A stretch of 64,000 nucleotides of DNA from Prostheceraeus crozeri (taxonomy: Eukaryota; Platyhelminthes; Polycladida; Euryleptidae), in NCBI GenBank assembly GCA_907163375.1, contig CAJQUW010007774.1:124001-188000 (forward strand), read 5' to 3'. The position numbers and the translations under genes are program-made. Below the pieces are notes generated by a model. That model did not search any database. It had not been told where the DNA came from and was given only the letters and a program-made list of their open reading frames with translations. Below, piece after piece: positions 1 to 64,000 of this stretch. The stretch's first letter is position 1; each line of letters starts with the position of its first letter.

Positions 1-2
1 GT

Positions 3-305
3 CCCAACACCGACAAATTTTATTTGAAGGATTTGGCATTCGAACTCGCAAGACCTTTTGCCGAAAAGCGTTTGCATTGTTTGCGAAATTCACTCCAAGT
101 ACATATTCGACAGGCGGCGTCTCAAGTCGGATACCATGTGCAAGAACCGGTTCCTAGACCGATCAGCTCGCGACGACCGAACAGTGGAAGATGCTGCTCG
201 TGCAAGCGCAAGACAAGGTCATTTTGTGACTCATGTTGCAAACCGGTGTGTCCTGTACATCGAAGAGTTGTTAAGAAAACTGCTTGTAGCTCATGTGATC
301 TGTAG
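3..305 (+). pseudogene. piggyBac transposase, C-terminal fragment
   Basis: The frame is open from the window edge to the stop at 303-305, about 100 residues. It reads through a typical piggyBac C-terminal helix region (FELARPFAEKRLH) and then a cysteine-rich domain with spaced pairs CCSC, CDSC, C..VCPVH and CSSC. In piggyBac transposases this zinc-binding domain contacts the terminal repeats. The catalytic DDD domain would lie upstream, outside the window, so activity cannot be judged. The apparent start at 24 is not real, because the frame is open upstream. Confidence 0.7.
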
Positions 306-823
306 CCCTTGAGCATTGAGGCTCATATTGATGACTAAGCATTATGTAGTTACGAAATCGAGTGATACATGCAATTTCACATGTTTTGTACAATGTTTTG
401 TAATATATACATACTGAGAGAATTACATTTGATGTTATACATGGAGTTTTCAGTTCTTATAAGTACAAATCCCATAGCATATATGTAATTAAAAAACAAT
501 TAATTCATAAAAAAGCTTCAAATTCAGTGATGCAATATATGACACAAATGATCGAGTATAAAGGTATAAATAGATAGTTAGGGACATAAACTTCTTGTTA
601 CTATAGTACAGATAGGCATATCTTAACATTTAGTGTAATTTGAAAGCATTTGTTAAACACATAATTTGCATTAGAGTCATGGGAACAAAATGTTCCACGT
701 TGAACCTTTACGCTAAGCCCAAACCGTTGAACCCTTGAGGGATAACAGCAAATTTCTTCAATATTTTCTACAACGTCAAGTAGGCTATATAACTGTAATC
801 TCATCAAAAGAATGTGAACATAT

Positions 824-980
824 AATTAGATGTCGGCGGATGTCGGGGAATTGTCTGTGGTGCGTCGGCGAAACAGTCGGAGGTATTGTCGGCTCATCGT
901 TTCGTCGGCAGATAGTCGGTGAACCTTTGCCGTCATTATGCCGAGTCGGCTTCCCGACAATGGACCGACAGTTCACCGAC
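824..980. repeat. GTCGG-rich subterminal block of piggyBac copy 1
   Basis: The motif GTCGG (or its complement CCGAC) recurs about a dozen times in roughly 160 bases. The block ends in an inverted pair, GTCGGTGAAC at about 914 and GTTCACCGAC at about 971. Similar GTCGG clusters flank the 448-base insert at 22530-22977, so the motif is shared between elements. Confidence 0.5.
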
Positions 981-1018
981 ATTTTTTTTCACCGGGGCAT
1001 TGGTCGCGAAAGGGTTAA

Positions 1019-2124
1019 TAAAATCGAGAGTGTATACACATTGGGGATTTAATAAATGCGGAGTTACCATTCTACCTAATATACTAACACTATGGTCGAT
1101 ACTCTACCTATATATCCCTACTCTATGGTTGAAAATCTCCTGTTCTATGATCCGGCTCACAGAAATCTGACTTCATCTTTTAGCCATAGAGCAGGATGGC
1201 AGCAGAATTGAAGCAGCTTTTTGTTGATAGTAGTATCAACTAATGTCGGAACGGAACCTAAGAAGAATAACATTTTTGGATTATGCAATAGTCGCACGCG
1301 CGTGGGTTAAGGCAGAGTTGGTACCATTAAAGACAATGGATAATATACATTATCTTTGGGTACCATGGTTGGTACGACATTTCATTAGAATGTTTTATTC
1401 AAAGATGTTTAGCACTACTTGTTTATATAGAGCCTCCTTGGTTTTATGATATAAAGGAGAAACAATTACAGCGACAAGGAGGTACACCCACATGAGGCGC
1501 ACATGACCATTAATGTCAGCATAGACGAATGTCAGCAATGTATGAAGCCGCCATGATTTAATCACCATTACCTCGACAGCGCGAGACCACGGCGTTGTGT
1601 TGTTTCCAGTGTACATATTTATTCTACACCCTTGATGTTGTAGTGCCAGATTATAATCTTCCTGCTATCATGCTTCCATATCCATGGTCTTAAATTTGCA
1701 TGTGAAATGAGGAAAGCTGTTTGTTAATCTGCTGAAGTGATATTGCATTTTTCTTGAAGAGGGATTTTAAAAGCCACTTGATCAATTTTCGTTTTTATAG
1801 TTTTACCATTGAATTAACATCAAAAAAGACTACAGGATACATAAATTGCAATAAGAGACAAGTAAGTTTTGTTGACATGAATTCAATGGATTCAATGTTC
1901 TTAGTTCATCGTAAGCTTTAAATGATTTCAAAACTGAGTCAGACTTGACGAGTCAGAAATCTAGTCAAAAATTTACCGATGTTATTATGGCAAGGATGAG
2001 AATCACCCAAGTGCATAAGATGAATTTGGTGACATCAACAGTGCAATTCAATGCGTGGGGGCTTCTGCACCAAGATCATTACCGGAATTTCCATCTAACG
2101 TGATTTAGTGTCAAATGCAAAGAC
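1019..2124. other. intergenic, no gene recognised
   Basis: Only short chance ORFs on both strands (longest about 73 codons), with no family motif, splice-bounded exon or terminal repeat that I can support. Confidence 0.5.
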
Positions 2125-2165
2125 CAGGGATGGGCCGATGTTACGAAACGTGACATCGTGAATAA

Positions 2166-2516
2166 TTTTTAATATTGCGGAAATGCAAGATGGATATTTT
2201 TCCCCTTCCTTTCTCCAAATGTCGAATTACACTTGCTCCAGTGTTATTTGATGGCCCAATTATACATAAAATTCATAGTATGTGGCCAGATGTTTCTTGA
2301 TTGTCTGGTCCAGATTGCACGAGTCCCTGCGAATGTATACTTTCTATAATGCACGCGCATGTTTATATATTTGTCAGTGATCTGAATACAAAACAAAAGT
2401 AATAGTGACCTCTATAAAACTGAGTGGCATTTATTCACTGAAAACAAAGTTTTTTAATTTTGCGGAAATGCAAGATTGATATTTTTCCCCTTCCTTTCTC
2501 CAAATGTCGACTGTGA
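2166..2516 (+). repeat. direct repeat pair, about 66 bases
   Basis: Segments 2166-2232 and 2451-2516 are nearly identical (shared core GCGGAAATGCAAGAT, then a run ending in CTCCAAATGTCGA), about 285 bases apart. They lie inside the hAT-like element and look like an internal duplication. Confidence 0.7.
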
Positions 2517-2861
2517 AATATTTTCTGTGAAATAATGTGGTCTGATAATTCACATTGTGAAACATATTCCGAGTACGTGTTTCTTATGCAATTATATTTG
2601 CCGCAAGTAATGAATTATGAATGAATTCGAGACTGTATAAAGAATCACATTGTGCTAAGACTACCGGGTACTAGGTTTGAGTGAAATTTTTTCACTTAAA
2701 ACAAAGTTAAATTTGTCCCATTTTTACCCATAGTCTGTTTCGTTATTTTCCAAATCTCGGGGTAAATGGTGTACACCTTCAATGGCAATTGATGATTCAA
2801 CATGGAAATGAAATGATGGTTTAACGTCACTACTCCCCAAGTTGCGGGATTGGTTGGTTTT

Positions 2862-2945
2862 GAAATAGGGCCTAGTCAGACTTTAATCTGGAGACCTGCG
2901 ATCTTTTAATCCGGATGCTCTTCCTCATTACTTCCAATGACACTA
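2862..2945 (-). repeat. SINE family 2-like fragment
   Basis: On the - strand GTGTCATTGGAAGT and CATCCGGATTAAAAGATC recall the family 2 core, but the tRNA-like head is not visible. Confidence 0.35.
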
Positions 2946-3166
2946 CGGAAAATGTCAAATGCTCTACTTAAAAATCAGCTTTTAAGGCAAAATTGATAAC
3001 TGACAATCTTCTGCGCACCGGCATGTTACAATTTTGGCAATGCGTTTTCATCAGCGTGTGACAAAATGTGACTTTTATATCAAGACGCATGTGACAAAAT
3101 GTGACATTTTTGCCCATTGGTAGTGACAAAGTGCGTCACAGATCCAAATATGGCGGCCCACCCCTG

Positions 3167-6021
3167 AAATACTGTTAACTCGAGTTGAGTTGCATGCTAA
3201 CTCACTACATAGGCTACCAGCTATATAATTTGTGGCAATTTCGGCGTGTCATGGTGCCGTATGAAATTTCTTTCCGTAGCAAGAGGTTTGATTAATTACT
3301 GATATGAGAGCAGATTGGTCACAGTTGATTTATTTCAAACATTATTGGAGTGTGCCTATCACATTTTTGTTTCGCTTGAGAGTCAGGTAAGTTGCCTTGA
3401 TGTCCCTTTTTGCCCATTTCATCATGCTTTCACTAGTTTCTGTCACCAATCGACAAGATAGCCTTCTTCTGCTGGTCGTTTTCAATTCTGACTAATCTAA
3501 AATGGCGCGATTGTGTTTTTTCCAGGAACGGCACTTCAATTCTAGACTACTTTTCTAGACTTGTTTTCAGGATTTGGTGCTGCCCCGGACTTCAGTGAAA
3601 AAATCTACAACCCTGGATTGTGCTCTCACTTTCATCAATATTTATGGAATCATTTCATAGAAACAAGAACTGGCGCATGTCCGTGTGGATTATGACACGA
3701 CATATTAATGCAGAATGAAAACATACACATTAATGAAAGCAGGGTTTGAAATAAAACTAAAATTGACTTCTGATGGATCTATCTCCCGCCTGAGTATAGG
3801 TCAAATTCTCATGCTTTGAAATATCAAATATTAGCAGACACAGCAAATTTCATTTCTGTGAATTTTCCTCGTTTAGATAGCGGATAATCTCTGACAAACT
3901 GAGTGCAAACAGAGCATGTATGCAAAATTTGAGATGTTGCAGATGTAGAGAAATATGCTAGTTAGTATATTAGTTATAGGCCATATCACACCTACACGAA
4001 GATGGCGAAAAATCGCACTCAATTGACGTGGTCGATGCGGACGATGGTAAACATTGTCAAATATTTCAGGCATGGGCTGTTTTGGTTAGCAGTTTGCAAT
4101 AACTTCGAGAACTTGCCTAGCAATATTTTTATCAAACGCCTGAACACAGTAAATATTAAAAGCGCAATAAAACTCAATCCAATGAGGAACATGGAAATCC
4201 TTACATTGAGTTGACCAATCTTAGTTTAGGCTATGTTGGCAGGCAGGTGTTGATGCATACAAATTCTGATATATTGTCGGAAGATCACTTATTTAGGCAG
4301 GTCATTATCTCTGAGGAAGAAAGCAATTCATGGTAGTCTACTTATCCGGAATTCCGGATTTCTAGTCAGATCATTGGTGACGTTTTGCATTTTTTAATTA
4401 CATAAAAACTTCGTATAATAGGGCCTTAGAAATTTTTAAATTGAAATTTCATTTTGAAAATCGTGGTGTGGACCCTCTACGAGGAAAATTCAATGTTCAC
4501 AAATTACAATGAAACTCGCAGAAGTGGGTCATTGAATATACTACTCCTACACATGGGATAGACTCCATTCGATGAAAATATTTGTTGAAGGAACCCCCGA
4601 GATAGTGAAGATAATGGAAGGAGGCCTCAATGCAAATACACCCCTTACATTCACATTCAATTCATCAGCCTACATTAATTTGTAAATAACATAATGGTCC
4701 TTATTGGTAAAGGACCAAGGACAGGGATACGATTTTTCCTGATTTATCCTGAGTATCATCTTGCTTTCGGTCATTTTTGGGACAAGACATTAATATACAC
4801 GTAGACTATATGGGCTGCATACATTGTCTAGCGCGTTGCTTTTGTTTTCATTATGTTCCCCTTCATTTCTTGCTTATAATCGAACTGTACCAGGTGTTAA
4901 GCATGTAAAGACACTCGATATCTGTATTAACTTATCCTTTATGTTAGATTTCATCACGGTATGTCTATGTTCCATAACTCTATCTTTTGCAATTTGAATT
5001 CTTAGCTTAGCAATGTGCATGTAGTTGTTGTTAGTTAAAATCGTCAGTCCTTGTGGTTAAGCAGTATTAACCGGCAGATTGTTAACTCAAATTATATTCG
5101 TCGAAATACAAGTAATTATTGGAATCGCTTAATAAATTAGTTTTACCGGTCTGACGCGTCTTAAACACCAAGCTAATGGTTCTACTGTTAATGTAGTAAT
5201 GACTATCTCGTATTTATGCTGGTCCCCCTTCAAAAATTGGTTTCCTGAGTTTTTTTCGTTTGGTCAATCACATCCCTGCAAGGATCGCAAATTTGAAGAA
5301 TAAGCAAATGTATGTGTACGGGAAAAATCCTTATTATCTTCATTTCTGACTTGATGAGACTCCCATCGATAGTAGGCTGGTAGCCACGGTATATATAATA
5401 TGTGCCCTACGGCGGTGACGTAACTTCGGCGGTAAGAGACTAAGTCCTTAGTGTGTTGAGGCGAAAACTGAAGGTAATTGTCGCCCTTATGATGCTATTA
5501 AACATGCTTAATGAAATGTTGCCATTTTTGTCTTAATTCCAATTTGTATTTACGAATCTCATTTATTTATAACTGCTAAAATTGATTTTCTGTGATGGTG
5601 GGAAGGTGGGAATTAAATTTCAGCAGTACAGTTAATTAGTGATTTGAAATGTGTTGTTTGCGTTCAATTAATTCTCTTTCGGAAGAGGCTACGCAACACA
5701 TCGTTCTATAAACAGCGGTTCGGAAGCGTCTTCTTAAGTACATCTGTGTCTCTAAAAATGTTTTTCTATTTGTCTTTAGGCGGATAGAACAATGATGGAA
5801 TCGTGCTCTTTTAGCGTTCCTCCCTAGTTTCCATGTAGTCCAGCGGTGGCAATTCTGTAGAGGTATGTCTTACATCAAGGAGAATTCTTGATATGATAAT
5901 CTTAATAATTCTCTCAATTCTGGAGAAGCATGCCCTCAAAATTATTTTTAATCAAATCATTGCTAGTGTTTAAAATCACAGTCGATTATCTGATCACTTA
6001 CACAAAGTTAAATTTTTTCAG
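3167..6021. other. upstream region of API5, no coding gene seen
   Basis: No ORF here carries a recognisable domain. A possible non-coding first exon of API5 ends near 5431, where CTTCGGCG is followed by the donor-like GTAAGAG in a locally GC-richer patch. Splicing from there to the acceptor at 6021 would place seven untranslated bases before the ATG. That exon is inferred only from the splice-like sequence. Confidence 0.3.
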
Positions 6022-6028
6022 ATTCGTA

Positions 6029-6112
6029 ATGACTGTTCCAACGGTGGAGGATTTATACAAAGCCTATGATGTTATTGCCAACAAAGACAAGGATGAAAGT
6101 GAACGTAAAGAG
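6029..6112 (+). CDS. API5: API5 coding exon 1 (residues 1-28)
   Basis: Begins with the conserved MTVPTVEDLYKAYDV after an acceptor TTTTTTCAG ending at 6021 and ends at donor GTATGT (6113). Phase 0. Confidence 0.93.
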
Positions 6113-9100
6113 GTATGTATCATTGCCATGGCCAGAATAGTGTGACTCGTCGACACACTGCTAGTTTGCTTTTTTTTTATCTTGGTAAAAACTCACGATT
6201 AAAAAAATGCTAAAATCCATGAGTTTTTGTTTTTAAATAGGTGGGATTTCCTGTTTTTCGATTTTCTGTTTCGATGGTTTATTTTAAACTGTAGCCAATA
6301 TTAATTGATGTCACTCATGAGGTTTCCGCTTTTTTTTAGATTGACTGTCAATGTTGATCCGATGGGATCCCACTTTGCGTCAGTCTTCGCCATGTTATAT
6401 ATGAATTTCATGGAAAACACTGGCCTAATTTATTCTTAAGAGTGAACACAAAATGCTCCTATCTCTGTTGATATTTTATCGACACATTGATGACAAAATT
6501 GTAATTTATTGTTGGACCGTTTATTAAATCCACTACTAACTTTGAAGTTATGCTGGAGATGGCATAGTAAAGGAGCATTCTAATATTACTGTCCACCGCG
6601 ATAGTCGGGTACCTTCCCATGCAAAGTGTAATATCACTCGTAATAGCTTCAAAAATATTGAGGTATACTCTGATGACAAAGTGTATAACGAATGCTCAAC
6701 AACCCTTATCACCAGACTAATAACCTAATTACCAGACAAATAATAGTTATGCTTCTGTTGAGAAGAAGCTTTATATGACTCATGCAAAATGAAATATCAT
6801 AGTAATGACTCATTGGCCGATATAGATATTGACTTTGTTATTGATTCATGTACCTGGAAATTACGCGGTGTTGCTAATAAATACGATGTCCTTATTAAAA
6901 TGTAAGCTAGGAAAATTTATCAACAATATTGTGAATACCGATACTTTCCGTTACTATAACGACTGCAATTGCAGTATTTGCAATGTTCTATATTACTGTA
7001 ACAGTAGATACGTCGTGTATTGTTTTTAGTGTAAAATCTGTAACGATAGCTATATTGGTCTTACTAATAGAACTTTCTCCGTGCGCTATGCTGAACATAC
7101 GTTATGGAGATACGAAAAGTCCGTTATCTCAACTTATTCGATCTAAGCACAATAACGTTGCTATGGGTATAAAAGATTTCTATATGGCTATAATTAACCA
7201 CCAATCTAATCCCGTCAGAATTACAATTTCCGGAGCCAATTTCATTGATTCACAGAAACCAGCTCTGAACAGAAAACACGAACAACAGTGAGCGATCATT
7301 CATCGAAAAAATTCCATTTCATATTTCAAAAGCCTGTCAGACATCAGTGTCCTTTCGCGGATAGTGTAACCCTTGATAAAGGTCAAGACGACCGAAACGG
7401 AATAGTTTACAGTTTGCATTAAGACAATTTATGTTGTCCAAACTCCCGGAGAAGGAAAATTTGTAGGTCTCGATGTGATATTTGTAGCATTTGCTCTTCA
7501 TTTTCCAAAGTGATGGATCTCTTCAATTTAGTATTATTCGCACTTTATATTTGTAAAGTTGGAGTAATTTTAACGCTTCATTCTATTTCATTTAATGGTG
7601 TCATGACGTGTCACTTATTTCATCATTACTTGCAGGCTTTTGATACAGTCCTGAATGGTTGCTCCGGAGGATCGTCTGAAAAGCGATTGGCATCTCAATT
7701 TATTGCTCGTTTCTTCCATGACCAGGAAAGAGCAATACAAGAAAAGGCATTTTACAGAATGATAGATCTTTGTGAAGATGAGGAGGTTATTATTCGTCGA
7801 CAGGCCATTTTGGATCTCGGAACACTTGGTCGAAAATGCCCGGAATTTCAAAGTCGAATATCCGATGTATTGGTACAAATGCTAACAGCCGAGGATCAAC
7901 AGGTATATGAATAATTGAGTTTCCCAATGTAATTGGTATTCCATGTAATTGGAGGGAACTTTTTACTTCCTCAAATAACTCGCTCATTTCTTTATACTGC
8001 ATAATTGTAAACTGAAAGAATGATATTTCACATTTTAGGAACACATGCTTGTGGAACAAGCTTTGGTCAAATTGCTTGCTCAAGATGCTCGTGCTACGCT
8101 AAATGGTATTTTTACTCAAATTTTGGTTGCTTCAAGCAACAACGATTCAGAAGACAACGGCGATGAGACGAGAAGCAACAGTGAATTGATGAGAGAATCT
8201 GCAATAAAGTTTTTATCTGTTCAACTGAAACGTTTGCCAGAAGAAACTCTTAAACCAGATCTTGAAACGTATGTTATCGAGCAAGTGAAGAAGGTGAGTC
8301 AGTATAATTGGTCTTCTAATTGTCTTTTTGTTGACATTCTACGTTAATCGATGCACTATGGAAACGTTGTTGTCAATACTAACTTAACAATGCATCTTTG
8401 AAAATGAAGAAAGCAGGGATGGGATCGGTTAAACGGTTCCATTTTCTCTCAACCGTTTAAAATTGGATTAGGTTTTATTTTTTTATACAATGAAATATTG
8501 TCGATAAATGTGAATGAAAATTGTCGATAAACCCTGAAAATTAACACTAAGTAAATGCCGGGAATGCTCATTTAACCAATTTTAACCGGTTAACTGTTAT
8601 AAGGTGCAATCGGTTAACCGGTTACAAAAAATTAACCGGTCTCAGCCCTGGATAAAAGTCGATGTATAGCAGATACAGCGCACTTAAATGCACCATTGCT
8701 GCCAGAAAGTTTGGTTGCAACTTTTCCATATTAATGCCGTGTATCTTTATTTTTCACGGATGCTTATGTGTATAAGATGAAATACTGTTAGTATTCCTAA
8801 GATGTGTATCAAACACAGAATTAGATTGTTTTACTCTGTCAGATGAATCTGATTCTGTGGTATCAAAGATGAAATCCATTTTGAAATCGAAGTGTGTATT
8901 GTGTGAATTTGTATTGAGCCTAGATTTTTCACAGATTCTCGAGGATGTTTCGGAAGATGAATTTCTTCAATTAATCACGATTCTTGCTTCACTGAAAAGC
9001 ATGTCATCATTGACTGGCCGCCAGAATCTTGTCAATTTGATCTCAGAGCAAGTTGTTGGTGTCGATGGGTCAGGAGCATTCGATGTAAGTATTTTGTAGC

Positions 9101-12100
9101 TAAAGAAATGATAGTGTGACATTTGATTGGAATCTTTGTTTTATGTTTTGCAGCCGACCGATGTCATTTCTGTAGCGAAGGTTACCGAGTGCGCTAGACA
9201 AGCGGTTCAGTACTTATCAGTAAGTTTTGATAATTTTCGGCTACCCGATGGAAAGTAGTAACTATGAATATTTTTAATTTAAGTAATGCAGGATCCATCT
9301 TGAAACTTACAGTATAATCTTGTAATTGGAGGGCACTGGATTGTGCTCTATGCTTCGGGATCGTTTGATTAGTAACCTGAAAATAAAACATGATTAATAA
9401 ATTTTACTGAGACAGGTCCTCAAGCTTTTTCGCATGATATCAAACATGTTTACAATGTGCGCTCATAAGTCCTGTGTTTTGTCCAAGAAATAATCATGGC
9501 TTTCTGTCCTTGACTTTTTACAAATCGATTATCAAAAGAATTCTTTCAAGAAGAACTCTTCTCAAATTGAATTTTTATTTTCTAGTACGCCAAAAATTGC
9601 TCAGTCAGCTTACTCGCCAGCATCACATGACTGAATCATAGTAAAGGTCATTCCGATTTTATCAAAAAGTAAAATGGCTTCCATTGGTCTCAAAAGAGAG
9701 GCATATAAAGCTACCGATAGTATGCTGCAGCCACAGAGATGGATTCGCCTGTCGCTGTTACTATAGAGGTGACATGATTCTATCTCAGCCATTGTATTCG
9801 ATGGTAGAGAGAGTGGAAAGATCCGTCTTCTTTTGGCTTGCATGATTGGCCAAGCGCACACAATGCGTAAGGGAACTTGTACTAGGGAACAGCTATCGTT
9901 GTCACACTCAAGACTGAACATCAGCTAAGGTGAACATAACCTATCTTTGACTCAATATTTCTCCGTGATAAATTCATCGAATGGAAGTATCATTCACATC
10001 GTTCGACTCCTCATGATCTAAATTTACTGACTGTGCGTTCAACGTGGTATCAATGATTTAGTTCGTCAGAGTTCAGGCTTGAATTTCATAACGTTCAATG
10101 GAAAATTGATCTTTCTGCCCCTCTGCACTAGTTCTTGGCATGACAAGAATATTAAAGAATGTCGTTTCTAGACCAAACAACACAGACAAAGCAATTTATC
10201 TCTGTGGCTGCAGCACCTCAGCATCAAAGTTTGATTGAATCTAAGCGAAAAGTTGTTGCAGTGCAACTGCTTCCGATGACTTATGAATACTGTAGGCTAT
10301 AAACTCTTACATTTGAAAAGAACTGTAATGTAATATTTCCATTAAACATAAAGATGATAGGTAACCTGCTTCTTGCAGGACGTGAATTATATCTCTAAGT
10401 ATGGCGCACTATTGTTCGATGTGTGGATTTCGTTAGTCGAGTTTTTGTTATGATCGCTTTTTCATGTCATGACGATTAGGTCAAACGTATTACGCCTTGC
10501 ATTTGCTATTTCAATGATTAGAAAACTGAACTAGTTGGCGTATCAAATTCCGTCATTAACTCCACTTTGATAAATGATTTGCTGAACATGAAGTGATTTC
10601 ATGTTACACACATCAAGCCTTTCTCATACATGACAATCCTTGTCTGACGAAACAATATTCAGATGTTTATTTTCTTCAATCCTACAGTAAGATGTATTTT
10701 TCATTGACATTTGAATAACTGTGTTGATTCAGCGCTTATCAAAAGTTGAATTAATTGAATGGTGTTTAATTTCAAAGGTGGCTTAAACTGTTCAGTATGC
10801 GACCTCTAAAATTTAATTAGTGCAAACATATCTGCATAAGAAAGTTGGTATGTAAATGCCATGTTAATTCATTGAACAATTATGTTTCGTCAACCATGGT
10901 GCTTGTGGCAATAAAGACTGATGGGAGCTGAGCGACACCGACCGCAAGCGCAAATAAAAATTTGCTATACAACAATTTGTTTTGTCGATGCTTCCATTTT
11001 GACTTCAATGTCGATGTGAACCGGTTTTCCTTTGATCGTGAAATGTAGATTTGAAAAAAGTTTGACTTGACTGCATATAATCAACGAAGGTTTTTGGCTG
11101 CACCAAATATAAATTTCATAACTGAGTTAGTCCAATTTACATTTCATTTTTCAGTTATTTCATTCAACGTAATTGGTAAAGGAAGACTCATGAAGTCATC
11201 ACTGAATAAGATTTATTAAAGTATGATCGTAACATAAGTCATGAAACACATAAACATATGTTAAGGTGCGAAAATTGATTTCACTGGTCCGGCCTAATCA
11301 CGTGGTTAAGATATCTTATTATCTATGCAGAAATCAAATGCTGAATCATTTGAAATCAGAAGTTTAAGTAGACTACATACAACACTCCTACAGATTACGT
11401 TGAACATTCGTAACTCTCACTCCTCGTTTAGCGTCCTTGAGTTCCCTGACGGAGTTGGACAGTTGATTACTCGCTCGGTCCAGGGCAAGATCTTAATTGA
11501 TTTTGCCCTTGAGATCTTCTTTGATGCAGCTCCTCCCTGACTTCTTCAGTCTCCCTGCTGGTTGGCGACCATCTACTTCCATCTCTTCAAATTCTTTCAC
11601 GATGTTGTCCGCTCTCTTCACATGTCGAAACCAGCGGAGTCTACTTTTACGGATCGTCACCTATAAGTCCCTCAGACCACACCGTTTTAATACTTCATCG
11701 CTTGGGATCCTGTCTCTCCATTTTACACCTGCTATGAGGCGGGAGCATCGTTAGGTCATATGTTTTCAAGGTGTTAATCAATTTGATTGTCAGAGGAGAA
11801 CAGATCTTAAGCATGACTGGTAGACTTGTCCTCGGCATTTCGATCGGATTCCTCTGTTCGTTAGGAGATTGGCAAGTTCCCTCCATTTTGACCACGTAGT
11901 AGCTATGCGAGTTCTCTCGACACCAGTATCCCTGTCAAGCATGTCTCCAAGGTAGCAGAACTGTTGGACCTCTTGAACAATACACCCATTTGCCGTAAGC
12001 GAGTCGTCATCTTCTATGTTTACTTGATCTTGTCTACATTTTCGTCATATATAAGAACTCAACACTCTGAGTGAAGCTAACCCGGAGCATCTGAAGTGGC

Positions 12101-15100
12101 ACCAACTATTGCAGGCCGAACACGGAATCAAGTTCTGATCTACACCTTTTCTGCAACATTAGCATGGGCATCTACCCTTCCGCATCATCTCGGTTCCTTC
12201 TTCCCCGTGACTTGAATAGAACTTTTGTCTTTTCCATGTTGATTTTGAGACCTCTGTTTTCAAAGCTAGATTTAAACATGGACAGGGCTTCTGCTCTTGT
12301 TTCTGCAATCAGTACGAGGTCGTCAGCGTAACACATGGGGAAAAGAACAAAACAATCGTGGAATGAGTGCAGTGTCTGGTATGTATTTCCTGCACTTCCT
12401 TGATTCTATAACAAAAAAGCCTTGAAGGAAAAATCGAAACTTGCTTTTCTTTACATTACTCCTTCCGATGAATTAATTGCGGATTTAGTAAAAGATTAAG
12501 AAAGTGATTCATTGGCATTCAATTAATAAAATTTCGCTATTGAGAAAAGAAAATAATGACGGATTTTTAATAACAGACGAACCAGTTATCCGTTAATTTA
12601 TCAAAACAAGAGTCACCGATAAAATTCACTAGCTCCGTTGATGAAACTTCATGTAATACCTTGAGGTACAAGCACAACTTGACTTACCCGTGTATGGGGC
12701 ATTTCTTTTAACCCTCACTCATTGATTTTTTCACAGCAAGGAGATAGATTTATGATATTTTTATGAAAAATTGAGGCAATGCTTCAAATGTGCACATTAT
12801 ATTGAAAGAGGTACGCACGCATTTTCACACACCTCTAACAAAAGTACTAAATTTCCCCATGAGTATGAACTAATTTTCGGTTTAATGATAAAAATATCAG
12901 AGCTAATATCAGAGGAATAAATGACAGAATCGACTTTTTCAAGAGATAAAGTATAAATATTGCGAATGAATTTATAAAGGAGCACGTCTGTAACAAATAC
13001 ACAAGTCTCTAGATGAAAAATGGCGGCTGCTCTAATAGCAATGTTTATTTTCGAAGCCATTCTGATAGCTTTGTTTTCAGATAGACATCATATTTTGTGG
13101 TGATAGTAATTTGAAGGTAAAAAGATTTAAGATTAATTTATCACTACAAGAGGGACATTGCTAGCCCAAATGACCCAAACATTTTCATTTCTATGACGTG
13201 CTCAAAATATCGCGTTTTTTATCAAACCCACACAATCATGTTAATGGAAATAAGCTAGTTATTAAATAAGGGTACCGCATGATTACTGCCTCATGGTAGA
13301 AATAGTCTATTCTAATTTTTAGCATAATGATCAAGGACTTGAGAGGCACATAGGAGATACAACAGTACTTGTTTTATTTCAAGTTTTACTCGAATTGCCT
13401 CGTAATTTTATCTAATCTTTTTTTTTAAAATTTCGAACTTGTAGATCCCTCCTCAAATATATGATTGAGGCACTGCCACCAACCCTAGGGCATGCCTTAG
13501 TCCTTCGAAGTTAGACCGTGATGAAAACGCGGAGAAGTGACTTCACGTATCCGGTTTTATATATGTAAATACGAACAAAGTAAAAAGGAAACAAATATTC
13601 TTCGGAAATAAAATATTATTGAAAAATAGGACGTTCTTGATCACTTGATTAAAATCCCGAAATAATTATGGTCGGGATCCTTGGATTGCGATGCTTACTG
13701 ATGATGCCTTCTGATAAGTGGCATAACATGAACCTTCATCAGCTCCTCCTGCACTGCCGTGCTGGACGTGTTGATAGGGCACTTGCTAAGCCTAGTAGCT
13801 GACTTGTGTTTGAATCTGATCAAATGAATTGTGTTCGGGAAGGCAATCTGGACGCAGTCTTTGGCGTCCATATAGATTCGTGGACTTCTATGTTAATCAC
13901 GACGCTATGTCGCATGTATGTATGAGTGAATCAGAAGCCTGACTATTTCAGTATGTGCCTTTCAATTCAGAAATGAGAATGGTTTTACAACTTGAGCATG
14001 ATATAAAAATAACTTTTCAGAAAAATGTTCACGCCACATCTTTCGTCAACTTCTTCGTGGACAAAGTTATTCCAGTGCTCGCAAAGGTCCCACGCGAAGA
14101 CGCCGATGCTTCCCAGGTGAACGGAAATTCGACTGCTTTGAACAATCCACGTCTGAGTCTTCTTCGAGCATTTTCACAAATGTGCATTCATCATGGTAAG
14201 AGTTTTACATTATAATAGGCTAAGTTGAATTTGGAATAAGAGTGAACATAAATGATTTATTGCAAACAATAGTCCTCGCTAATTTCATGCTCGAATATAT
14301 TTGAACTGTTCGAATTGTGTAAGTCAATAGACAAGGAAGCCTTGAAAAAGGAATTAAATAAACTTTTAGAATACTATCAAATTGTCATCAATAACCAAGG
14401 ATGCTGCGTAACTGAATAAAAACCTTATTTGTTGCTAGTTTGATGTTTTTCGCTACCTAGAAATATATTCGCATTATTTTTGTTACAGCCGAAGGAAGTG
14501 TCTTTGTGCGTGTAATAAGCACAGCATTTTCATTCAGGAACCCTACGTTATTTTTTGTTGAGTTCCGTTACTATTTTAAAAATTTCGACTGGCAGCACGT
14601 GATATATGACGAAAAATACACAGAAAGGTCCACACCTTGATACGACCTTTCGTGGTCTTCCAATTCACGTACTGTCGCTTAAGCATCACTTAAGACTTCT
14701 TGAAGCCTCTCATTAAGAGAAATCGTGTTGCTTTCTGTTGACCGGCCTTGACCAGGCTCCCGATCTAAAGTGACTCTTCCTTCTTTGACTTCTTTGCACC
14801 ACCACAGAGCTGTTCGAGTTTTCGCCGACTGACTCCAACAGGTGCCGGTGAATATGCGTGCCTTGTCATCCAGTCTTCCATAACGAGCAAATGACAGCAC
14901 GTTGAGCCTCTAAGTGAGTTCATTGACAAACGTTTCGCTGATGATGCCATCGTGCATCGAACTGAAATCTCGATTTTGACTTGGTCAGTAAAAATCGATT
15001 AAGTGCATTTCGCGGACAGCCTGACAGTCATTAACAGCGACAGTGAAGGTGTTTCAAGGTTTCAATCTAAAAAGAGGAGTTTTTACAATGTGTAGGGAAA

Positions 15101-17877
15101 CATCGATTTCCGATGCATTAGCGTTCTCCCACTGTAAATAGGTTTTCTAAAGTCCAAATCGGGTGCAAATCATTTACTATTAATGCTTCTTCAGGGATGT
15201 AATTTTTTCTTTTATGGATTTCCTTAGACGCCCCAGTTTTATCCAAAAGTACGTTTAAGGAGTTTTAGATGTTGGGGTCACCATTGATCATGCACCACTT
15301 TAGCATCCTCTTTGGAAAAGAGCAAGTGCGGCCAAAGATGTTTTACTTTGATACTTCTATCATCTTACCGGCATATGGGCGCCGTCCTTGCTCATTGGTG
15401 TCCTGATAATTTGTAGGCGCCCTTCCACCTCACAGACACTAATGCCTCATTGGCGCCCTGTTGCCTCATATTCCCCTTCTGCGAAAAGTGTCCACACCAT
15501 CTTCATGTCCGCCTCGTCAGCCTATTAAGCGCTTTCATCAAACTCTTAGTTCCGAACCCCTCATCTATCACCTTAGTATCTCACATGCTTCCACATGCAA
15601 CTCATAATCGTCGTGCTGCTTCAAAGGCACCCTCCTACCTGATACGGGCCATTGCTTCAACGGCTCACAGCTCCTCATAGACACCATCAATTGATCTATT
15701 GATACCTTGTGGTATTTGAACTACATGTATGCAGGATCTAGACCAGAATTTGACAGTGTTTTGCCTTTACCCTCCCCCTGGGATTATTGAAATTTCTCAT
15801 AGTTATCCACTGCATATTCTTTCTATTGTACGTCACGAGGCACTGAAAAGTAGGTCGTTTCAGACATCCATTTTTGATTATTTGCAGAGAATGAGAACTA
15901 TCAAGTTTGTTTAATAAAGAATCAATAAAATGCTTTCCTGCTGACCATAGCTTTTCTGCCATTATAGCTAGGCTTGGATGCTACTCTGATTTATTTGTCA
16001 AATCACATCAGCTGACTTCTTGATATTTAAGATATTGTTTGAGAGGATCACAGCTGCTTGTCATATGTCCATCAGTCGCGTGATGACAAAATTGAATGTG
16101 ATTTCTTGTCTCAAGAACTTTGAAATCTCGTTATCCTCAGGGGTCCGGTGTCAGAGATAAAAGAAGATAGAGCCTCTATGCTCCTCCTCGCTTTGATATG
16201 CTACCTGGGTGATTAAAAAGTGGTAATTTCTGAAATGCCTTCCCTGAAAAATGGTATTGTACTAATGCTGTATGAATAAATCAGTATTCAATCTATCCTT
16301 CTTCCCTTCCCCTTTTACGCGTATGGACCCCAACTAGCAACTCATTGCCTATTGGGGAACCACATGGACCACGATTGATAGAAACATGGAGGGTTCCCTC
16401 TCCTATCTGCTCCGCTTTCCCTGTCTGATATTTCCTTTGACGCCAACATGACCTAATCACATCCAAACCCAGCAACCATAAATAGTATCTTACAGATTTC
16501 ATTTTCTCTACAATTAAATTGCAAGGCGCATGTTAGTTAGCCAGAGTTGTCATGCTCCAGCTAAGTATTCTAGACATACTTATATGAATACATCAACACA
16601 TGTTTCCACTTTCTTAATGTGAATTCTTTATTTCAGGGCCGCAGTTTGAAGCCACGGATAGTCATATTGAAACAGTGTTCAACGCATTGATCACAGAAAT
16701 GCCACTTCCGTCCTCCTCAGATGCTGAGCAATCATTAGAAGCAACGAAAGATGGAGAGGATGAGATAAAGAATGATCTTCATTTTAGCGAAGTTGAATGC
16801 CTTTTATTTGCCCTTCATCGTATCGGAAGATTAAACACAACTTACATCTCCAAAGACGAGGACAGGCTTAAGGATTTTCGGGCGCGTCTACAGTACTTCT
16901 CCAGGTAAAGTCAGCGATTTTACGTTGCAATCGAACTTGAATGGCAACATCTCTTACTAAGTGGTGATGTCAGATGAGAGCTGAAAACGAAATGCGAGTT
17001 TTTTTATTCATGTTAATTAGTACATGTATTTTAGGACTGAATGCCTCCGAGTAGGCATTGAAGCCACAGTTCTTTCACAGAAAATGAGAAATTCGGTAAC
17101 GCTGTGACCTTAATGACACCATGGTAAACACCGGCTCGTGCTGCAGTCTAATTGCTGAAGTAGGACCGAATTCAATTGAATAATTGTCACTTAAGTTCAT
17201 TCTCGGATATTTTTTTCGGCTGTAGTATCATATAATGCTCCATATCCGCACCTCTCCTTGTCTAAGCAATGTAATTTATATCAATTGTTTCGCATCATAG
17301 ACAAGAGGAAGCAGATAGGACACACGAACCTATTTATACTTCATTCGACTCCCGTGTGATCTATTAGAATTCCGTTAATAATTTGTGTTTTGCTTGTGAA
17401 TTGAACTTAATGATCAATGTTTTTAAAAACCAATAATAAATGATTCATGCATGATAGCAATTACATAATCTTTTCTTTTCTTGCAGAAGAACCGACATTT
17501 ATCTGCGATCACTTCAGTCAGCTTTGCAATCCAAGACGAAGGAAGAATTAAATTCTGGTGATAACAAACTTCGAGTAGTTGCTCTAAAACTGACAAACAA
17601 CATCAATCATCTTATCCGCGATCTCTTCAAGAATCCCATCTCATATAAATCGAACGTTAATCTCTCATGGATCTCACCGAATTCCGCATCTATCACTGCA
17701 GATACTGCTCTAGGAAAGCGACCGGCAGCTTATGTTGAAGATACAGCAACAGATGGTGATGTGAAGCGCCGAGGTTTCGAAAGAACTCCTTACAGACCAC
17801 CGATGGGAAAGTATTCTGACAGAGCTGGTGCTCCTCCATCATTTAGGGGACGTGGTGGAAGGGGTCGTCGATATTAA
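6029..17877 (+). CDS. API5: API5, apoptosis inhibitor 5 (AAC-11), eight exons
   Basis: Coding exons are 6029-6112, 7636-7902, 8039-8293, 8935-9084, 9154-9219, 14021-14195, 16637-16904 and 17487-17877. All introns are GT-AG, and the exons sum to 1,656 bases, exactly 552 codons with the stop (551 residues; family members are about 500-525). API5 is a nuclear HEAT/ARM-repeat scaffold that suppresses apoptosis after growth-factor loss. Family hallmarks are MTVPTVEDLYKAYDV at the N-terminus, LDLCEDE..IRRQAI-type helices (here DLCEDEEVIIRRQAI), VECLLFALHRIGR, FRARLQYFSR, NKLRVVALKLTNNINHLI and ISYKS.V.LSW. A basic, NLS-like stretch (about residues 498-516) and an RG-rich tail ending RGRGGRGRRY close the protein. 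The ATG at 6029 lies seven bases inside the first coding exon and gives the conserved family start. I see no frameshift or missing block, so the gene appears functional. Confidence 0.96.
6320..7440 (+). mobile_element. dead Penelope-like element in API5 intron 1
   Basis: Broken reading frames in order carry a reverse-transcriptase motif-B-like stretch (MGSHFASVFAMLYMNF, from 6362), a degenerate catalytic motif RHIDDKIVI (from 6480), and a GIY-YIG nuclease core (KICNDSYIGLTNRTFSVRYA, about 7029-7090) preceded by an in-frame stop. A PLE-type C-terminus follows (SQKPALNRKHEQQ, ending 7291). The order RT then GIY-YIG is specific to Penelope-like elements. Downstream, 7372-7398 holds a CTTGATAAA / GGTC..GACC hairpin / GAAA motif like the one in other PLE tails of this window. 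Several frameshifts make it a relic. Confidence 0.7.
7636..7902 (+). CDS. API5: API5 coding exon 2 (residues 29-117)
   Basis: Acceptor TTGCAG ends at 7635 and donor GTATAT starts at 7903. Encodes the first HEAT-like helices, including EKRLASQFIARFF and DLCEDEEVIIRRQAI, the best-conserved stretch of the family. Phase 0 at both ends. Confidence 0.95.
8039..8293 (+). CDS. API5: API5 coding exon 3 (residues 118-202)
   Basis: Acceptor CATTTTAG ends at 8038 and donor GTGAGT starts at 8294. Encodes ALVKLLAQDARATLNGIFTQ and RESAIKFLSVQLKRLPEE, matching the family's third helical block. An acidic insert (NNDSEDNGDETRSNS) makes this copy longer than the vertebrate protein. Confidence 0.94.
8414..8650. 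mobile_element. hAT-type MITE in API5 intron 3
   Basis: About 237 bases with imperfect terminal inverted repeats: CAGGGATGGGATCGGTTAAA on the left and CAGGGCTGAGACCGGTTAAT read from the right. The subterminal sequence is rich in AACCGGTT. Flanks GAAGAAAG and GATAAAAG match at 6 of 8 positions, an eroded 8-base target duplication. Non-coding. Confidence 0.6.
8935..9084 (+). CDS. API5: API5 coding exon 4 (residues 203-252)
   Basis: Acceptor TTCACAG ends at 8934 and donor GTAAGT starts at 9085. Encodes ILEDVSEDEFLQLITILASL and SLTGRQNLVNLISEQ, both family hallmarks. Confidence 0.94.
9154..9219 (+). CDS. API5: API5 coding exon 5 (residues 253-274)
   Basis: A 66-base exon between acceptor TTTTGCAG (to 9153) and donor GTAAGT (9220). 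Encodes KVTECARQAVQYLS, equivalent to the CTRQAVPLFS stretch of the family. Confidence 0.92.
9220..11489. other. first part of API5 intron 5, nothing recognised
   Basis: AT-rich intron sequence. The longest ORF (103 codons, - strand, 9610-9921) has no family motif and lies inside the intron. Confidence 0.5.
11490..12360 (-). pseudogene. non-LTR retrotransposon (LINE) reverse-transcriptase relic in API5 intron 5
   Basis: Read on the - strand, 12360 down to 11490 gives the RT catalytic motif CYADDLVLIAETRAEAL, then SSFENRGLKINMEKTKVLF. After frameshifts comes the C-terminal RLRWFRHVKRADNIVKEFEE and EVDGRQPAGRLKKSGRSC. YADD followed by GLKIN..KTKV and then RLRWFGHV is the signature of LINE polymerases. 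The copy is 5'-truncated and broken, opposite in orientation to API5. Confidence 0.7.
12361..14020. other. remainder of API5 intron 5, nothing recognised
   Basis: AT-rich. A weak tRNA-promoter-like stretch near 13785-13830 (ACTTGCTAAGCC...TTTGAATC) could be a decayed SINE, but it is too diverged to claim. Confidence 0.4.
14021..14195 (+). CDS. API5: API5 coding exon 6 (residues 275-333)
   Basis: Acceptor AACTTTTCAG ends at 14020 and donor GTAAGA starts at 14196. Begins KNVHATSFVNFFVDKVIP, a conserved motif. Ends one base into a glycine codon completed by the next exon. It follows the 4.8-kb intron 5. Confidence 0.94.
14690..14960 (-). pseudogene. mariner transposase N-terminal relic in API5 intron 6
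   Basis: Two overlapping minus-strand frames carry pieces of the mariner helix-turn-helix region. WWCKEVKEGRVTLDREPGQG and the following GRSTES resemble the family pattern W..RFKEGRESVEDD.RPGRPS. No catalytic domain remains. Only the N-terminal part is recognisable. Confidence 0.5.
15430..15690 (-). pseudogene. possible LINE fragment in API5 intron 6
   Basis: On the - strand ADMKMVWTLFAEGE resembles the RLRWCGHFMQME stretch of the LINE at 60.5 kb, and the nucleotide words AGTGTCCACACCATCT are shared. The rest of the segment is uninformative, so this is weak. Confidence 0.25.
16637..16904 (+). CDS. API5: API5 coding exon 7 (residues 333-422)
   Basis: Acceptor TTATTTCAG ends at 16636 and donor GTAAAG starts at 16905. 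Encodes ALITEMPLP, an acidic linker, VECLLFALHRIGR and DFRARLQYFSR, all conserved in API5. Ends two bases into an arginine codon. Confidence 0.95.
17487..17877 (+). CDS. API5: API5 coding exon 8 and stop (residues 422-551)
   Basis: Acceptor TTCTTGCAG ends at 17486 and TAA is at 17875-17877. Encodes the last helices (LRVVALKLTNNINHLIRD), an NLS-like basic region and an RG-rich C-terminus, as in animal API5. Confidence 0.95.
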
Positions 17878-18330
17878 CCACCCTTCGTGTAAATAATTAT
17901 TTAATCAAATGTACCAGTTTGACATTTGTACGAAAGTGAAACTCTCACATGTTTTATCCATATACGACTGTGCACTGATTGCAAATCAATTATCTGTCTT
18001 CGCGAAGAAACGAAAACGGGGTATCGAGGTGGCGAGAAGCAGAAAATCACGTAAGTTTACCTGAAGCCGGTGAGTTTTTGAGCTCTGAAGGTTATGCAGG
18101 TGTGAAGGTCGAAATCATTCATGTGATTTCCAAGTTGCACGTGAGTATGACTTCTGCATACAAGTTAGCGATTCAAGGAAACGAAGACGATAAACTTCTG
18201 CATTTGAAATTGATCGCGTTCTCAATTCATTGAAGGTATGTTCATGATTTTTGAATAGCAGCAAAATTCAAGGTAAGAACGTTCCAATTCGTTTTTTGTA
18301 TTGTACATTATAAAGGTAAAAATTTGGATG

Positions 18331-18446
18331 AATAAAAGTATGGATCGAATCTACTTGTTTTTTGCCTGTCGTGTACTACCGGGTCGATTGTAAGGTCTGT
18401 ATTAGCTCATTTGTTTTGGTCAATTGTACAAATAGTGGTTAATAAA
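18331..18446 (+). promoter_or_regulatory. candidate API5 polyadenylation signals
   Basis: AATAAA occurs at 18331-18336 and again at 18441-18446, 454 and 564 bases after the API5 stop codon. Either could end the transcript. The 84-codon ORF at 17979-18233 then falls in the 3' UTR. Confidence 0.45.
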
Positions 18447-19109
18447 GAAAAATGAAAGCATCATGTCATCGGTTCTTGAAAATATAAGGAAAAGTCCCAT
18501 CCAGAAATCGTAACTTTTTTGAAGGAAAATATGTGACTATGATTTAGCGGGCCTACTAGAGATTGACTTTTGGGTGATTAATCACGCGTTATCCAATGTG
18601 ACGAAAATAGCGATAATAACGTAATATAAGTGATTTCTATTGATGGTCTTCGTGTAAAGATATTCAAGTTTTCTTCGAAATACTCAGACGAACGCACTGT
18701 GACATGCCACGCGTACTGGAGCACCCAAACATCCGTACGTGTGTGAAGTTAGCGGAACTATTTTGTTAAAGCTTAATTCTAATCAAAACAGCTGCTATGT
18801 TGTCAATTTCAGTCTCCTGATTACGAATCTGAGCTCAGATTTCACAAATTCACAGTCGTTTTTGAGAAATTCAGGTTTAAAGATAAAAGTGGTTCCGCTG
18901 TGAAGTTAGCCGAACCATCCAGCGAACCAATTGCTGAGTCTCGCTGAACGACGCAGTAAATCAATTTCTTTTGGTCACTACCCGATCAATTTTGATGTGC
19001 TGATCACGAATATGTGCCTCATCTTTCAAAACAATGCAGATTTCACCCGGAAATCTGAATCTCACTTTTTCTGCAAGCTGATTGTGAAGTTAGCGGAACC
19101 ATTTTTTAA

Positions 19110-20395
19110 CCCTTTGAGCCCGGTTACCATTTTTACATCCCCTTCCGTATTCCTGAAGAAATTATCTTAAAAATGTTTTTTTTATTTCATTGAGTTCTGT
19201 AGCTCTCACGTAAAAATATCAGTCACAACAGTTCACTTGAACGTTTGAGTATAATCTAAAGTTAATTGCGTAGTGACTGTTGTTCAAAGGTAACGATGTA
19301 TAAAATACCAATACAAGATAAATTAATTAAGTGCAATTTATTCTTAATTTGTAGTTTTAATTTGTCATATAGAATTTTCCTGTTACAAGTGAAATATAAT
19401 AAAACTCAATCCCATATGGGTTTCAGGCATGTCACAATTATAAAGATTGATGCCATGTTGGAAAACAGTCAAGACAGAGTGGTGGCCTGTCTGTACACGT
19501 GTCACAAAAGTATCTGGTGTCCTTTCTTTGATTGGAAGCTACGCAACTTCTGCATCTTCTCTGGGGGGTTTCCTTCTTTTCGGTAGGAGGAAACCGTACT
19601 GGACAATGAAGATTTTCCTTGTTATCTTCGGTGTTCATTCGTCATGACTTAAATCGTTTTCTTTGAGGCTCAGAAGCAACAGTTGCAAAATGTAAAATAG
19701 CTCTTCGTGTAAAGTCCAAAAATTAAATTTTTTCTTGTTCTCGGCAGTATGAAATATGCGCGTTCAATAATAGTCGCTGTAACATATGCAAACCAAGTTT
19801 TTTGAACCAAGCATGCGTTCGGCGTACACAACTCACGCCCGAAATGATTTGATCGCATTTGTCAATACCGGACATTGTAGAATTATACGTATCAATGGCT
19901 GTTGGCTTTTCATAATTCAATACATTGCCACCAGGCAGAAATCTCTCTTTCTCAAGTGCTCCAGCTTTGTCGACAGTCGAAATGCGATAGATATCTCTTT
20001 TGTCACAGAAGCGAACGATCAATATGTTATTACGAATGAATGCACTTGAGATGGGATTCATATTCTTACCCTTCAATTCCGCTGGCACTCCTCTATTTAC
20101 TCGGATGGTACCACGCAAGCCGGTCTTTCTCGTTGTCATTTGGCGCAGAATTGAGGTCACACACTAGCAAATATCTAAAGTTGTACTGTGCACAGCCGCT
20201 ATTGGCTAGAGGCACACTTGCCATCTGATTGGTTGTTACAATGGCCTTATCATATTCCTGATTACAGTTGCTGAGTGTACAGTTAATTCCTGACAAAGTT
20301 GAACTATAAATAACACAATCAGAAACCTTGACGTACAGGTACGTCATAGGAATGTGTAGGAGACGTACGGATACACACACGTACGGACGTACGGG
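19110..20395 (-). mobile_element. piggyBac DNA transposon, internally deleted (copy 2)
   Basis: Exactly flanked by TTAA (19106-19109 and 20396-20399). Ends are CCCTTTGAGCCCGG on the left and CCCGTACGTCC read from the right. The opposite arm of the host foldback keeps the uninterrupted site (ACAAAG / TTAA / AAAATGG at about 23905-23920, - strand sense), proving insertion after the foldback formed. The transposase N-terminal half is missing. Confidence 0.88.
19438..20160 (-). pseudogene. piggyBac transposase, C-terminal half, frameshifted
   Basis: The first frame (20160 to about 19723) reads GLRGTIRVNRGVPAELK, RFCDKRDIYRISTVD, KPTAIDTYNSTMSGIDKCDQ and AWFKKLGLHMLQRLLLNAHI. These match the piggyBac catalytic domain around its last aspartate (the D of MSGID). 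A frameshift or stop follows, and the cysteine-rich C-terminal domain continues in another frame at 19638-19438 (CRSCVASNQRKDTRYFCDTC, then CLDCF..WH). Lacking the N-terminal half and the first catalytic aspartates, it cannot be active. Confidence 0.85.
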
Positions 20396-21619
20396 TTAAC
20401 ACAAAGAATTTCTCAGCAAAATCCATCCTCTCCTACTAATTTGAAGCTCCTAATAACAAATCTGTAATCAGATTTGCAAAACTCGCCCGCATTGCAAAGA
20501 TATTCCTCTATCTGGGTCCGCTGTGAAGTTCGCGGAACCACCTACTGGCATTAAAATTTCAAATTCTAATTTTTGCAGAGAATCACTGCAGACATACCAG
20601 GAGAATGAAATTGATTCACTGATCACGGTTTGCCGTCCGATTTCACGGGAGGATAAGTACTTGCCGAGAAAAATTGATTTTACGGTTTTCATGGACTTTT
20701 CTGCAAGCTGATTGATGATAGTAGCCATCGAGTTTAGTCGATAATGAAATCAAAATTGCGGAACTCGAATAAGCCTTTATTATATATATCGCACAAATTT
20801 TCGGCCGAAGCCTTCATCAGGTGCATAAATTCTGAATAAACGGCTGGCATGTCAAAAGGTCGTAGAACATTAATCATACAGAGAGTGTCACGGTGTGGAA
20901 TCGATATGGAATAGATATTGATACTGACATTGTCACTGTCTGAAATACACATGAAGACACTGGCATTGTCACAGTGTGAAAGATAAAACAGAATGCTAAA
21001 ATGCTGACAGGCAAGAACTGAATAAAACATTGTACAACGATGACAATATTTACAAAACCATATTAAATAAACTTAATCAAAAATGAAAAACATACACATA
21101 AATAAATAAATAGATAAATAAACAAAAAAATTATAAGATAGAAATGAAAAAAAAATTGGAAAAAAATAATACTAAACAGCAACAATATAAAAGGGAGATA
21201 AAACACAGGAACAAACAAAAAAAGAGCAAAAAGAATAGGAGGTCAACATATGTCTAGTAACTCACGCCCAAGGCACCCATTCATCAAATTGCCTTGTAGT
21301 CGACGTATATGTGTAAAGCCTCTACTGAGCGCCTAACATTTGGATGGCGCAAATTGCGTTCAACAATTCTCCAAGAGAGTGGTATGGAGGCTGATGAGCG
21401 AGAAAAGCGCATGTGGTGAACATCAAACATGCGCTTAAATATTGGGGAAATACTCCACACTCAAATGTTCACTAAATCTGGAATACATAGTTAACATATT
21501 AAATCACTTCATAGCGGCTGTGTCATGCCTTTTGGTCATCTTTCGTTCCCTATTCACAAAAGATTGGTGTACTTATTGGTAAACGACATCGTTTATGTGG
21601 GATCTGTTCAGACCAAGAG

Positions 21620-22084
21620 ATGCTCTATGATGCTCTTATTACTCTTGGACTACGATTCCAGGATAATGGTTTTCCGGAGCATATTGTCCGCAGATACTTG
21701 ATCAATGAGCGACCTGGAAGAGCAAGGAACTTTTCAAACGAATTTCACTCAAAAGTAAAACTATTTTTGCCTTATCTTGGGGATAAATTCTGTAATCAAT
21801 CTCGACGTCTCCTCAGGCTTAATGGATTTGATTCAAAAGTGCATATTATTTTCAGAAACAAACCACCACTTTCGCAATCCCTGCAACCAAGACGTGGTTA
21901 TCGTAGATGTGCCGATAACTGTATTTCATGCAAATGTGCTTCGAAACCGGTGACTGTTTCTCAATTTATTGTTTATGAGATTTGTTGCAATTTATGCCAA
22001 CGTAAAGATATTAGTGAAACCTGCAGAACTATGTATTCCAGATTTAGTGAACATTTGAGTGTGGAGTATTTCCCCAGTATTTAA
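21620..22084 (+). pseudogene. Penelope-like protein, C-terminal remnant (connector and degenerate GIY-YIG)
   Basis: 154 codons with no N-terminal RT. After the connector region come a cysteine-rich stretch (CADNCISCKCA) and VYEICCNLCQRKDISETCRT then MYSRFSEHL. This corresponds to the PLE nuclease pattern VYxxxCxxCxxxYIGxTxRxxxxRxxEH, but the YIG residues have decayed to DIS. The frame then runs into the inverted-repeat arm and stops at 22082-22084. Confidence 0.7.
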
Positions 22085-22529
22085 GCGCATGTTTGATGTT
22101 CACCACATGCGCTTTTCTCGCTCATCAGCCTCCATACCACTCTCTTGGAGAATTGTTGAACGCAATTTGCGCCATCCAAATGTTAGGCGCTCAGTAGAGG
22201 CTTTACACATATACGTCGACTACAAGGCAATTTGATGAATGGGTGCCTTGGGCGTGAGTTACTAGACATATGTTGACCTCCTATTCTTTTTGCTCTTTTT
22301 TTGTTTGTTCCTGTGTTTTATCTCCCTTTTATATTGTTGCTGTTTAGTATTATTTTTTTCCAATTTTTTTTTTCATTTCTATCTTATAATTTTTTTGTTT
22401 ATTTATCTATTTATTTATTTATGTGTATGTTTTTCATTTTTGATTAAGTTTATTTAATATGGTTTTGTAAATATTGTCATCGTTGTACAATGTTTTATTC
22501 AGTTCTTGCCTGTCAGCATTTTAGCATTC

Positions 22530-22977
22530 TAGTGGAATTCGTCGGAAAGACGTCGGAACGAGGTATGGTAGTCGGAAAAAGGTCGGGAATTTTTTTTGAC
22601 CCTTAACATGTTAATTCTGACCTCATTTCTTTGAATTTAAGCAGAAATTATGATAAAAATGGTTTTTTTGATTGAGTTAATTGTAGCAAGACATTGAAGA
22701 CATGAAGACGTGCGGATATTATTGTGATGGTATTGATTACTCAAACAAGCTTCAGAAAGGAAAAGGAAAATATATAACACTTAATTCCTGATCAATTGAC
22801 GTTTTCATGTAATTCCATAGACATCCTACTTGTGAAATAGCAGATAGGAGGCCTAGGGTGTCTTTTTTATAATGAGGCTTCAGTTTCCGACGTCGTACCG
22901 ACCATCGGCCATGCGGACATTCTGTTCCTCGGCACGAGTTCGTTTTCGACGTCGGACCGACGTATCTTTTTGTAGTG
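22530..22977. mobile_element. 448-base insert with GTCGG-rich ends
   Basis: Found by comparing the PLE arms: the left arm is continuous where the right arm holds this segment. Its ends are rich in GTCGG/CCGAC (for example GTCGGAAAGACGTCGGAACG near 22540 and its counterparts near 22890-22965), and the right end read inward begins CACTACAAAAAG. No transposase inside. Possibly a non-autonomous DNA transposon. Confidence 0.45.
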
Positions 22978-23313
22978 GGATGTGTATTTCAGACAGTGAC
23001 AATGTCAGTATCAATATCTATTCCATATCGATTCCACACCGTGACACTCTCTGTATGATTAATGTTCTACGATCTTTTGACATGCCAGCCGTTTATTCAG
23101 AATTTATGCACCTGATGAAGGCTTCGGCCGAAAATTTGTGCGATACATATAATAAAGGTTTATTCGAGTTCCGCAGTTTTGATTTCATTTTCTGCAAGCT
23201 GATTGTGAAGCTAGCGGAGCCATTTTTCAATACAAAGAATTTCTCAGCAAAATCCATCCTCTCCTACTAATTTGAAGCTCCTATGCACAATAGCTACAAA
23301 GCATTGCAATCTT

Positions 23314-23529
23314 TTAACAATGAAGCGATTCTGAATCCTTTTTAGGACAACATGAAAGTTTTTCTTTAACTAACCTCGTAATTACAAACAACAACAAAAA
23401 TGGAGAAATTAGCGATACCAGCGTTCCGATGGACGAACACTTGTAAACCGTTTTCTTCAAACATCTGTTGACTTCAGAGGCACAGCAGCATGCACCGAGA
23501 AGGAAAGCGCACAGGAGGTAATTCCACAT
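23314..23529 (-). CDS. small putative membrane protein inside the foldback (71 aa)
   Basis: Starting at the ATG at 23529 the frame reads a signal-peptide-like start (MWNYLLCAFLLGACCCASEV) and a short Cys/Lys segment. A hydrophobic span follows (IGTLVSLISPFLLLFVI), and then a basic and cysteine-containing tail ending in SESLHC and TAA. The hydropathy pattern suggests a single-pass or secreted small protein. I do not recognise a family. The codons upstream of this ATG are in the foldback arm sequence, so this is the more natural start. It could be a captured host fragment, an element-encoded peptide, or chance. Confidence 0.35.
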   Translation of the reverse strand: MWNYLLCAFLLGACCCASEVNRCLKKTVYKCSSIGTLVSLISPFLLLFVITRLVKEKLSCCPKKDSESLHC

Positions 23530-24268
23530 TGTGATGGTGCAATAGAATTGTGCTGTAATAAATGATGGTTCGGCTGATCTGCAGAGGGTTGGATTTTGCA
23601 GAGATTCCGATGAAATCCTTGAAAACCGTAAAATCAATTTTTCTCGGCAAGTACTTATCCTCCCGTGAAGTCGGACGGCAAACCGTGATCAGTGAATCAA
23701 TTTCATTCTCCTGGTATGTCTGCAGTGATTCTCTGCAAAAATTAGAATTTGAAATTTTAATGCCAGTAGGTGGTTCCGCGAACTTCACAGCGGACCCAGA
23801 TAGAGGAATATCTTTGCAATGCGGGCGAGTTTTGCAAATCTGATTACAGATTTGTTATTAGGAGCTTCAAATTAGTAGGAGAGGATGGATTTTGCTGAGA
23901 AATTCTTTGTATTAAAAAATGGTTCCGCTAACTTCACAATCAGCTTGCAGAAAAAGTGAAATTCAGATTTCCGGGTGAAATCTGCATTGTTTTGAAAGAT
24001 GATCGAGGCACATATTCGTAATCAGCACATCAAAATTGATCGGGTAGTGACCAAAAGAAATTGATTTACTGCGTCGTTCAGCGAGACTCAGCAATTGGTT
24101 CGCTGGATGGTTCGGCTAACTTCACAGCGGAACCACTTTTATCTTTAAACCTGAATTTCTCAAAAACGACTGTGAATTTGTGAAATCTGAGCTCAGATTC
24201 GTAATCAGGAGACTGAAATTGACAACATAGCAGCTGTTTTGATTAGAATTAAGCTATAACAAAAGAAT

Positions 24269-24853
24269 CCTAGTCATTTAGGCCCCAGAAATAATGGTCA
24301 TTTAGGTCCCATGTTCTATGTTATTTTAACTACAAGATTACAGTCAAAACCAAGAAAATGTTATGATACATAGGAGCCATACATTACAGAAATATGCTTG
24401 GTTTCATCGGAGATGCCGCAGATGTGGTATGTTGATTGTTCGAGAATGTCAAAAACACCGGTTCATGATGTTATTTTAGCCACGACGAGTTGCAGCGTGT
24501 ATGAGGTATCAAAAGACTGCAAATTTTCTTAAACCACCAGAAATGTCAATACTTTTACAAGAAATTGTAATAGTTGTAGGGGCCTATTTAATTAATTAAA
24601 TAGCAATAATTCAAAATTAGACCTCATACACGCTGCAACTCGTCGTGGTTAAAATAACATTCTGAACCGGTGTCTTTGACATTCTCGAAACAATCAACAT
24701 ACCACTCCCTAGACAATTCTGCGACATCTCCGATGAAACCAAGCATATTTCTGTAATATGGCTCCTGTTTTGACTGTAGTCTTGTAGTTAAAATAACATA
24801 GAACATGGGGCCTAAATGACCATTATTTCTGGAGCCTAAATGACTGGACACCT
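24269..24853. mobile_element. 585-base foldback/MITE nested in the right foldback arm
   Basis: About 240-base imperfect inverted repeats (shared words GTCATTTAGG, CAGAAATAATGGTCATTTAG, GCAGCGTGTATGAGGT) surround a 110-base AT-rich spacer. The 8-base flank AAAAGAAT occurs at 24261-24268 and 24854-24861. The left foldback arm lacks this sequence, so it is an insertion. No coding sequence. Confidence 0.7.
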
Positions 24854-25086
24854 AAAAGAATAGTTCCTCTGGGTGGTTCCGCTAACTTCACACACGTAAC
24901 ATCCGTGGTTAAAGACATTCTATGTGCTGTACTGAGTCAGAAAGCACTTGATCTGATGCTGTTAAAGACATGGAGAATGTTAATGAATACGCGCGGGCGA
25001 GCGTTTATGGTTTGCGCGTCGTCTACAGTTGTATATGCCATGCCGCTTGAACCACGGATGAACCACTAAGCATGTTCTGTCTTCCC

Positions 25087-25333
25087 TGAACATGAAATTG
25101 AGGTCCTGTCGCATTGCTTAGCCTCTGATACATGCAGATACATGAGACGCAAAGTCTCTATAAGGGCCTACTGTAGAACAGGACTGCCGATCGATGTTGC
25201 AGCAATGTCACGCATAGACGGATGTGTAGGGTCATGTGCAATTACGCGCATGAGCGTGGCATGTCAGCTAGTGCGTCACGATTCTATGATGCAATACCAA
25301 TATAAGTCTGTCCTCCCTCAATTATTTTCCTAG
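25087..25333 (+). pseudogene. possible LINE C-terminal relic
   Basis: The frame reads PEHEIEVLSHCLASDTCRYM then RRKV, resembling the PETxEHxLLxCxxYxxxR zinc-knuckle region that ends many non-LTR retrotransposon polyproteins. No other LINE motif is present nearby, so this is tentative. Confidence 0.28.
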
Positions 25334-26204
25334 TTGATCCGCCGATGTTTTCTATTTTTTGACGAAAAAATGAAAGTTCGGAAAATATTTATCCTTGACT
25401 CTGAAATAATCCGTTCAATCAGTATAAAAGGACGTGTTTCTGAGCATTCCATTTGTCAGAAAAGATCGGTTGACTAGCTATAGGACAGAAATTGGGGAGG
25501 ACAGGCTTAGATCGATGTATCACAAAATCGAGGTGTTCGTATAACAGGTCTATGTATTTTAGAAAGGTTAGATTCTTTAGCCCGTTTAAGCGAAAACCAT
25601 CGGCAGCAATCATGTCACTCAAATTGTTCACTAATGCTCCAAATTAATGCATTATACCGCTTTATTCGTCACATCGAATAACACGCAATGGATCACTTTT
25701 AAAGCTCCGCTCAGTCAGGAGCTAGGGAGATATATACTTCACTTTAAAATTCATCTTCGTCAATTTGATTAGCAATTGTTAGGCCCCTTTGACCACAACG
25801 CTCCTAGCCTATATAAGCTTTTTCTCAATTTGAATATGAGCTAACAACATTAAATTGCGGGATGGGATTATTATAGTCATTTGAGAATTTTGGACTGTGT
25901 TCACTTATCGGTGACCGCTTCATTGCTTATAACCTTTTAAAGTTTGAAAAAGAAATGATTCTATAGTTCACTTTTCCTTTCTCCAAGTTGTAAGCTTATC
26001 ACAATGATTCTGTGACGACATTTCAGAAAAATATTTTTTTGAGTGGGCCCATATGTCCTATATGCCACGTCATGATAATATATATCAAATTGTTTACGTG
26101 GATGACACCCAGTGCAATTCGAGCGAGCGATACAAAAGCACATTCTCAGAAAAATGCTCCCAATTGTATGTCTTTGTGCCTGATTCATTTTGTAAATGCC
26201 TACT

Positions 26205-26832
26205 CCACGGAATTCTAGAGGAGCGGAAGCGAAGGCTGCCAGCACTACTTCTCCACGCAGGCCTGTGAATATGAGTATCCATTTTTCATATTGATTTGTG
26301 AAGAAACATGAAATCAAACCATGCAAATACAGCATAATTACATCGTCAACACACAAGTTGCACATCATTTTTATTTCTTCGACGTTTTACATTGAAGTTT
26401 ACGAAGTCTTCGCTCAGTTGGCAAACTGTCCTTATTAACTAAGGGGTTGACATTTAGCCGTTTCAAAATATTACGCGAAAACAAATTAAACATTTTTCTT
26501 GCCAAAATCTGAAAGCACAAATGTCCTCTAATGCAACATGCATTAGCAAGTAGCGGACAAGAGTCAGATATGACAAATGCTATTGATTTGATGCAGAGTT
26601 CCTGATGCTTATCCTTCCGTATGAAGTCGCCTACCGTCAAAACAGGCGGAAACGGCAACATCATCGATGTGTTTCTCACACAATGCATACATGCACACAA
26701 ACTAGCTGACTTTTCAATCTCGCATTGGAAAAGTAACTCGACACGCTACTGACAATGCCTCGGCCTGCGTTCATGAGCGACCATTTCATTCCTCCAGTAG
26801 CTTTCGCTTCCGCTCCTCTAGAATTCCGTGGC
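26205..26832 (-). mobile_element. possible small element with 32-base inverted repeats and transposase-like tail
   Basis: CCACGGAATTCTAGAGGAGC continues into GGAAGCGAA at 26205-26235 and recurs inverted at about 26796-26832. Between them a - strand frame (26700-26371) ends LARKMFNLFSRNILKRLN and RRLRKLQCKTSKK. That resembles the basic C-terminus of P-element/THAP-type transposases only loosely. The two repeats match almost base for base. Confidence 0.3.
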
Positions 26833-26845
26833 CTACTCGTAGACC

Positions 26846-29261
26846 TGGTTCTTAATAGAAAAATGTGACCGATTATATGGCCTATTACCACGCTGTCCAG
26901 AAAGCACGATATAACGGTTAGGCTGTAATGTTAGTGTTCATATAGCTTACTTGAAAGTTACGAATGCTTTCGAACGATGTAGGGTTCATTAGATGTACGA
27001 CATGATCATACCCATTGAGGCAATTCGAGGCATAATTGATGATGTCATCCACACCATGATTGAAGAGCACCCAAAATTTAGGGTGCTCCTGTGCCGGAAT
27101 ATATGATTCACAGCTTTTATGTGAGGCATACTTAGTAGCGGAGTCTTTAGTCCCGTAGTAAACAAACCAGGGAGAATGGCGAGTTATAGTTCAAATAAGC
27201 CCCCATTAGATATCTGAAGAGATTAAAACAATGTCTGTTTACGGATAATACTGATTTAATCATTTTCTTAATTACTGAGCTATGAAACACATCGCGAAAT
27301 TATGATATCACAGTAGCAAAGATAAAATTCAGAAAAAATCAAATTCAGACAATTTTAAAAAGGCAAGTACATTATGAAACGCTCAGTCAATAAATGTGCG
27401 AGCAATACTCTCTAATCGTACTGAGATACATTTGCAGCCTGATAATTTCGAAGACAAAAATTTAAGAAAATATTTAATCTCAATTGAATCGGTTGATCCT
27501 GATTGTAATGGCTGCAAATTGGCTACATATGGAGGCGAGCTAGTGGATTCAAAAATTTGCTAGCTCTGGTGCTTTTTCGCTAGCCTTTTGCTGATTACGT
27601 ACTCAGGCACAAAATACAAGCGAATGAACCTGGGAAAATCAGCAGTCCTTACGGCTGCACGATCACCAAAACCGCATAATCACATTGCGCATTACACAGA
27701 AAATTGTCTTTTGCAGAGATGTCTCTTTTCCAAAAATCCGGAATTAAACGCTTTTACAGGGCTATATCAAAGTTTAAGTCGATCAGATGTCTGATTGAGA
27801 GTCAGACACAAAATGCAAAATATAAGGAAGTTCCCTTGGCGCTGAATTTCTGTCACTACTATCATTTGCACATAAAGTATATTCGCTGACTTCAAAAAAG
27901 CTAAACATCTGATTTTCATCAAAAGGTTTACGGTGCAGCCTATACGATAACAAAAGAGACTTCATGGTCCTTTATTATATTATGAGACAGGAAAAGAGAA
28001 GGTAATAAAATTATATCTCATGAATTCGTGCACTGCATAGAATGAAATGAGCTATTATATGGAATACATGGACCAAATATAGTACCGTGAAAAATGTGAT
28101 ATTTTGTTAGTATCTTTAATGATTTGAAACGACTGAATTGAGGCGCACGCAGATCAGTTATTAATGCATTAAGGGTATAGCATTGAAAAGGAAACTTCCT
28201 CGTTCAGGAAACTTCAGTTTGCCACGAATGATTAACCAAGTTACAATATAAGAGATCATTAGAAAATTCAGGACATAGCTATAAAATTCTATCACAAGGT
28301 GTAGCAGCCTAACTTTTTCATTTTGAGAATTTTCGTGATGCATAAATATTTCCCATAATCTACTTGCCTTTTTTCTATAAATTTACAAATGATTGCTTCG
28401 ATTCAAAAGATTAATTTCTGTTTCTTTTTTCCAAATACATGATGCAAACATCGAAGATCACAAAAGCTATAAGAAAACTCATCTGTTCATGATATGAAAC
28501 ACGATTTCTATCCGATTGTCAAAGACTGAATTAATAAGTAAAAAATTACCGTTGCACTAAAAAACTATCGCAATTTGTTTGGTGTGAAGAGTGTGGAAGG
28601 GAATTTCACAACATCTTTTTGTGACGAAATGCATCGAAACGTTTTCAAATGGACGTTTATCAATCAATATTTGTCATTTGACAGGGAACTTGTCAACATA
28701 TCGTCTCTCACAAGTGAGACAAATTCTTAACCGTCCAGTCAGTTCACTCTGATCAGCTGTGAATTGTAAGGACTGTGGAGGACAAAAATGTGGCCTTAAG
28801 CAACGTTGGCATTGAATCCGACCACATTCCCAGCAATGGCGCTGAAAGACAAAAGCCAGACAATTTGAATGAGCACAAAAACATCAGTGCAAATTATATA
28901 TGATATTTTTGATGATCAAATGATATATTTGATTTACTTTAAGATAGTAGCAAAACTAATTCTAACTCAGCGAATGCCCTACCGCAAGTTTAGTCAATAT
29001 TTGATCTCGGAATTTCAATGCAAAATAATCGAGTTGTGGTTCTGTAGTAGAAATTCATCGCAAAACGACTAGTAATTCCCTTCTGTGTGTATAGTAATAC
29101 TAATACAACTCCCTACTTTAAAAAGTTTAATCAGTAGGAAGAAACTGTTCGCCAGAACATCTCAGGTTGGAAATAGATCTGCTCAGAACAAGTGTATGTG
29201 CAACAAGGTAACTTAATATTTGCGTGCAAATTAGTTAACACAGCAGATATCTATATCAATT
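26846..29261. other. intergenic, nothing recognised
   Basis: AT-rich with only short ORFs. A small perfect hairpin (GAGCACCC..GGGTGCTC, 27063-27087) is the only structure noted. Confidence 0.5.
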
Positions 29262-30422
29262 TTGGCCAACAAGGTTGGGTCTTGGGTTCACTCTTGGGTT
29301 TTGGGTAGTCTTTGAGGGGGGGATGCCCAAGAATCTTGGGGTGCGGAATCTTGGGTATCCACCCAAGAGTAAAGAAATTGACCATGAATGATCATTTGCG
29401 GTTTCCTTGGAGAAAAATTCTGCCTTTGAATATGACCACATCATATCATAGCAAGTCATCTACATGTAAGCTTGCATGTATGTACATGTAAATATGTAGC
29501 CACACGATATCAACCACACGATTGGTCTTTCTATGATAAAACTGTGCTATCATCAACTTAGATATAGACCTACCGTAAATCTGATAGTTTGTTTAACTAG
29601 CTTTTTAAACTATGCTTTGATTACCTATGGCTTCATTGTGAATTTAATCCATTAAACATGTAATGCATATTGTGTTAGACAGAATCTTTTATATATCATT
29701 TTGCGTGAAATAAAACAAATAATAAATGAAAAAATGCAATGTATTAAACCAATACCTGTATAACGCTTATGCTGTTAAATTGGTATCCTACTACAATTTG
29801 TAGATAACTTGCTTCATATAGCCTCTTGCCTTGAAAGTTAAAAACTTCGGCTTATATTGTTATTCTACTATTAGGCATTTATTAGAGATAGAAAGATATC
29901 GGTATCATTTAATGCAGTGACAATCTTTGATGATTGCTTCTTACGATTAGTGAAAATATCGTTATATCTACATTTGTGCTATTTTCATCTTATACGAGGC
30001 CTGTGTTATGTGTGTTTCGTTTCTCGATTAGACATGTTGTAAGGAATGTAGCTTAGTCATGCATGTTGTTCTAATTAGGAAATTATTAGGCTTTAGACGT
30101 AAACAGGGTTGATGATATTAAGCCCAGAGATAACCTGTGCCGATAATTAAAACTTTTAGCTGAATATTAATATGGCCTTAATTCCGCAATAACAAATTCA
30201 TGTAATAAATAGTAATTAATATGAACATTAAATACATATTAATTGGATAGCAATATGTACAATATGGTATGATTCAAAATATCTTCATGCAATTTTAAAT
30301 CTCAATCAAAATTGCCAACATGTTCTGGAAATTATTGTTCAACTTCATTAGAGAAATAGCCATTCTTGGGTACAATCTTGGGGGTACCCAAGTCCAAGTT
30401 TGGACCCAACCTTGTGGCCAAC
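29262..30422. mobile_element. non-coding element with terminal inverted repeats and CTTGGG subterminal motifs
   Basis: The left end TTGGCCAACAAGGTTGGGTC matches the right end read inward, TTGGCCACAAGGTTGGGTC, with one base difference. Inside both ends the word CTTGGG (or CCCAAG) recurs about ten times in the outer 120 bases of each side, while the 950-base middle is AT-rich and non-coding. I see no convincing target duplication. Class unknown. Confidence 0.55.
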
Positions 30423-30679
30423 GACCCACTTTTTGTAGAGTTACGGTGGCCACATGATCCTTTTAATTTCAACGTTAATTAAAATTTTACAATTCATTGC
30501 GAAATTGTGGATTGCTCACACAAGGAATCGGCCCAGATTTCGAGGGCCATGACTGGGTCCGGCTTTTAATAGACGATTCTTTATTCAGTAGTCATGGATA
30601 TACTCCACTTCTCAAAGCCTGGGGCCACTGATGAATGGTGAAGGAGGTGGTCGCAGTCTAACCACAGATTGTGTCGTTA

Positions 30680-30870
30680 CATCAAGGAATCGAAACGTCC
30701 TCCTACCAAGATGCCCATGGGTCCACTTGAGTCGCCTTCGATCTGGTAATTGGAGATTTGCAGCCTTCATGCATCGGATCGGCTTGTTATCAAATGATTC
30801 CTGCAGGTGCGGCTACCCACAAATACAGGTAAGAGACTACTGCAATGTCATGCATAGACATGCATTGTGA
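30680..30870 (+). pseudogene. LINE C-terminal relic
   Basis: The frame reads LSRLRSGNWRFAAFMHRIGL then SNDSCRCGYP, closely following the LxQLRTGHxxLxxYLHRIG...CxCG pattern near the C-terminus of Jockey/CR1/I-type non-LTR retrotransposon polyproteins. Only about 50 codons survive. Confidence 0.5.
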
Positions 30871-30982
30871 CCTGACCAGTGTAGATTGTGACATGCGAAC
30901 CTGGTTTCGACAGACTGACTTCTCTATTTAACTTTGTCTTCGTTTTGTACGTTCCATACGAATTTATGCCTAGCCCCATATA

Positions 30983-32740
30983 CAGGGTGTCCGTAAAGTC
31001 GCTTGACTTTTAAATTGAATATCTACATGAGAAAGCAATAAACTTTTTTATCACAAGCCATGTTATATTGCGCAACATAAAGGGGAATTTACGAATCTAA
31101 CAGTAAGAAGCTAATATTTGATGATTAAAATGTTCAAATCAAGTGTTCGAAATGATTGCCATCGCAATCAATCGCCGAATAATATCGAAAACACCAGCGG
31201 CAAATTCTTCGCGTGTGACTTCATTGCAGATATCAGTGATCTTCTCACTCAACTGGTCCAGGCTTTGTGGCTTACCATGATGGTATATCTTCGCTTTCAT
31301 CCATCCCCAGAACCAAAAGTCGAGAGGATTCAAATCAGTTGAACATGGAGGCCACTCTCGGTCACATCCTCGACTTATCACGCGATCATCAGATGTCTGG
31401 ACGAGGAAGTTCCGTACCTTTGTTGCAAAGTGGGGTGGGGCACCACCTTGCATAAATATACAGGATGACAGTTTGCGCTTTTGCGCAAGTTGAGGACTCA
31501 CGTGCTCCTTAAGCATCTGGAGATAGGAATCAGCTGTCACTGTGTTGGAGAAGAAAAAAGGTCGTAGTCCAAACTTAGCAGAAAATCCCATCCAGACACA
31601 TAACTTAGGTGAATGAAGGGATTTTTAGATGCATGTTGATGGCTTAACATCTGACCAGATACGGCAATTGTGCGTGTTAACGATCCCATCGAGTGAAAAA
31701 TGCGCCTCGTCAGACCACACAATGTCATCGATTACATTCTGATTGTCGAGAAGCCATCTCGCAAACTCTAAGCGCTTTGGCTTGTCGCCGGCTCAAGTCC
31801 TTGCACGACTTGTAATTTGTACGGGTAAAGTTTTAGTTCATGCCGAAGGATTTTATGGACACTAGTCTTTGAAATGATACCAACCTCTTCTGCCACTTTG
31901 CGAACTGACGTGACTCCTAGCTTTGATTTTGAACTAGTCTCCTCGACGACGCGATTCACAGTTGCAATTGTCATGTCATCCATTGTAGGACGGCCACTGC
32001 GAGGTTTATCATTAACGCTGCCAGTTTCTTCAAACTTTTTGATGATATTTGCAATCGATGTTGTTGTAAAAGGATCTCTGTGAATGCGTCTTTGAGTCTT
32101 AAACATTCGAAGGGCAGCTGTAGCACTTCTATTGCATCCATAGAAGCACTGAACTATCTCTATCCGAGTCTGAAGATCCATTGTTAATAAGATAGGCAGC
32201 GATCGTACCACTTCACATTGAGATTTCGAACATAGCATGACACACGCGTCTTTGTCATTGGTTAGCGAAAACATAAAGTCATAGATATGGGATATGGCAA
32301 TTCTATGCCATGAAGGCTGATTAATTTGACGTTCTCAATTGAAGATGATACGATATGAATCAATCAATGACTAAGCATGTCGTCATGGCTGGTGATGGAA
32401 GTTTCATAGTATTGAATAGGGGAAAATTTTGAGCTATGGCCATAGGTAAGGTTAATTGACATAATTAACAGCACAGCTAATTGACTTAAACATTTTCTGA
32501 AACTGAAGTGAATTCACCAAAGCTTGAGAACTATAATTGCACATATTATATTCATTACAAAAGTGACTGCATGCAGAATGTAAAATTTAAGAAGTTAAAT
32601 AATCGAATATTCATTTCTTATTGCTAGATTCGTAAATTCCCCTTTATGTTCGTAATATAACATGGCTTCTGACGTAAACGTTTATTGTTTACTCATGTAG
32701 ATATTCAATTTAAAAGTCAAGGGACTTTACGGACACCCTG
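30983..32740 (-). mobile_element. DD41D (rosa-like) mariner transposon, inactive copy with both ends
   Basis: Ends CAGGGTGTCCGTAAAGTC on both sides, flanked by TA (30981-30982 and 32741-32742). The terminal repeats extend imperfectly for about 140 bases. Total 1,758 bases. The transposase gene on the - strand fills the middle. Confidence 0.88.
31139..32181 (-). pseudogene. DD41D mariner transposase, inactivated
   Basis: The frame starts MDLQTRIEIVQCFYGC at 32181, with an N-terminal helix-turn-helix and the linker DKPRSGRPTMDD. A frameshift near 31790 leads to the catalytic domain: IVWSDEAHFSLDG holds the first aspartate. A TAA stop interrupts before CVWMGFSAKFG. The second aspartate region reads MQGGAPPHF where the family has QDGAPPH, so that catalytic residue is lost. 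The third lies in DLNPLDFWFWG, 41 residues after the second position, which is the spacing of the DD41D (rosa/Visitor) group. One frameshift, one stop and one lost catalytic residue make it dead. Confidence 0.85.
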
Positions 32741-32742
32741 TA

Positions 32743-33524
32743 CATATATGACCACACGATTTTTAAAATTGTCATGCGTATCGGATTTTCTTACATTAAT
32801 AAAAAACTTCAACTAATAGGCATAAAAAAATAGCTATGCTCAATATTGTATACATATTACATTAATAATAATATCAGTGAAACATTGAATAACTCTACAT
32901 CTTAATTACATGCTATTGCTTATGTGCTTCTAACAGTGAGTGTCATTCTCGTATACGCAGGTTTTCAAATGAAAGCAAGGATATCTGCAAAACCTATGAA
33001 TAGATTCGTTGCGGTGACTGGTGATATCTATGCTGACATTGCGATGTGCAGGTAATTTATCCGACACCTATTTGACTCCATGGTGTGATAATGGGATCAC
33101 TCCCCGCGGATGGAGCATTCAAAGGCACTGATGAAAATACAACAGAACGGGATAATGTCGCTGTTATCACATTAAGTTGGGTGATCACAGCGAAAATTAC
33201 CAACAATTTTTCTCTAGATAATTTAGAAAAATCCCGAATGAATCCCTGACTCAGCTGGGGCCGGTTGCATCTTTGATTATAATTCCACATGAATCATTTT
33301 ACGCGTACCAGTAGGTCATCTTAACGTCAACCACGTAGGTTGTCTGAGATCCCATTTGGCGAGTGTCTATAACTTGAGCAGTTATTGAAAGGGATGGCAA
33401 ATCGAAAAATATTTAGATAAAGAATGCAAACACTCAGGGGATTGAAAATAAAGAAACCACTGAAATAACGAAATTAGTTTGCTTCATTACATACGAATTT
33501 TTCGACTATTTGAATTCTTTGCAT
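32743..33524. other. intergenic, nothing recognised
   Basis: AT-rich spacer between the mariner and the PLE relic; no supported ORF. Confidence 0.5.
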
Positions 33525-34315
33525 AAAAGTATTCAATTTACCATGGAAAATGAACAAGAAAGGCAAATCAAATTTCTCGACGTTATTGTCCACAAAAATG
33601 AAGATAAATTTGGGCTGAATGGACTTTGAAAGACACCAACATTGGTATTCATGCTCCTAACGAATCGTTTGCTCCTTTCAAGTGTAAAACTGCTGCTATG
33701 CGCTCCCTCATTTATCGTGCTAAGCGCCTCTCTAACAAAGATATTTATTTTGATATATTTCTGATATTTTGTGCATATAATAAAGTAGCGTCTATGTTTA
33801 TCAACAACGGTTTTCATGCTATAGTCATCGAGAAAATTAGAGACAAAATTTTGAATTCCGGACCTAGTAATGGCCAAAATTATAATGATTTGGACCGTGA
33901 TCGCATTTATTGGCGACTACCGTATATCAAAGAAAAAGAAAAGCAAACTCTCTAAACTGTTCACTCGATCAATCGCATTTTACCTGACACTTGCAAATTA
34001 TCTGTCGTTTTCGATGCTTTCAAAGCGAGCAAATTGTTTCCGAACAAAGATAAAGTGCCTATGAGTCTCTCCTCTAATCTTGTATACAAATTCAAATGTT
34101 GGCAATGCGACAATTGCTATATTGGCGCACTCGTAGACACTTTATCAGCAAAATTCGTGAACATTTGGAAGGTAGAACTAAAGATGCTGAGATTACCAAA
34201 CACGTTCATAGAAATAGTTATGACAATTTCCAAATAGTTTTTCGCACTAAGTACACGCGCACTGCTGATAGTCTGGTCATGAAACAAATCAATAGTTCAA
34301 CCTTGATGAATTAAC
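33525..34315 (+). pseudogene. Penelope-like element relic (RT thumb to GIY-YIG)
   Basis: Fragments in changing frames follow the PLE order: QIKFLDVIVHKNEDKFG (RT thumb), SKLFTRSIAFY, MLSKRANCFRTK and MSLSSNLVYKFKCWQCDNCY then IGALVDTLSAK. The last is the GIY-YIG start, with VYKFxCxxCxxxYIG. Multiple stops and frameshifts; no ends recognised. Confidence 0.65.
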
Positions 34316-34944
34316 ACGAGTGTTCAGCTCCAATTTTATTGTTTTAGCATTTGGCATTGAATTCCGCAGCTCTAGACGTAATTGTACGTAAATGCAAGTC
34401 AGTTCCTATTGTGTTGTGCGTAATTGAGCTGTGGTACAATGCGGAAAAAGGAAGGCAACAATGTATCCCCTAATGATGATTTCTCTATCTATGCATGTGG
34501 AAGACATTTTTGAAATTTCAATCACCGTATATCTACATGTATATTGATAGCATTGCTGCCCAGTTCATTTCAATTGCGCACAGTATTATTTTACAGCTTT
34601 TTTCGGGCAACAATGTAGGACATTTTCAGGCCCTCAAAAATCCATGCTTATGTTATATTGTTTTTAGCATGTATTCAATTTCTGTGGTTTTAGACGCAAT
34701 TTCCAATAGTTCTTTTAGCTTTGACAAGTTCTCAATTGATGTATTTAATAGTTCTATCTTTATTGCAACTTTGTCCTGATGATATGTCCAATAATGACAT
34801 GAAATCGATCGACCAACATTTGTTGTTTTTGTTTTAAAATCATGATATACGAGCAACAGGTCAGTTTATTCACAAAATATCGCATGTTTCGATACAAGGC
34901 ATGAGGATCAATGGATGTTACGTACTTATAAAAGTGAGCACTTC

Positions 34945-35581
34945 ATAAGCTGTAAGAGACCATCAGGAATAGAATTGACCATCAATCACAAGAGCTAGAG
35001 CTGGAATCAAGTTGTTTGGATTGATGAAGCGTCTGCATGTCTCCGAGGTCGCGATGGCCGTTTGAGAGTTTAGGATGAAGTCAGGTGATGCAATTCCTGA
35101 TCATTTGACATTGTCTGAATCAAGGAGGTAAAAGATTGCATATTTGCGCTGCGACATGGATGAATGGCCGAATTGAACTATATATCCAGATGGATAACAT
35201 GATTTCGATGAATTTGTAAAAGTTTTGCAAAAAGGCACATTTACTGAAGTGCGGTGTGAGTCGATTAATTCTTCCTGGAGATGGTCTTTCTCGACTTGAA
35301 GTTTTGTTAAAGCAAGAGTGGAAGAGTTTAGATCAAGTAGTGATCAATCGCCTGATCGAAAGCATGCCTTTCCGGATTCGATTAAGTAATTGAACCTTCT
35401 GGTGAGGTTGCGAAATATATGTGACCACTAGTGAACCTACCAATGGACCTATTAAGGGTCCATTGAACAGCAAAAATTTTATTTAGCTTTTATTCTATTT
35501 ATCTGCCAAATGTGTACCTATTATTGACAAATTTCATGAAAGTGGGACAAAATTCAGGTCCACTTTTTATGATCATCACTG
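34945..35581 (+). pseudogene. Tc1 transposon relic
   Basis: Frame pieces SCKRPSGIELT, VVWIDEASACLRGRDGRLRV and VINRLIESMPFRIR parallel the Tc1 transposase at 41.6 kb (VVWSDEASVRLKDSDGRLRL, DSIESMPRRI). The right end CCACTTTTTATGATCATCAC then TG is followed by TA (35582-35583) and resembles the right end of that element. It has many stops and deletions. Confidence 0.65.
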
Positions 35582-35633
35582 TATAATATATATTTACGTA
35601 TTTTTTCATTTATAAATGAAATGAATTCTTCAC

Positions 35634-36107
35634 CTTTGCAAGGGAATTGTTCAGCTCCTGTTGACATCCGGGGCAGTTTTTGGCACTTCGAAGACTAACC
35701 CATGGTAGTGTAGACGCCGCAACATCTTCAAGAAGGGTTTCCACATTCATAGCCAATACTAAGCTCTTGGGAAAAAGCTTATTCACTCCTTCAGAATCAG
35801 AACAGTTTGAAGATGACTGATTGTGAGGAAAAACTGAAGAACAGCCATTAATGCTGGCAGAATGTTCGCCGTTTGAGGTAGTGGAGTCCGATGGTAAACA
35901 CTGCTCTGAAGTAGGACTATCCACGGACCAGCCTAGTCCTGATTCTACGGAAGAGGCCGATGGACGAAAGCAAAGAGAAGAGTCCTGCTGATACGATGAA
36001 TTTGCAGACATTGAAACTGTTCCTCCATTTGACTCAGGACTAGACGAGTTTGTTCTGCAAGTTGTCCGATTTGATGTTGACATCGAGGATGATGGACGTT
36101 TGGAATT
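35634..36107 (-). CDS. exon of unrecognised host gene, Ser-rich region then FYVE-like zinc-finger start
   Basis: A 474-base open segment bounded on the - strand by acceptor TTTTCTACAG (just above 36107) and donor GTGAAG (just below 35634), phase 0 at both ends. The 158 residues begin NSKRPSSSMSTSNRTT and are strongly Ser/Asn-rich and low in complexity until a conserved-looking end: LAMNVETLLEDVAASTLPWV then SLRSAKNCPGCQQELNNSLA. The spacing W-V-x7-C-x2-C equals the start of FYVE phosphoinositide-binding fingers, whose RRHHCR core would be in the next exon, which I did not find. The gene is not identified. Confidence 0.5.
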
Positions 36108-37359
36108 CTGTAGAAAATGAACATGAATTTATCGAGACAACCGAAGGAAGATCATCGCGGTGATTTTCTTGATATACATTATATATTATATATGATGATA
36201 TTATATTATTATTTGGTGATTGATATTTTCTTGTATAACTTAGAACCTTGAACACTTGATGAAAAGAATGTATTTCCAATTATGGACAAAAATAGTACTT
36301 ATCTAGCGTGGTCAATATAACCCCATGTACAGATAGCAACATTCAATGAAGTGTTTTGTAACGTTACGGTAGAGGGCATCTTTGAATGTTGAATTAAAGT
36401 TATAGATGGCTGCATCTGAGTCTACATGGGAACGACAGAAGAATAATTAATGAAGGGAGAAGTTGTGACGCACTGCAAATAAGTACACTGATTGGCTACA
36501 CAAGCAATCGCGGTCACAGCATTCAAACTTTGAGTGAGTGAGTGAAGTGAGTTAACGGGACTTTCTCACAGCTACCATTGAGCTGAACTGATCTTCAACG
36601 TTCATAAACTGACGAGGAAATTGAACTGATGTCACGCAAATTCTTAAACTTCCTCTTACAATACTCGCAACACATAATAATTATCAGCGTTTGTTTCTGT
36701 ACCTACAAATTTTGTAGTTCACTTTAGATCCTAATACCTGAATGCATCTGAAGCATTTTAAATATGTAGGAATCGTCAATTCCTTTGATTTCGAATCAGA
36801 TATTCATAAATTGTGAAATTGTAAAAATTCTAACAACATCAATATATACAATTCAAGTAATTTTTCCAACAGTTACGAAAAACTTCACTATCGCGATATT
36901 AGCTCCCTTGAATAAATATTGCTAGAAAGCAAGAAACTCGAGAAATGAGTGAACAACTCATTTACATGTATATTTGCCATATAAATGGCAGATAATCTGA
37001 TCATTACTTTGACGTTTGTGATGCGAATTTGATGGAAATTATCAAAAAATAGCATCATTGAATTACTGGTTGCGGCCTTAAGTTTATCACGCATGCGATA
37101 TGCTCATGATATTTCGAACTTGCTAATTATCTTTCAGAAAAAGGCATCTTTCTACAAATTTTTTGAAAAGTCTAACGCTATTTACATATTTTCATTTCAC
37201 AAGCGTAATACGTATGACCAAAAATGAGTGACCTGCACTGTAATCACATTGAGCTTCTATCAGACAAGTATTAAGAAAAACACTTTGCAAAGACTACCAC
37301 TGATCAATAAAAGTCAACGTGCAAATCGAAAATTTTTATCGTGGATGTAGCGTTGTGAT

Positions 37360-37500
37360 CTGTGGCACTGTGGGCAAGCATTCATATTATCAATCTTTTG
37401 GACTGCAGATCGAGTCCCAGAAGTGTCATTGGAAGTCGGCAGGAAGTCCAAACTGCCACTTGGTAACGCTGACTCATAGCTTTAGAAATGTATGAGTGCA
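37360..37500 (+). repeat. tRNA-like SINE (family 2) copy
   Basis: Contains GTGGGCAAGCATTC (A-box-like), GATCGAGTCCC (B-box-like) and then GTGTCATTGGAAGTCGGCAG, shared with 47555-47690 (GTCGAGCCCGGGAGTGTCAT). It has no full tRNA fold. Confidence 0.5.
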
Positions 37501-37876
37501 AGCATTCCATAGATTTCTTGGATTCCGGATATGTGAGCACAAAACTAGGCAACAGGACTTGACTGCATTTCTATGTGAAAAGCACTAAGTTTGCATCCAC
37601 CATTTCTCGTCATGTTTTCAATCAAATAGTAAAAAGTTTTATTGGAGATGCAGCATATTGAAATTATCCAATTACATGTTGACTTCAGCGGCTCTGTTGA
37701 ACGCAAATTGAGATATTCAGATATCTAAGTAATCATTTCTGTAGACACATTTTTTAGACAATATTTACAAAATATTGTTGAGAGTTTGCCTTTGCGATGT
37801 GAATGCAATGATACAATCTTTAAATTTTGGTGCAACATCCAAGGAGAACAATATTTTTACTAATATGGAAGAGTAC

Positions 37877-37994
37877 CTGGACGATGTGCAATTTAGGAAA
37901 CACACACAAGGCATTGAAAGAATAACAAATTAAGGAAATGGTGTGCAGACATTTGTGAACAGAAGGGAAGAGGCTTCCAAAATCGTGTTGCAGA
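37877..37994 (-). CDS. probable exon of the same minus-strand gene
   Basis: Bounded on the - strand by a pyrimidine-rich acceptor (TTATTCTATCGTTCAG) and donor GTACTC. The 118 bases begin with one base of a split codon and then encode LQHDFGSLFPSVHKCLHT followed by ISLICYSFNALCVFPK and LHIVQ, ending on a codon boundary. That boundary matches the phase-0 start of the exon at 36107. No family recognised. Confidence 0.4.
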
Positions 37995-39360
37995 CTGAAC
38001 GATAGAATAAGATATCCTATCAAGAACATGAACGATCTTATCACCTACTCATTATGATCATGATTATGAAAAATTTAAAGGACTTCAGGAAACTAGAGGA
38101 ATCCATTATTCAGTGACAAATGCACAATTTCTTGTCATTCGTAAGATTTTATTTATGTATTTCAATACTTACTAAAATATGTGCTACTTCATTACCCTTT
38201 GCAAGTAGTTTGTGAAGCATGACATAACTCAGATCGTCATACACTATGTAATATGAATCGCAATAGCGCACGATGTATGTTCGTCTTTCATATTTTGACC
38301 AAATTATTTTTCTTCCATATTTTTGTTTTCAAATTTCTAGAAGCGATAATAGTTCAATTTCAACTCATGCCCACTTTGCACAAGTCAATTAAACTGTTCA
38401 TATCATAAGCTGACTAAATATTGCGCAATATGAGTAGATACGTATTTATTGAATGAAAATTGTATAATTGATATTTCTTCACACCAGAGAAATCAAGAAC
38501 TTGATATACTGGCAACAAATGAGATAAAGATGTTTCATTATCAAAAATTCAATGGATGCTGCATTTCATAGCAGTTTTAATGAGATTTTCAGAACATGAT
38601 TCAATGTAGCTGCTTTGTGTTAAACAGCAAGAATATCAAATGGTTTATTGAGTCATCAGCAATAGGCAGTCTTGTTTTCAAACCACAAAGTTGGAAAGTA
38701 GGAGAATACAGACATTCAAGAAAACATTCCAGAGTTCTAGGTGCATTGAAGAGCATTTGTCGATGTATATGGTGATCTGGTGACTTCTGCTTTTATTCCG
38801 ATGTCAGTAAGCTAGTGAAGGGCTGTTTACTCTTATTCTATTATGGAAGATTGTTCTGTGAAATAGCGATGCAGATCTATATTACATTCAGTACACCAAT
38901 AAGTGCAATGAGCACCAAGGCAACACAAGACAATGCAGTCAGGAGCGTACAATTAGAGGCTACAGTATATCTTGAAAAGCTTTCGCTTAGGAGTTGGTTC
39001 TCTGGTAAGGTGGTAGGTCTCCGGTGGGCTGTGCACATAAATCCATCACTTTCAACGCATATTTCGTCAACAAAGTGGTATTCCGAAACTTTTTCAGTTG
39101 TCAATCAAATATCGCGTTCAATGCACTACTTCATCAAATTTTGCAAAATGGGCCTTGAAATTTTCCTGTCACTCGCTTGATGGAGGTCCACATAAGCTTT
39201 ATTGATGATTTAGCTATAATTCAAGGCGCAAATTGAAGAAATCATCAACTTCAGAATCTCTTTGTACAAAATCTATTCTCGATTATGGCATTGATGACAG
39301 CTTCAGGAAATTCGTAGCTAGGCTGTTGACATAGTATAACCTATGTTGACTGCATCATCT

Positions 39361-40101
39361 CACAAATTAATACTACATTTCACGCCACTTGCGACAAATT
39401 TGCGACACTCAATTTCTTCAGAATAATTTTTCTGCAAGGGAAGTCGCCTACAACTTTTACTGTCTCCTATGCTCCTAACAGGAAAATTAAATACATGTTT
39501 AACATTCCACTAAGACGCTCAATGATGACTATCTAATCAAAATGAAGTCTCCGTAGAGATTTTGAAATCTTAGGCGAGGAAAATGGAGTCGCACCCTTTC
39601 GATTTCCGGTAGCTGATGTAGTTCTTCACAAATTAATAATACATTTCAAGCCACTTGCGACAAATTTGCGACACTCAATTTCCTCAATAATTTTTCTACA
39701 AGCGAAGTCGCCTACAACTTTTACTGTCTCTTATGCTCCTAACAGGAAAATTAAATACATTTTATCACCCTGATATATAAACCACACACTCTGACTGCTT
39801 TTACCTTCTTTTTAGTGCACTGAGGCAGCGACTGCGTCGCGAAACGTTTGCCGTGTAAATATTTTTAGCAACTAATTTTTATTAAAGTCATTACTAAAGG
39901 GAGTGCCGTATTTTTGCTTTCTCATCCTCATCATGAACACCCTCCCGTATAAGGCCATCAACTAAATTAAATACAGATTTAACATTCCACTAAGACGCTC
40001 AATGATGACTATCTAATCAAAATGAAGTCTCCGCAGAGATTTTGAAATCTTAGGCGAGGAAAATGGAGTCGCACCCTTTCGATTTCCGGTACCTGATGTA
40101 A
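39361..40101. repeat. tandem duplication of a 266-base unit, second copy split by an insert
   Basis: Unit 1 (39361-39626) is repeated as 39627-39761 plus 39976-40101. Shared words include TTGCGACACTCAATTTC, CCTAACAGGAAAATTAAATA and GGCGAGGAAAATGGAGTCGC, with only scattered mismatches. The second unit is interrupted by the 202-base element at 39762-39963. Confidence 0.85.
39762..39963 (+). mobile_element. 202-base insertion with 12-base target duplication
   Basis: Flanked by AAATTAAATACA at 39750-39761 and 39964-39975; the undisturbed first unit has no such insert. It contains CTGAGGC, hairpin GCGAC-TGC-GTCGC, GAAAC (39820-39845), the motif also found in Penelope-type tails here, so it may be a truncated PLE tail or a PLE-derived short element. 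Confidence 0.65.
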
Positions 40102-40984
40102 TTAATCACACAAGATTATGGAAATAGAAATCTATCCACAGAAGTCAGTCCAAGCTAAGCTTCACTTTTTTTAAAATTTTTCTTAAAAATTGGAGTTTGT
40201 AGAACCAGCCAATTTCCAAAGATAACGACGTGATTCAATCTGTTCATATAGAAATATTGTGCACATCACGAAGTAGTGAAAAATCTAGACGATTGAAAGC
40301 ACGTTATCCTTAAAATTTTTGATAATGGAGCAATACGCATCAATTGGCAAGCACATTTTCCAATTCATTAACGTGACATATCTAAAGATATATCAAGCGC
40401 CCACTATCTCAGATCAATCATAAATTTTAAGTAAAATAACAAGGTATGAACATTAGATCGGAAAGTTATGAGAAAGGCAACCCAAGTACTATAGAGTACT
40501 GCAACGTATCATGAAGTATCATAAAGTGCGGCGAAGTTATCAAATTTAATATAGGAATTATAAAGTAATATTTTTTTAATTGAAAGTATTTTCTAGGAAA
40601 CATCGTCTTCTGCTTGTAAATAATATTTCTTTCATAATAAACGATCGAGGTAATTCGCCGAGCATCAAGTTAACTAAAATGTTTTGTGCCTGTTATCCGA
40701 CACCGCGCCCTACACGATTGTTGCAGGGAATGCTAAAAAATTACTTTACCCAACTTGTTTCTTGCAGACTATGTTGCACATCTACACAGGTGTGCAATGA
40801 AAATCAGAAATTTTCAATTCATAAAGTAACAAAAACATCAAACTCATCAACGAGTGCTTTCGTCCGCTCTGTTTCATGTTGAACACGGAAGTGAATAACA
40901 AATTAGCGGCATGACGATGTTAGTACAAAAGATCGATAGTCAGTTAGTCACCAAGGCAGGCGTGGAGTGAACAAGATATCTTTC

Positions 40985-41440
40985 TATCCACAAAGGTCGG
41001 GTGTGAACCGTTTAATGCACAAGGCCTCGTAGATGGACAATAGTTGGGAATTCCGAGGACGGAAAACAATTTTAAAGCGATTCAGTGCGTCATCAACATT
41101 ACAAAAACATAATTGAAGATGATGAGTGATGGCAATAGATGATGGCCGATCGGAGCGCCGATCGGTGCTCACGAATTCTGTCACCGAGCAGCCTACCGGT
41201 TCTGCCAATGCACTTACTACTGCAAGTGCACTGAAAACTGTAGATAACATTAGAATTGACAGAGACTGGCAAACGGTCCTTGGGACTTGAAATCGGAACA
41301 CGTAGTGTCGAAAATGACAATTGGCTTAACAGCAGGGAGCACTTTCAAAATATCACAAAATGAACGCTTGAAATGAGAGGCGGCACTGTCGCCTACAAAA
41401 GTTACACGAACAAAAATAGGCTTCTTTTCGGGACATCTTT
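40985..41440 (-). pseudogene. Penelope-like element relic (connector and GIY-YIG)
   Basis: On the - strand KKPIFVRVTFVGDSAASHFK, KVLPAVKPIVIF, then PKDRLPVSVNSNVIYSFQCT and CSSKCIGRTGRLLGDRIREH correspond to the PLE connector and GIY-YIG nuclease core. A frameshift leads to ALNRFKIVFRPRNSQLLSIY then EALCIKRFTPDLCG, the usual PLE C-terminus. Only this 450-base part remains. Confidence 0.7.
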
Positions 41441-41641
41441 GGTAATAGACACCTCACAGTATTTTCAATGAAAAATGACGAATAGCCATTACCTATGAGG
41501 ACGGACTTCAAAAATTCAAATTCTGACTGCAGACATTCTGACGAACAAGACCGACTTTATAATGTCTCGGAACAAAACTATAGAAAATAGAAAAAATATA
41601 GAAATCTATCTCTTACCGGTTGAAAACAATACAAAGCATAA

Positions 41642-42846
41642 ATGAACAATAACGAGATCGCATTCACAAAAGGCAAAGTGTCAGCCTTGCTAGAACTAGG
41701 GTTTTCTTTGCGAGCTACAAGCAAGCGACTAAATGTCCCTTACACAAATGTGCATCGATGGCATAATGATGATTTTCGACTCTGTCGTAAAGAGGGCTCT
41801 CGCCGTCCACGCAAAACATCCAAACGTAGAGACCGCCTAATTTTGAGATTTGTTAAAGTTGATCCAAGTCTCTCGTTAACTGAGATGGCTGCACTAGACT
41901 CGTCTATTTCTAAGTCCACTATTCGTAGAAGACTTATTGAGTCGAATTTCAAGAGCTGTAAGAGGCCCTCTCAGATCGAATTATCAGATCAGCATACAAA
42001 AAGACGTCTCAGATGGGCAATGAGTCATTGTCACTGGCGAAATCAATGGGATCGGGTTGTCTGGTCTGATGAGGCATCAGTCCGTCTGAAGGATAGTGAT
42101 GGTCGATTGAGATTATGGAAAAAATCTGATCAGGAAATTCCGAGACATTTACATCGTCCCCGGGTACAAGGTGGTGCGACTCTACTGATTTGGGCTGGCA
42201 TTTGGACCAATGGCCGCTCTGAACTTCACATGCAGCAAGGAACCATGAATTCTGAACGCTATGTGAATGTTTTACGAATGAACATTGGCCAAATGACAGA
42301 TCAACTTGGTTATTTATGGATGATAATGCTACGTGTCACAGGAGTAGTAGAGTCAACTTATGCAAGTCTCAATTTGGGCTTAGGACATTATCTTGGCCAG
42401 CTCGTTCTCCTGATCTGAATCCCATAGAAAATGTATGGAGTATTCTAAAACGTAACGTTCGTCGTTGATTGTGGCGTACGGGAGGTAATTACGCATGATT
42501 CGAAACAGAAAAGATCACTCCCTTCTTGAGTAAACCACGATATATTGTAATAAGATAAATAGCTAAAACTTTGTACAGAACTTTGTACTAGCTATACAAA
42601 GTTTTAGCTATTTATCTTATTACAATATATCGTGGTTTACTCAAGAAGGGAGTGATCTTTTCTGTTTCGAATCATGCGTAACGTTCGTCGTTTACTGCTA
42701 CCTACAGATGGCGTATCACAACTTACGTCACTGTTAAAAAGAGAGTGGAGAAAGTTATATCAGTCAAAAATCAACGATAGCATCGAATCAATGCCTAGAC
42801 GAATTGGTAATGTCATTGACAATAAGGGTATGGCCACAAAATATTA
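41642..42846 (+). pseudogene. Tc1 (DD34E) transposase, frameshifted and interrupted
   Basis: ATG at 41642 opens a frame with an N-terminal paired-type helix-turn-helix (SALLELGFSLRATSKRLNVP, then STIRRRLIESNF). The first catalytic aspartate is in RVVWSDEASVRL. A frameshift near 42310 moves the second (LFMDDNATCH) and third (ARSPDLNPIENVW) into another frame; they are 34 residues apart, as in Tc1 DD34E. The frame is then broken by a 226-base insert at 42467-42692 and resumes RRLLLPTDGVSQLTSLLKRE, DSIESMPRRIGNV and ends ATKY-stop at 42846. Only the frameshift and the insert break the gene. Confidence 0.88.
42467..42692. repeat. hairpin insert, 85-base perfect inverted repeats
   Basis: Arms 42491-42575 and 42595-42679 are exact reverse complements over 85 bases with a 19-base loop. 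The insert duplicates 16 bases of the transposase gene (CGTAACGTTCGTCGTT at 42451-42466 and 42677-42692), so removing 226 bases restores the frame context. It has no coding capacity. Confidence 0.9.
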
Positions 42847-43006
42847 GCTTCTTAAGAACCGTTACTGTATCATAGCTTATCAGATTATATAAGGACATTT
42901 AAATATATTAGGGACATGAAATAAAATGAAAAATGCTTTCTGTATCATACTTATGTTTTATTTAGTCAAATTTTAGGATGATCCACTTTTTATGAAACGG
43001 ACTGTA

Positions 43007-44160
43007 GTATACAGGCCAGTCCATGCATTTTTTCTATATACTGAAGTCTGGATAGTGCTATCGACACGCTTTGTACATTTTACATCAAGAAATGACAAAA
43101 AATCGTCTTGCTCTTCTTCGTAAAGACAATGTTACAATGTCATTCATTAAAACAAGCTAAAATACTTTGTATATCACATTCTTTAAAAGAGCAAAGCAGA
43201 CATCAATTTTCAATTCGTTGATCGGTTGACTCTAGCTTTCGATTAAACTTCACTTTAGCAGTGTTCAAGCTGCTGCTATCAAGAGCAAAATATGAAGAAA
43301 TCTATTTCACCACAGAGTTGATTGTTGCAGAGTATTAAAAAGTTGAGCATTTGACACACTTGGCAGAAATAGTATATTTCTTCAAAAATGATTGTTGTCC
43401 GTAATGCTGAGGCTGTGGTAAATGATAGCGCATAGTAAGAGAAATTATCAACGATTGCAGCTTGCCAGCAAAGCACTGGTTGAGTATTCAATCTGCAGCA
43501 TTGTGTCTGCTTCAGAAGCTGTATAAATTGAGCTCCAGATTGACGCCTGTCATTTGAAACCTGAATTGTCATTGATAAAAAATCTCTTGAATATTATTCA
43601 TGCCTTTCAAAAATCGTCAAATGTCTTACGATGTACTATGTGCAAAATGAAGCAAGGTAAGTCAGCATCTGTCTCTGTGGAAATATCGCTCTCTAAGTTG
43701 AAGAAATGCTGTATTTTTGAGTGACAATTTTGAAACATACTTTGTACTTTTATCATATTCTGCAAAATGATGAGAACAGCTGCGAGTTGGAAACTTAGGT
43801 AGATATAAAGTTTGTGAATGGAAGAACATGAAACGTGTATTTTCATTGCGTATTATCAGGTAATAAATTTCCGGTCAATTAAGTCATAAATTTGTATTCT
43901 TTAAGTAATATCTGGGTTTGATACATAAAATCCGTTTTCAAGCTGTCATTTTGGTTTGATTGTGCTGAAAAATGTGAAAATCTCAACTTTGACGAGCATC
44001 GCCCACTCGGAATGGCAGCTGTCTGGTTCCAGATGACACCGAAGTCTTTGGTCACTTCTCGCACTATTTTCGTATGCACCATACGTGCAATTGCATGTAA
44101 CATTGTCTACTACACTGATCAGCGACGGTGACACTAATACCTACAATTCTGACTATTAGG
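43007..44160. other. intergenic or intronic, no gene assigned
   Basis: Minus-strand ORFs at 43279-43572 and 43607-43846 have some exon-like codon use (for example QFIQLLKQTQCCRLNTQPVL). They lack a convincing pair of splice sites, so they are left unassigned. They could contain an exon linking 46222 and 37994. Confidence 0.35.
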
Positions 44161-44444
44161 AATGAATTGAAATTAACGATGGATTAAATGCCACGCAAAA
44201 GATCCACGGCTGATAGGACTAGACTCGAAACTACGACCCCAGGTTGTACAGTTATGGCCATAAAGATCCGACCACCCACACACTTTTACGTTAACAATAT
44301 TTCAAAACATGAAATTCCTTTCCCTAGTGCATTATATTTCGTTGCGAAGACTATTAAATCTTAGAAAGTGTATAAAAGTAGAAAATTGCGCAGATGGGAT
44401 CTAAAATATCGCAGTTTGACTGAGAGATCAATATTTTGTTGCTA

Positions 44445-44732
44445 CTATGTAAAATTCACATTCGGAGGAAGTTCAGCGTAAATCTGGGCACTCGAAACTC
44501 TTGGATCTTTGACAGCAGTACGATGAATCAGGTGATCAGTTCTTTCGGTTGTTATTCGAGGCCTTCCTGGTGACTTTCCTGGATCTGAACTGCCAGTAGC
44601 TTTTATGCGCTGTATGATATCATGCACCGTACTCTTGGCCATCTTCAAACGTCTCATAATTTCACGCTCGGAACAACACTCTTGATACAAAAGTTCAACT
44701 TTAGCTCGATTCGAGGCTGACGTAGTAGACAT
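44445..44732 (-). pseudogene. Tc1 transposase N-terminal fragment, inverted
   Basis: Starting at the ATG at 44732 it reads an N-terminal helix-turn-helix (KVELLYQECCSEREIMRRLK, then KSTVHDIIQRIKATGS) and the linker PGKSPGRPRITTERTDHLIH, typical of Tc1 DNA-binding domains. It ends at PNVNFT without the catalytic domain and faces away from the C-terminal fragment. Confidence 0.8.
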
Positions 44733-44904
44733 GCTTACATGCGCGATGTTAAAGTGACAATGCAGAAAGTCACAACATTCACTGGTCTTTGTTCTCAAGC
44801 AGCCAATCAACAAGCAGTTATTTTACTATCAATCGATCGTTAATAACAGACGAAACAACGTCCAATGAATCGAAGAAAGACAGTGTTGAACATCCTTTCA
44901 AGAA

Positions 44905-45153
44905 AATGAAATCATGTTTCTTGGACTTTGGCCAGGCTCATCTCCGGATCTCAACCCGATTGAAAATTGTTGGCTGAAATTGAAAACCGAGGTCTCCAAA
45001 TACAACCCAACATCCTATCGAGACTTAAAAGAAGCGATATTGAAAGCATGGTGCCAGACAATTACCCCTCAATATTGCGAAGCGCTCATTGAATCTATGC
45101 CGAGAAGAATAGATGCGGTTCTGAAGGCACGTGGTAGAACAACAAAATATTGA
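44905..45153 (+). pseudogene. Tc1 transposase C-terminal fragment
   Basis: Reads PGSSPDLNPIENCWLKLKTE, which includes the third catalytic residue (E of PIENCW), and ends ALIESMPRRIDAVLKARG then RTTKY-stop, the usual Tc1 C-terminus. The first two catalytic aspartates are absent. Confidence 0.8.
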
Positions 45154-45514
45154 TCTCTCACTCAATCTGCGATATTTTAGATCCTATTCTACTTTTATAC
45201 ACTTTCTAAGATTTAATAGTCTTCGCAACCAAATATAAGGCACTAGGGAAAGGAATTTGATGTTTTGAAATATCGTTAACGTAAAAGTGTGTGGGTGGTC
45301 GGATCTTTATGGCCATAACTGTATATACCTGGCGCTCTAAGAACTGAGGTACGAGCGCTTGCGTGCTACCAATGCTACGGCAGGATCACGTCCTCACCAC
45401 GACACATAAGTTGCCATGGTGGTTATAATCAGTGAACATTTAATATTTCGTCACAGTTGTGACTACGATGCTAAGACCAGTAGCGGGGATCGATGGCCAC
45501 CAAAGCATCTGAAG

Positions 45515-45680
45515 TCATATCGCAAATGCAATTAACAATAATAATGAAATGTAAATACGAATATACGATCGATCAAATTGCCATGCAAATTATGTGCAGC
45601 TGGTAGGGTTCGAACCTATGACCCCAGGTTATCTAGACCTGGCGCTCTACCAACTTCTGTGTACGAAGTTTATCACAGTT
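45515..45680 (-). repeat. tRNA-derived SINE (family 1, copy B)
   Basis: Minus-strand tRNA-like head with intact B box (GGTTCGAACC, 45607-45616) and an anticodon-arm-like stem CAGGT/ACCTG around CTAGATA. It is followed (lower coordinates) by the same tail as copy C: ATCAAATTGCCATGCAAA. The left half of the tRNA (A box) is partly decayed. Confidence 0.7.
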
Positions 45681-46221
45681 GTCAATGAATTGAGCCATTT
45701 TTCTATTGAACAGTGGCACGACTATTGAGATAAGATTTTATCGTTAAAAAAGATATTCAATGTCAAATTTTCATACTTCTGTCTGAGCGTAGAATTGATG
45801 ATTGATATGAGAAATCGCAAGTTTAAGTTTAGTTGTCCTGCAATATATTGAAAAAGGAAATAAATTGAAATAACAATTCTTTTCAGTCTAAAATCAAGTC
45901 CAGGATTACTTAGACCTATATTAATAGTGGTGATAAGAAGATAAACAATTAATTAATGCATATTTTAATGAAGGAATTGAGATGACTATTGAAACAAAAG
46001 CATTCTACCACTGATCTGAGATTAAGCAGCCAGATATCCATACCTCATCATTGAACTGAGAAAATATGATAGATCTGGAATATCGCACGCTTAATTTCAG
46101 ATATCCTACTAATGAATTGGAAATGGTCTGGAACATCTCATTCAAACTTATGAATACTGATAACAACCATTTTAAGATCCGATTGCACACGAAGACACGA
46201 ATGATTTCGCAGGAAACTTAC

Positions 46222-46393
46222 TTTCAGCTTTTGATTTTTTAGAAGACAGTTCAGTTGATGAATATAGTTTTCTAACATACTGGATTGATGATTCCAAATA
46301 CACGTTTGATCGATCATCGCAGTTAATGAGTCGCAAATTGAGTTTCGTGAGTGTAGAGAGGATTCCCAACGGTTGTAGAGTCCGTGCCAAACT
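46222..46393 (-). CDS. probable exon of an unrecognised minus-strand gene
   Basis: Bounded on the - strand by acceptor TTCTCATTTTAG and strong donor GTAAGT. The 172 bases encode SLARTLQPLGILSTLTKLNL then RLINCDDRSNVYLESSIQYV and RKLYSSTELSSKKSKAE, with one base left over. The composition and both splice sites suggest a real internal exon. Its end phase does not fit directly to the exon at 37994, so at least one more exon would lie between if they belong to one gene. Confidence 0.45.
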
Positions 46394-47554
46394 CTAAAAT
46401 GAGAATTAACATAAAGAGAAACCTAAACATGAACAGCTTGTTTAATGAAACAACATCAAAAGTTGTAAATACTTCAAACTTCAAACATCTGGAATGGTTG
46501 GCAATTGGGAAACGGAGATCTCGTCTGAAGGATTATTTCTAACAAGTCAATAGTCAATATTGTGATTCTAACAATCATGAGGTTGACGAACAGTTTAGGC
46601 AAGGATTGTTGTGAGAAGGCTGTAGAGCTTTGTGGGATAGATTACCGAAATTGAGCATTTGAAATTAATGGAATTTTAATGCCATTGCTTGAACTGATTA
46701 ATACGATCTTTCATGCACTCCTGAGATAGTTGTTAGTCCATTAATACAGACTGGTAAACTTATATGTCATTTCGACCCGATTTTATGGGACAACGTTGCA
46801 TCCCCGGAGCGGTCAAAAGTGTGAACAAATGAAGGAGAGATAAAAGCGATTCTTAAATGGCACTACATTACTCCCTATTTCATGTCTAGATGGCCCGTAA
46901 ATTGCGCTTGAATTTTTGAAGCCCCATCCTCAATGGGTTAATCAGGACAGGACATTTTTGTTTTTTCTTGCATCGATTTAGAACTATTTCTATGAGCACA
47001 TGCTACAATCTTGAGTCGATAGATGAGTAACCCATGAATGCCGAGTAGCATAGCTATTTAACACAAGTTCCTTCAATTTTGTGCATACTTCCATTTGTTA
47101 TCTTGTTGACATTTTGTCATAAATTATGCCACACTCTCGTCTTAAGTCAATAAAATAAATAATTTATTCTCTTTTTCTCTCCTGAAGCTTTATGCATCTT
47201 ACTCTGTATCAGGGAATAGATGTCCAAGTTTTAGTATTATTAGCATTTATGCGCACATGACTTTTTATGACATATTTTCTTATAGGAATTTCCATTTGAA
47301 CATTTGTTTAACTTTGAATTCTTCCGTTCCGAAATGTGCATTAATTTAAATGTTCATAAGCCACGTCGACTCGAATTTATCCTTAAACAACGTTGCTTCG
47401 CAGAAACAATTGAAAGAGATCAACGCGATTCTAACGCTGCCACTCCCAATCTCATGGGATGTCTAGAACGCTCGCAAATTTCGTTGAATATATCAATTTT
47501 GAAAAAACCTTGAATTTTGAAAATACCCCGTCCTTAATGGCATGGGTTAAATGC

Positions 47555-47690
47555 TTGGCATTCTGATCGTTTGTCCATGAGGTCGAGCCCGGGAGTGTCA
47601 TTGTAAGTCGGCAGAATGGTGATCCGGAATAAAAATATGAAAGCGTTCTAGCTAAAGTCTGATTATGTCAGCACTCGTGAAGTGGAGTAG
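47555..47690 (+). repeat. tRNA-like SINE (family 2) copy
   Basis: ATGCTTGGCATTC and GGTCGAGCCCGGGAGTGTCA, then TTGTAAGTCGGCAG, ATCCGGAATAA, GCGTT and GTCAGCACTC. The same order of words occurs on the - strand at 48895-49030. Confidence 0.55.
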
Positions 47691-48894
47691 TCCTACAAAC
47701 TCTAAAGGTTTCACATTAATACGACTGCTTCTTCAAAGAGCATATAGACGGTAAAACTAACAGAAAAATCACACTTGCATCTGAAAAATTAATGTAATAT
47801 TGCCATAAATACACATGGCAATAACTTGTACATGCTTTAAACTATAGAAAATTAGTAATCGTCCGACGTATGAGTCAATCAACTAATCACTCATTCAGCA
47901 ACATTCAACACAAGGAGAACATATGTTATGAAACATGTAAATAGGTCAAATCTTAAACAGCTGTTGTTTTCACACTAACACAGCTCATCTCAACAGTAAA
48001 TTATTTTAACGACGACAAGTCGGTGACGTATCAAACATGCGGCGGCATATCACGAACAGTAGAGAGAAATGGAAGAGAGACATGAAATGGTAAAAGTTCT
48101 CAGACAAACATCCGCTTAGGAAAACTCTCTGAATCTTATCCTACTCCGACGTCTATTCCTTTCGTAAGGTGAACAAAAGTGCAAGGCAGGAAACTTTTTG
48201 AAGGACAGAAGCGGCAAAAAGTGAATTTCCTACAACTAAGACACCCACACATATTCAGCAACTTAATTGATGCGAAGCATATACTAGTAGTTCAACATGT
48301 GTAAAATAATAAAATAATGCACTTGAGTCACCGAGGTGCTATAGAGGAGGAGCCGTTGAGCCAAAGTGAATGTCATTTCATGGAGGCCCATCAAAATGGT
48401 TTTCCTGAAAATGATCCTTTTTGGCAGCTTGGCGGCATGGCATCCTTTTTGCGACTTTTGGCGGAAGATAATTTCATTTGTTAAACTAATTAGCAGTTTT
48501 GTCTTCTTTTCAGTCAGTTTTTATGACGCACGAGAATTGAAGCTCAAACAAACAACACTGATGACTGTTTCGGTGATGGAGTGGGTATAAAGGACGATGA
48601 AGTATTCATAAAGTAATTAATCGGAAATTCTGCTAATGATTTCAACAACAAATGCAGTACCATTTTAATAGAAAATCAAAGACGTTAAGCAGCAGTTCTA
48701 CGTTCCCAAGCCATGGACTGCTAAAAGATTGACTAGAACAAGATTCTGTAATAATTAAAGTTCAGCTGAGTGATGTGTTAATATGATATAAACATTCCGG
48801 TGGGAGGTGAACATATAAGCATAGGTACGACTTATTAATAGAAATTATATCCGACATATAATAGGGTCTTGCATAGTTTGAGAATGAAGCTTTA

Positions 48895-49030
48895 AAGTCA
48901 GCACTCCGTCAGTAGGAGCTTTGAGATTGCTGACTTGGTCAGACGCTTGCTGGAGCGTTTAGATACCGTTATTCCGGATGCCCCTCCAACTGACTTCTAA
49001 TGGCACTCTGGGGGCTCGAACATTCGACCA
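48895..49030 (-). repeat. tRNA-like SINE (family 2) copy
   Basis: On the - strand: GTTCGAGCCCCCAGAGTGCC, ATTAGAAGTCAGTTGG, CATCCGGAATAACGG, AACGCTCC and GTCAGCA. These match the 47555 copy in order and spacing. Confidence 0.55.
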
Positions 49031-49382
49031 AAAGATAAAAATCCTTGACTACATTGTCATGGAGTCCACAGTGCCATGCATGCTTTACATAATTTTCCAT
49101 CTATGCGAGATCAGAAGCTCGCTTCTATTCAAAATTGAGTTTTCCCGTTCTTATACACCTATGCATTTTATTGTTTAATAGAAAGAGATCTACTCCAAAA
49201 TATATGCATTGAGAACCGCTAAATGATGCATTGAGAACGGTTAATTAAAGAAATGATCACACAATAAAACAGACCAATCTTCTGTTCCCTCACCACATGC
49301 AGACATAGACATAGAAACGGTTTCTGACCAGAATAAAACGACTAAAGCCATTTCCTCGATTTCATGTCATGCAATACAAAAA

Positions 49383-49805
49383 GGGGTACTTCTATTATTC
49401 CCCCCCCGCATTTTCAAGTTTTCCTAAATCATTAAATTTCACCGAAGTTAGTCACATTGGGTTTAGAATAGACTTCATGTGTCACTGAGTGACACCACAG
49501 CACGACTGAGAAGTCTTACTTGAACCCTAGGATGAAGGATTGGTCCCTTGGATACTCAGTTAGAATACAAGGTACAACTGTGATCATTAACTTCGTGTGA
49601 TTGCTGTCTACAGACAAATGACGTGCAGTTGTCTAATCCTGAGGTTGTAAATGTTCTACAGGTCAGGTAAGAGGAGTTTTACACACTCAACGCTATGCGA
49701 CGTTAGTGAGAACAGGTATGAGAAAGAGAAGATCGTTGACGATGCAACACTTCCGGGTGTCAACAACAGAAATGGGGGGGGGGAGGAGAAAGAATAGAAG
49801 TACCC
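49383..49805. repeat. possible small element with inverted ends and G/C tracts
   Basis: GGGTACTTCTATT with a C-tract at the left (49383-49408) is mirrored by a G-tract and AATAGAAGTACCC at the right (49774-49805). AAAAA lies outside both ends. Non-coding, 423 bases. Confidence 0.45.
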
Positions 49806-50192
49806 AAAAAGGCTGAAAAGATTTCATTATGAGAATTCTATTCAGCTACAATAAAAGCCTTCATCATTGCTAATAATTCAGCTATTTCTTTTTCATAAAT
49901 TTAAAAAACCAAAACACTGTTTGCTGGTTCATGGCCACGCTTGTTCTCTCAAGTGAACTACAACAAGATAAAATGCTAAAACGTTGACAGGAGATAATAA
50001 CAGGAGCTAGTGAGTAAAGTTAAAACTACGCAAGACACAAGAATGATGACGTCAGTTACTAGTACATTCTAACATGTCAGAAATCATAGAAAAGCTATGT
50101 ACACTCACTACTGAAATGAAGCAATAGGTAGCATTAAACAACATTACCAATAAATAATGATACAGAAACAAATTTTAAGTCAGTTTTAAGAC

Positions 50193-50657
50193 ATGAAGTC
50201 GGTCTTTCTGCGCACACAATATCGGCTGTTGCTCTTTGATGGTGACACTTTCAGCCACCGAAAGTTGAAACTTCGTTTTGAGGCTCCTCATCACTCCTCA
50301 TCACCTAGCCGAAAACCGAAAATTATATACGAGTTTCTCTGTCCTTGCGGAGCAAGGTACATCGGCAAAACTACAAGGTGTCTCGATATTCGTCGTACTG
50401 AGCACATTCCCAGATGGGTGCAGAATTCAAACTCCAGACCAAAATCGACCAAGGCTGTCCAATCTGCAGTAACACGACACTTGACCGAGTGTGATAGGAA
50501 GACCGACATTTTATCACAAGCTGAGCAAGGATTCAAAGTGATGAGGAGCCTCAAAACGAAGTTTCAACTTTCGGTGGCTGAAAGTGTCACCATCAAAGAG
50601 CAACAGCCGATATTGTGTGCGCAGAAAGACCGACTTCATGTCTTAAAACTGACTTAA
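50193..50657 (+). pseudogene. partial PLE GIY-YIG domain in the upstream pseudo-LTR
   Basis: From about 50315 the translation is the same as the C-terminal 114 residues of the main PLE protein (KIIYEFLCPCGARYIGKTTR onward). The upstream 40 codons come from the inverted arm and are not natural protein. It is part of the tandem repeat, not a separate gene. Confidence 0.85.
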
Positions 50658-50935
50658 AATTTGTTTCTGTATCATTATTTATTGGTAATGTTGTTTAATG
50701 CTACCTATTGCTTCATTTCAGTAGTGAGTGTACATAGCTTTTCTATGATTTCTGACATGTTAGAATGTACTAGTAACTGACGTCATCATTCTTGTGTCTT
50801 GCGTAGTTTTAACTTTACTCACTAGCTCCTGTTATTATCTCCTGTCAACGTTTTAGCATTTTATCTTGTTGTAGTTCACTTGAGAGAACAAGCGTGGCCA
50901 TGAACCAGCAAACAGTGTTTTGGTTTTTTAAATTT

Positions 50936-53375
50936 ATGATGAAGATAGCGCCTACAAAGAATTTATTTCCACGATGGAGAGCGCGATACTCGAGCGTTTT
51001 CATGGCTATTATCGATGACATCGTTCAGCTGTCAGGAAAGATAGCGTATCATAAGGAGCGTAAAATTTTTCTGGAAAACTGTTTAAAATCACAAGTGTTA
51101 CCACATCAAATTTATAAAAGATTGGAAGTGGCAAAAATTGGCATCAGTTCTCAAAGTATTGCCTGTTTTTTTTTTTTTGAAGTCCGATATTGCAACTGCT
51201 CAGCGCAATACTGACAAATGGCTACTGACCAAGTCACGCCTTCTCGATCAGGTTAGATCTGAATTGAGTCTGATGGACACTTGTAGTTTGTACAAGCTAA
51301 TTTGGCAAATTCACTGCAAGCAGAGTGGAAAACAGCGCCGCTCATATGAAGCAAGTTTAAACCATTTGCTAGTCGACAAATTTGGAAGTACGTGTATCAA
51401 GAATACCATCTTCAACATTAGTGGTGTACAACTGACTGATATGGAATCCTCTGCCCTTGCCTTGGGACTTCAACAACGCATTCCACCAAAGAATGTCGAC
51501 AGATGTCAAATTTTCACAGATATGGAATGTTTAGCTTTTTCCTTAGCGAAAGAGACCCCCGTTTCAAAGGAAGAGGAAGGTGCCACAGAAGCAACTTTGA
51601 AGAAATGTGCTCATGATTTGGCTACAACAAGGATGCCAGAAAGCAAGGAAGTGAAACATAAAGTAAAAGTGGTAAATGATTTGAGAAAACGCGTTGCGAT
51701 GATGCGACCAGACAAAGGAAATGGTGTGGTTCTTATGACAAGAGAACAGTACAATCAAAGGATGGATAATATACTAACAGATTCATCAAAATTCAAGGAA
51801 CTAGATAGTGATGTGGATTGGAACGATCGCCATGGTCAAGAAAGAGTTGCTCAAGTAATTGATAAGCTAATAAAAGAAAAACAATTACCCACAACTTGTA
51901 AAGATCTTCTTCAATATGGAATAATTCCCCGCCTTTACGGTTTGGCAAAAGTTCATAAGGAGGACTTTCCATTACGACCAGTTTTATCAATGGTTGGATC
52001 GGCGTACCATTCAGTCGCACAATTCGTTGACAGACATCTTTTGAATCCGCTACTACCAAATTTTGATTTACACTGTGTGAAGGACTCTAAAGAATTTAGA
52101 GATCAAGTTATCAAGTTGGAGATGGATGCCAATGATACCTGTGCTTCTTTTGATATCAAAAGTTTATTCACCAATGTTCCAGTGGACGAGACAATAAATG
52201 TGATCTGTGACTCTCTTTATCGGAGTACCAGTCCGCCACCCAAACTATCGGAATGTGAGTTATCCGAAGCAAACTGCCGATTATTGCTTTCCACATTGGT
52301 GAAGAATGTTCAGTTTGTTTTTAATAAACAAGTATTTGAGCAAGTGGAAGGTCTGGCAATGGGTTCTCCACTGAGTGTATCCTTTAGTCAAATTTTTATG
52401 GGATACCTGGAACAGAAGTTATTTCAACATTTTGATAAAAACCAATTAAAGTTTTACTGTCGATATGTGGATGACACGTTTATTGTTGGTGATCGAAACA
52501 TTATAGTACAGTTCTTCGAATGCTGCAACAATTTGCATCCATCTATAGCATTTACCAAGGAATCTGCGAGCAGTTTTTTGGATGTCCAATCACACTTCGA
52601 CGATGGCAATATAACGACATCGATTTATAGAAAACCAAGCTTTACGGGACTGTATGATAATTATCAATCGTTTGGTCCAATTCGATATAAAGTGAATCTT
52701 GTTAAGACCTTAACGAAGAGGGCGTATGATATCTGTTCGTCCCAACATCTCCAGAAAGAACTGGAATTTTTGAAACGGACTCTACAGCGAAATGGTTACC
52801 CGGAGTGGTTTATCAATCGAAATATGAAGCCGCCACCTCCAAGACTTCCAACCGCAGAAAAGAAGCCGCTCTTCTTCAACATATGCTACCTTGGACAAAT
52901 CAGTGAGACAATCTCCAAGAAGATATGTCAGAGAATTCGAAATTCATACCCTGTCCTCAAACCAATTCCAATTTTCAGGACGAATAATCTCGCACCTGCA
53001 GCTGTGAAGGACACAATTCCACCTAGCCGAAAACCGAAAATTATATACGAGTTTCTCTGTCCTTGCGGAGCAAGGTACATCGGCAAAACTACAAGGTGTC
53101 TCCATATTCGTCGCACTGAGCACATTCCCAGATGGGTGCAGAATTCAAACTCCAGACCAAAATCGACCAAGGCTGTCCAATCTGCAGTAACACGACACTT
53201 GACCGAGTGTGATAGGAAGACCGACATTTTATCACAAGCTGAGCAAGGATTCAAAGTGATGAGGAGCCTCAAAACGAAGTTTCAACTTTCGGTGGCTGAA
53301 AGTGTCACCATCAAAGAGCAACAGCCGATATTGTGTGCGCAGAAAGACCGACTTCATGTCTTAAAACTGACTTAA
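50936..53375 (+). CDS. Penelope-like polyprotein: reverse transcriptase plus GIY-YIG endonuclease
   Basis: The long frame 51138-53375 (745 codons) carries all PLE RT motifs: MRPDKGNGVVLM, PRLYGLAKVHK, FDIKSLFTNVP (catalytic D about residue 339), GLAMGSPLS and CRYVDDTFIV (YVDD at residues 443-446). From about residue 634 comes a GIY-YIG nuclease (IIYEFLCPCGARYIGKTTRC, IRRTEH) and a C-terminus ending HVLKLT. The N-terminal part (from about MKIAPTKNLFPRWRARYS, 50936) lies in another frame and meets the main frame at a run of 13 T (51166-51178). One slippage there separates an apparently complete protein of about 810 residues. The enzyme would nick target DNA and prime reverse transcription there. 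Confidence 0.9.
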
Positions 53376-53695
53376 AATTTGTTTCTGTATCATTATTTAT
53401 TGGTAATGTTGTTTAATGCTACCTATTGCTTCATTTCAGTAGTGAGTGTACATAGCTTTTCTATGATTTCTGACATGTTAGAATGTACTAGTAACTGACG
53501 TCATCATTCTTGTGTCTTGCGTAGTTTTAACTTTACTCACTAGCTCCTGTTATTATCTCCTGTCAACGTTTTAGCATTTTATCTTGTTGTAGTTCACTTG
53601 AGAGAACAAGCGTGGCCATGAACCAGCAAACAGTGTTTTGGTTTTTTAAATTTATGATGAAGATAGCGCCTACAAAGAATTTATTTCTTTTTCAT

Positions 53696-56110
53696 TGTGA
53701 TCAATATGGCACTTAAAAACTGGGTTATGCAATATTTCTATTACGCACTGTATGTAGCTAGATCATAATAGAACATCCAGGAGATTGCTTTTGATTGTCA
53801 CATCGAATGAACTATGTACACATAGTAACTGAATAAAATTCTCAGAATGAAATAAAGAAAAAATCGGAATGAGTTCATCCTGAATAAAATCTTGCCATCT
53901 CAAAGAGAAATTATATGAAATTATTACCTCCAATGTAATTCAGAATTGATTGCATCTTGATAGAATACGCATTTCTGGGTTGGATCGATATGTAACCTAT
54001 GAGGAATGATTAATTTCGTGAATAAACGGTAAATTACTTTTATGCTCGCCACAGAACAGGTACTCAGAGACAGTGCATAGCACACGATTTGTTACCAAAG
54101 AGTCAAGAAAATGATTCCCGTCAATTATTGATTGACTAACGTTTGTAATGGAAAATCTGTTTGAATTTCATTACGGTTCATGCTGCCTCAACATAATATT
54201 TGCAAATGCTTTATATTTTCTTTGTGCATCGCCGTAAATTCCATGAATATCTGCGTGCCAAAATGAGTTCTCAAGGGAATTAGGATAATATTGCACACGA
54301 CGTACGAGAAAAGTGATTGCGGCTTTGTATTATCGTGAAGAATTTCATATTAAGTCTTTCTTGTAAGTATTTATCATTTTGCATAATGCTACGAGAGTTT
54401 TCTGACTTCTTCAAACATAAAACAATGTTATTCATGAAATTCATTAGAGTCAGCCAATTTCGAGATCACTGGAAAATCAAAAGTGTAGAGAGATGTTGCA
54501 TATAGTTTAGCGAAGTGCTAGGAAAAAATAAAACACACAGTTCAGTCAAAATAACTGTCAGATATCAAGATACAATGGTTGGATGGGGGAAGAAGAATTT
54601 CAATGGTAAAAGGTAATATTGTGCCAAGCATCACTCAATGTGAATTTAACTTTATTTGTCACTGTTGTGACGTCAGCCCATTAGGTCTCTAAGTCAGCTC
54701 TCTCAAGTATACCGTCAACCTCTAGTCGAACGGTCAAGGAAATTAATGACTGAGCCTTAAACGAGCTGATATAGAATATGTATTGACTTTGAACGGCTTC
54801 TTCGAAAAAGAAGCGAAACAACCCATTATAAAGTCAAAAGCTATGAAGTCTACCACCAAACACGTATGAGAACGCGGTGTCACAATAAATCCGGAAGATC
54901 TCTTCTAGGGGCCCATACATAACTTTTTCTAAGGCCCATTTTCAGCTTTGATAGGATTTCAAGCAATCCAGGAGTCAATTTTAAACAGCTATGAATCTTT
55001 ATGCGCATACACACCATAGGTCCTGTGCTGCGACTGAAAATACATTGATTAACTAATGCACTAAGGCCACATCCCAGAGATAAAAATCAATTAGAGCTCA
55101 ACTATATTGAGGCAAAGTACCGTAGGCGAAACCTCCAGTCTTTTGGAGTATAACTGGTAGAATTTTTATGTTTTTAAAGCGCCACAGGTATACCGTTCCA
55201 ATTAAAAATTTGATTTGTATTGAGAAAATAATAGAGTAATTTGCTATAGAATTTTATGGTGATCGGTTATGTAGCATGCACGGTATAGGAGAGGAAACTA
55301 TTAAAGAGCCAAAAAACGTAACAAAGAAACATAAATCACGTTGTGGCTATACAACATAAATAATGCACAGTCCAGTCAAAAAAGGTCCATCTTTCGTCAG
55401 AGGCGGCCCATGAGTGGCTAGATGGGACCTATGGATAATATCAATTGCAATGACTTGTGATCAGAGGGGTCTTATGCAACTCATCATGAAGATGTTTTGC
55501 CATACGACGGGACCATGCGTTGCTTTTCATTTATTCATGTTATTCCATCTTAGGGGCCCACATTCCTTACTCCCATCGCCTCCTACTTTTGTTGCATTTT
55601 TTGGTGAATCTCAGAATTGAACCAAATGGCCGTAAAAAATCCGAAATTCTGGATAAATCCGAAAAATACTCTTCCCTGACCAAATAAGAAAAGTGTCCGA
55701 TTGCGAAACTCCTTGTGTTCATGAGCTACGTGAAAAATTGGCACAAATTTTCCATAAAGTAAATCTTACAATTTATTTATTTATTTTTATTTTTTTACAA
55801 TAGGTTATAAACGAGTTTTTGCATTGAAGTAGCATGTCGTGATGAAACGTCTAAAACCTGCAAAGAAATGCATTTTACAAGATTGATTGTAGTGAAACAA
55901 ATTTAGAATGGTACTATTTCGGAGAGATTAGCAGAACTATCAACGAACTCAAGAACATCAACGGTCACTTCGCAATATGGACACATGATCAAAAATTGCA
56001 AATCACTCTTTGGCATCTGACCATTGTGACACAGAATTCTTTGGAAAATACAAATAAATGGAACAAATCAAGATAATAAAGAGCGTGTTCAATTACATTC
56101 AGGTCTCAAT
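53696..56110. other. intergenic, nothing recognised
   Basis: AT-rich with ORFs below 70 codons and no motif; a T/A-rich microsatellite-like stretch lies at 55771-55800. Confidence 0.5.
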
Positions 56111-56116
56111 AATCCA

Positions 56117-56290
56117 AAGCGGAAGGAAAGCGAAGAAGAGGAAGACCACCAAGAAAGAGACATGAAGAAATTGCGCTGTTCTGCAACACAATTACCTGGC
56201 CACAATTAGCCGGAAACAGAAGGTGGTGGAAGTCTCATACTGAGGCCTTCGCCCTGCAGTGGACAGATATAGGCTGAGGATGATGATGAT
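56117..56290 (+). pseudogene. LINE 3' end with (GAT)n tail
   Basis: Reads RKRRRGRPPRKRHEE, TWPQLAGNRRWWKSHTEAF then ALQWTDIG-stop, followed by a GATGATGATGATGA simple-repeat tail. This is the C-terminus and tail typical of several RTE-like and related non-LTR retrotransposons (pattern GRPPxRWxDD...W.....EAFxxQWxDIG). Severely 5'-truncated, as usual for LINE copies. Confidence 0.65.
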
Positions 56291-56459
56291 GAATCCAAAG
56301 CGAACCAGCCCGAATTAAAGAGCCTTGATCGTAGATCACTGCTACTGAGCAGCGCATGGACAAGCGCTTCTATTCGTGATGAGTAATATGCTCGAACATT
56401 GATCGATAGTTCATAAATGGTCGCCTATTTAAAAATAGAACTTATAACCGTCGCGACTT

Positions 56460-56612
56460 TGACATTAGCAAAATAATCAAGATTAACAACAATGAAATTA
56501 AATAAACGATAGATCAAATTGCCATGCAAAAGATGTGCGGCTGGTAGGATTCGAACATACGACCAAGGTTAACTAGACCTGTCCTCTACCAACTGAGCTA
56601 CGAGCCACTTAA
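56460..56612 (-). repeat. tRNA-derived SINE (family 1, copy C), best preserved
   Basis: Minus-strand head GTGGCTCGTAGCTCAGTTGG folds like a tRNA: acceptor GTGGCTC/CAGCCGC pairs at 6 of 7, A box TAGCTCAGTTGG is complement of 56589-56600, and B box GTTCGAATCC is complement of 56547-56556. The anticodon loop CTAGTTA would read AGT (Thr). Lost pairs in the D and anticodon stems and the shared downstream tail show it is a SINE rather than a working tRNA gene. Confidence 0.75.
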
Positions 56613-57372
56613 GCGACTGTGTCAATTGACAGGATCAAACCCTGATGAATGACGCAAAAACCATTGACCACTAAAATGACCATTACGTATATTAATGGGA
56701 GTTGCAATAGAAAATTAAATTGTATTCAAAAAAATATTTATCTGCCAGCATCGCTAGTAAGTAAGCCAAACTTCTTGCTCCTGAAGAGCGTTCAGCTGTT
56801 GAAATGCATTGAGTCAACAAAAGCAACAAACACTTCATTTCCCCAACTTTGAAAAATTGTGACCAGTCGGTTTAAAGATTATCAAATTGTGACTCTAAAA
56901 AAAGAAAGAAAGAAGAAAAGAAGACTCTAAATTGACCAAAATCAAGTTTTGTCACCCGTCTTTCTGATTCATTGATATTATGCACGATCACCGAGCTAGT
57001 TCTGTGACTGACCTGAGCGTCATAATGGCAAAGACTGGTCATCGATCAATGATGAAAGTTCGGACTTTCAAAAGTTTAATGAAGGTCGCAAATCTTTTCA
57101 GCAAATGCCGCTATCGACAAATTTAAAGCCGAGCAATTGATAGAAATATCTTTCAATAAATCTGCACAAAATATGTCCATTTCCTTGGTATTCAAACGAC
57201 AAAATGATCCACGACTGAGTGTCATCAATTATTGTTGATTGCATGGCTATGAATATTTGATTTATATTTAGCTAATCGCAATGTGTTGCCAATTTTAGCC
57301 ATGATAATAGAGGCAATATCACATTCATTAGAAGTTTTGAATATATTGTCTTGGCTATTTTTCATTATTTGA

Positions 57373-58012
57373 ATGTAGTTGGAAAGAGCCAATATAGAAT
57401 GATGGTGGTTTTATTTTCTTTTTCTTATTTCAAACAATTTTTCTTATTTCTAAGACTTCGTGAAGTGTATTATATTAGAAAAATGAAACCAGCAATTAAC
57501 AACAAAATCGAGCTCAACAATTATGCAGATTTTCTTTTTGATTAAAATATTTTTCCTATTATGTAAAAATAATAAAACATGACAATGTATTAAATTTAAA
57601 CAGAATCAAATTTCTAATTCACACCTCTTGCCTTCTTCCAATCATTTTATGGCATTATATTTTTTATACTTGTATGATAAGTGCATGTACTTATAACTCA
57701 ATCCTTTGTATTACTAATCCATTTCTATGTCCTTTGTTTTCATATCTAGTCAGGTCATCATTAAGATGCTATTGGTACTATGTAACCCAATACTAGCCAA
57801 TCCATAGCCCTTCCCCCTTTTGTATTCAGTATTATGTTATTATGACATAGACGTCGGTGTGAATTTTAAATTTATACTAGACCATATTTCCTTCCTTTTT
57901 ACCTGAAGATAGTTAACGGATGTTAACTGAAATTAATTGTAAGAAATAAGAAAAAGAAAATAAAACCACCATCATTCTGTATTGGCTCTTTCCAACAACA
58001 TTCACATTCATT
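57373..58012 (+). mobile_element. Penelope-like relic with inverted ends
   Basis: Inverted repeats of about 60 bases (57373-57432 against 57953-58012; shared word AAAACCACCATCATTCT) surround a C-terminal PLE fragment (LREVYYIRKMKPAINNKIEL, to the stop at 57545) and about 400 bases of 3' sequence. At 57903-57932 is CTGAAGA, hairpin AGTTAAC-GGAT-GTTAACT, GAAA. The layout (inverted tail, coding end, tail) repeats that of the two larger PLE copies. Confidence 0.6.
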
Positions 58013-58562
58013 AGGTAATAAGATTATAAAAAGAAATGAATGTCATCTTAAATTTTCTGTTATGGTGAATGAAATTATTTGGTTAAAAATGAAAACAACA
58101 TTTCGGAAAGTAGAGTCTGAAAATGGGAGTGGACATGCTCAATGATTGTTTTCAATGAATGGAATAACAATGCTCAAATTTGACACTGGTTAATCTCTCC
58201 ACTGAAAAAAGACATCTGATTTTAAATTTAATCTGCTTTGGATAGAACACTTACTGCATTTGCTTCGGAGAGAGAATCGGCCAAATAGAAGCCTCATACC
58301 CATGAGGGTTGTAGAGGGAATTGACATAGAAATTACGATGATATTTCACAAAACCCCACAGGGAATAGGATCGTGAAGATAATCTGAAAAACAAAATTGT
58401 GCTGAATTATTTAGCATACTTTTCTTCATAGGTAGTTTGATCAATGAATCATAGATACTGGCTGATTATCATGAACGAGTTAGAAATCCGCACGACATGT
58501 AAAAATGAATGATAATTCTTCTGTGTTTTTGCATCATTCATCAATTCGGATTTTGTTCAATT

Positions 58563-59336
58563 CAGGGTGGCCGCACGGCTTCGAAAATAAAGTTTGGGTA
58601 TATTTCGGGTTTATTTTTGGTGCCAAAGATTCCCATGTTAGCATTAAAGAATAGACATGGTAGGTTACATAATTGCGAGGAACCATCATGCAGTTCTCGC
58701 TTTCACGTTGTTACTATTATTCTGTGGCAAATGCATATAAATTCTTGTCCAAATAATTGCCGTTTTCCAAGAGTGCTAAGTCAAGAAACTGGAAATTGAT
58801 AATTATTTCAAATATTTGTATTTTGAACACAAATAATACTGACAGCTAGTCGCATGTTCGCGTTATACACGTACAGGCCGAGATGACAGTGAAGTGATGA
58901 ATTTCCAAATCACATAATTTCTAGAGCTCTTCTTCTTTTCTTTGTAGTTTCTAAGCTGGCTACTGTTTTTGCCTCTTCTTGACGTGCTTCCAAGAATTGT
59001 ACCCGCCTTATTTTTCTTCCTTCTTCTACGTCATCTTTTTTCTTTTTCCTGCGGCGCTTTTCAATCGCTAATGACTGCTGATATATGATATCAGGAAATT
59101 ATGACGAAAAATTAAGGCTGTGCGAATAACAGAAATATTCTAATAATGAAAATTTCATGAGAAACATATTTTCTCAAATCATGAAAATTATCATCATTTT
59201 CTCAAATCACAAGTCGTAAAAACCGAAATTAAGATATTTTGAAAAATGAAGACGAGAACATGTTATTTCAAAATTCGAGCATATTTCGGTAATATTTACT
59301 GAAATTTTCAAAATTCCGTTTTGTGCGGCCACCCTG
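58563..59336. mobile_element. non-autonomous DNA transposon with CAGGGTGGCCGCAC ends
   Basis: The left end CAGGGTGGCCGCACGG matches the right end read inward, CAGGGTGGCCGCACAAAA, over 14 bases. The 774-base interior has a short Lys/Arg-rich minus-strand frame (about 59085-58912; EKRRRKKKKDDVEEGRK), perhaps a transposase linker remnant. No clear target duplication. Confidence 0.6.
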
Positions 59337-59657
59337 TAAATTGCATTCAAAATGATGAGTAATGAGCGTAGTGAAGTGTAAATGCGCAATTATTATGAAA
59401 ATACCACACATTGATAAGAGTACTATATTATCAGATTTTGATCTTCTCCTCACGATGACGAATTAACGTTCCAGCAGATATTCTTAGCAGGTTCAATTAC
59501 AATAAAAAATGGAATGCAAAATGTAAACATGGTGAAACAATAGATAACTTCTAATTCAACAAATTTCTGTACGGTAGTGTTTCACCCGCAGGAAACCCGA
59601 CCATGTATGCACTATTTGGTCCAACCGAAACTCAAAAGCAACTGACTCTGTTTTCAG

Positions 59658-60004
59658 CAGGGATGCAAAGTCCTATCACCTATCATTTTGATAGGACTCC
59701 GACTCCGGGTGGCAAGTATATATAGCCTGGTTTTTTGAAAAAAAAACTGTTGACCTGCATCATAGATCATTATGGACTTACCTGAACCTATTAGTGATCA
59801 TTGCTGTATCAATTATCAATCATTTTCGATGAAAGTTTATCAAATTTCGCTTTAAGTTGGATGCATACGACTTGGCTCCTCGCCTACTTTGTTTGTATTA
59901 TATTTCGGGTCTAGTTATGGGCCGGAGTCCTATCATTTAATAGGACTCAGACTCCGACTCCAGCAAAAATGATAGGACTCCGGGACTGCTACTCCGCATC
60001 CTTG
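59658..60004. mobile_element. hAT-type MITE with perfect 8-base target duplication
   Basis: Ends CAGGGATGC and, from the right, CAAGGATGCGGAG. The flank GTTTTCAG occurs at 59650-59657 and 60005-60012. Inside are five or more copies of GGAGTCCTATCATTT-like words (GATAGGACTCCG) in both orientations. 347 bases, non-coding. Confidence 0.85.
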
Positions 60005-60319
60005 GTTTTCAGTGAATGTAAATCTCAACAGTAGAAAACTCATTACGAGATGAAATAACTGATAGTTTATTTCAGTTATCTTCGGGAATTTCCTTTGTCA
60101 AACTGGCATATTATTAGATCCATTGTTAGACATATGGCTTTGTGTTTGACGAGCTGTGATGGGTTCACTTGAAAGCTCGTAAAAAAAATCTATTTGCTGC
60201 AATCGAAAGGTGTTTTGATTATTGCAGCAACACGCAAAATTTCTCGCTTCTTCTAACATTCGTACATTCGGTAAGCATGTTTTTCGGTACTATCAATCAA
60301 TAAAGTGATTGATAAGAAG

Positions 60320-61205
60320 ATATCTTCTTCTTCTTCCTGTTCCAGCTAGTTAGCCGGGTCGGGGCCTGTGTCATGTTCTCCAACGTCTTCAGTCGTAGGC
60401 ATCTCTCTCCTCGAGTCCAATTTTGGTCATATCTTCATGGATATTATCGCGCCAACGCCTTCACGGACGTCCTCTCCTTCGGGTTCCTTTCACCTACATT
60501 TCATTCACCACTTTAACAGGATTGTCGACCTCCATCTGCATGAAGTGTCCACACCATCTCAAGCGTGTGCTCTTGTCTTTTCGCAGATGCTGACTGCTCC
60601 AAGCTCCCTTCGTATCTGCTCGCTCGTCAGTCTTTCTCAACGTAGCACCTCTAATCCGTCTCAGCATTTTCATTTCTGTTGTCTCCAGCATCATCGTCTC
60701 CTTCTTCCTCATCTCCCACACTTCCGTTCCATACATTAGCACTGGTCTCACGACTGTCTTGTAGATCTTTACTTTCAGCTTCCTTGGCATCCTCTTGTCC
60801 GCTATGACTCCGCAATGGACATGACTCCGCTCACGTCTATCCATTTATACCACGCAGCTTTGACTGTTGCCCTCACCGCCAACTCTGATCCTTCTGTTTC
60901 ACCCAAGGTCACTCCCAGGTATTTGAAAGCTTCGACTTGTTTTAGCTCCTGTCCATCCCTGTCGACAATTCTGGCCTTCCTTTGGTTTCTGCTGCATGCC
61001 ACAATTTCCGTTTTCTGTGTGTTTACTTTCAGTCCGTGTTTTTTCATTCCACTTTACCACTCCAACCATTTTTCTTGAAGTCTTCTTTTCCTTCAGCTAT
61101 CACCAGATCATCCGCAAAGAGCAGCTCCCAGTGTAGTCCGCCTCTGAATTTCTCGCTGATGATATCCAGCACCAGTATAAAAAGGAAGGAGCTGAGTGCT
61201 TAATA
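60320..61205 (-). pseudogene. LINE reverse-transcriptase C-terminal half and tail
   Basis: On the - strand from about 61200: ILVLDIISEKFRGGLHWELL then FADDLVIAEG (RT catalytic FADD), after a frameshift KKHGLKVNTQKTEIVACSRN, FKYLGVTLGETEGSELAVRA, then KRMPRKLKVKIYKTVVRPVL, MYGTEVWEMRKKE and RLRWCGHFMQMEVDNPV. The last part (RRWRDNIHEDMTKIGLEERD) runs to a GAAGAAGAAGA tail near 60320. It is 5'-truncated with at least three frame breaks. Confidence 0.8.
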
Positions 61206-62500
61206 GATTGTTAATTACATAATCCATGGTGTGCCGCCCAATTAACCGTGAAATTCAAGACTTTCACATAAGGAACCAAAAGCTACAAATGGCATCTAAC
61301 TTACATGAGTTATCACAATTGTGACGCATCGAAGAGCAACCTTTATCTTATTTGATGCTAAAATTCGAGGTTTTCCTAAAATTCAAGGTTAATCAAGGTA
61401 GTGAACATCCTGCTAATCGCTTTGTCATGGTTGTTGAAGTCAATCATTATGCTGTAATCGTCAGAGATAACTTATGCTTTATCTATGCTATATACCTATT
61501 CTAAACTTGTCTCTACTCTTCAATTAAACTACAACAGAATGAAATGGCATAGTCTTTTCATCTTTGAAGCGACAACAAAGTCGACAAAATCCATTGCATG
61601 GCGGCAGACTGAAGCTGCGGACGCATGAAGCGATAATTTCGCAATGTTTAAACCACCGTGCTATCTGAATGTCACCGATCAGAACACATCTTTTTCCAGC
61701 GACTAATTGCGTCGTTTGCATGAGTATGACCATTCGAAGAAAGCGTTTATTAAAAATGCGGCATGAGGGGTACCTACCACGACGTAAATCGATAACAGCA
61801 TGACCTCTATTAAGGTGCGTTTACACTGGCAACTTTATTGCTGACATTTTTCGATCCATGATGAGTCAGAAAAAAGAATGGACAAACAATGAAAAATAAA
61901 GAGAAATGCATTGATCAAACCAGCTTATTATCATCTAAATGCTAGCTTAAGTTGCGCCTTGTTCAACTTTAGCTGCTACTTTTTACTGACACTCGGAGGA
62001 ATCACATAGGCTGATGAGATCAATACATTTCTCTTTATCATCATTCACTAAATTGCTATTGTCTGGTGATGTATAAAGCACGATTACTGGAGGCATGTCT
62101 GTGCTTCCATTGTTTGTTCATTCTTTTCTACTGGTTGGACTCTGTCCTTCTTTCGAATGCCTGAGGTACATTTCAGTCAATAGTGACTCTATTTTTTTTG
62201 ATAGATGCTAATCTTTCTTTATTAAAAATTTAATTTTTGAGGCTGTGCATATTTAATGTACAGGACCGCGCTTGGTTGGGTTTGAGCGTTCAGGATTAAG
62301 CAGTCGAAACGCGATCGTCCTGACCAAGTTCCTGTTGATGACCTCATTAAAAATAGTCAAATAATTTGCATGCTTTGATTGGAAACAGACCTGTCCTTTT
62401 ATCATCTTTTCAATATATAAGTGATAAACATAATTTTGAACAGAACGATTTTAGACATTTTAGGATATAAAAATTTTCTTTTAAATCATGTTTTGTACTA
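61206..62500. other. intergenic, nothing recognised
   Basis: Short ORFs without motifs; no terminal repeats seen. Confidence 0.45.
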
Positions 62501-62522
62501 GCTTATCATGGATCGAGAAGTG

Positions 62523-62900
62523 TCAGCAATTAAGTTGCAATACTTTGCATTTATCAACAGCATTTTGAGAAAAAGCCTCAAAAATCTTCCTCAGGTTCGC
62601 AAATGCATGAAAAATATCTTTTGTGAGATATCTAGTAAGGTAAAGACAAGAGAAAACGAAAATCATCCAGTTTATGAGAAACAGACGCGTGCAACCAATC
62701 CAAAAAATGATTGTATACAGTTGGCTTTCATGACTCGTATCTCTTTCAGCGACGAGGTCAATAGGATACATTTTGGGAAGCAAATTAACAAAATAACGAT
62801 GACTAACAATGCAAGTATCGTCTATGTAGCGAGATGTGCTCGAAATTGGTCTTGCAAGCCCAAATTCCTTTCCTATCAACGAAGATTTCATAAAAACAAA
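62523..62900 (-). pseudogene. reverse-transcriptase relic, PLE-like
   Basis: On the - strand GLARPISSTSRYIDDTCIVS then HRYFVNLLPKMYPIDL and VAERDTSHES follow the RT palm pattern RYIDDxxxxNxxxFxxxxxxIYPxELExKDTT. In another frame HKLDDFRF resembles the later YDKRDDFNF. Frameshifts are present. The overlapping plus-strand ORF (62508-62915) is its shadow. Confidence 0.55.
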
Positions 62901-62984
62901 CTCACAATGAGCTAAAAGCAAATCCGAGAATAAAGGATTACAATTCTTTCCACAAGAAGACTGTGCATCGTTGTTTCTGCGCAT

Positions 62985-64000
62985 GATTCACCAGCATTCT
63001 GAATGAATTTATAATTCGCAGACTCATTATACAAAGTGGTATACTTGCAACATTTCCTAATCAATTTACCGTCTGAAGGTTTCAGTGGCATTGAGTTCAA
63101 GGGCTTGGCACTCCTATCTTATGGTCGCGTTGTCGAGCCCTGAGTCGACAAGAAGTACATTCGGACTAAAGATGTCACATCGCTGCAAAGTCTGACTGCA
63201 CCGTCTCAGCCCCCGGTCCGCGGACGGGACAGGTCAGTTCAGTCCGCAAAGTTGATGTGAAATAATGATCGCTTTTCGCATAAAACGCTTAATCAATGGC
63301 GGACTTGGTCCAGGGACGTCTTGATTTGGCTAATTAATAAGATGACGCTGTCTTATAGTCGAAGAAGTATTTCGTCAATATGATTAGCATAGAAAACCTC
63401 TACAGATCATGTGCTACGCTGACAGCTATACGTGTTGATGATAGCGCTATTTTACTGCGTGTGATTCAATCAGCGTCAGTTATCAACCACACAGGGTGAC
63501 GCACTGAGTTTATCGATTTTTCATGTTTGCCTAAAGAATGCATTATTCCAATTGGATCGCTCAATTGACGTGCTACTGTATTTCATACTGTTATTGTTTA
63601 TTCTACAAAAATAATGTATTTTTGTTTTTCTAAATGCTTCGTAATAACTAATAACATCCATATTTGTAGGATTTACAGGACATCAGCTGTAGAAGCTAAA
63701 TGTGAGACATAAATACTAAATTGCATTTCAGCGCGACTAAACAGACGCCGTTGCGCATGATAGATGCGCACTTATTCAAAAGTCTTAGTCCACGTAGTTC
63801 ACTTGGGGTGAGCGCTTAGCCTGCGATAGGTAGAGGTTAAGAAACACTGGTCTAAGCTAACACTGTGGGAGTATTAATATTAAAGCGTTTATTTCGGGGT
63901 TGACACAGGAAGATGCGGTTCGTCCATTCAAAGTAATTAAGACACATTTTATACATAAAAATCAGAGTAATTGACATTAAAAAACAAATTATCGCTGATG
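62985..64000. other. intergenic, one possible SINE fragment
   Basis: At 63095-63175 GGGCTTGGCACTCC, GTTGTCGAGCCCTGAGTCGA and a following AAGTACATTCGG resemble SINE family 2. The remainder shows no gene. Confidence 0.35.

Follow-up and report, generated by a model that had tools for sequence, protein, structure and literature searches.

What kind of element is the long inverted repeat at 18737-24897 of this window (the whole 64-kb stretch of Prostheceraeus crozeri DNA analysed here), and in what order did it and the elements lodged within it arrive? A preliminary description saw a long foldback transposon of unclear class with datable nested insertions. We compared its arms with each other, delimited its inserts and weighed its possible classes. 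The features are collected in Table 1.

Results

The outer foldback element and its boundaries

The outer foldback element spans 6,161 bp and lies a short way downstream of the API5 gene. In agreement with the preliminary description, it is bordered by a perfect 9-bp flanking duplication (TSD), AACATCCGT, a word with one further site in the 64-kb window (57916, opposite strand). Its two ends, ACGTGTGTGAAGTTAGCGGAAC, match each other base for base along 22 bp (18737-18758 and 24876-24897). The arms, previously put at about 680 bases, measure 672 bp (left) and 692 bp (right) without their inserts; these ~690-bp arms are about 99% alike, with 8 mismatches in 672 aligned positions and gaps of 16 and 4 bp. 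The later inserts, each with one copy of its duplication, make up 4,374 of the 6,161 bp, and their removal leaves an element of ~1.8 kb.

The window was scanned for inverted ends of at least 10 bp immediately enclosed by exact direct repeats of 8-11 bp, with 30 first-order Markov copies of the window as control. No such structure was found in any of the 30 control windows, while the real window yielded 21 rows, one of them the outer foldback element. Sixteen of the 21 lie inside long inverted repeats, where rows score because palindromic words match automatically, or inside the motif array of the arm. The row (11357,18200) looks like a chance match; those at 26206-26830, 27262-27471 and 49385-49804 may be other small elements. 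These results confirm that the foldback element at 18737-24897 is real.

Table 1. Features of the foldback locus (positions in the window)
Feature	Position	Strand	Evidence or remark
TSD left, AACATCCGT	18728..18736	.	exact copy at 24898-24906
Foldback left arm, outer part: unit 1 (18742-19082) and start of unit 2	18737..19109	+	matches reverse complement of right arm; motif copies at 18742, 18899, 19083
piggyBac-type element, internally deleted	19110..20395	-	TTAA on either side; C-terminal half of transposase only
Foldback left arm, inner part: right TTAA copy and remainder of unit 2; final 18 bp (20697-20714) are left TSD of Penelope-like element	20396..20714	+	matches reverse complement of 23613-23915
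5'-truncated Penelope-like element, inverted pseudo-LTRs, tail of about 27 bp at left end only	20715..23187	+	inverted halves 20742-21492 / 22027-23187; 18-bp TSD; protein relation to the window's other Penelope ORF
Candidate hammerhead-ribozyme core, left pseudo-LTR	20799..20820	-	CTGATGAAGGCTTCGGCCGAAA
Stop-free remnant of Penelope RT thumb / GIY-YIG region	21515..22084	+	score 79 against ORF 51138-53372
Unidentified 450-bp insert in right Penelope half, replacing 38 bp of left half	22530..22979	.	alignment of the two halves
Candidate hammerhead-ribozyme core, right pseudo-LTR	23112..23133	+	same core, CTGATGAAGGCTTCGGCCGAAA
Right TSD of Penelope-like element (23188-23205) and partial third arm unit, left-arm orientation	23188..23290	+	76/80 positions as in start of unit 2
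Loop (internal domain) with a 71-aa ATG...stop ORF (23314-23529, -) that begins with a hydrophobic, signal-peptide-like stretch	23291..23590	-	ORF and hydropathy analysis
Foldback right arm, inner part; final 8 bp (24261-24268) are left copy of MITE duplication	23613..24268	-	arm comparison
Palindromic MITE, 8-bp duplication AAAAGAAT (24261-24268 / 24854-24861)	24269..24853	.	inverted-repeat and arm comparisons
Foldback right arm, outer end; first 8 bp are right copy of MITE duplication	24854..24897	-	22-bp end identical to left end
TSD right, AACATCCGT	24898..24906	.	exact copy of left TSD

The arms are built of long units

The left arm consists of two diverged copies of a ~340-bp unit (341 and 340 bp, as taken from motif spacings), each holding the 19-bp motif TGTGAAGTTAGCGGAACCA twice. 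In a scan that tolerated up to four mismatches, nine copies with at most two mismatches were found, all within the foldback element. The unit pairs A1/A2 and B1/B2 are more alike than shuffled sequences (0 and 2 of 500 shuffles, respectively, reach their scores). We also considered a repeat unit of ~170 bp, but beyond the motif the half-units A and B are not convincingly alike (26, 49, 108 and 141 of 500 shuffles reach the scores of the four A/B pairs), and the repeat unit is therefore set at ~340 bp. The tandem-repeat finder (TRF) reported no array of score at least 50 across 18-25 kb. The outer element has composite, internally repetitive long inverted arms around a short loop, as is characteristic of FB elements. 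The exact 19-mer of the motif occurs in 0 stretches of viral_contigs (viral) and genome_contigs (bacterial and archaeal), which says little since neither collection consists of animal genomes, and a 16-mer taken from it appears in none of the papers in the literature collection searched.

Three later inserts

The insert in the left arm is a piggyBac element, as shown by the duplicated TTAA (19106-19109 and 20396-20399) and by an IS4-like transposase with a C-terminal zinc finger: DDE_Tnp_1_7 matches at 19723-20160 (E=3e-11, profile positions 221-349 of 349) and zf-Tnp_2 at 19438-19641 (E=2.6e-7). The N-terminal part of the transposase was not found in 19110-20395. The right arm keeps a single TTAA (23912) in a context equal to that of the left-arm piggyBac site, which bears out the earlier report of an empty site there.

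The second foldback that had been described in the right arm only, with its 8-base duplication, proved to be a palindromic MITE. Its left-arm counterpart is uninterrupted and differs by a 16-bp gap and two mismatches, so this empty site is less clean than that of piggyBac. The two foldbacks are unlike, the MITE being a simple palindrome whereas the outer element has composite arms of ~340-bp units. Two weak Rfam matches of its hairpin to plant miRNAs (E 0.065 and 1.4) were taken as chance from palindromic DNA.

The largest of the three inserts, a Penelope-like retroelement of 2.47 kb between the foldback arms, had been overlooked. It is flanked by 18-bp copies of TTTTCTGCAAGCTGATTG, and its inverted halves differ at 6 of 713 positions. 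When its remnant at 21515-22084 was compared with the ORF at 51138-53372, the best of 1000 shuffles scored 62, against 79 for the real comparison (Table 1); the assignment is firm by this shuffle test, where BLASTP alone is weak (E 0.78). The remnant has no Pfam match, and, taken by itself, the short endonuclease-frame tail gives no signal (480 of 1000 shuffles reach its score). No relative of the two Penelope ORFs was confirmed in viral_contigs. Both pseudo-LTRs hold a candidate hammerhead core, proposed from its core letters and its placement in each of them, and presumably of the short-stem-III layout; the Rfam scan returned no hammerhead at the gathering threshold or at E up to 5. Other matches to the core pattern (14938, 21391, 22114 and 34776) were not taken as ribozymes. 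With its pseudo-LTRs, its tail, a putative GIY-YIG/RT remnant and the predicted hammerhead motif, the insert appears to carry the hallmarks of Penelope-like elements, for which inverted or direct pseudo-LTRs and an optional tail are given in the portions of PMC11167929 and PMC3846280 used for comparison.

Order of the insertions

Because both arms were presumably once near-identical, each serves as an empty-site control for the other. By this control, cleaner for piggyBac than for the MITE, these two inserts postdate the foldback. The evidence supports that the foldback came first and that the piggyBac, Penelope-like and MITE insertions followed. Of the earlier view that the insertions are datable, this relative order stands; absolute dates and the order among the three inserts, one of which had been missed, are not readable from the locus. 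We tried arm divergence as a clock, but the foldback (8/672) and the halves of the younger Penelope-like element (6/713) are inseparable; the figures are too similar to yield dates, and any signal of age would be lost through gene conversion between the inverted copies. Comparison of arm with arm has nevertheless given, from a single genome, the order of the foldback relative to the piggyBac and MITE insertions. Since it is interrupted in both arms and beside the loop, the foldback element is now probably immobile.

The loop and its open reading frame

The length of the 71-codon ORF in the loop is by itself unremarkable, being equalled in 5.1% of 3000 Markov loops; length together with an equally hydrophobic start, a feature chosen after seeing it, occurs in 0.17% of them. 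The start was judged signal-peptide-like by hydropathy only. The ORF has no Pfam or PDB match, no parental copy of the loop sequence is present in the 64-kb window, and no transposase was recognised in any of the five stop-free segments of at least 50 aa that overlap the ~300-bp loop (all five scanned). The ORF may be a captured host exon.

Discussion

Class of the outer element

We consider it likely that the outer element is a non-autonomous foldback DNA transposon, originally of about 1.8 kb, that belongs to the broadly defined Mutator superfamily (MULE, with the Rehavkus/FB-type included). TSDs of 8-11 bp and often long TIRs are ascribed to MULEs in the relevant part of PMC6446971, and the element has an exact 9-bp TSD and terminal inverted repeats of 672 and 692 bp. 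With no transposase and no second copy seen, it is the length of the TSD and the style of the arms that carry the superfamily assignment; by both, the "Mutator-like or foldback" reading of the preliminary description is the best class. Its remark that no matching transposase is visible also held: of the 44 stop-free segments listed, 24 were scanned over all or some of their length, and in these the only clear domains are the two piggyBac pieces, with no MULE domain found. Weak Pfam matches in segments of the arm, the Penelope junction and API5 (E 0.08-0.22) were taken as chance.

It is unlikely that the element belongs to a different superfamily, as a P/Galileo-like or hAT-like foldback with a duplication of 9 bp by coincidence. 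P/Galileo elements make 7-bp and hAT elements 8-bp TSDs, whereas the TSD here is 9 bp and exact, and to our knowledge its terminal bases fit no P or hAT consensus. Long, internally repetitive arms do exist outside MULEs, as the part of PMC3688188 concerned reports for Galileo of the P superfamily, whose TIR has long direct repeats and several transposase sites. No transposase is known for the ends described here, and the exact motif 19-mer is absent from viral_contigs and genome_contigs, which would suit a Merlin-type superfamily, or another not yet described, that makes 9-bp duplications, a reading that we hold to be quite improbable. Some Merlin elements do make 9-bp duplications, but composite foldback arms with such a duplication are the described MULE/FB pattern, and a new superfamily is not demanded. 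Finally, although only one copy is seen and inverted duplications of genomic DNA exist, it would be extraordinary for this to be one, flanked by 9-mers alike by chance, as perfect 22-bp ends abut the exact TSD, none of the 30 Markov windows holds such a structure and the end motif recurs at each arm unit.

As a MULE-type foldback, the element would have been cut out and pasted in trans; the transposase, supplied by an autonomous relative that is not linked to it, would bind the repeated 19-bp motif, a putative site, near each end. Its arms may have grown as the unit that bears the end was duplicated in tandem. The loop may represent the first exon of a host gene, taken up during repair of a gap or by template switching, in the way of Pack-MULEs; what defines Pack-MULE and Pack-TIR elements is that their TIRs enclose host sequence of non-transposon origin of which a parental copy exists elsewhere. 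If the loop ORF is a captured exon, it would add to the animal examples of MULE-like elements capturing genes. The survey PMC8277862, in the section concerned, reports that its animal reference genomes yielded no Pack-MULE, and animal gene capture is shown for FB4 in flies (same section) and for Muta1 derivatives in mosquitoes (in the passages of PMC5225508 on these). A bolder reading, which we regard as doubtful, is a family of animal Mutator-superfamily foldbacks not described before, an animal "Pack-foldback". In such a family the ends would multiply in the form of ~340-bp units, each with paired transposase sites, and the loop, having captured a host signal-peptide exon, would spread a ready-made secretion exon.

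Comparison with known foldback elements

The outer element appears to be one more representative of an already known type, to which it adds a clearly delimited animal foldback whose arms consist of long units. The arms of Drosophila FB elements are made of short tandem repeats, as opposed to the ~340-bp units here; the comparison made is one of structure. By the account of FB/FB4 in PMC8277862, where TSD and TIR place it in the Mutator superfamily, the shared features are 9-10-bp TSDs, internally repetitive TIRs of ~700 bp and the non-autonomous state; host-gene capture is known there for Ssk-FB4. The Mutator/Foldback element Tm1 of Meloidogyne, as far as described in the relevant sections of PMC3169594, likewise has composite TIRs of variable length, 9-bp TSDs, non-autonomous members with other loops and one copy with another element nested inside; its transposase contains a MULE domain, and its arms differ in being made of 13-15-bp repeats. 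In the arms and loop described here, the Tm1 motifs C and D are absent at up to three mismatches, and A1 and A2 have no exact match. Muta1 of Aedes aegypti, an active "type2 Foldback" MULE, shares with its derivatives 8-9-bp TSDs, a complex foldback TIR and variable loops possibly with host-gene pieces (about 20% of those of the non-autonomous derivatives are alignable to host genes), whereas its TIR, of 145 bp, contains nine 12-bp repeats, according to the passages of PMC5225508 on this family. Tandem repeats of 9-15 bp, as in Tm1 and Muta1, are absent from our element (TRF, score at least 50).

The portion of PMC6446971 on Rehavkus lists a 9-bp TSD, a TIR of 26-400 bp, a minisatellite before the 3' TIR and a PHD-finger transposase; the TSD agrees, whereas the TIR here exceeds the listed range and the element holds no TRF array. 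Tetris of Drosophila virilis shares 8-10-bp TSDs, tandem repeats in the TIR (TIR-220) and the lack of a conserved ORF, its 220-bp repeats having formed satellites, in contrast to two ~340-bp units and a partial third here (as covered in the corresponding part of PMC4079207). Plant MULEs with tandem TIRs, in the families treated in the part of PMC3310237 concerned, show the same inward duplication of an end-bearing unit, sometimes with a gene fragment in the loop, the comparison again being one of structure.

The foldback and its composite arms

The foldback, an inverted-arm element at 18737-24897, is a transposition product with a 9-bp target duplication, composite arms and no recognised transposase. 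Exact copies of the 9-mer AACATCCGT flank it (18728-18736 and 24898-24906), and directly inside them its termini are identical over 22 bp (ACGTGTGTGAAGTTAGCGGAAC). With the inserts removed, the arms measure 672 and 692 bp and align with 8 mismatches in 672 positions and gaps of 16 bp and 4 bp. The perfect 9-base duplication and the arms of about 680 bases claimed in the preliminary description were both recovered. A search of the window for exact 8-11-bp repeats immediately enclosing inverted ends of 10 bp or more gave 21 rows, the foldback among them, and yielded none in any of 30 first-order Markov copies of the window. Sixteen of the 21 either were palindromic words within long inverted repeats (the foldback, the Penelope insert in it, the second Penelope element and a repeat at 44.2-45.3 kb) or fell in the motif array; the remaining rows were one probable chance pair and three possible small elements.

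The 19-bp motif TGTGAAGTTAGCGGAACCA occurs in nine copies at no more than 2 mismatches, all in the foldback, five forward on the left side and four reversed on the right; a scan tolerating up to 4 mismatches found none elsewhere in the window. Left-side spacings without the inserts are 157, 184, 149 and 191 bp, so that the arm units measure 341 and 340 bp. The first two units are copies that have diverged, as the score of half-units A1/A2 was reached by 0 of 500 shuffles and that of B1/B2 by 2 of 500. Half A compared with half B gave no convincing excess (26, 49, 108 and 141 of 500 shuffles reached the score). At 23204-23283 lies part of a third unit, which matches unit 2 at all but 4 of 80 positions. 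The arm is thus a tandem repetition of a unit that bears the element's end, a design named foldback or tandem-TIR in excerpts of the literature (PMC5225508, PMC4079207, PMC3310237, PMC3169594).

Insertions within the foldback

Coordinates of the features in the window
Feature	Position	Strand	Remarks
API5 match	7510-7914	+	Pfam, E=1.3e-23
API5 match, sub-threshold	13943-14215	+	Pfam, E=0.028
API5 match	16618-16908	+	Pfam, E=1.8e-9
API5 match	17458-17877	+	Pfam, E=1.3e-21, profile 386-523 of 536
piggyBac insert	19110-20395	transposase on minus	TTAA at either side
Penelope-like insert	20715-23187		inner end of left arm; 18-bp duplication TTTTCTGCAAGCTGATTG
Palindromic MITE	24269-24853		right arm; AAAAGAAT at both flanks
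MITE candidate, 625 bp	26206-26830		33-bp inverted ends, 97% alike; 8-bp repeats GCCTACTC outside
AT-rich stretch, 210 bp	27262-27471		8-bp repeats ATTTAATC enclosing 10-bp inverted ends; possible small element, or chance
Mariner-type element	30978-32745		~150-bp inverted ends, 87.5% alike; transposase split into two ORFs
Tc1/mariner-like transposase helix-turn-helix piece	44239-45332		enclosed by ~200-bp inverted ends, 90% alike
MITE candidate, 420 bp	49385-49804		ends GGTACTTCTA inside 8-bp repeats CAAAAAGG; adjoins second Penelope on its left
Second Penelope, inverted pseudo-LTR	49887-50295
Second Penelope, direct copies	50302-50969 and 53020-53687		99.7% alike

The C-terminal half of the piggyBac transposase is recognised (Pfam DDE_Tnp_1_7, E=3e-11; zf-Tnp_2, E=2.6e-7), and the right arm carries a single TTAA at 23912, bearing out the proposed piggyBac insertion at a left-arm TTAA whose right-arm counterpart is empty. 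The second foldback, described with an 8-base duplication in the right arm only, corresponds to the palindromic MITE, whose terminal stretches are unequal in length. The Penelope-like insert was absent from that description. The three inserts, counted with a single copy of each duplication, account for 4,374 bp, and the rest of the foldback for 1,787 bp. The piggyBac right end (20374-20396) resembles the foldback left end and flank (18733-18745; shared CCGTACGTGTGTG, 20 of 23 bases), probably by chance since the stretch is repetitive (CCGTACGT).

The two halves of the Penelope-like insert are inverted relative to each other and align over 713 positions with 6 mismatches and gaps of 1 bp and 38 bp. 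The insert's remnant ORF is collinear with the RT-thumb/GIY-YIG region of the other Penelope ORF in the window, scoring 79 where the highest of 1000 shuffles scored 62. Both halves contain a hammerhead core (CTGATGAAGGCTTCGGCCGAAA) overlapping an ATG, a layout similar, not identical, to that of an anole Penelope element whose ORF, in an excerpt of PMC11167929, begins at stem II of the hammerhead. The left end alone has about 27 extra bp, near in length to the 30-40-bp 'tail' that Penelope elements may carry according to excerpts of PMC11167929 and PMC3846280. The Penelope identity is weakened by the lack of a Pfam match for the remnant ORF and of an Rfam match for the hammerhead core, and by a BLASTP E value of 0.78. 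In the right half, 450 bp (22530-22979) occupy the place of 38 bp in the left half; read inward, one end of this segment is CACTACAAAAA, which resembles CACTA-type ends, and no clean duplication was seen. A second Penelope-like element (49887-53687), better preserved, has a 745-codon ORF (Pfam RVT_1, E=2.2e-10) and is likely flanked by a 14-bp duplication, TATTTCTTTTTCAT.

Because its arms run continuous across each insert, the foldback is the oldest and preceded all three. It would have inserted near API5 and later been struck by the piggyBac in the left arm, the Penelope element at the inner end of that arm and the MITE in the right arm; the mutual order of these three is not readable from the sequence. 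With 8/672 in the foldback arms and 6/713 in the younger Penelope halves, the two divergences overlap and therefore give no absolute date; dating is further hampered by gene conversion between inverted copies. Of the readable and datable order claimed earlier, the precedence of the foldback over piggyBac and MITE stands and the absolute dates do not.

From its genes and transposons the window reads as animal DNA. The neighbouring API5 gene, found by its Pfam matches on the + strand, has its stop codon at 17877, and the target duplication starts 850 bp downstream. Spanning the 3' half of the gene (11357-18200), 10-bp repeats CATTTGAAAT enclose 10-bp inverted ends CAGAAGTTTA, most likely by chance although none of the 30 Markov windows gave a like case.

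The loop between the arms

None of the five stop-free segments of 50 aa or longer that overlap the loop (about 300 bp, 23291-23590) matched Pfam at E up to 1, in agreement with the reported lack of a visible matching transposase. The loop holds an ATG-initiated minus-strand ORF of 71 codons (23314-23529) that starts MWNYLLCAFLLGACCCASEV. Among 3000 Markov loops, 5.1% had an ORF of at least this length and 0.17% one whose start was as hydrophobic; in the window, 55 ATG ORFs reach 71 codons or more, and 2 of them, the loop ORF included, have such a start. This start was spotted before being tested and so counts as a hint. The ORF had no match in Pfam or PDB, and we regard a genuine captured exon as possible but rather doubtful.

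Class and mobilisation

Target duplications are 7 bp in P/Galileo and 8 bp in hAT elements, lengths that the 9 bp of the foldback do not match. The 16-base word of its end had no printed occurrence in the literature searched and the 19-mer motif was absent from both contig collections scanned (one viral, one bacterial and archaeal), so that the family may be undescribed; its kind is already known. By duplication length and arm style the foldback belongs with FB4, Tetris, Tm1 and Muta1 derivatives, which fits the 'Mutator-like or foldback' class first suggested. A transposase of the MULE or Rehavkus type, supplied in trans and binding the repeated motif, probably mobilised it. Several putative sites per end may sharpen recognition by analogy with Galileo, for which, in an excerpt of PMC3688188, transposase binding to TIR repeats was measured and sharper recognition from several sites argued. 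The foldback differs from Tm1 by its motif, Tm1 motifs not being found in its arms and loop, and its 9-bp duplication and 672/692-bp arms are like the 9-10-bp TSD and ~700-bp TIR given for FB4 in part of PMC8277862.
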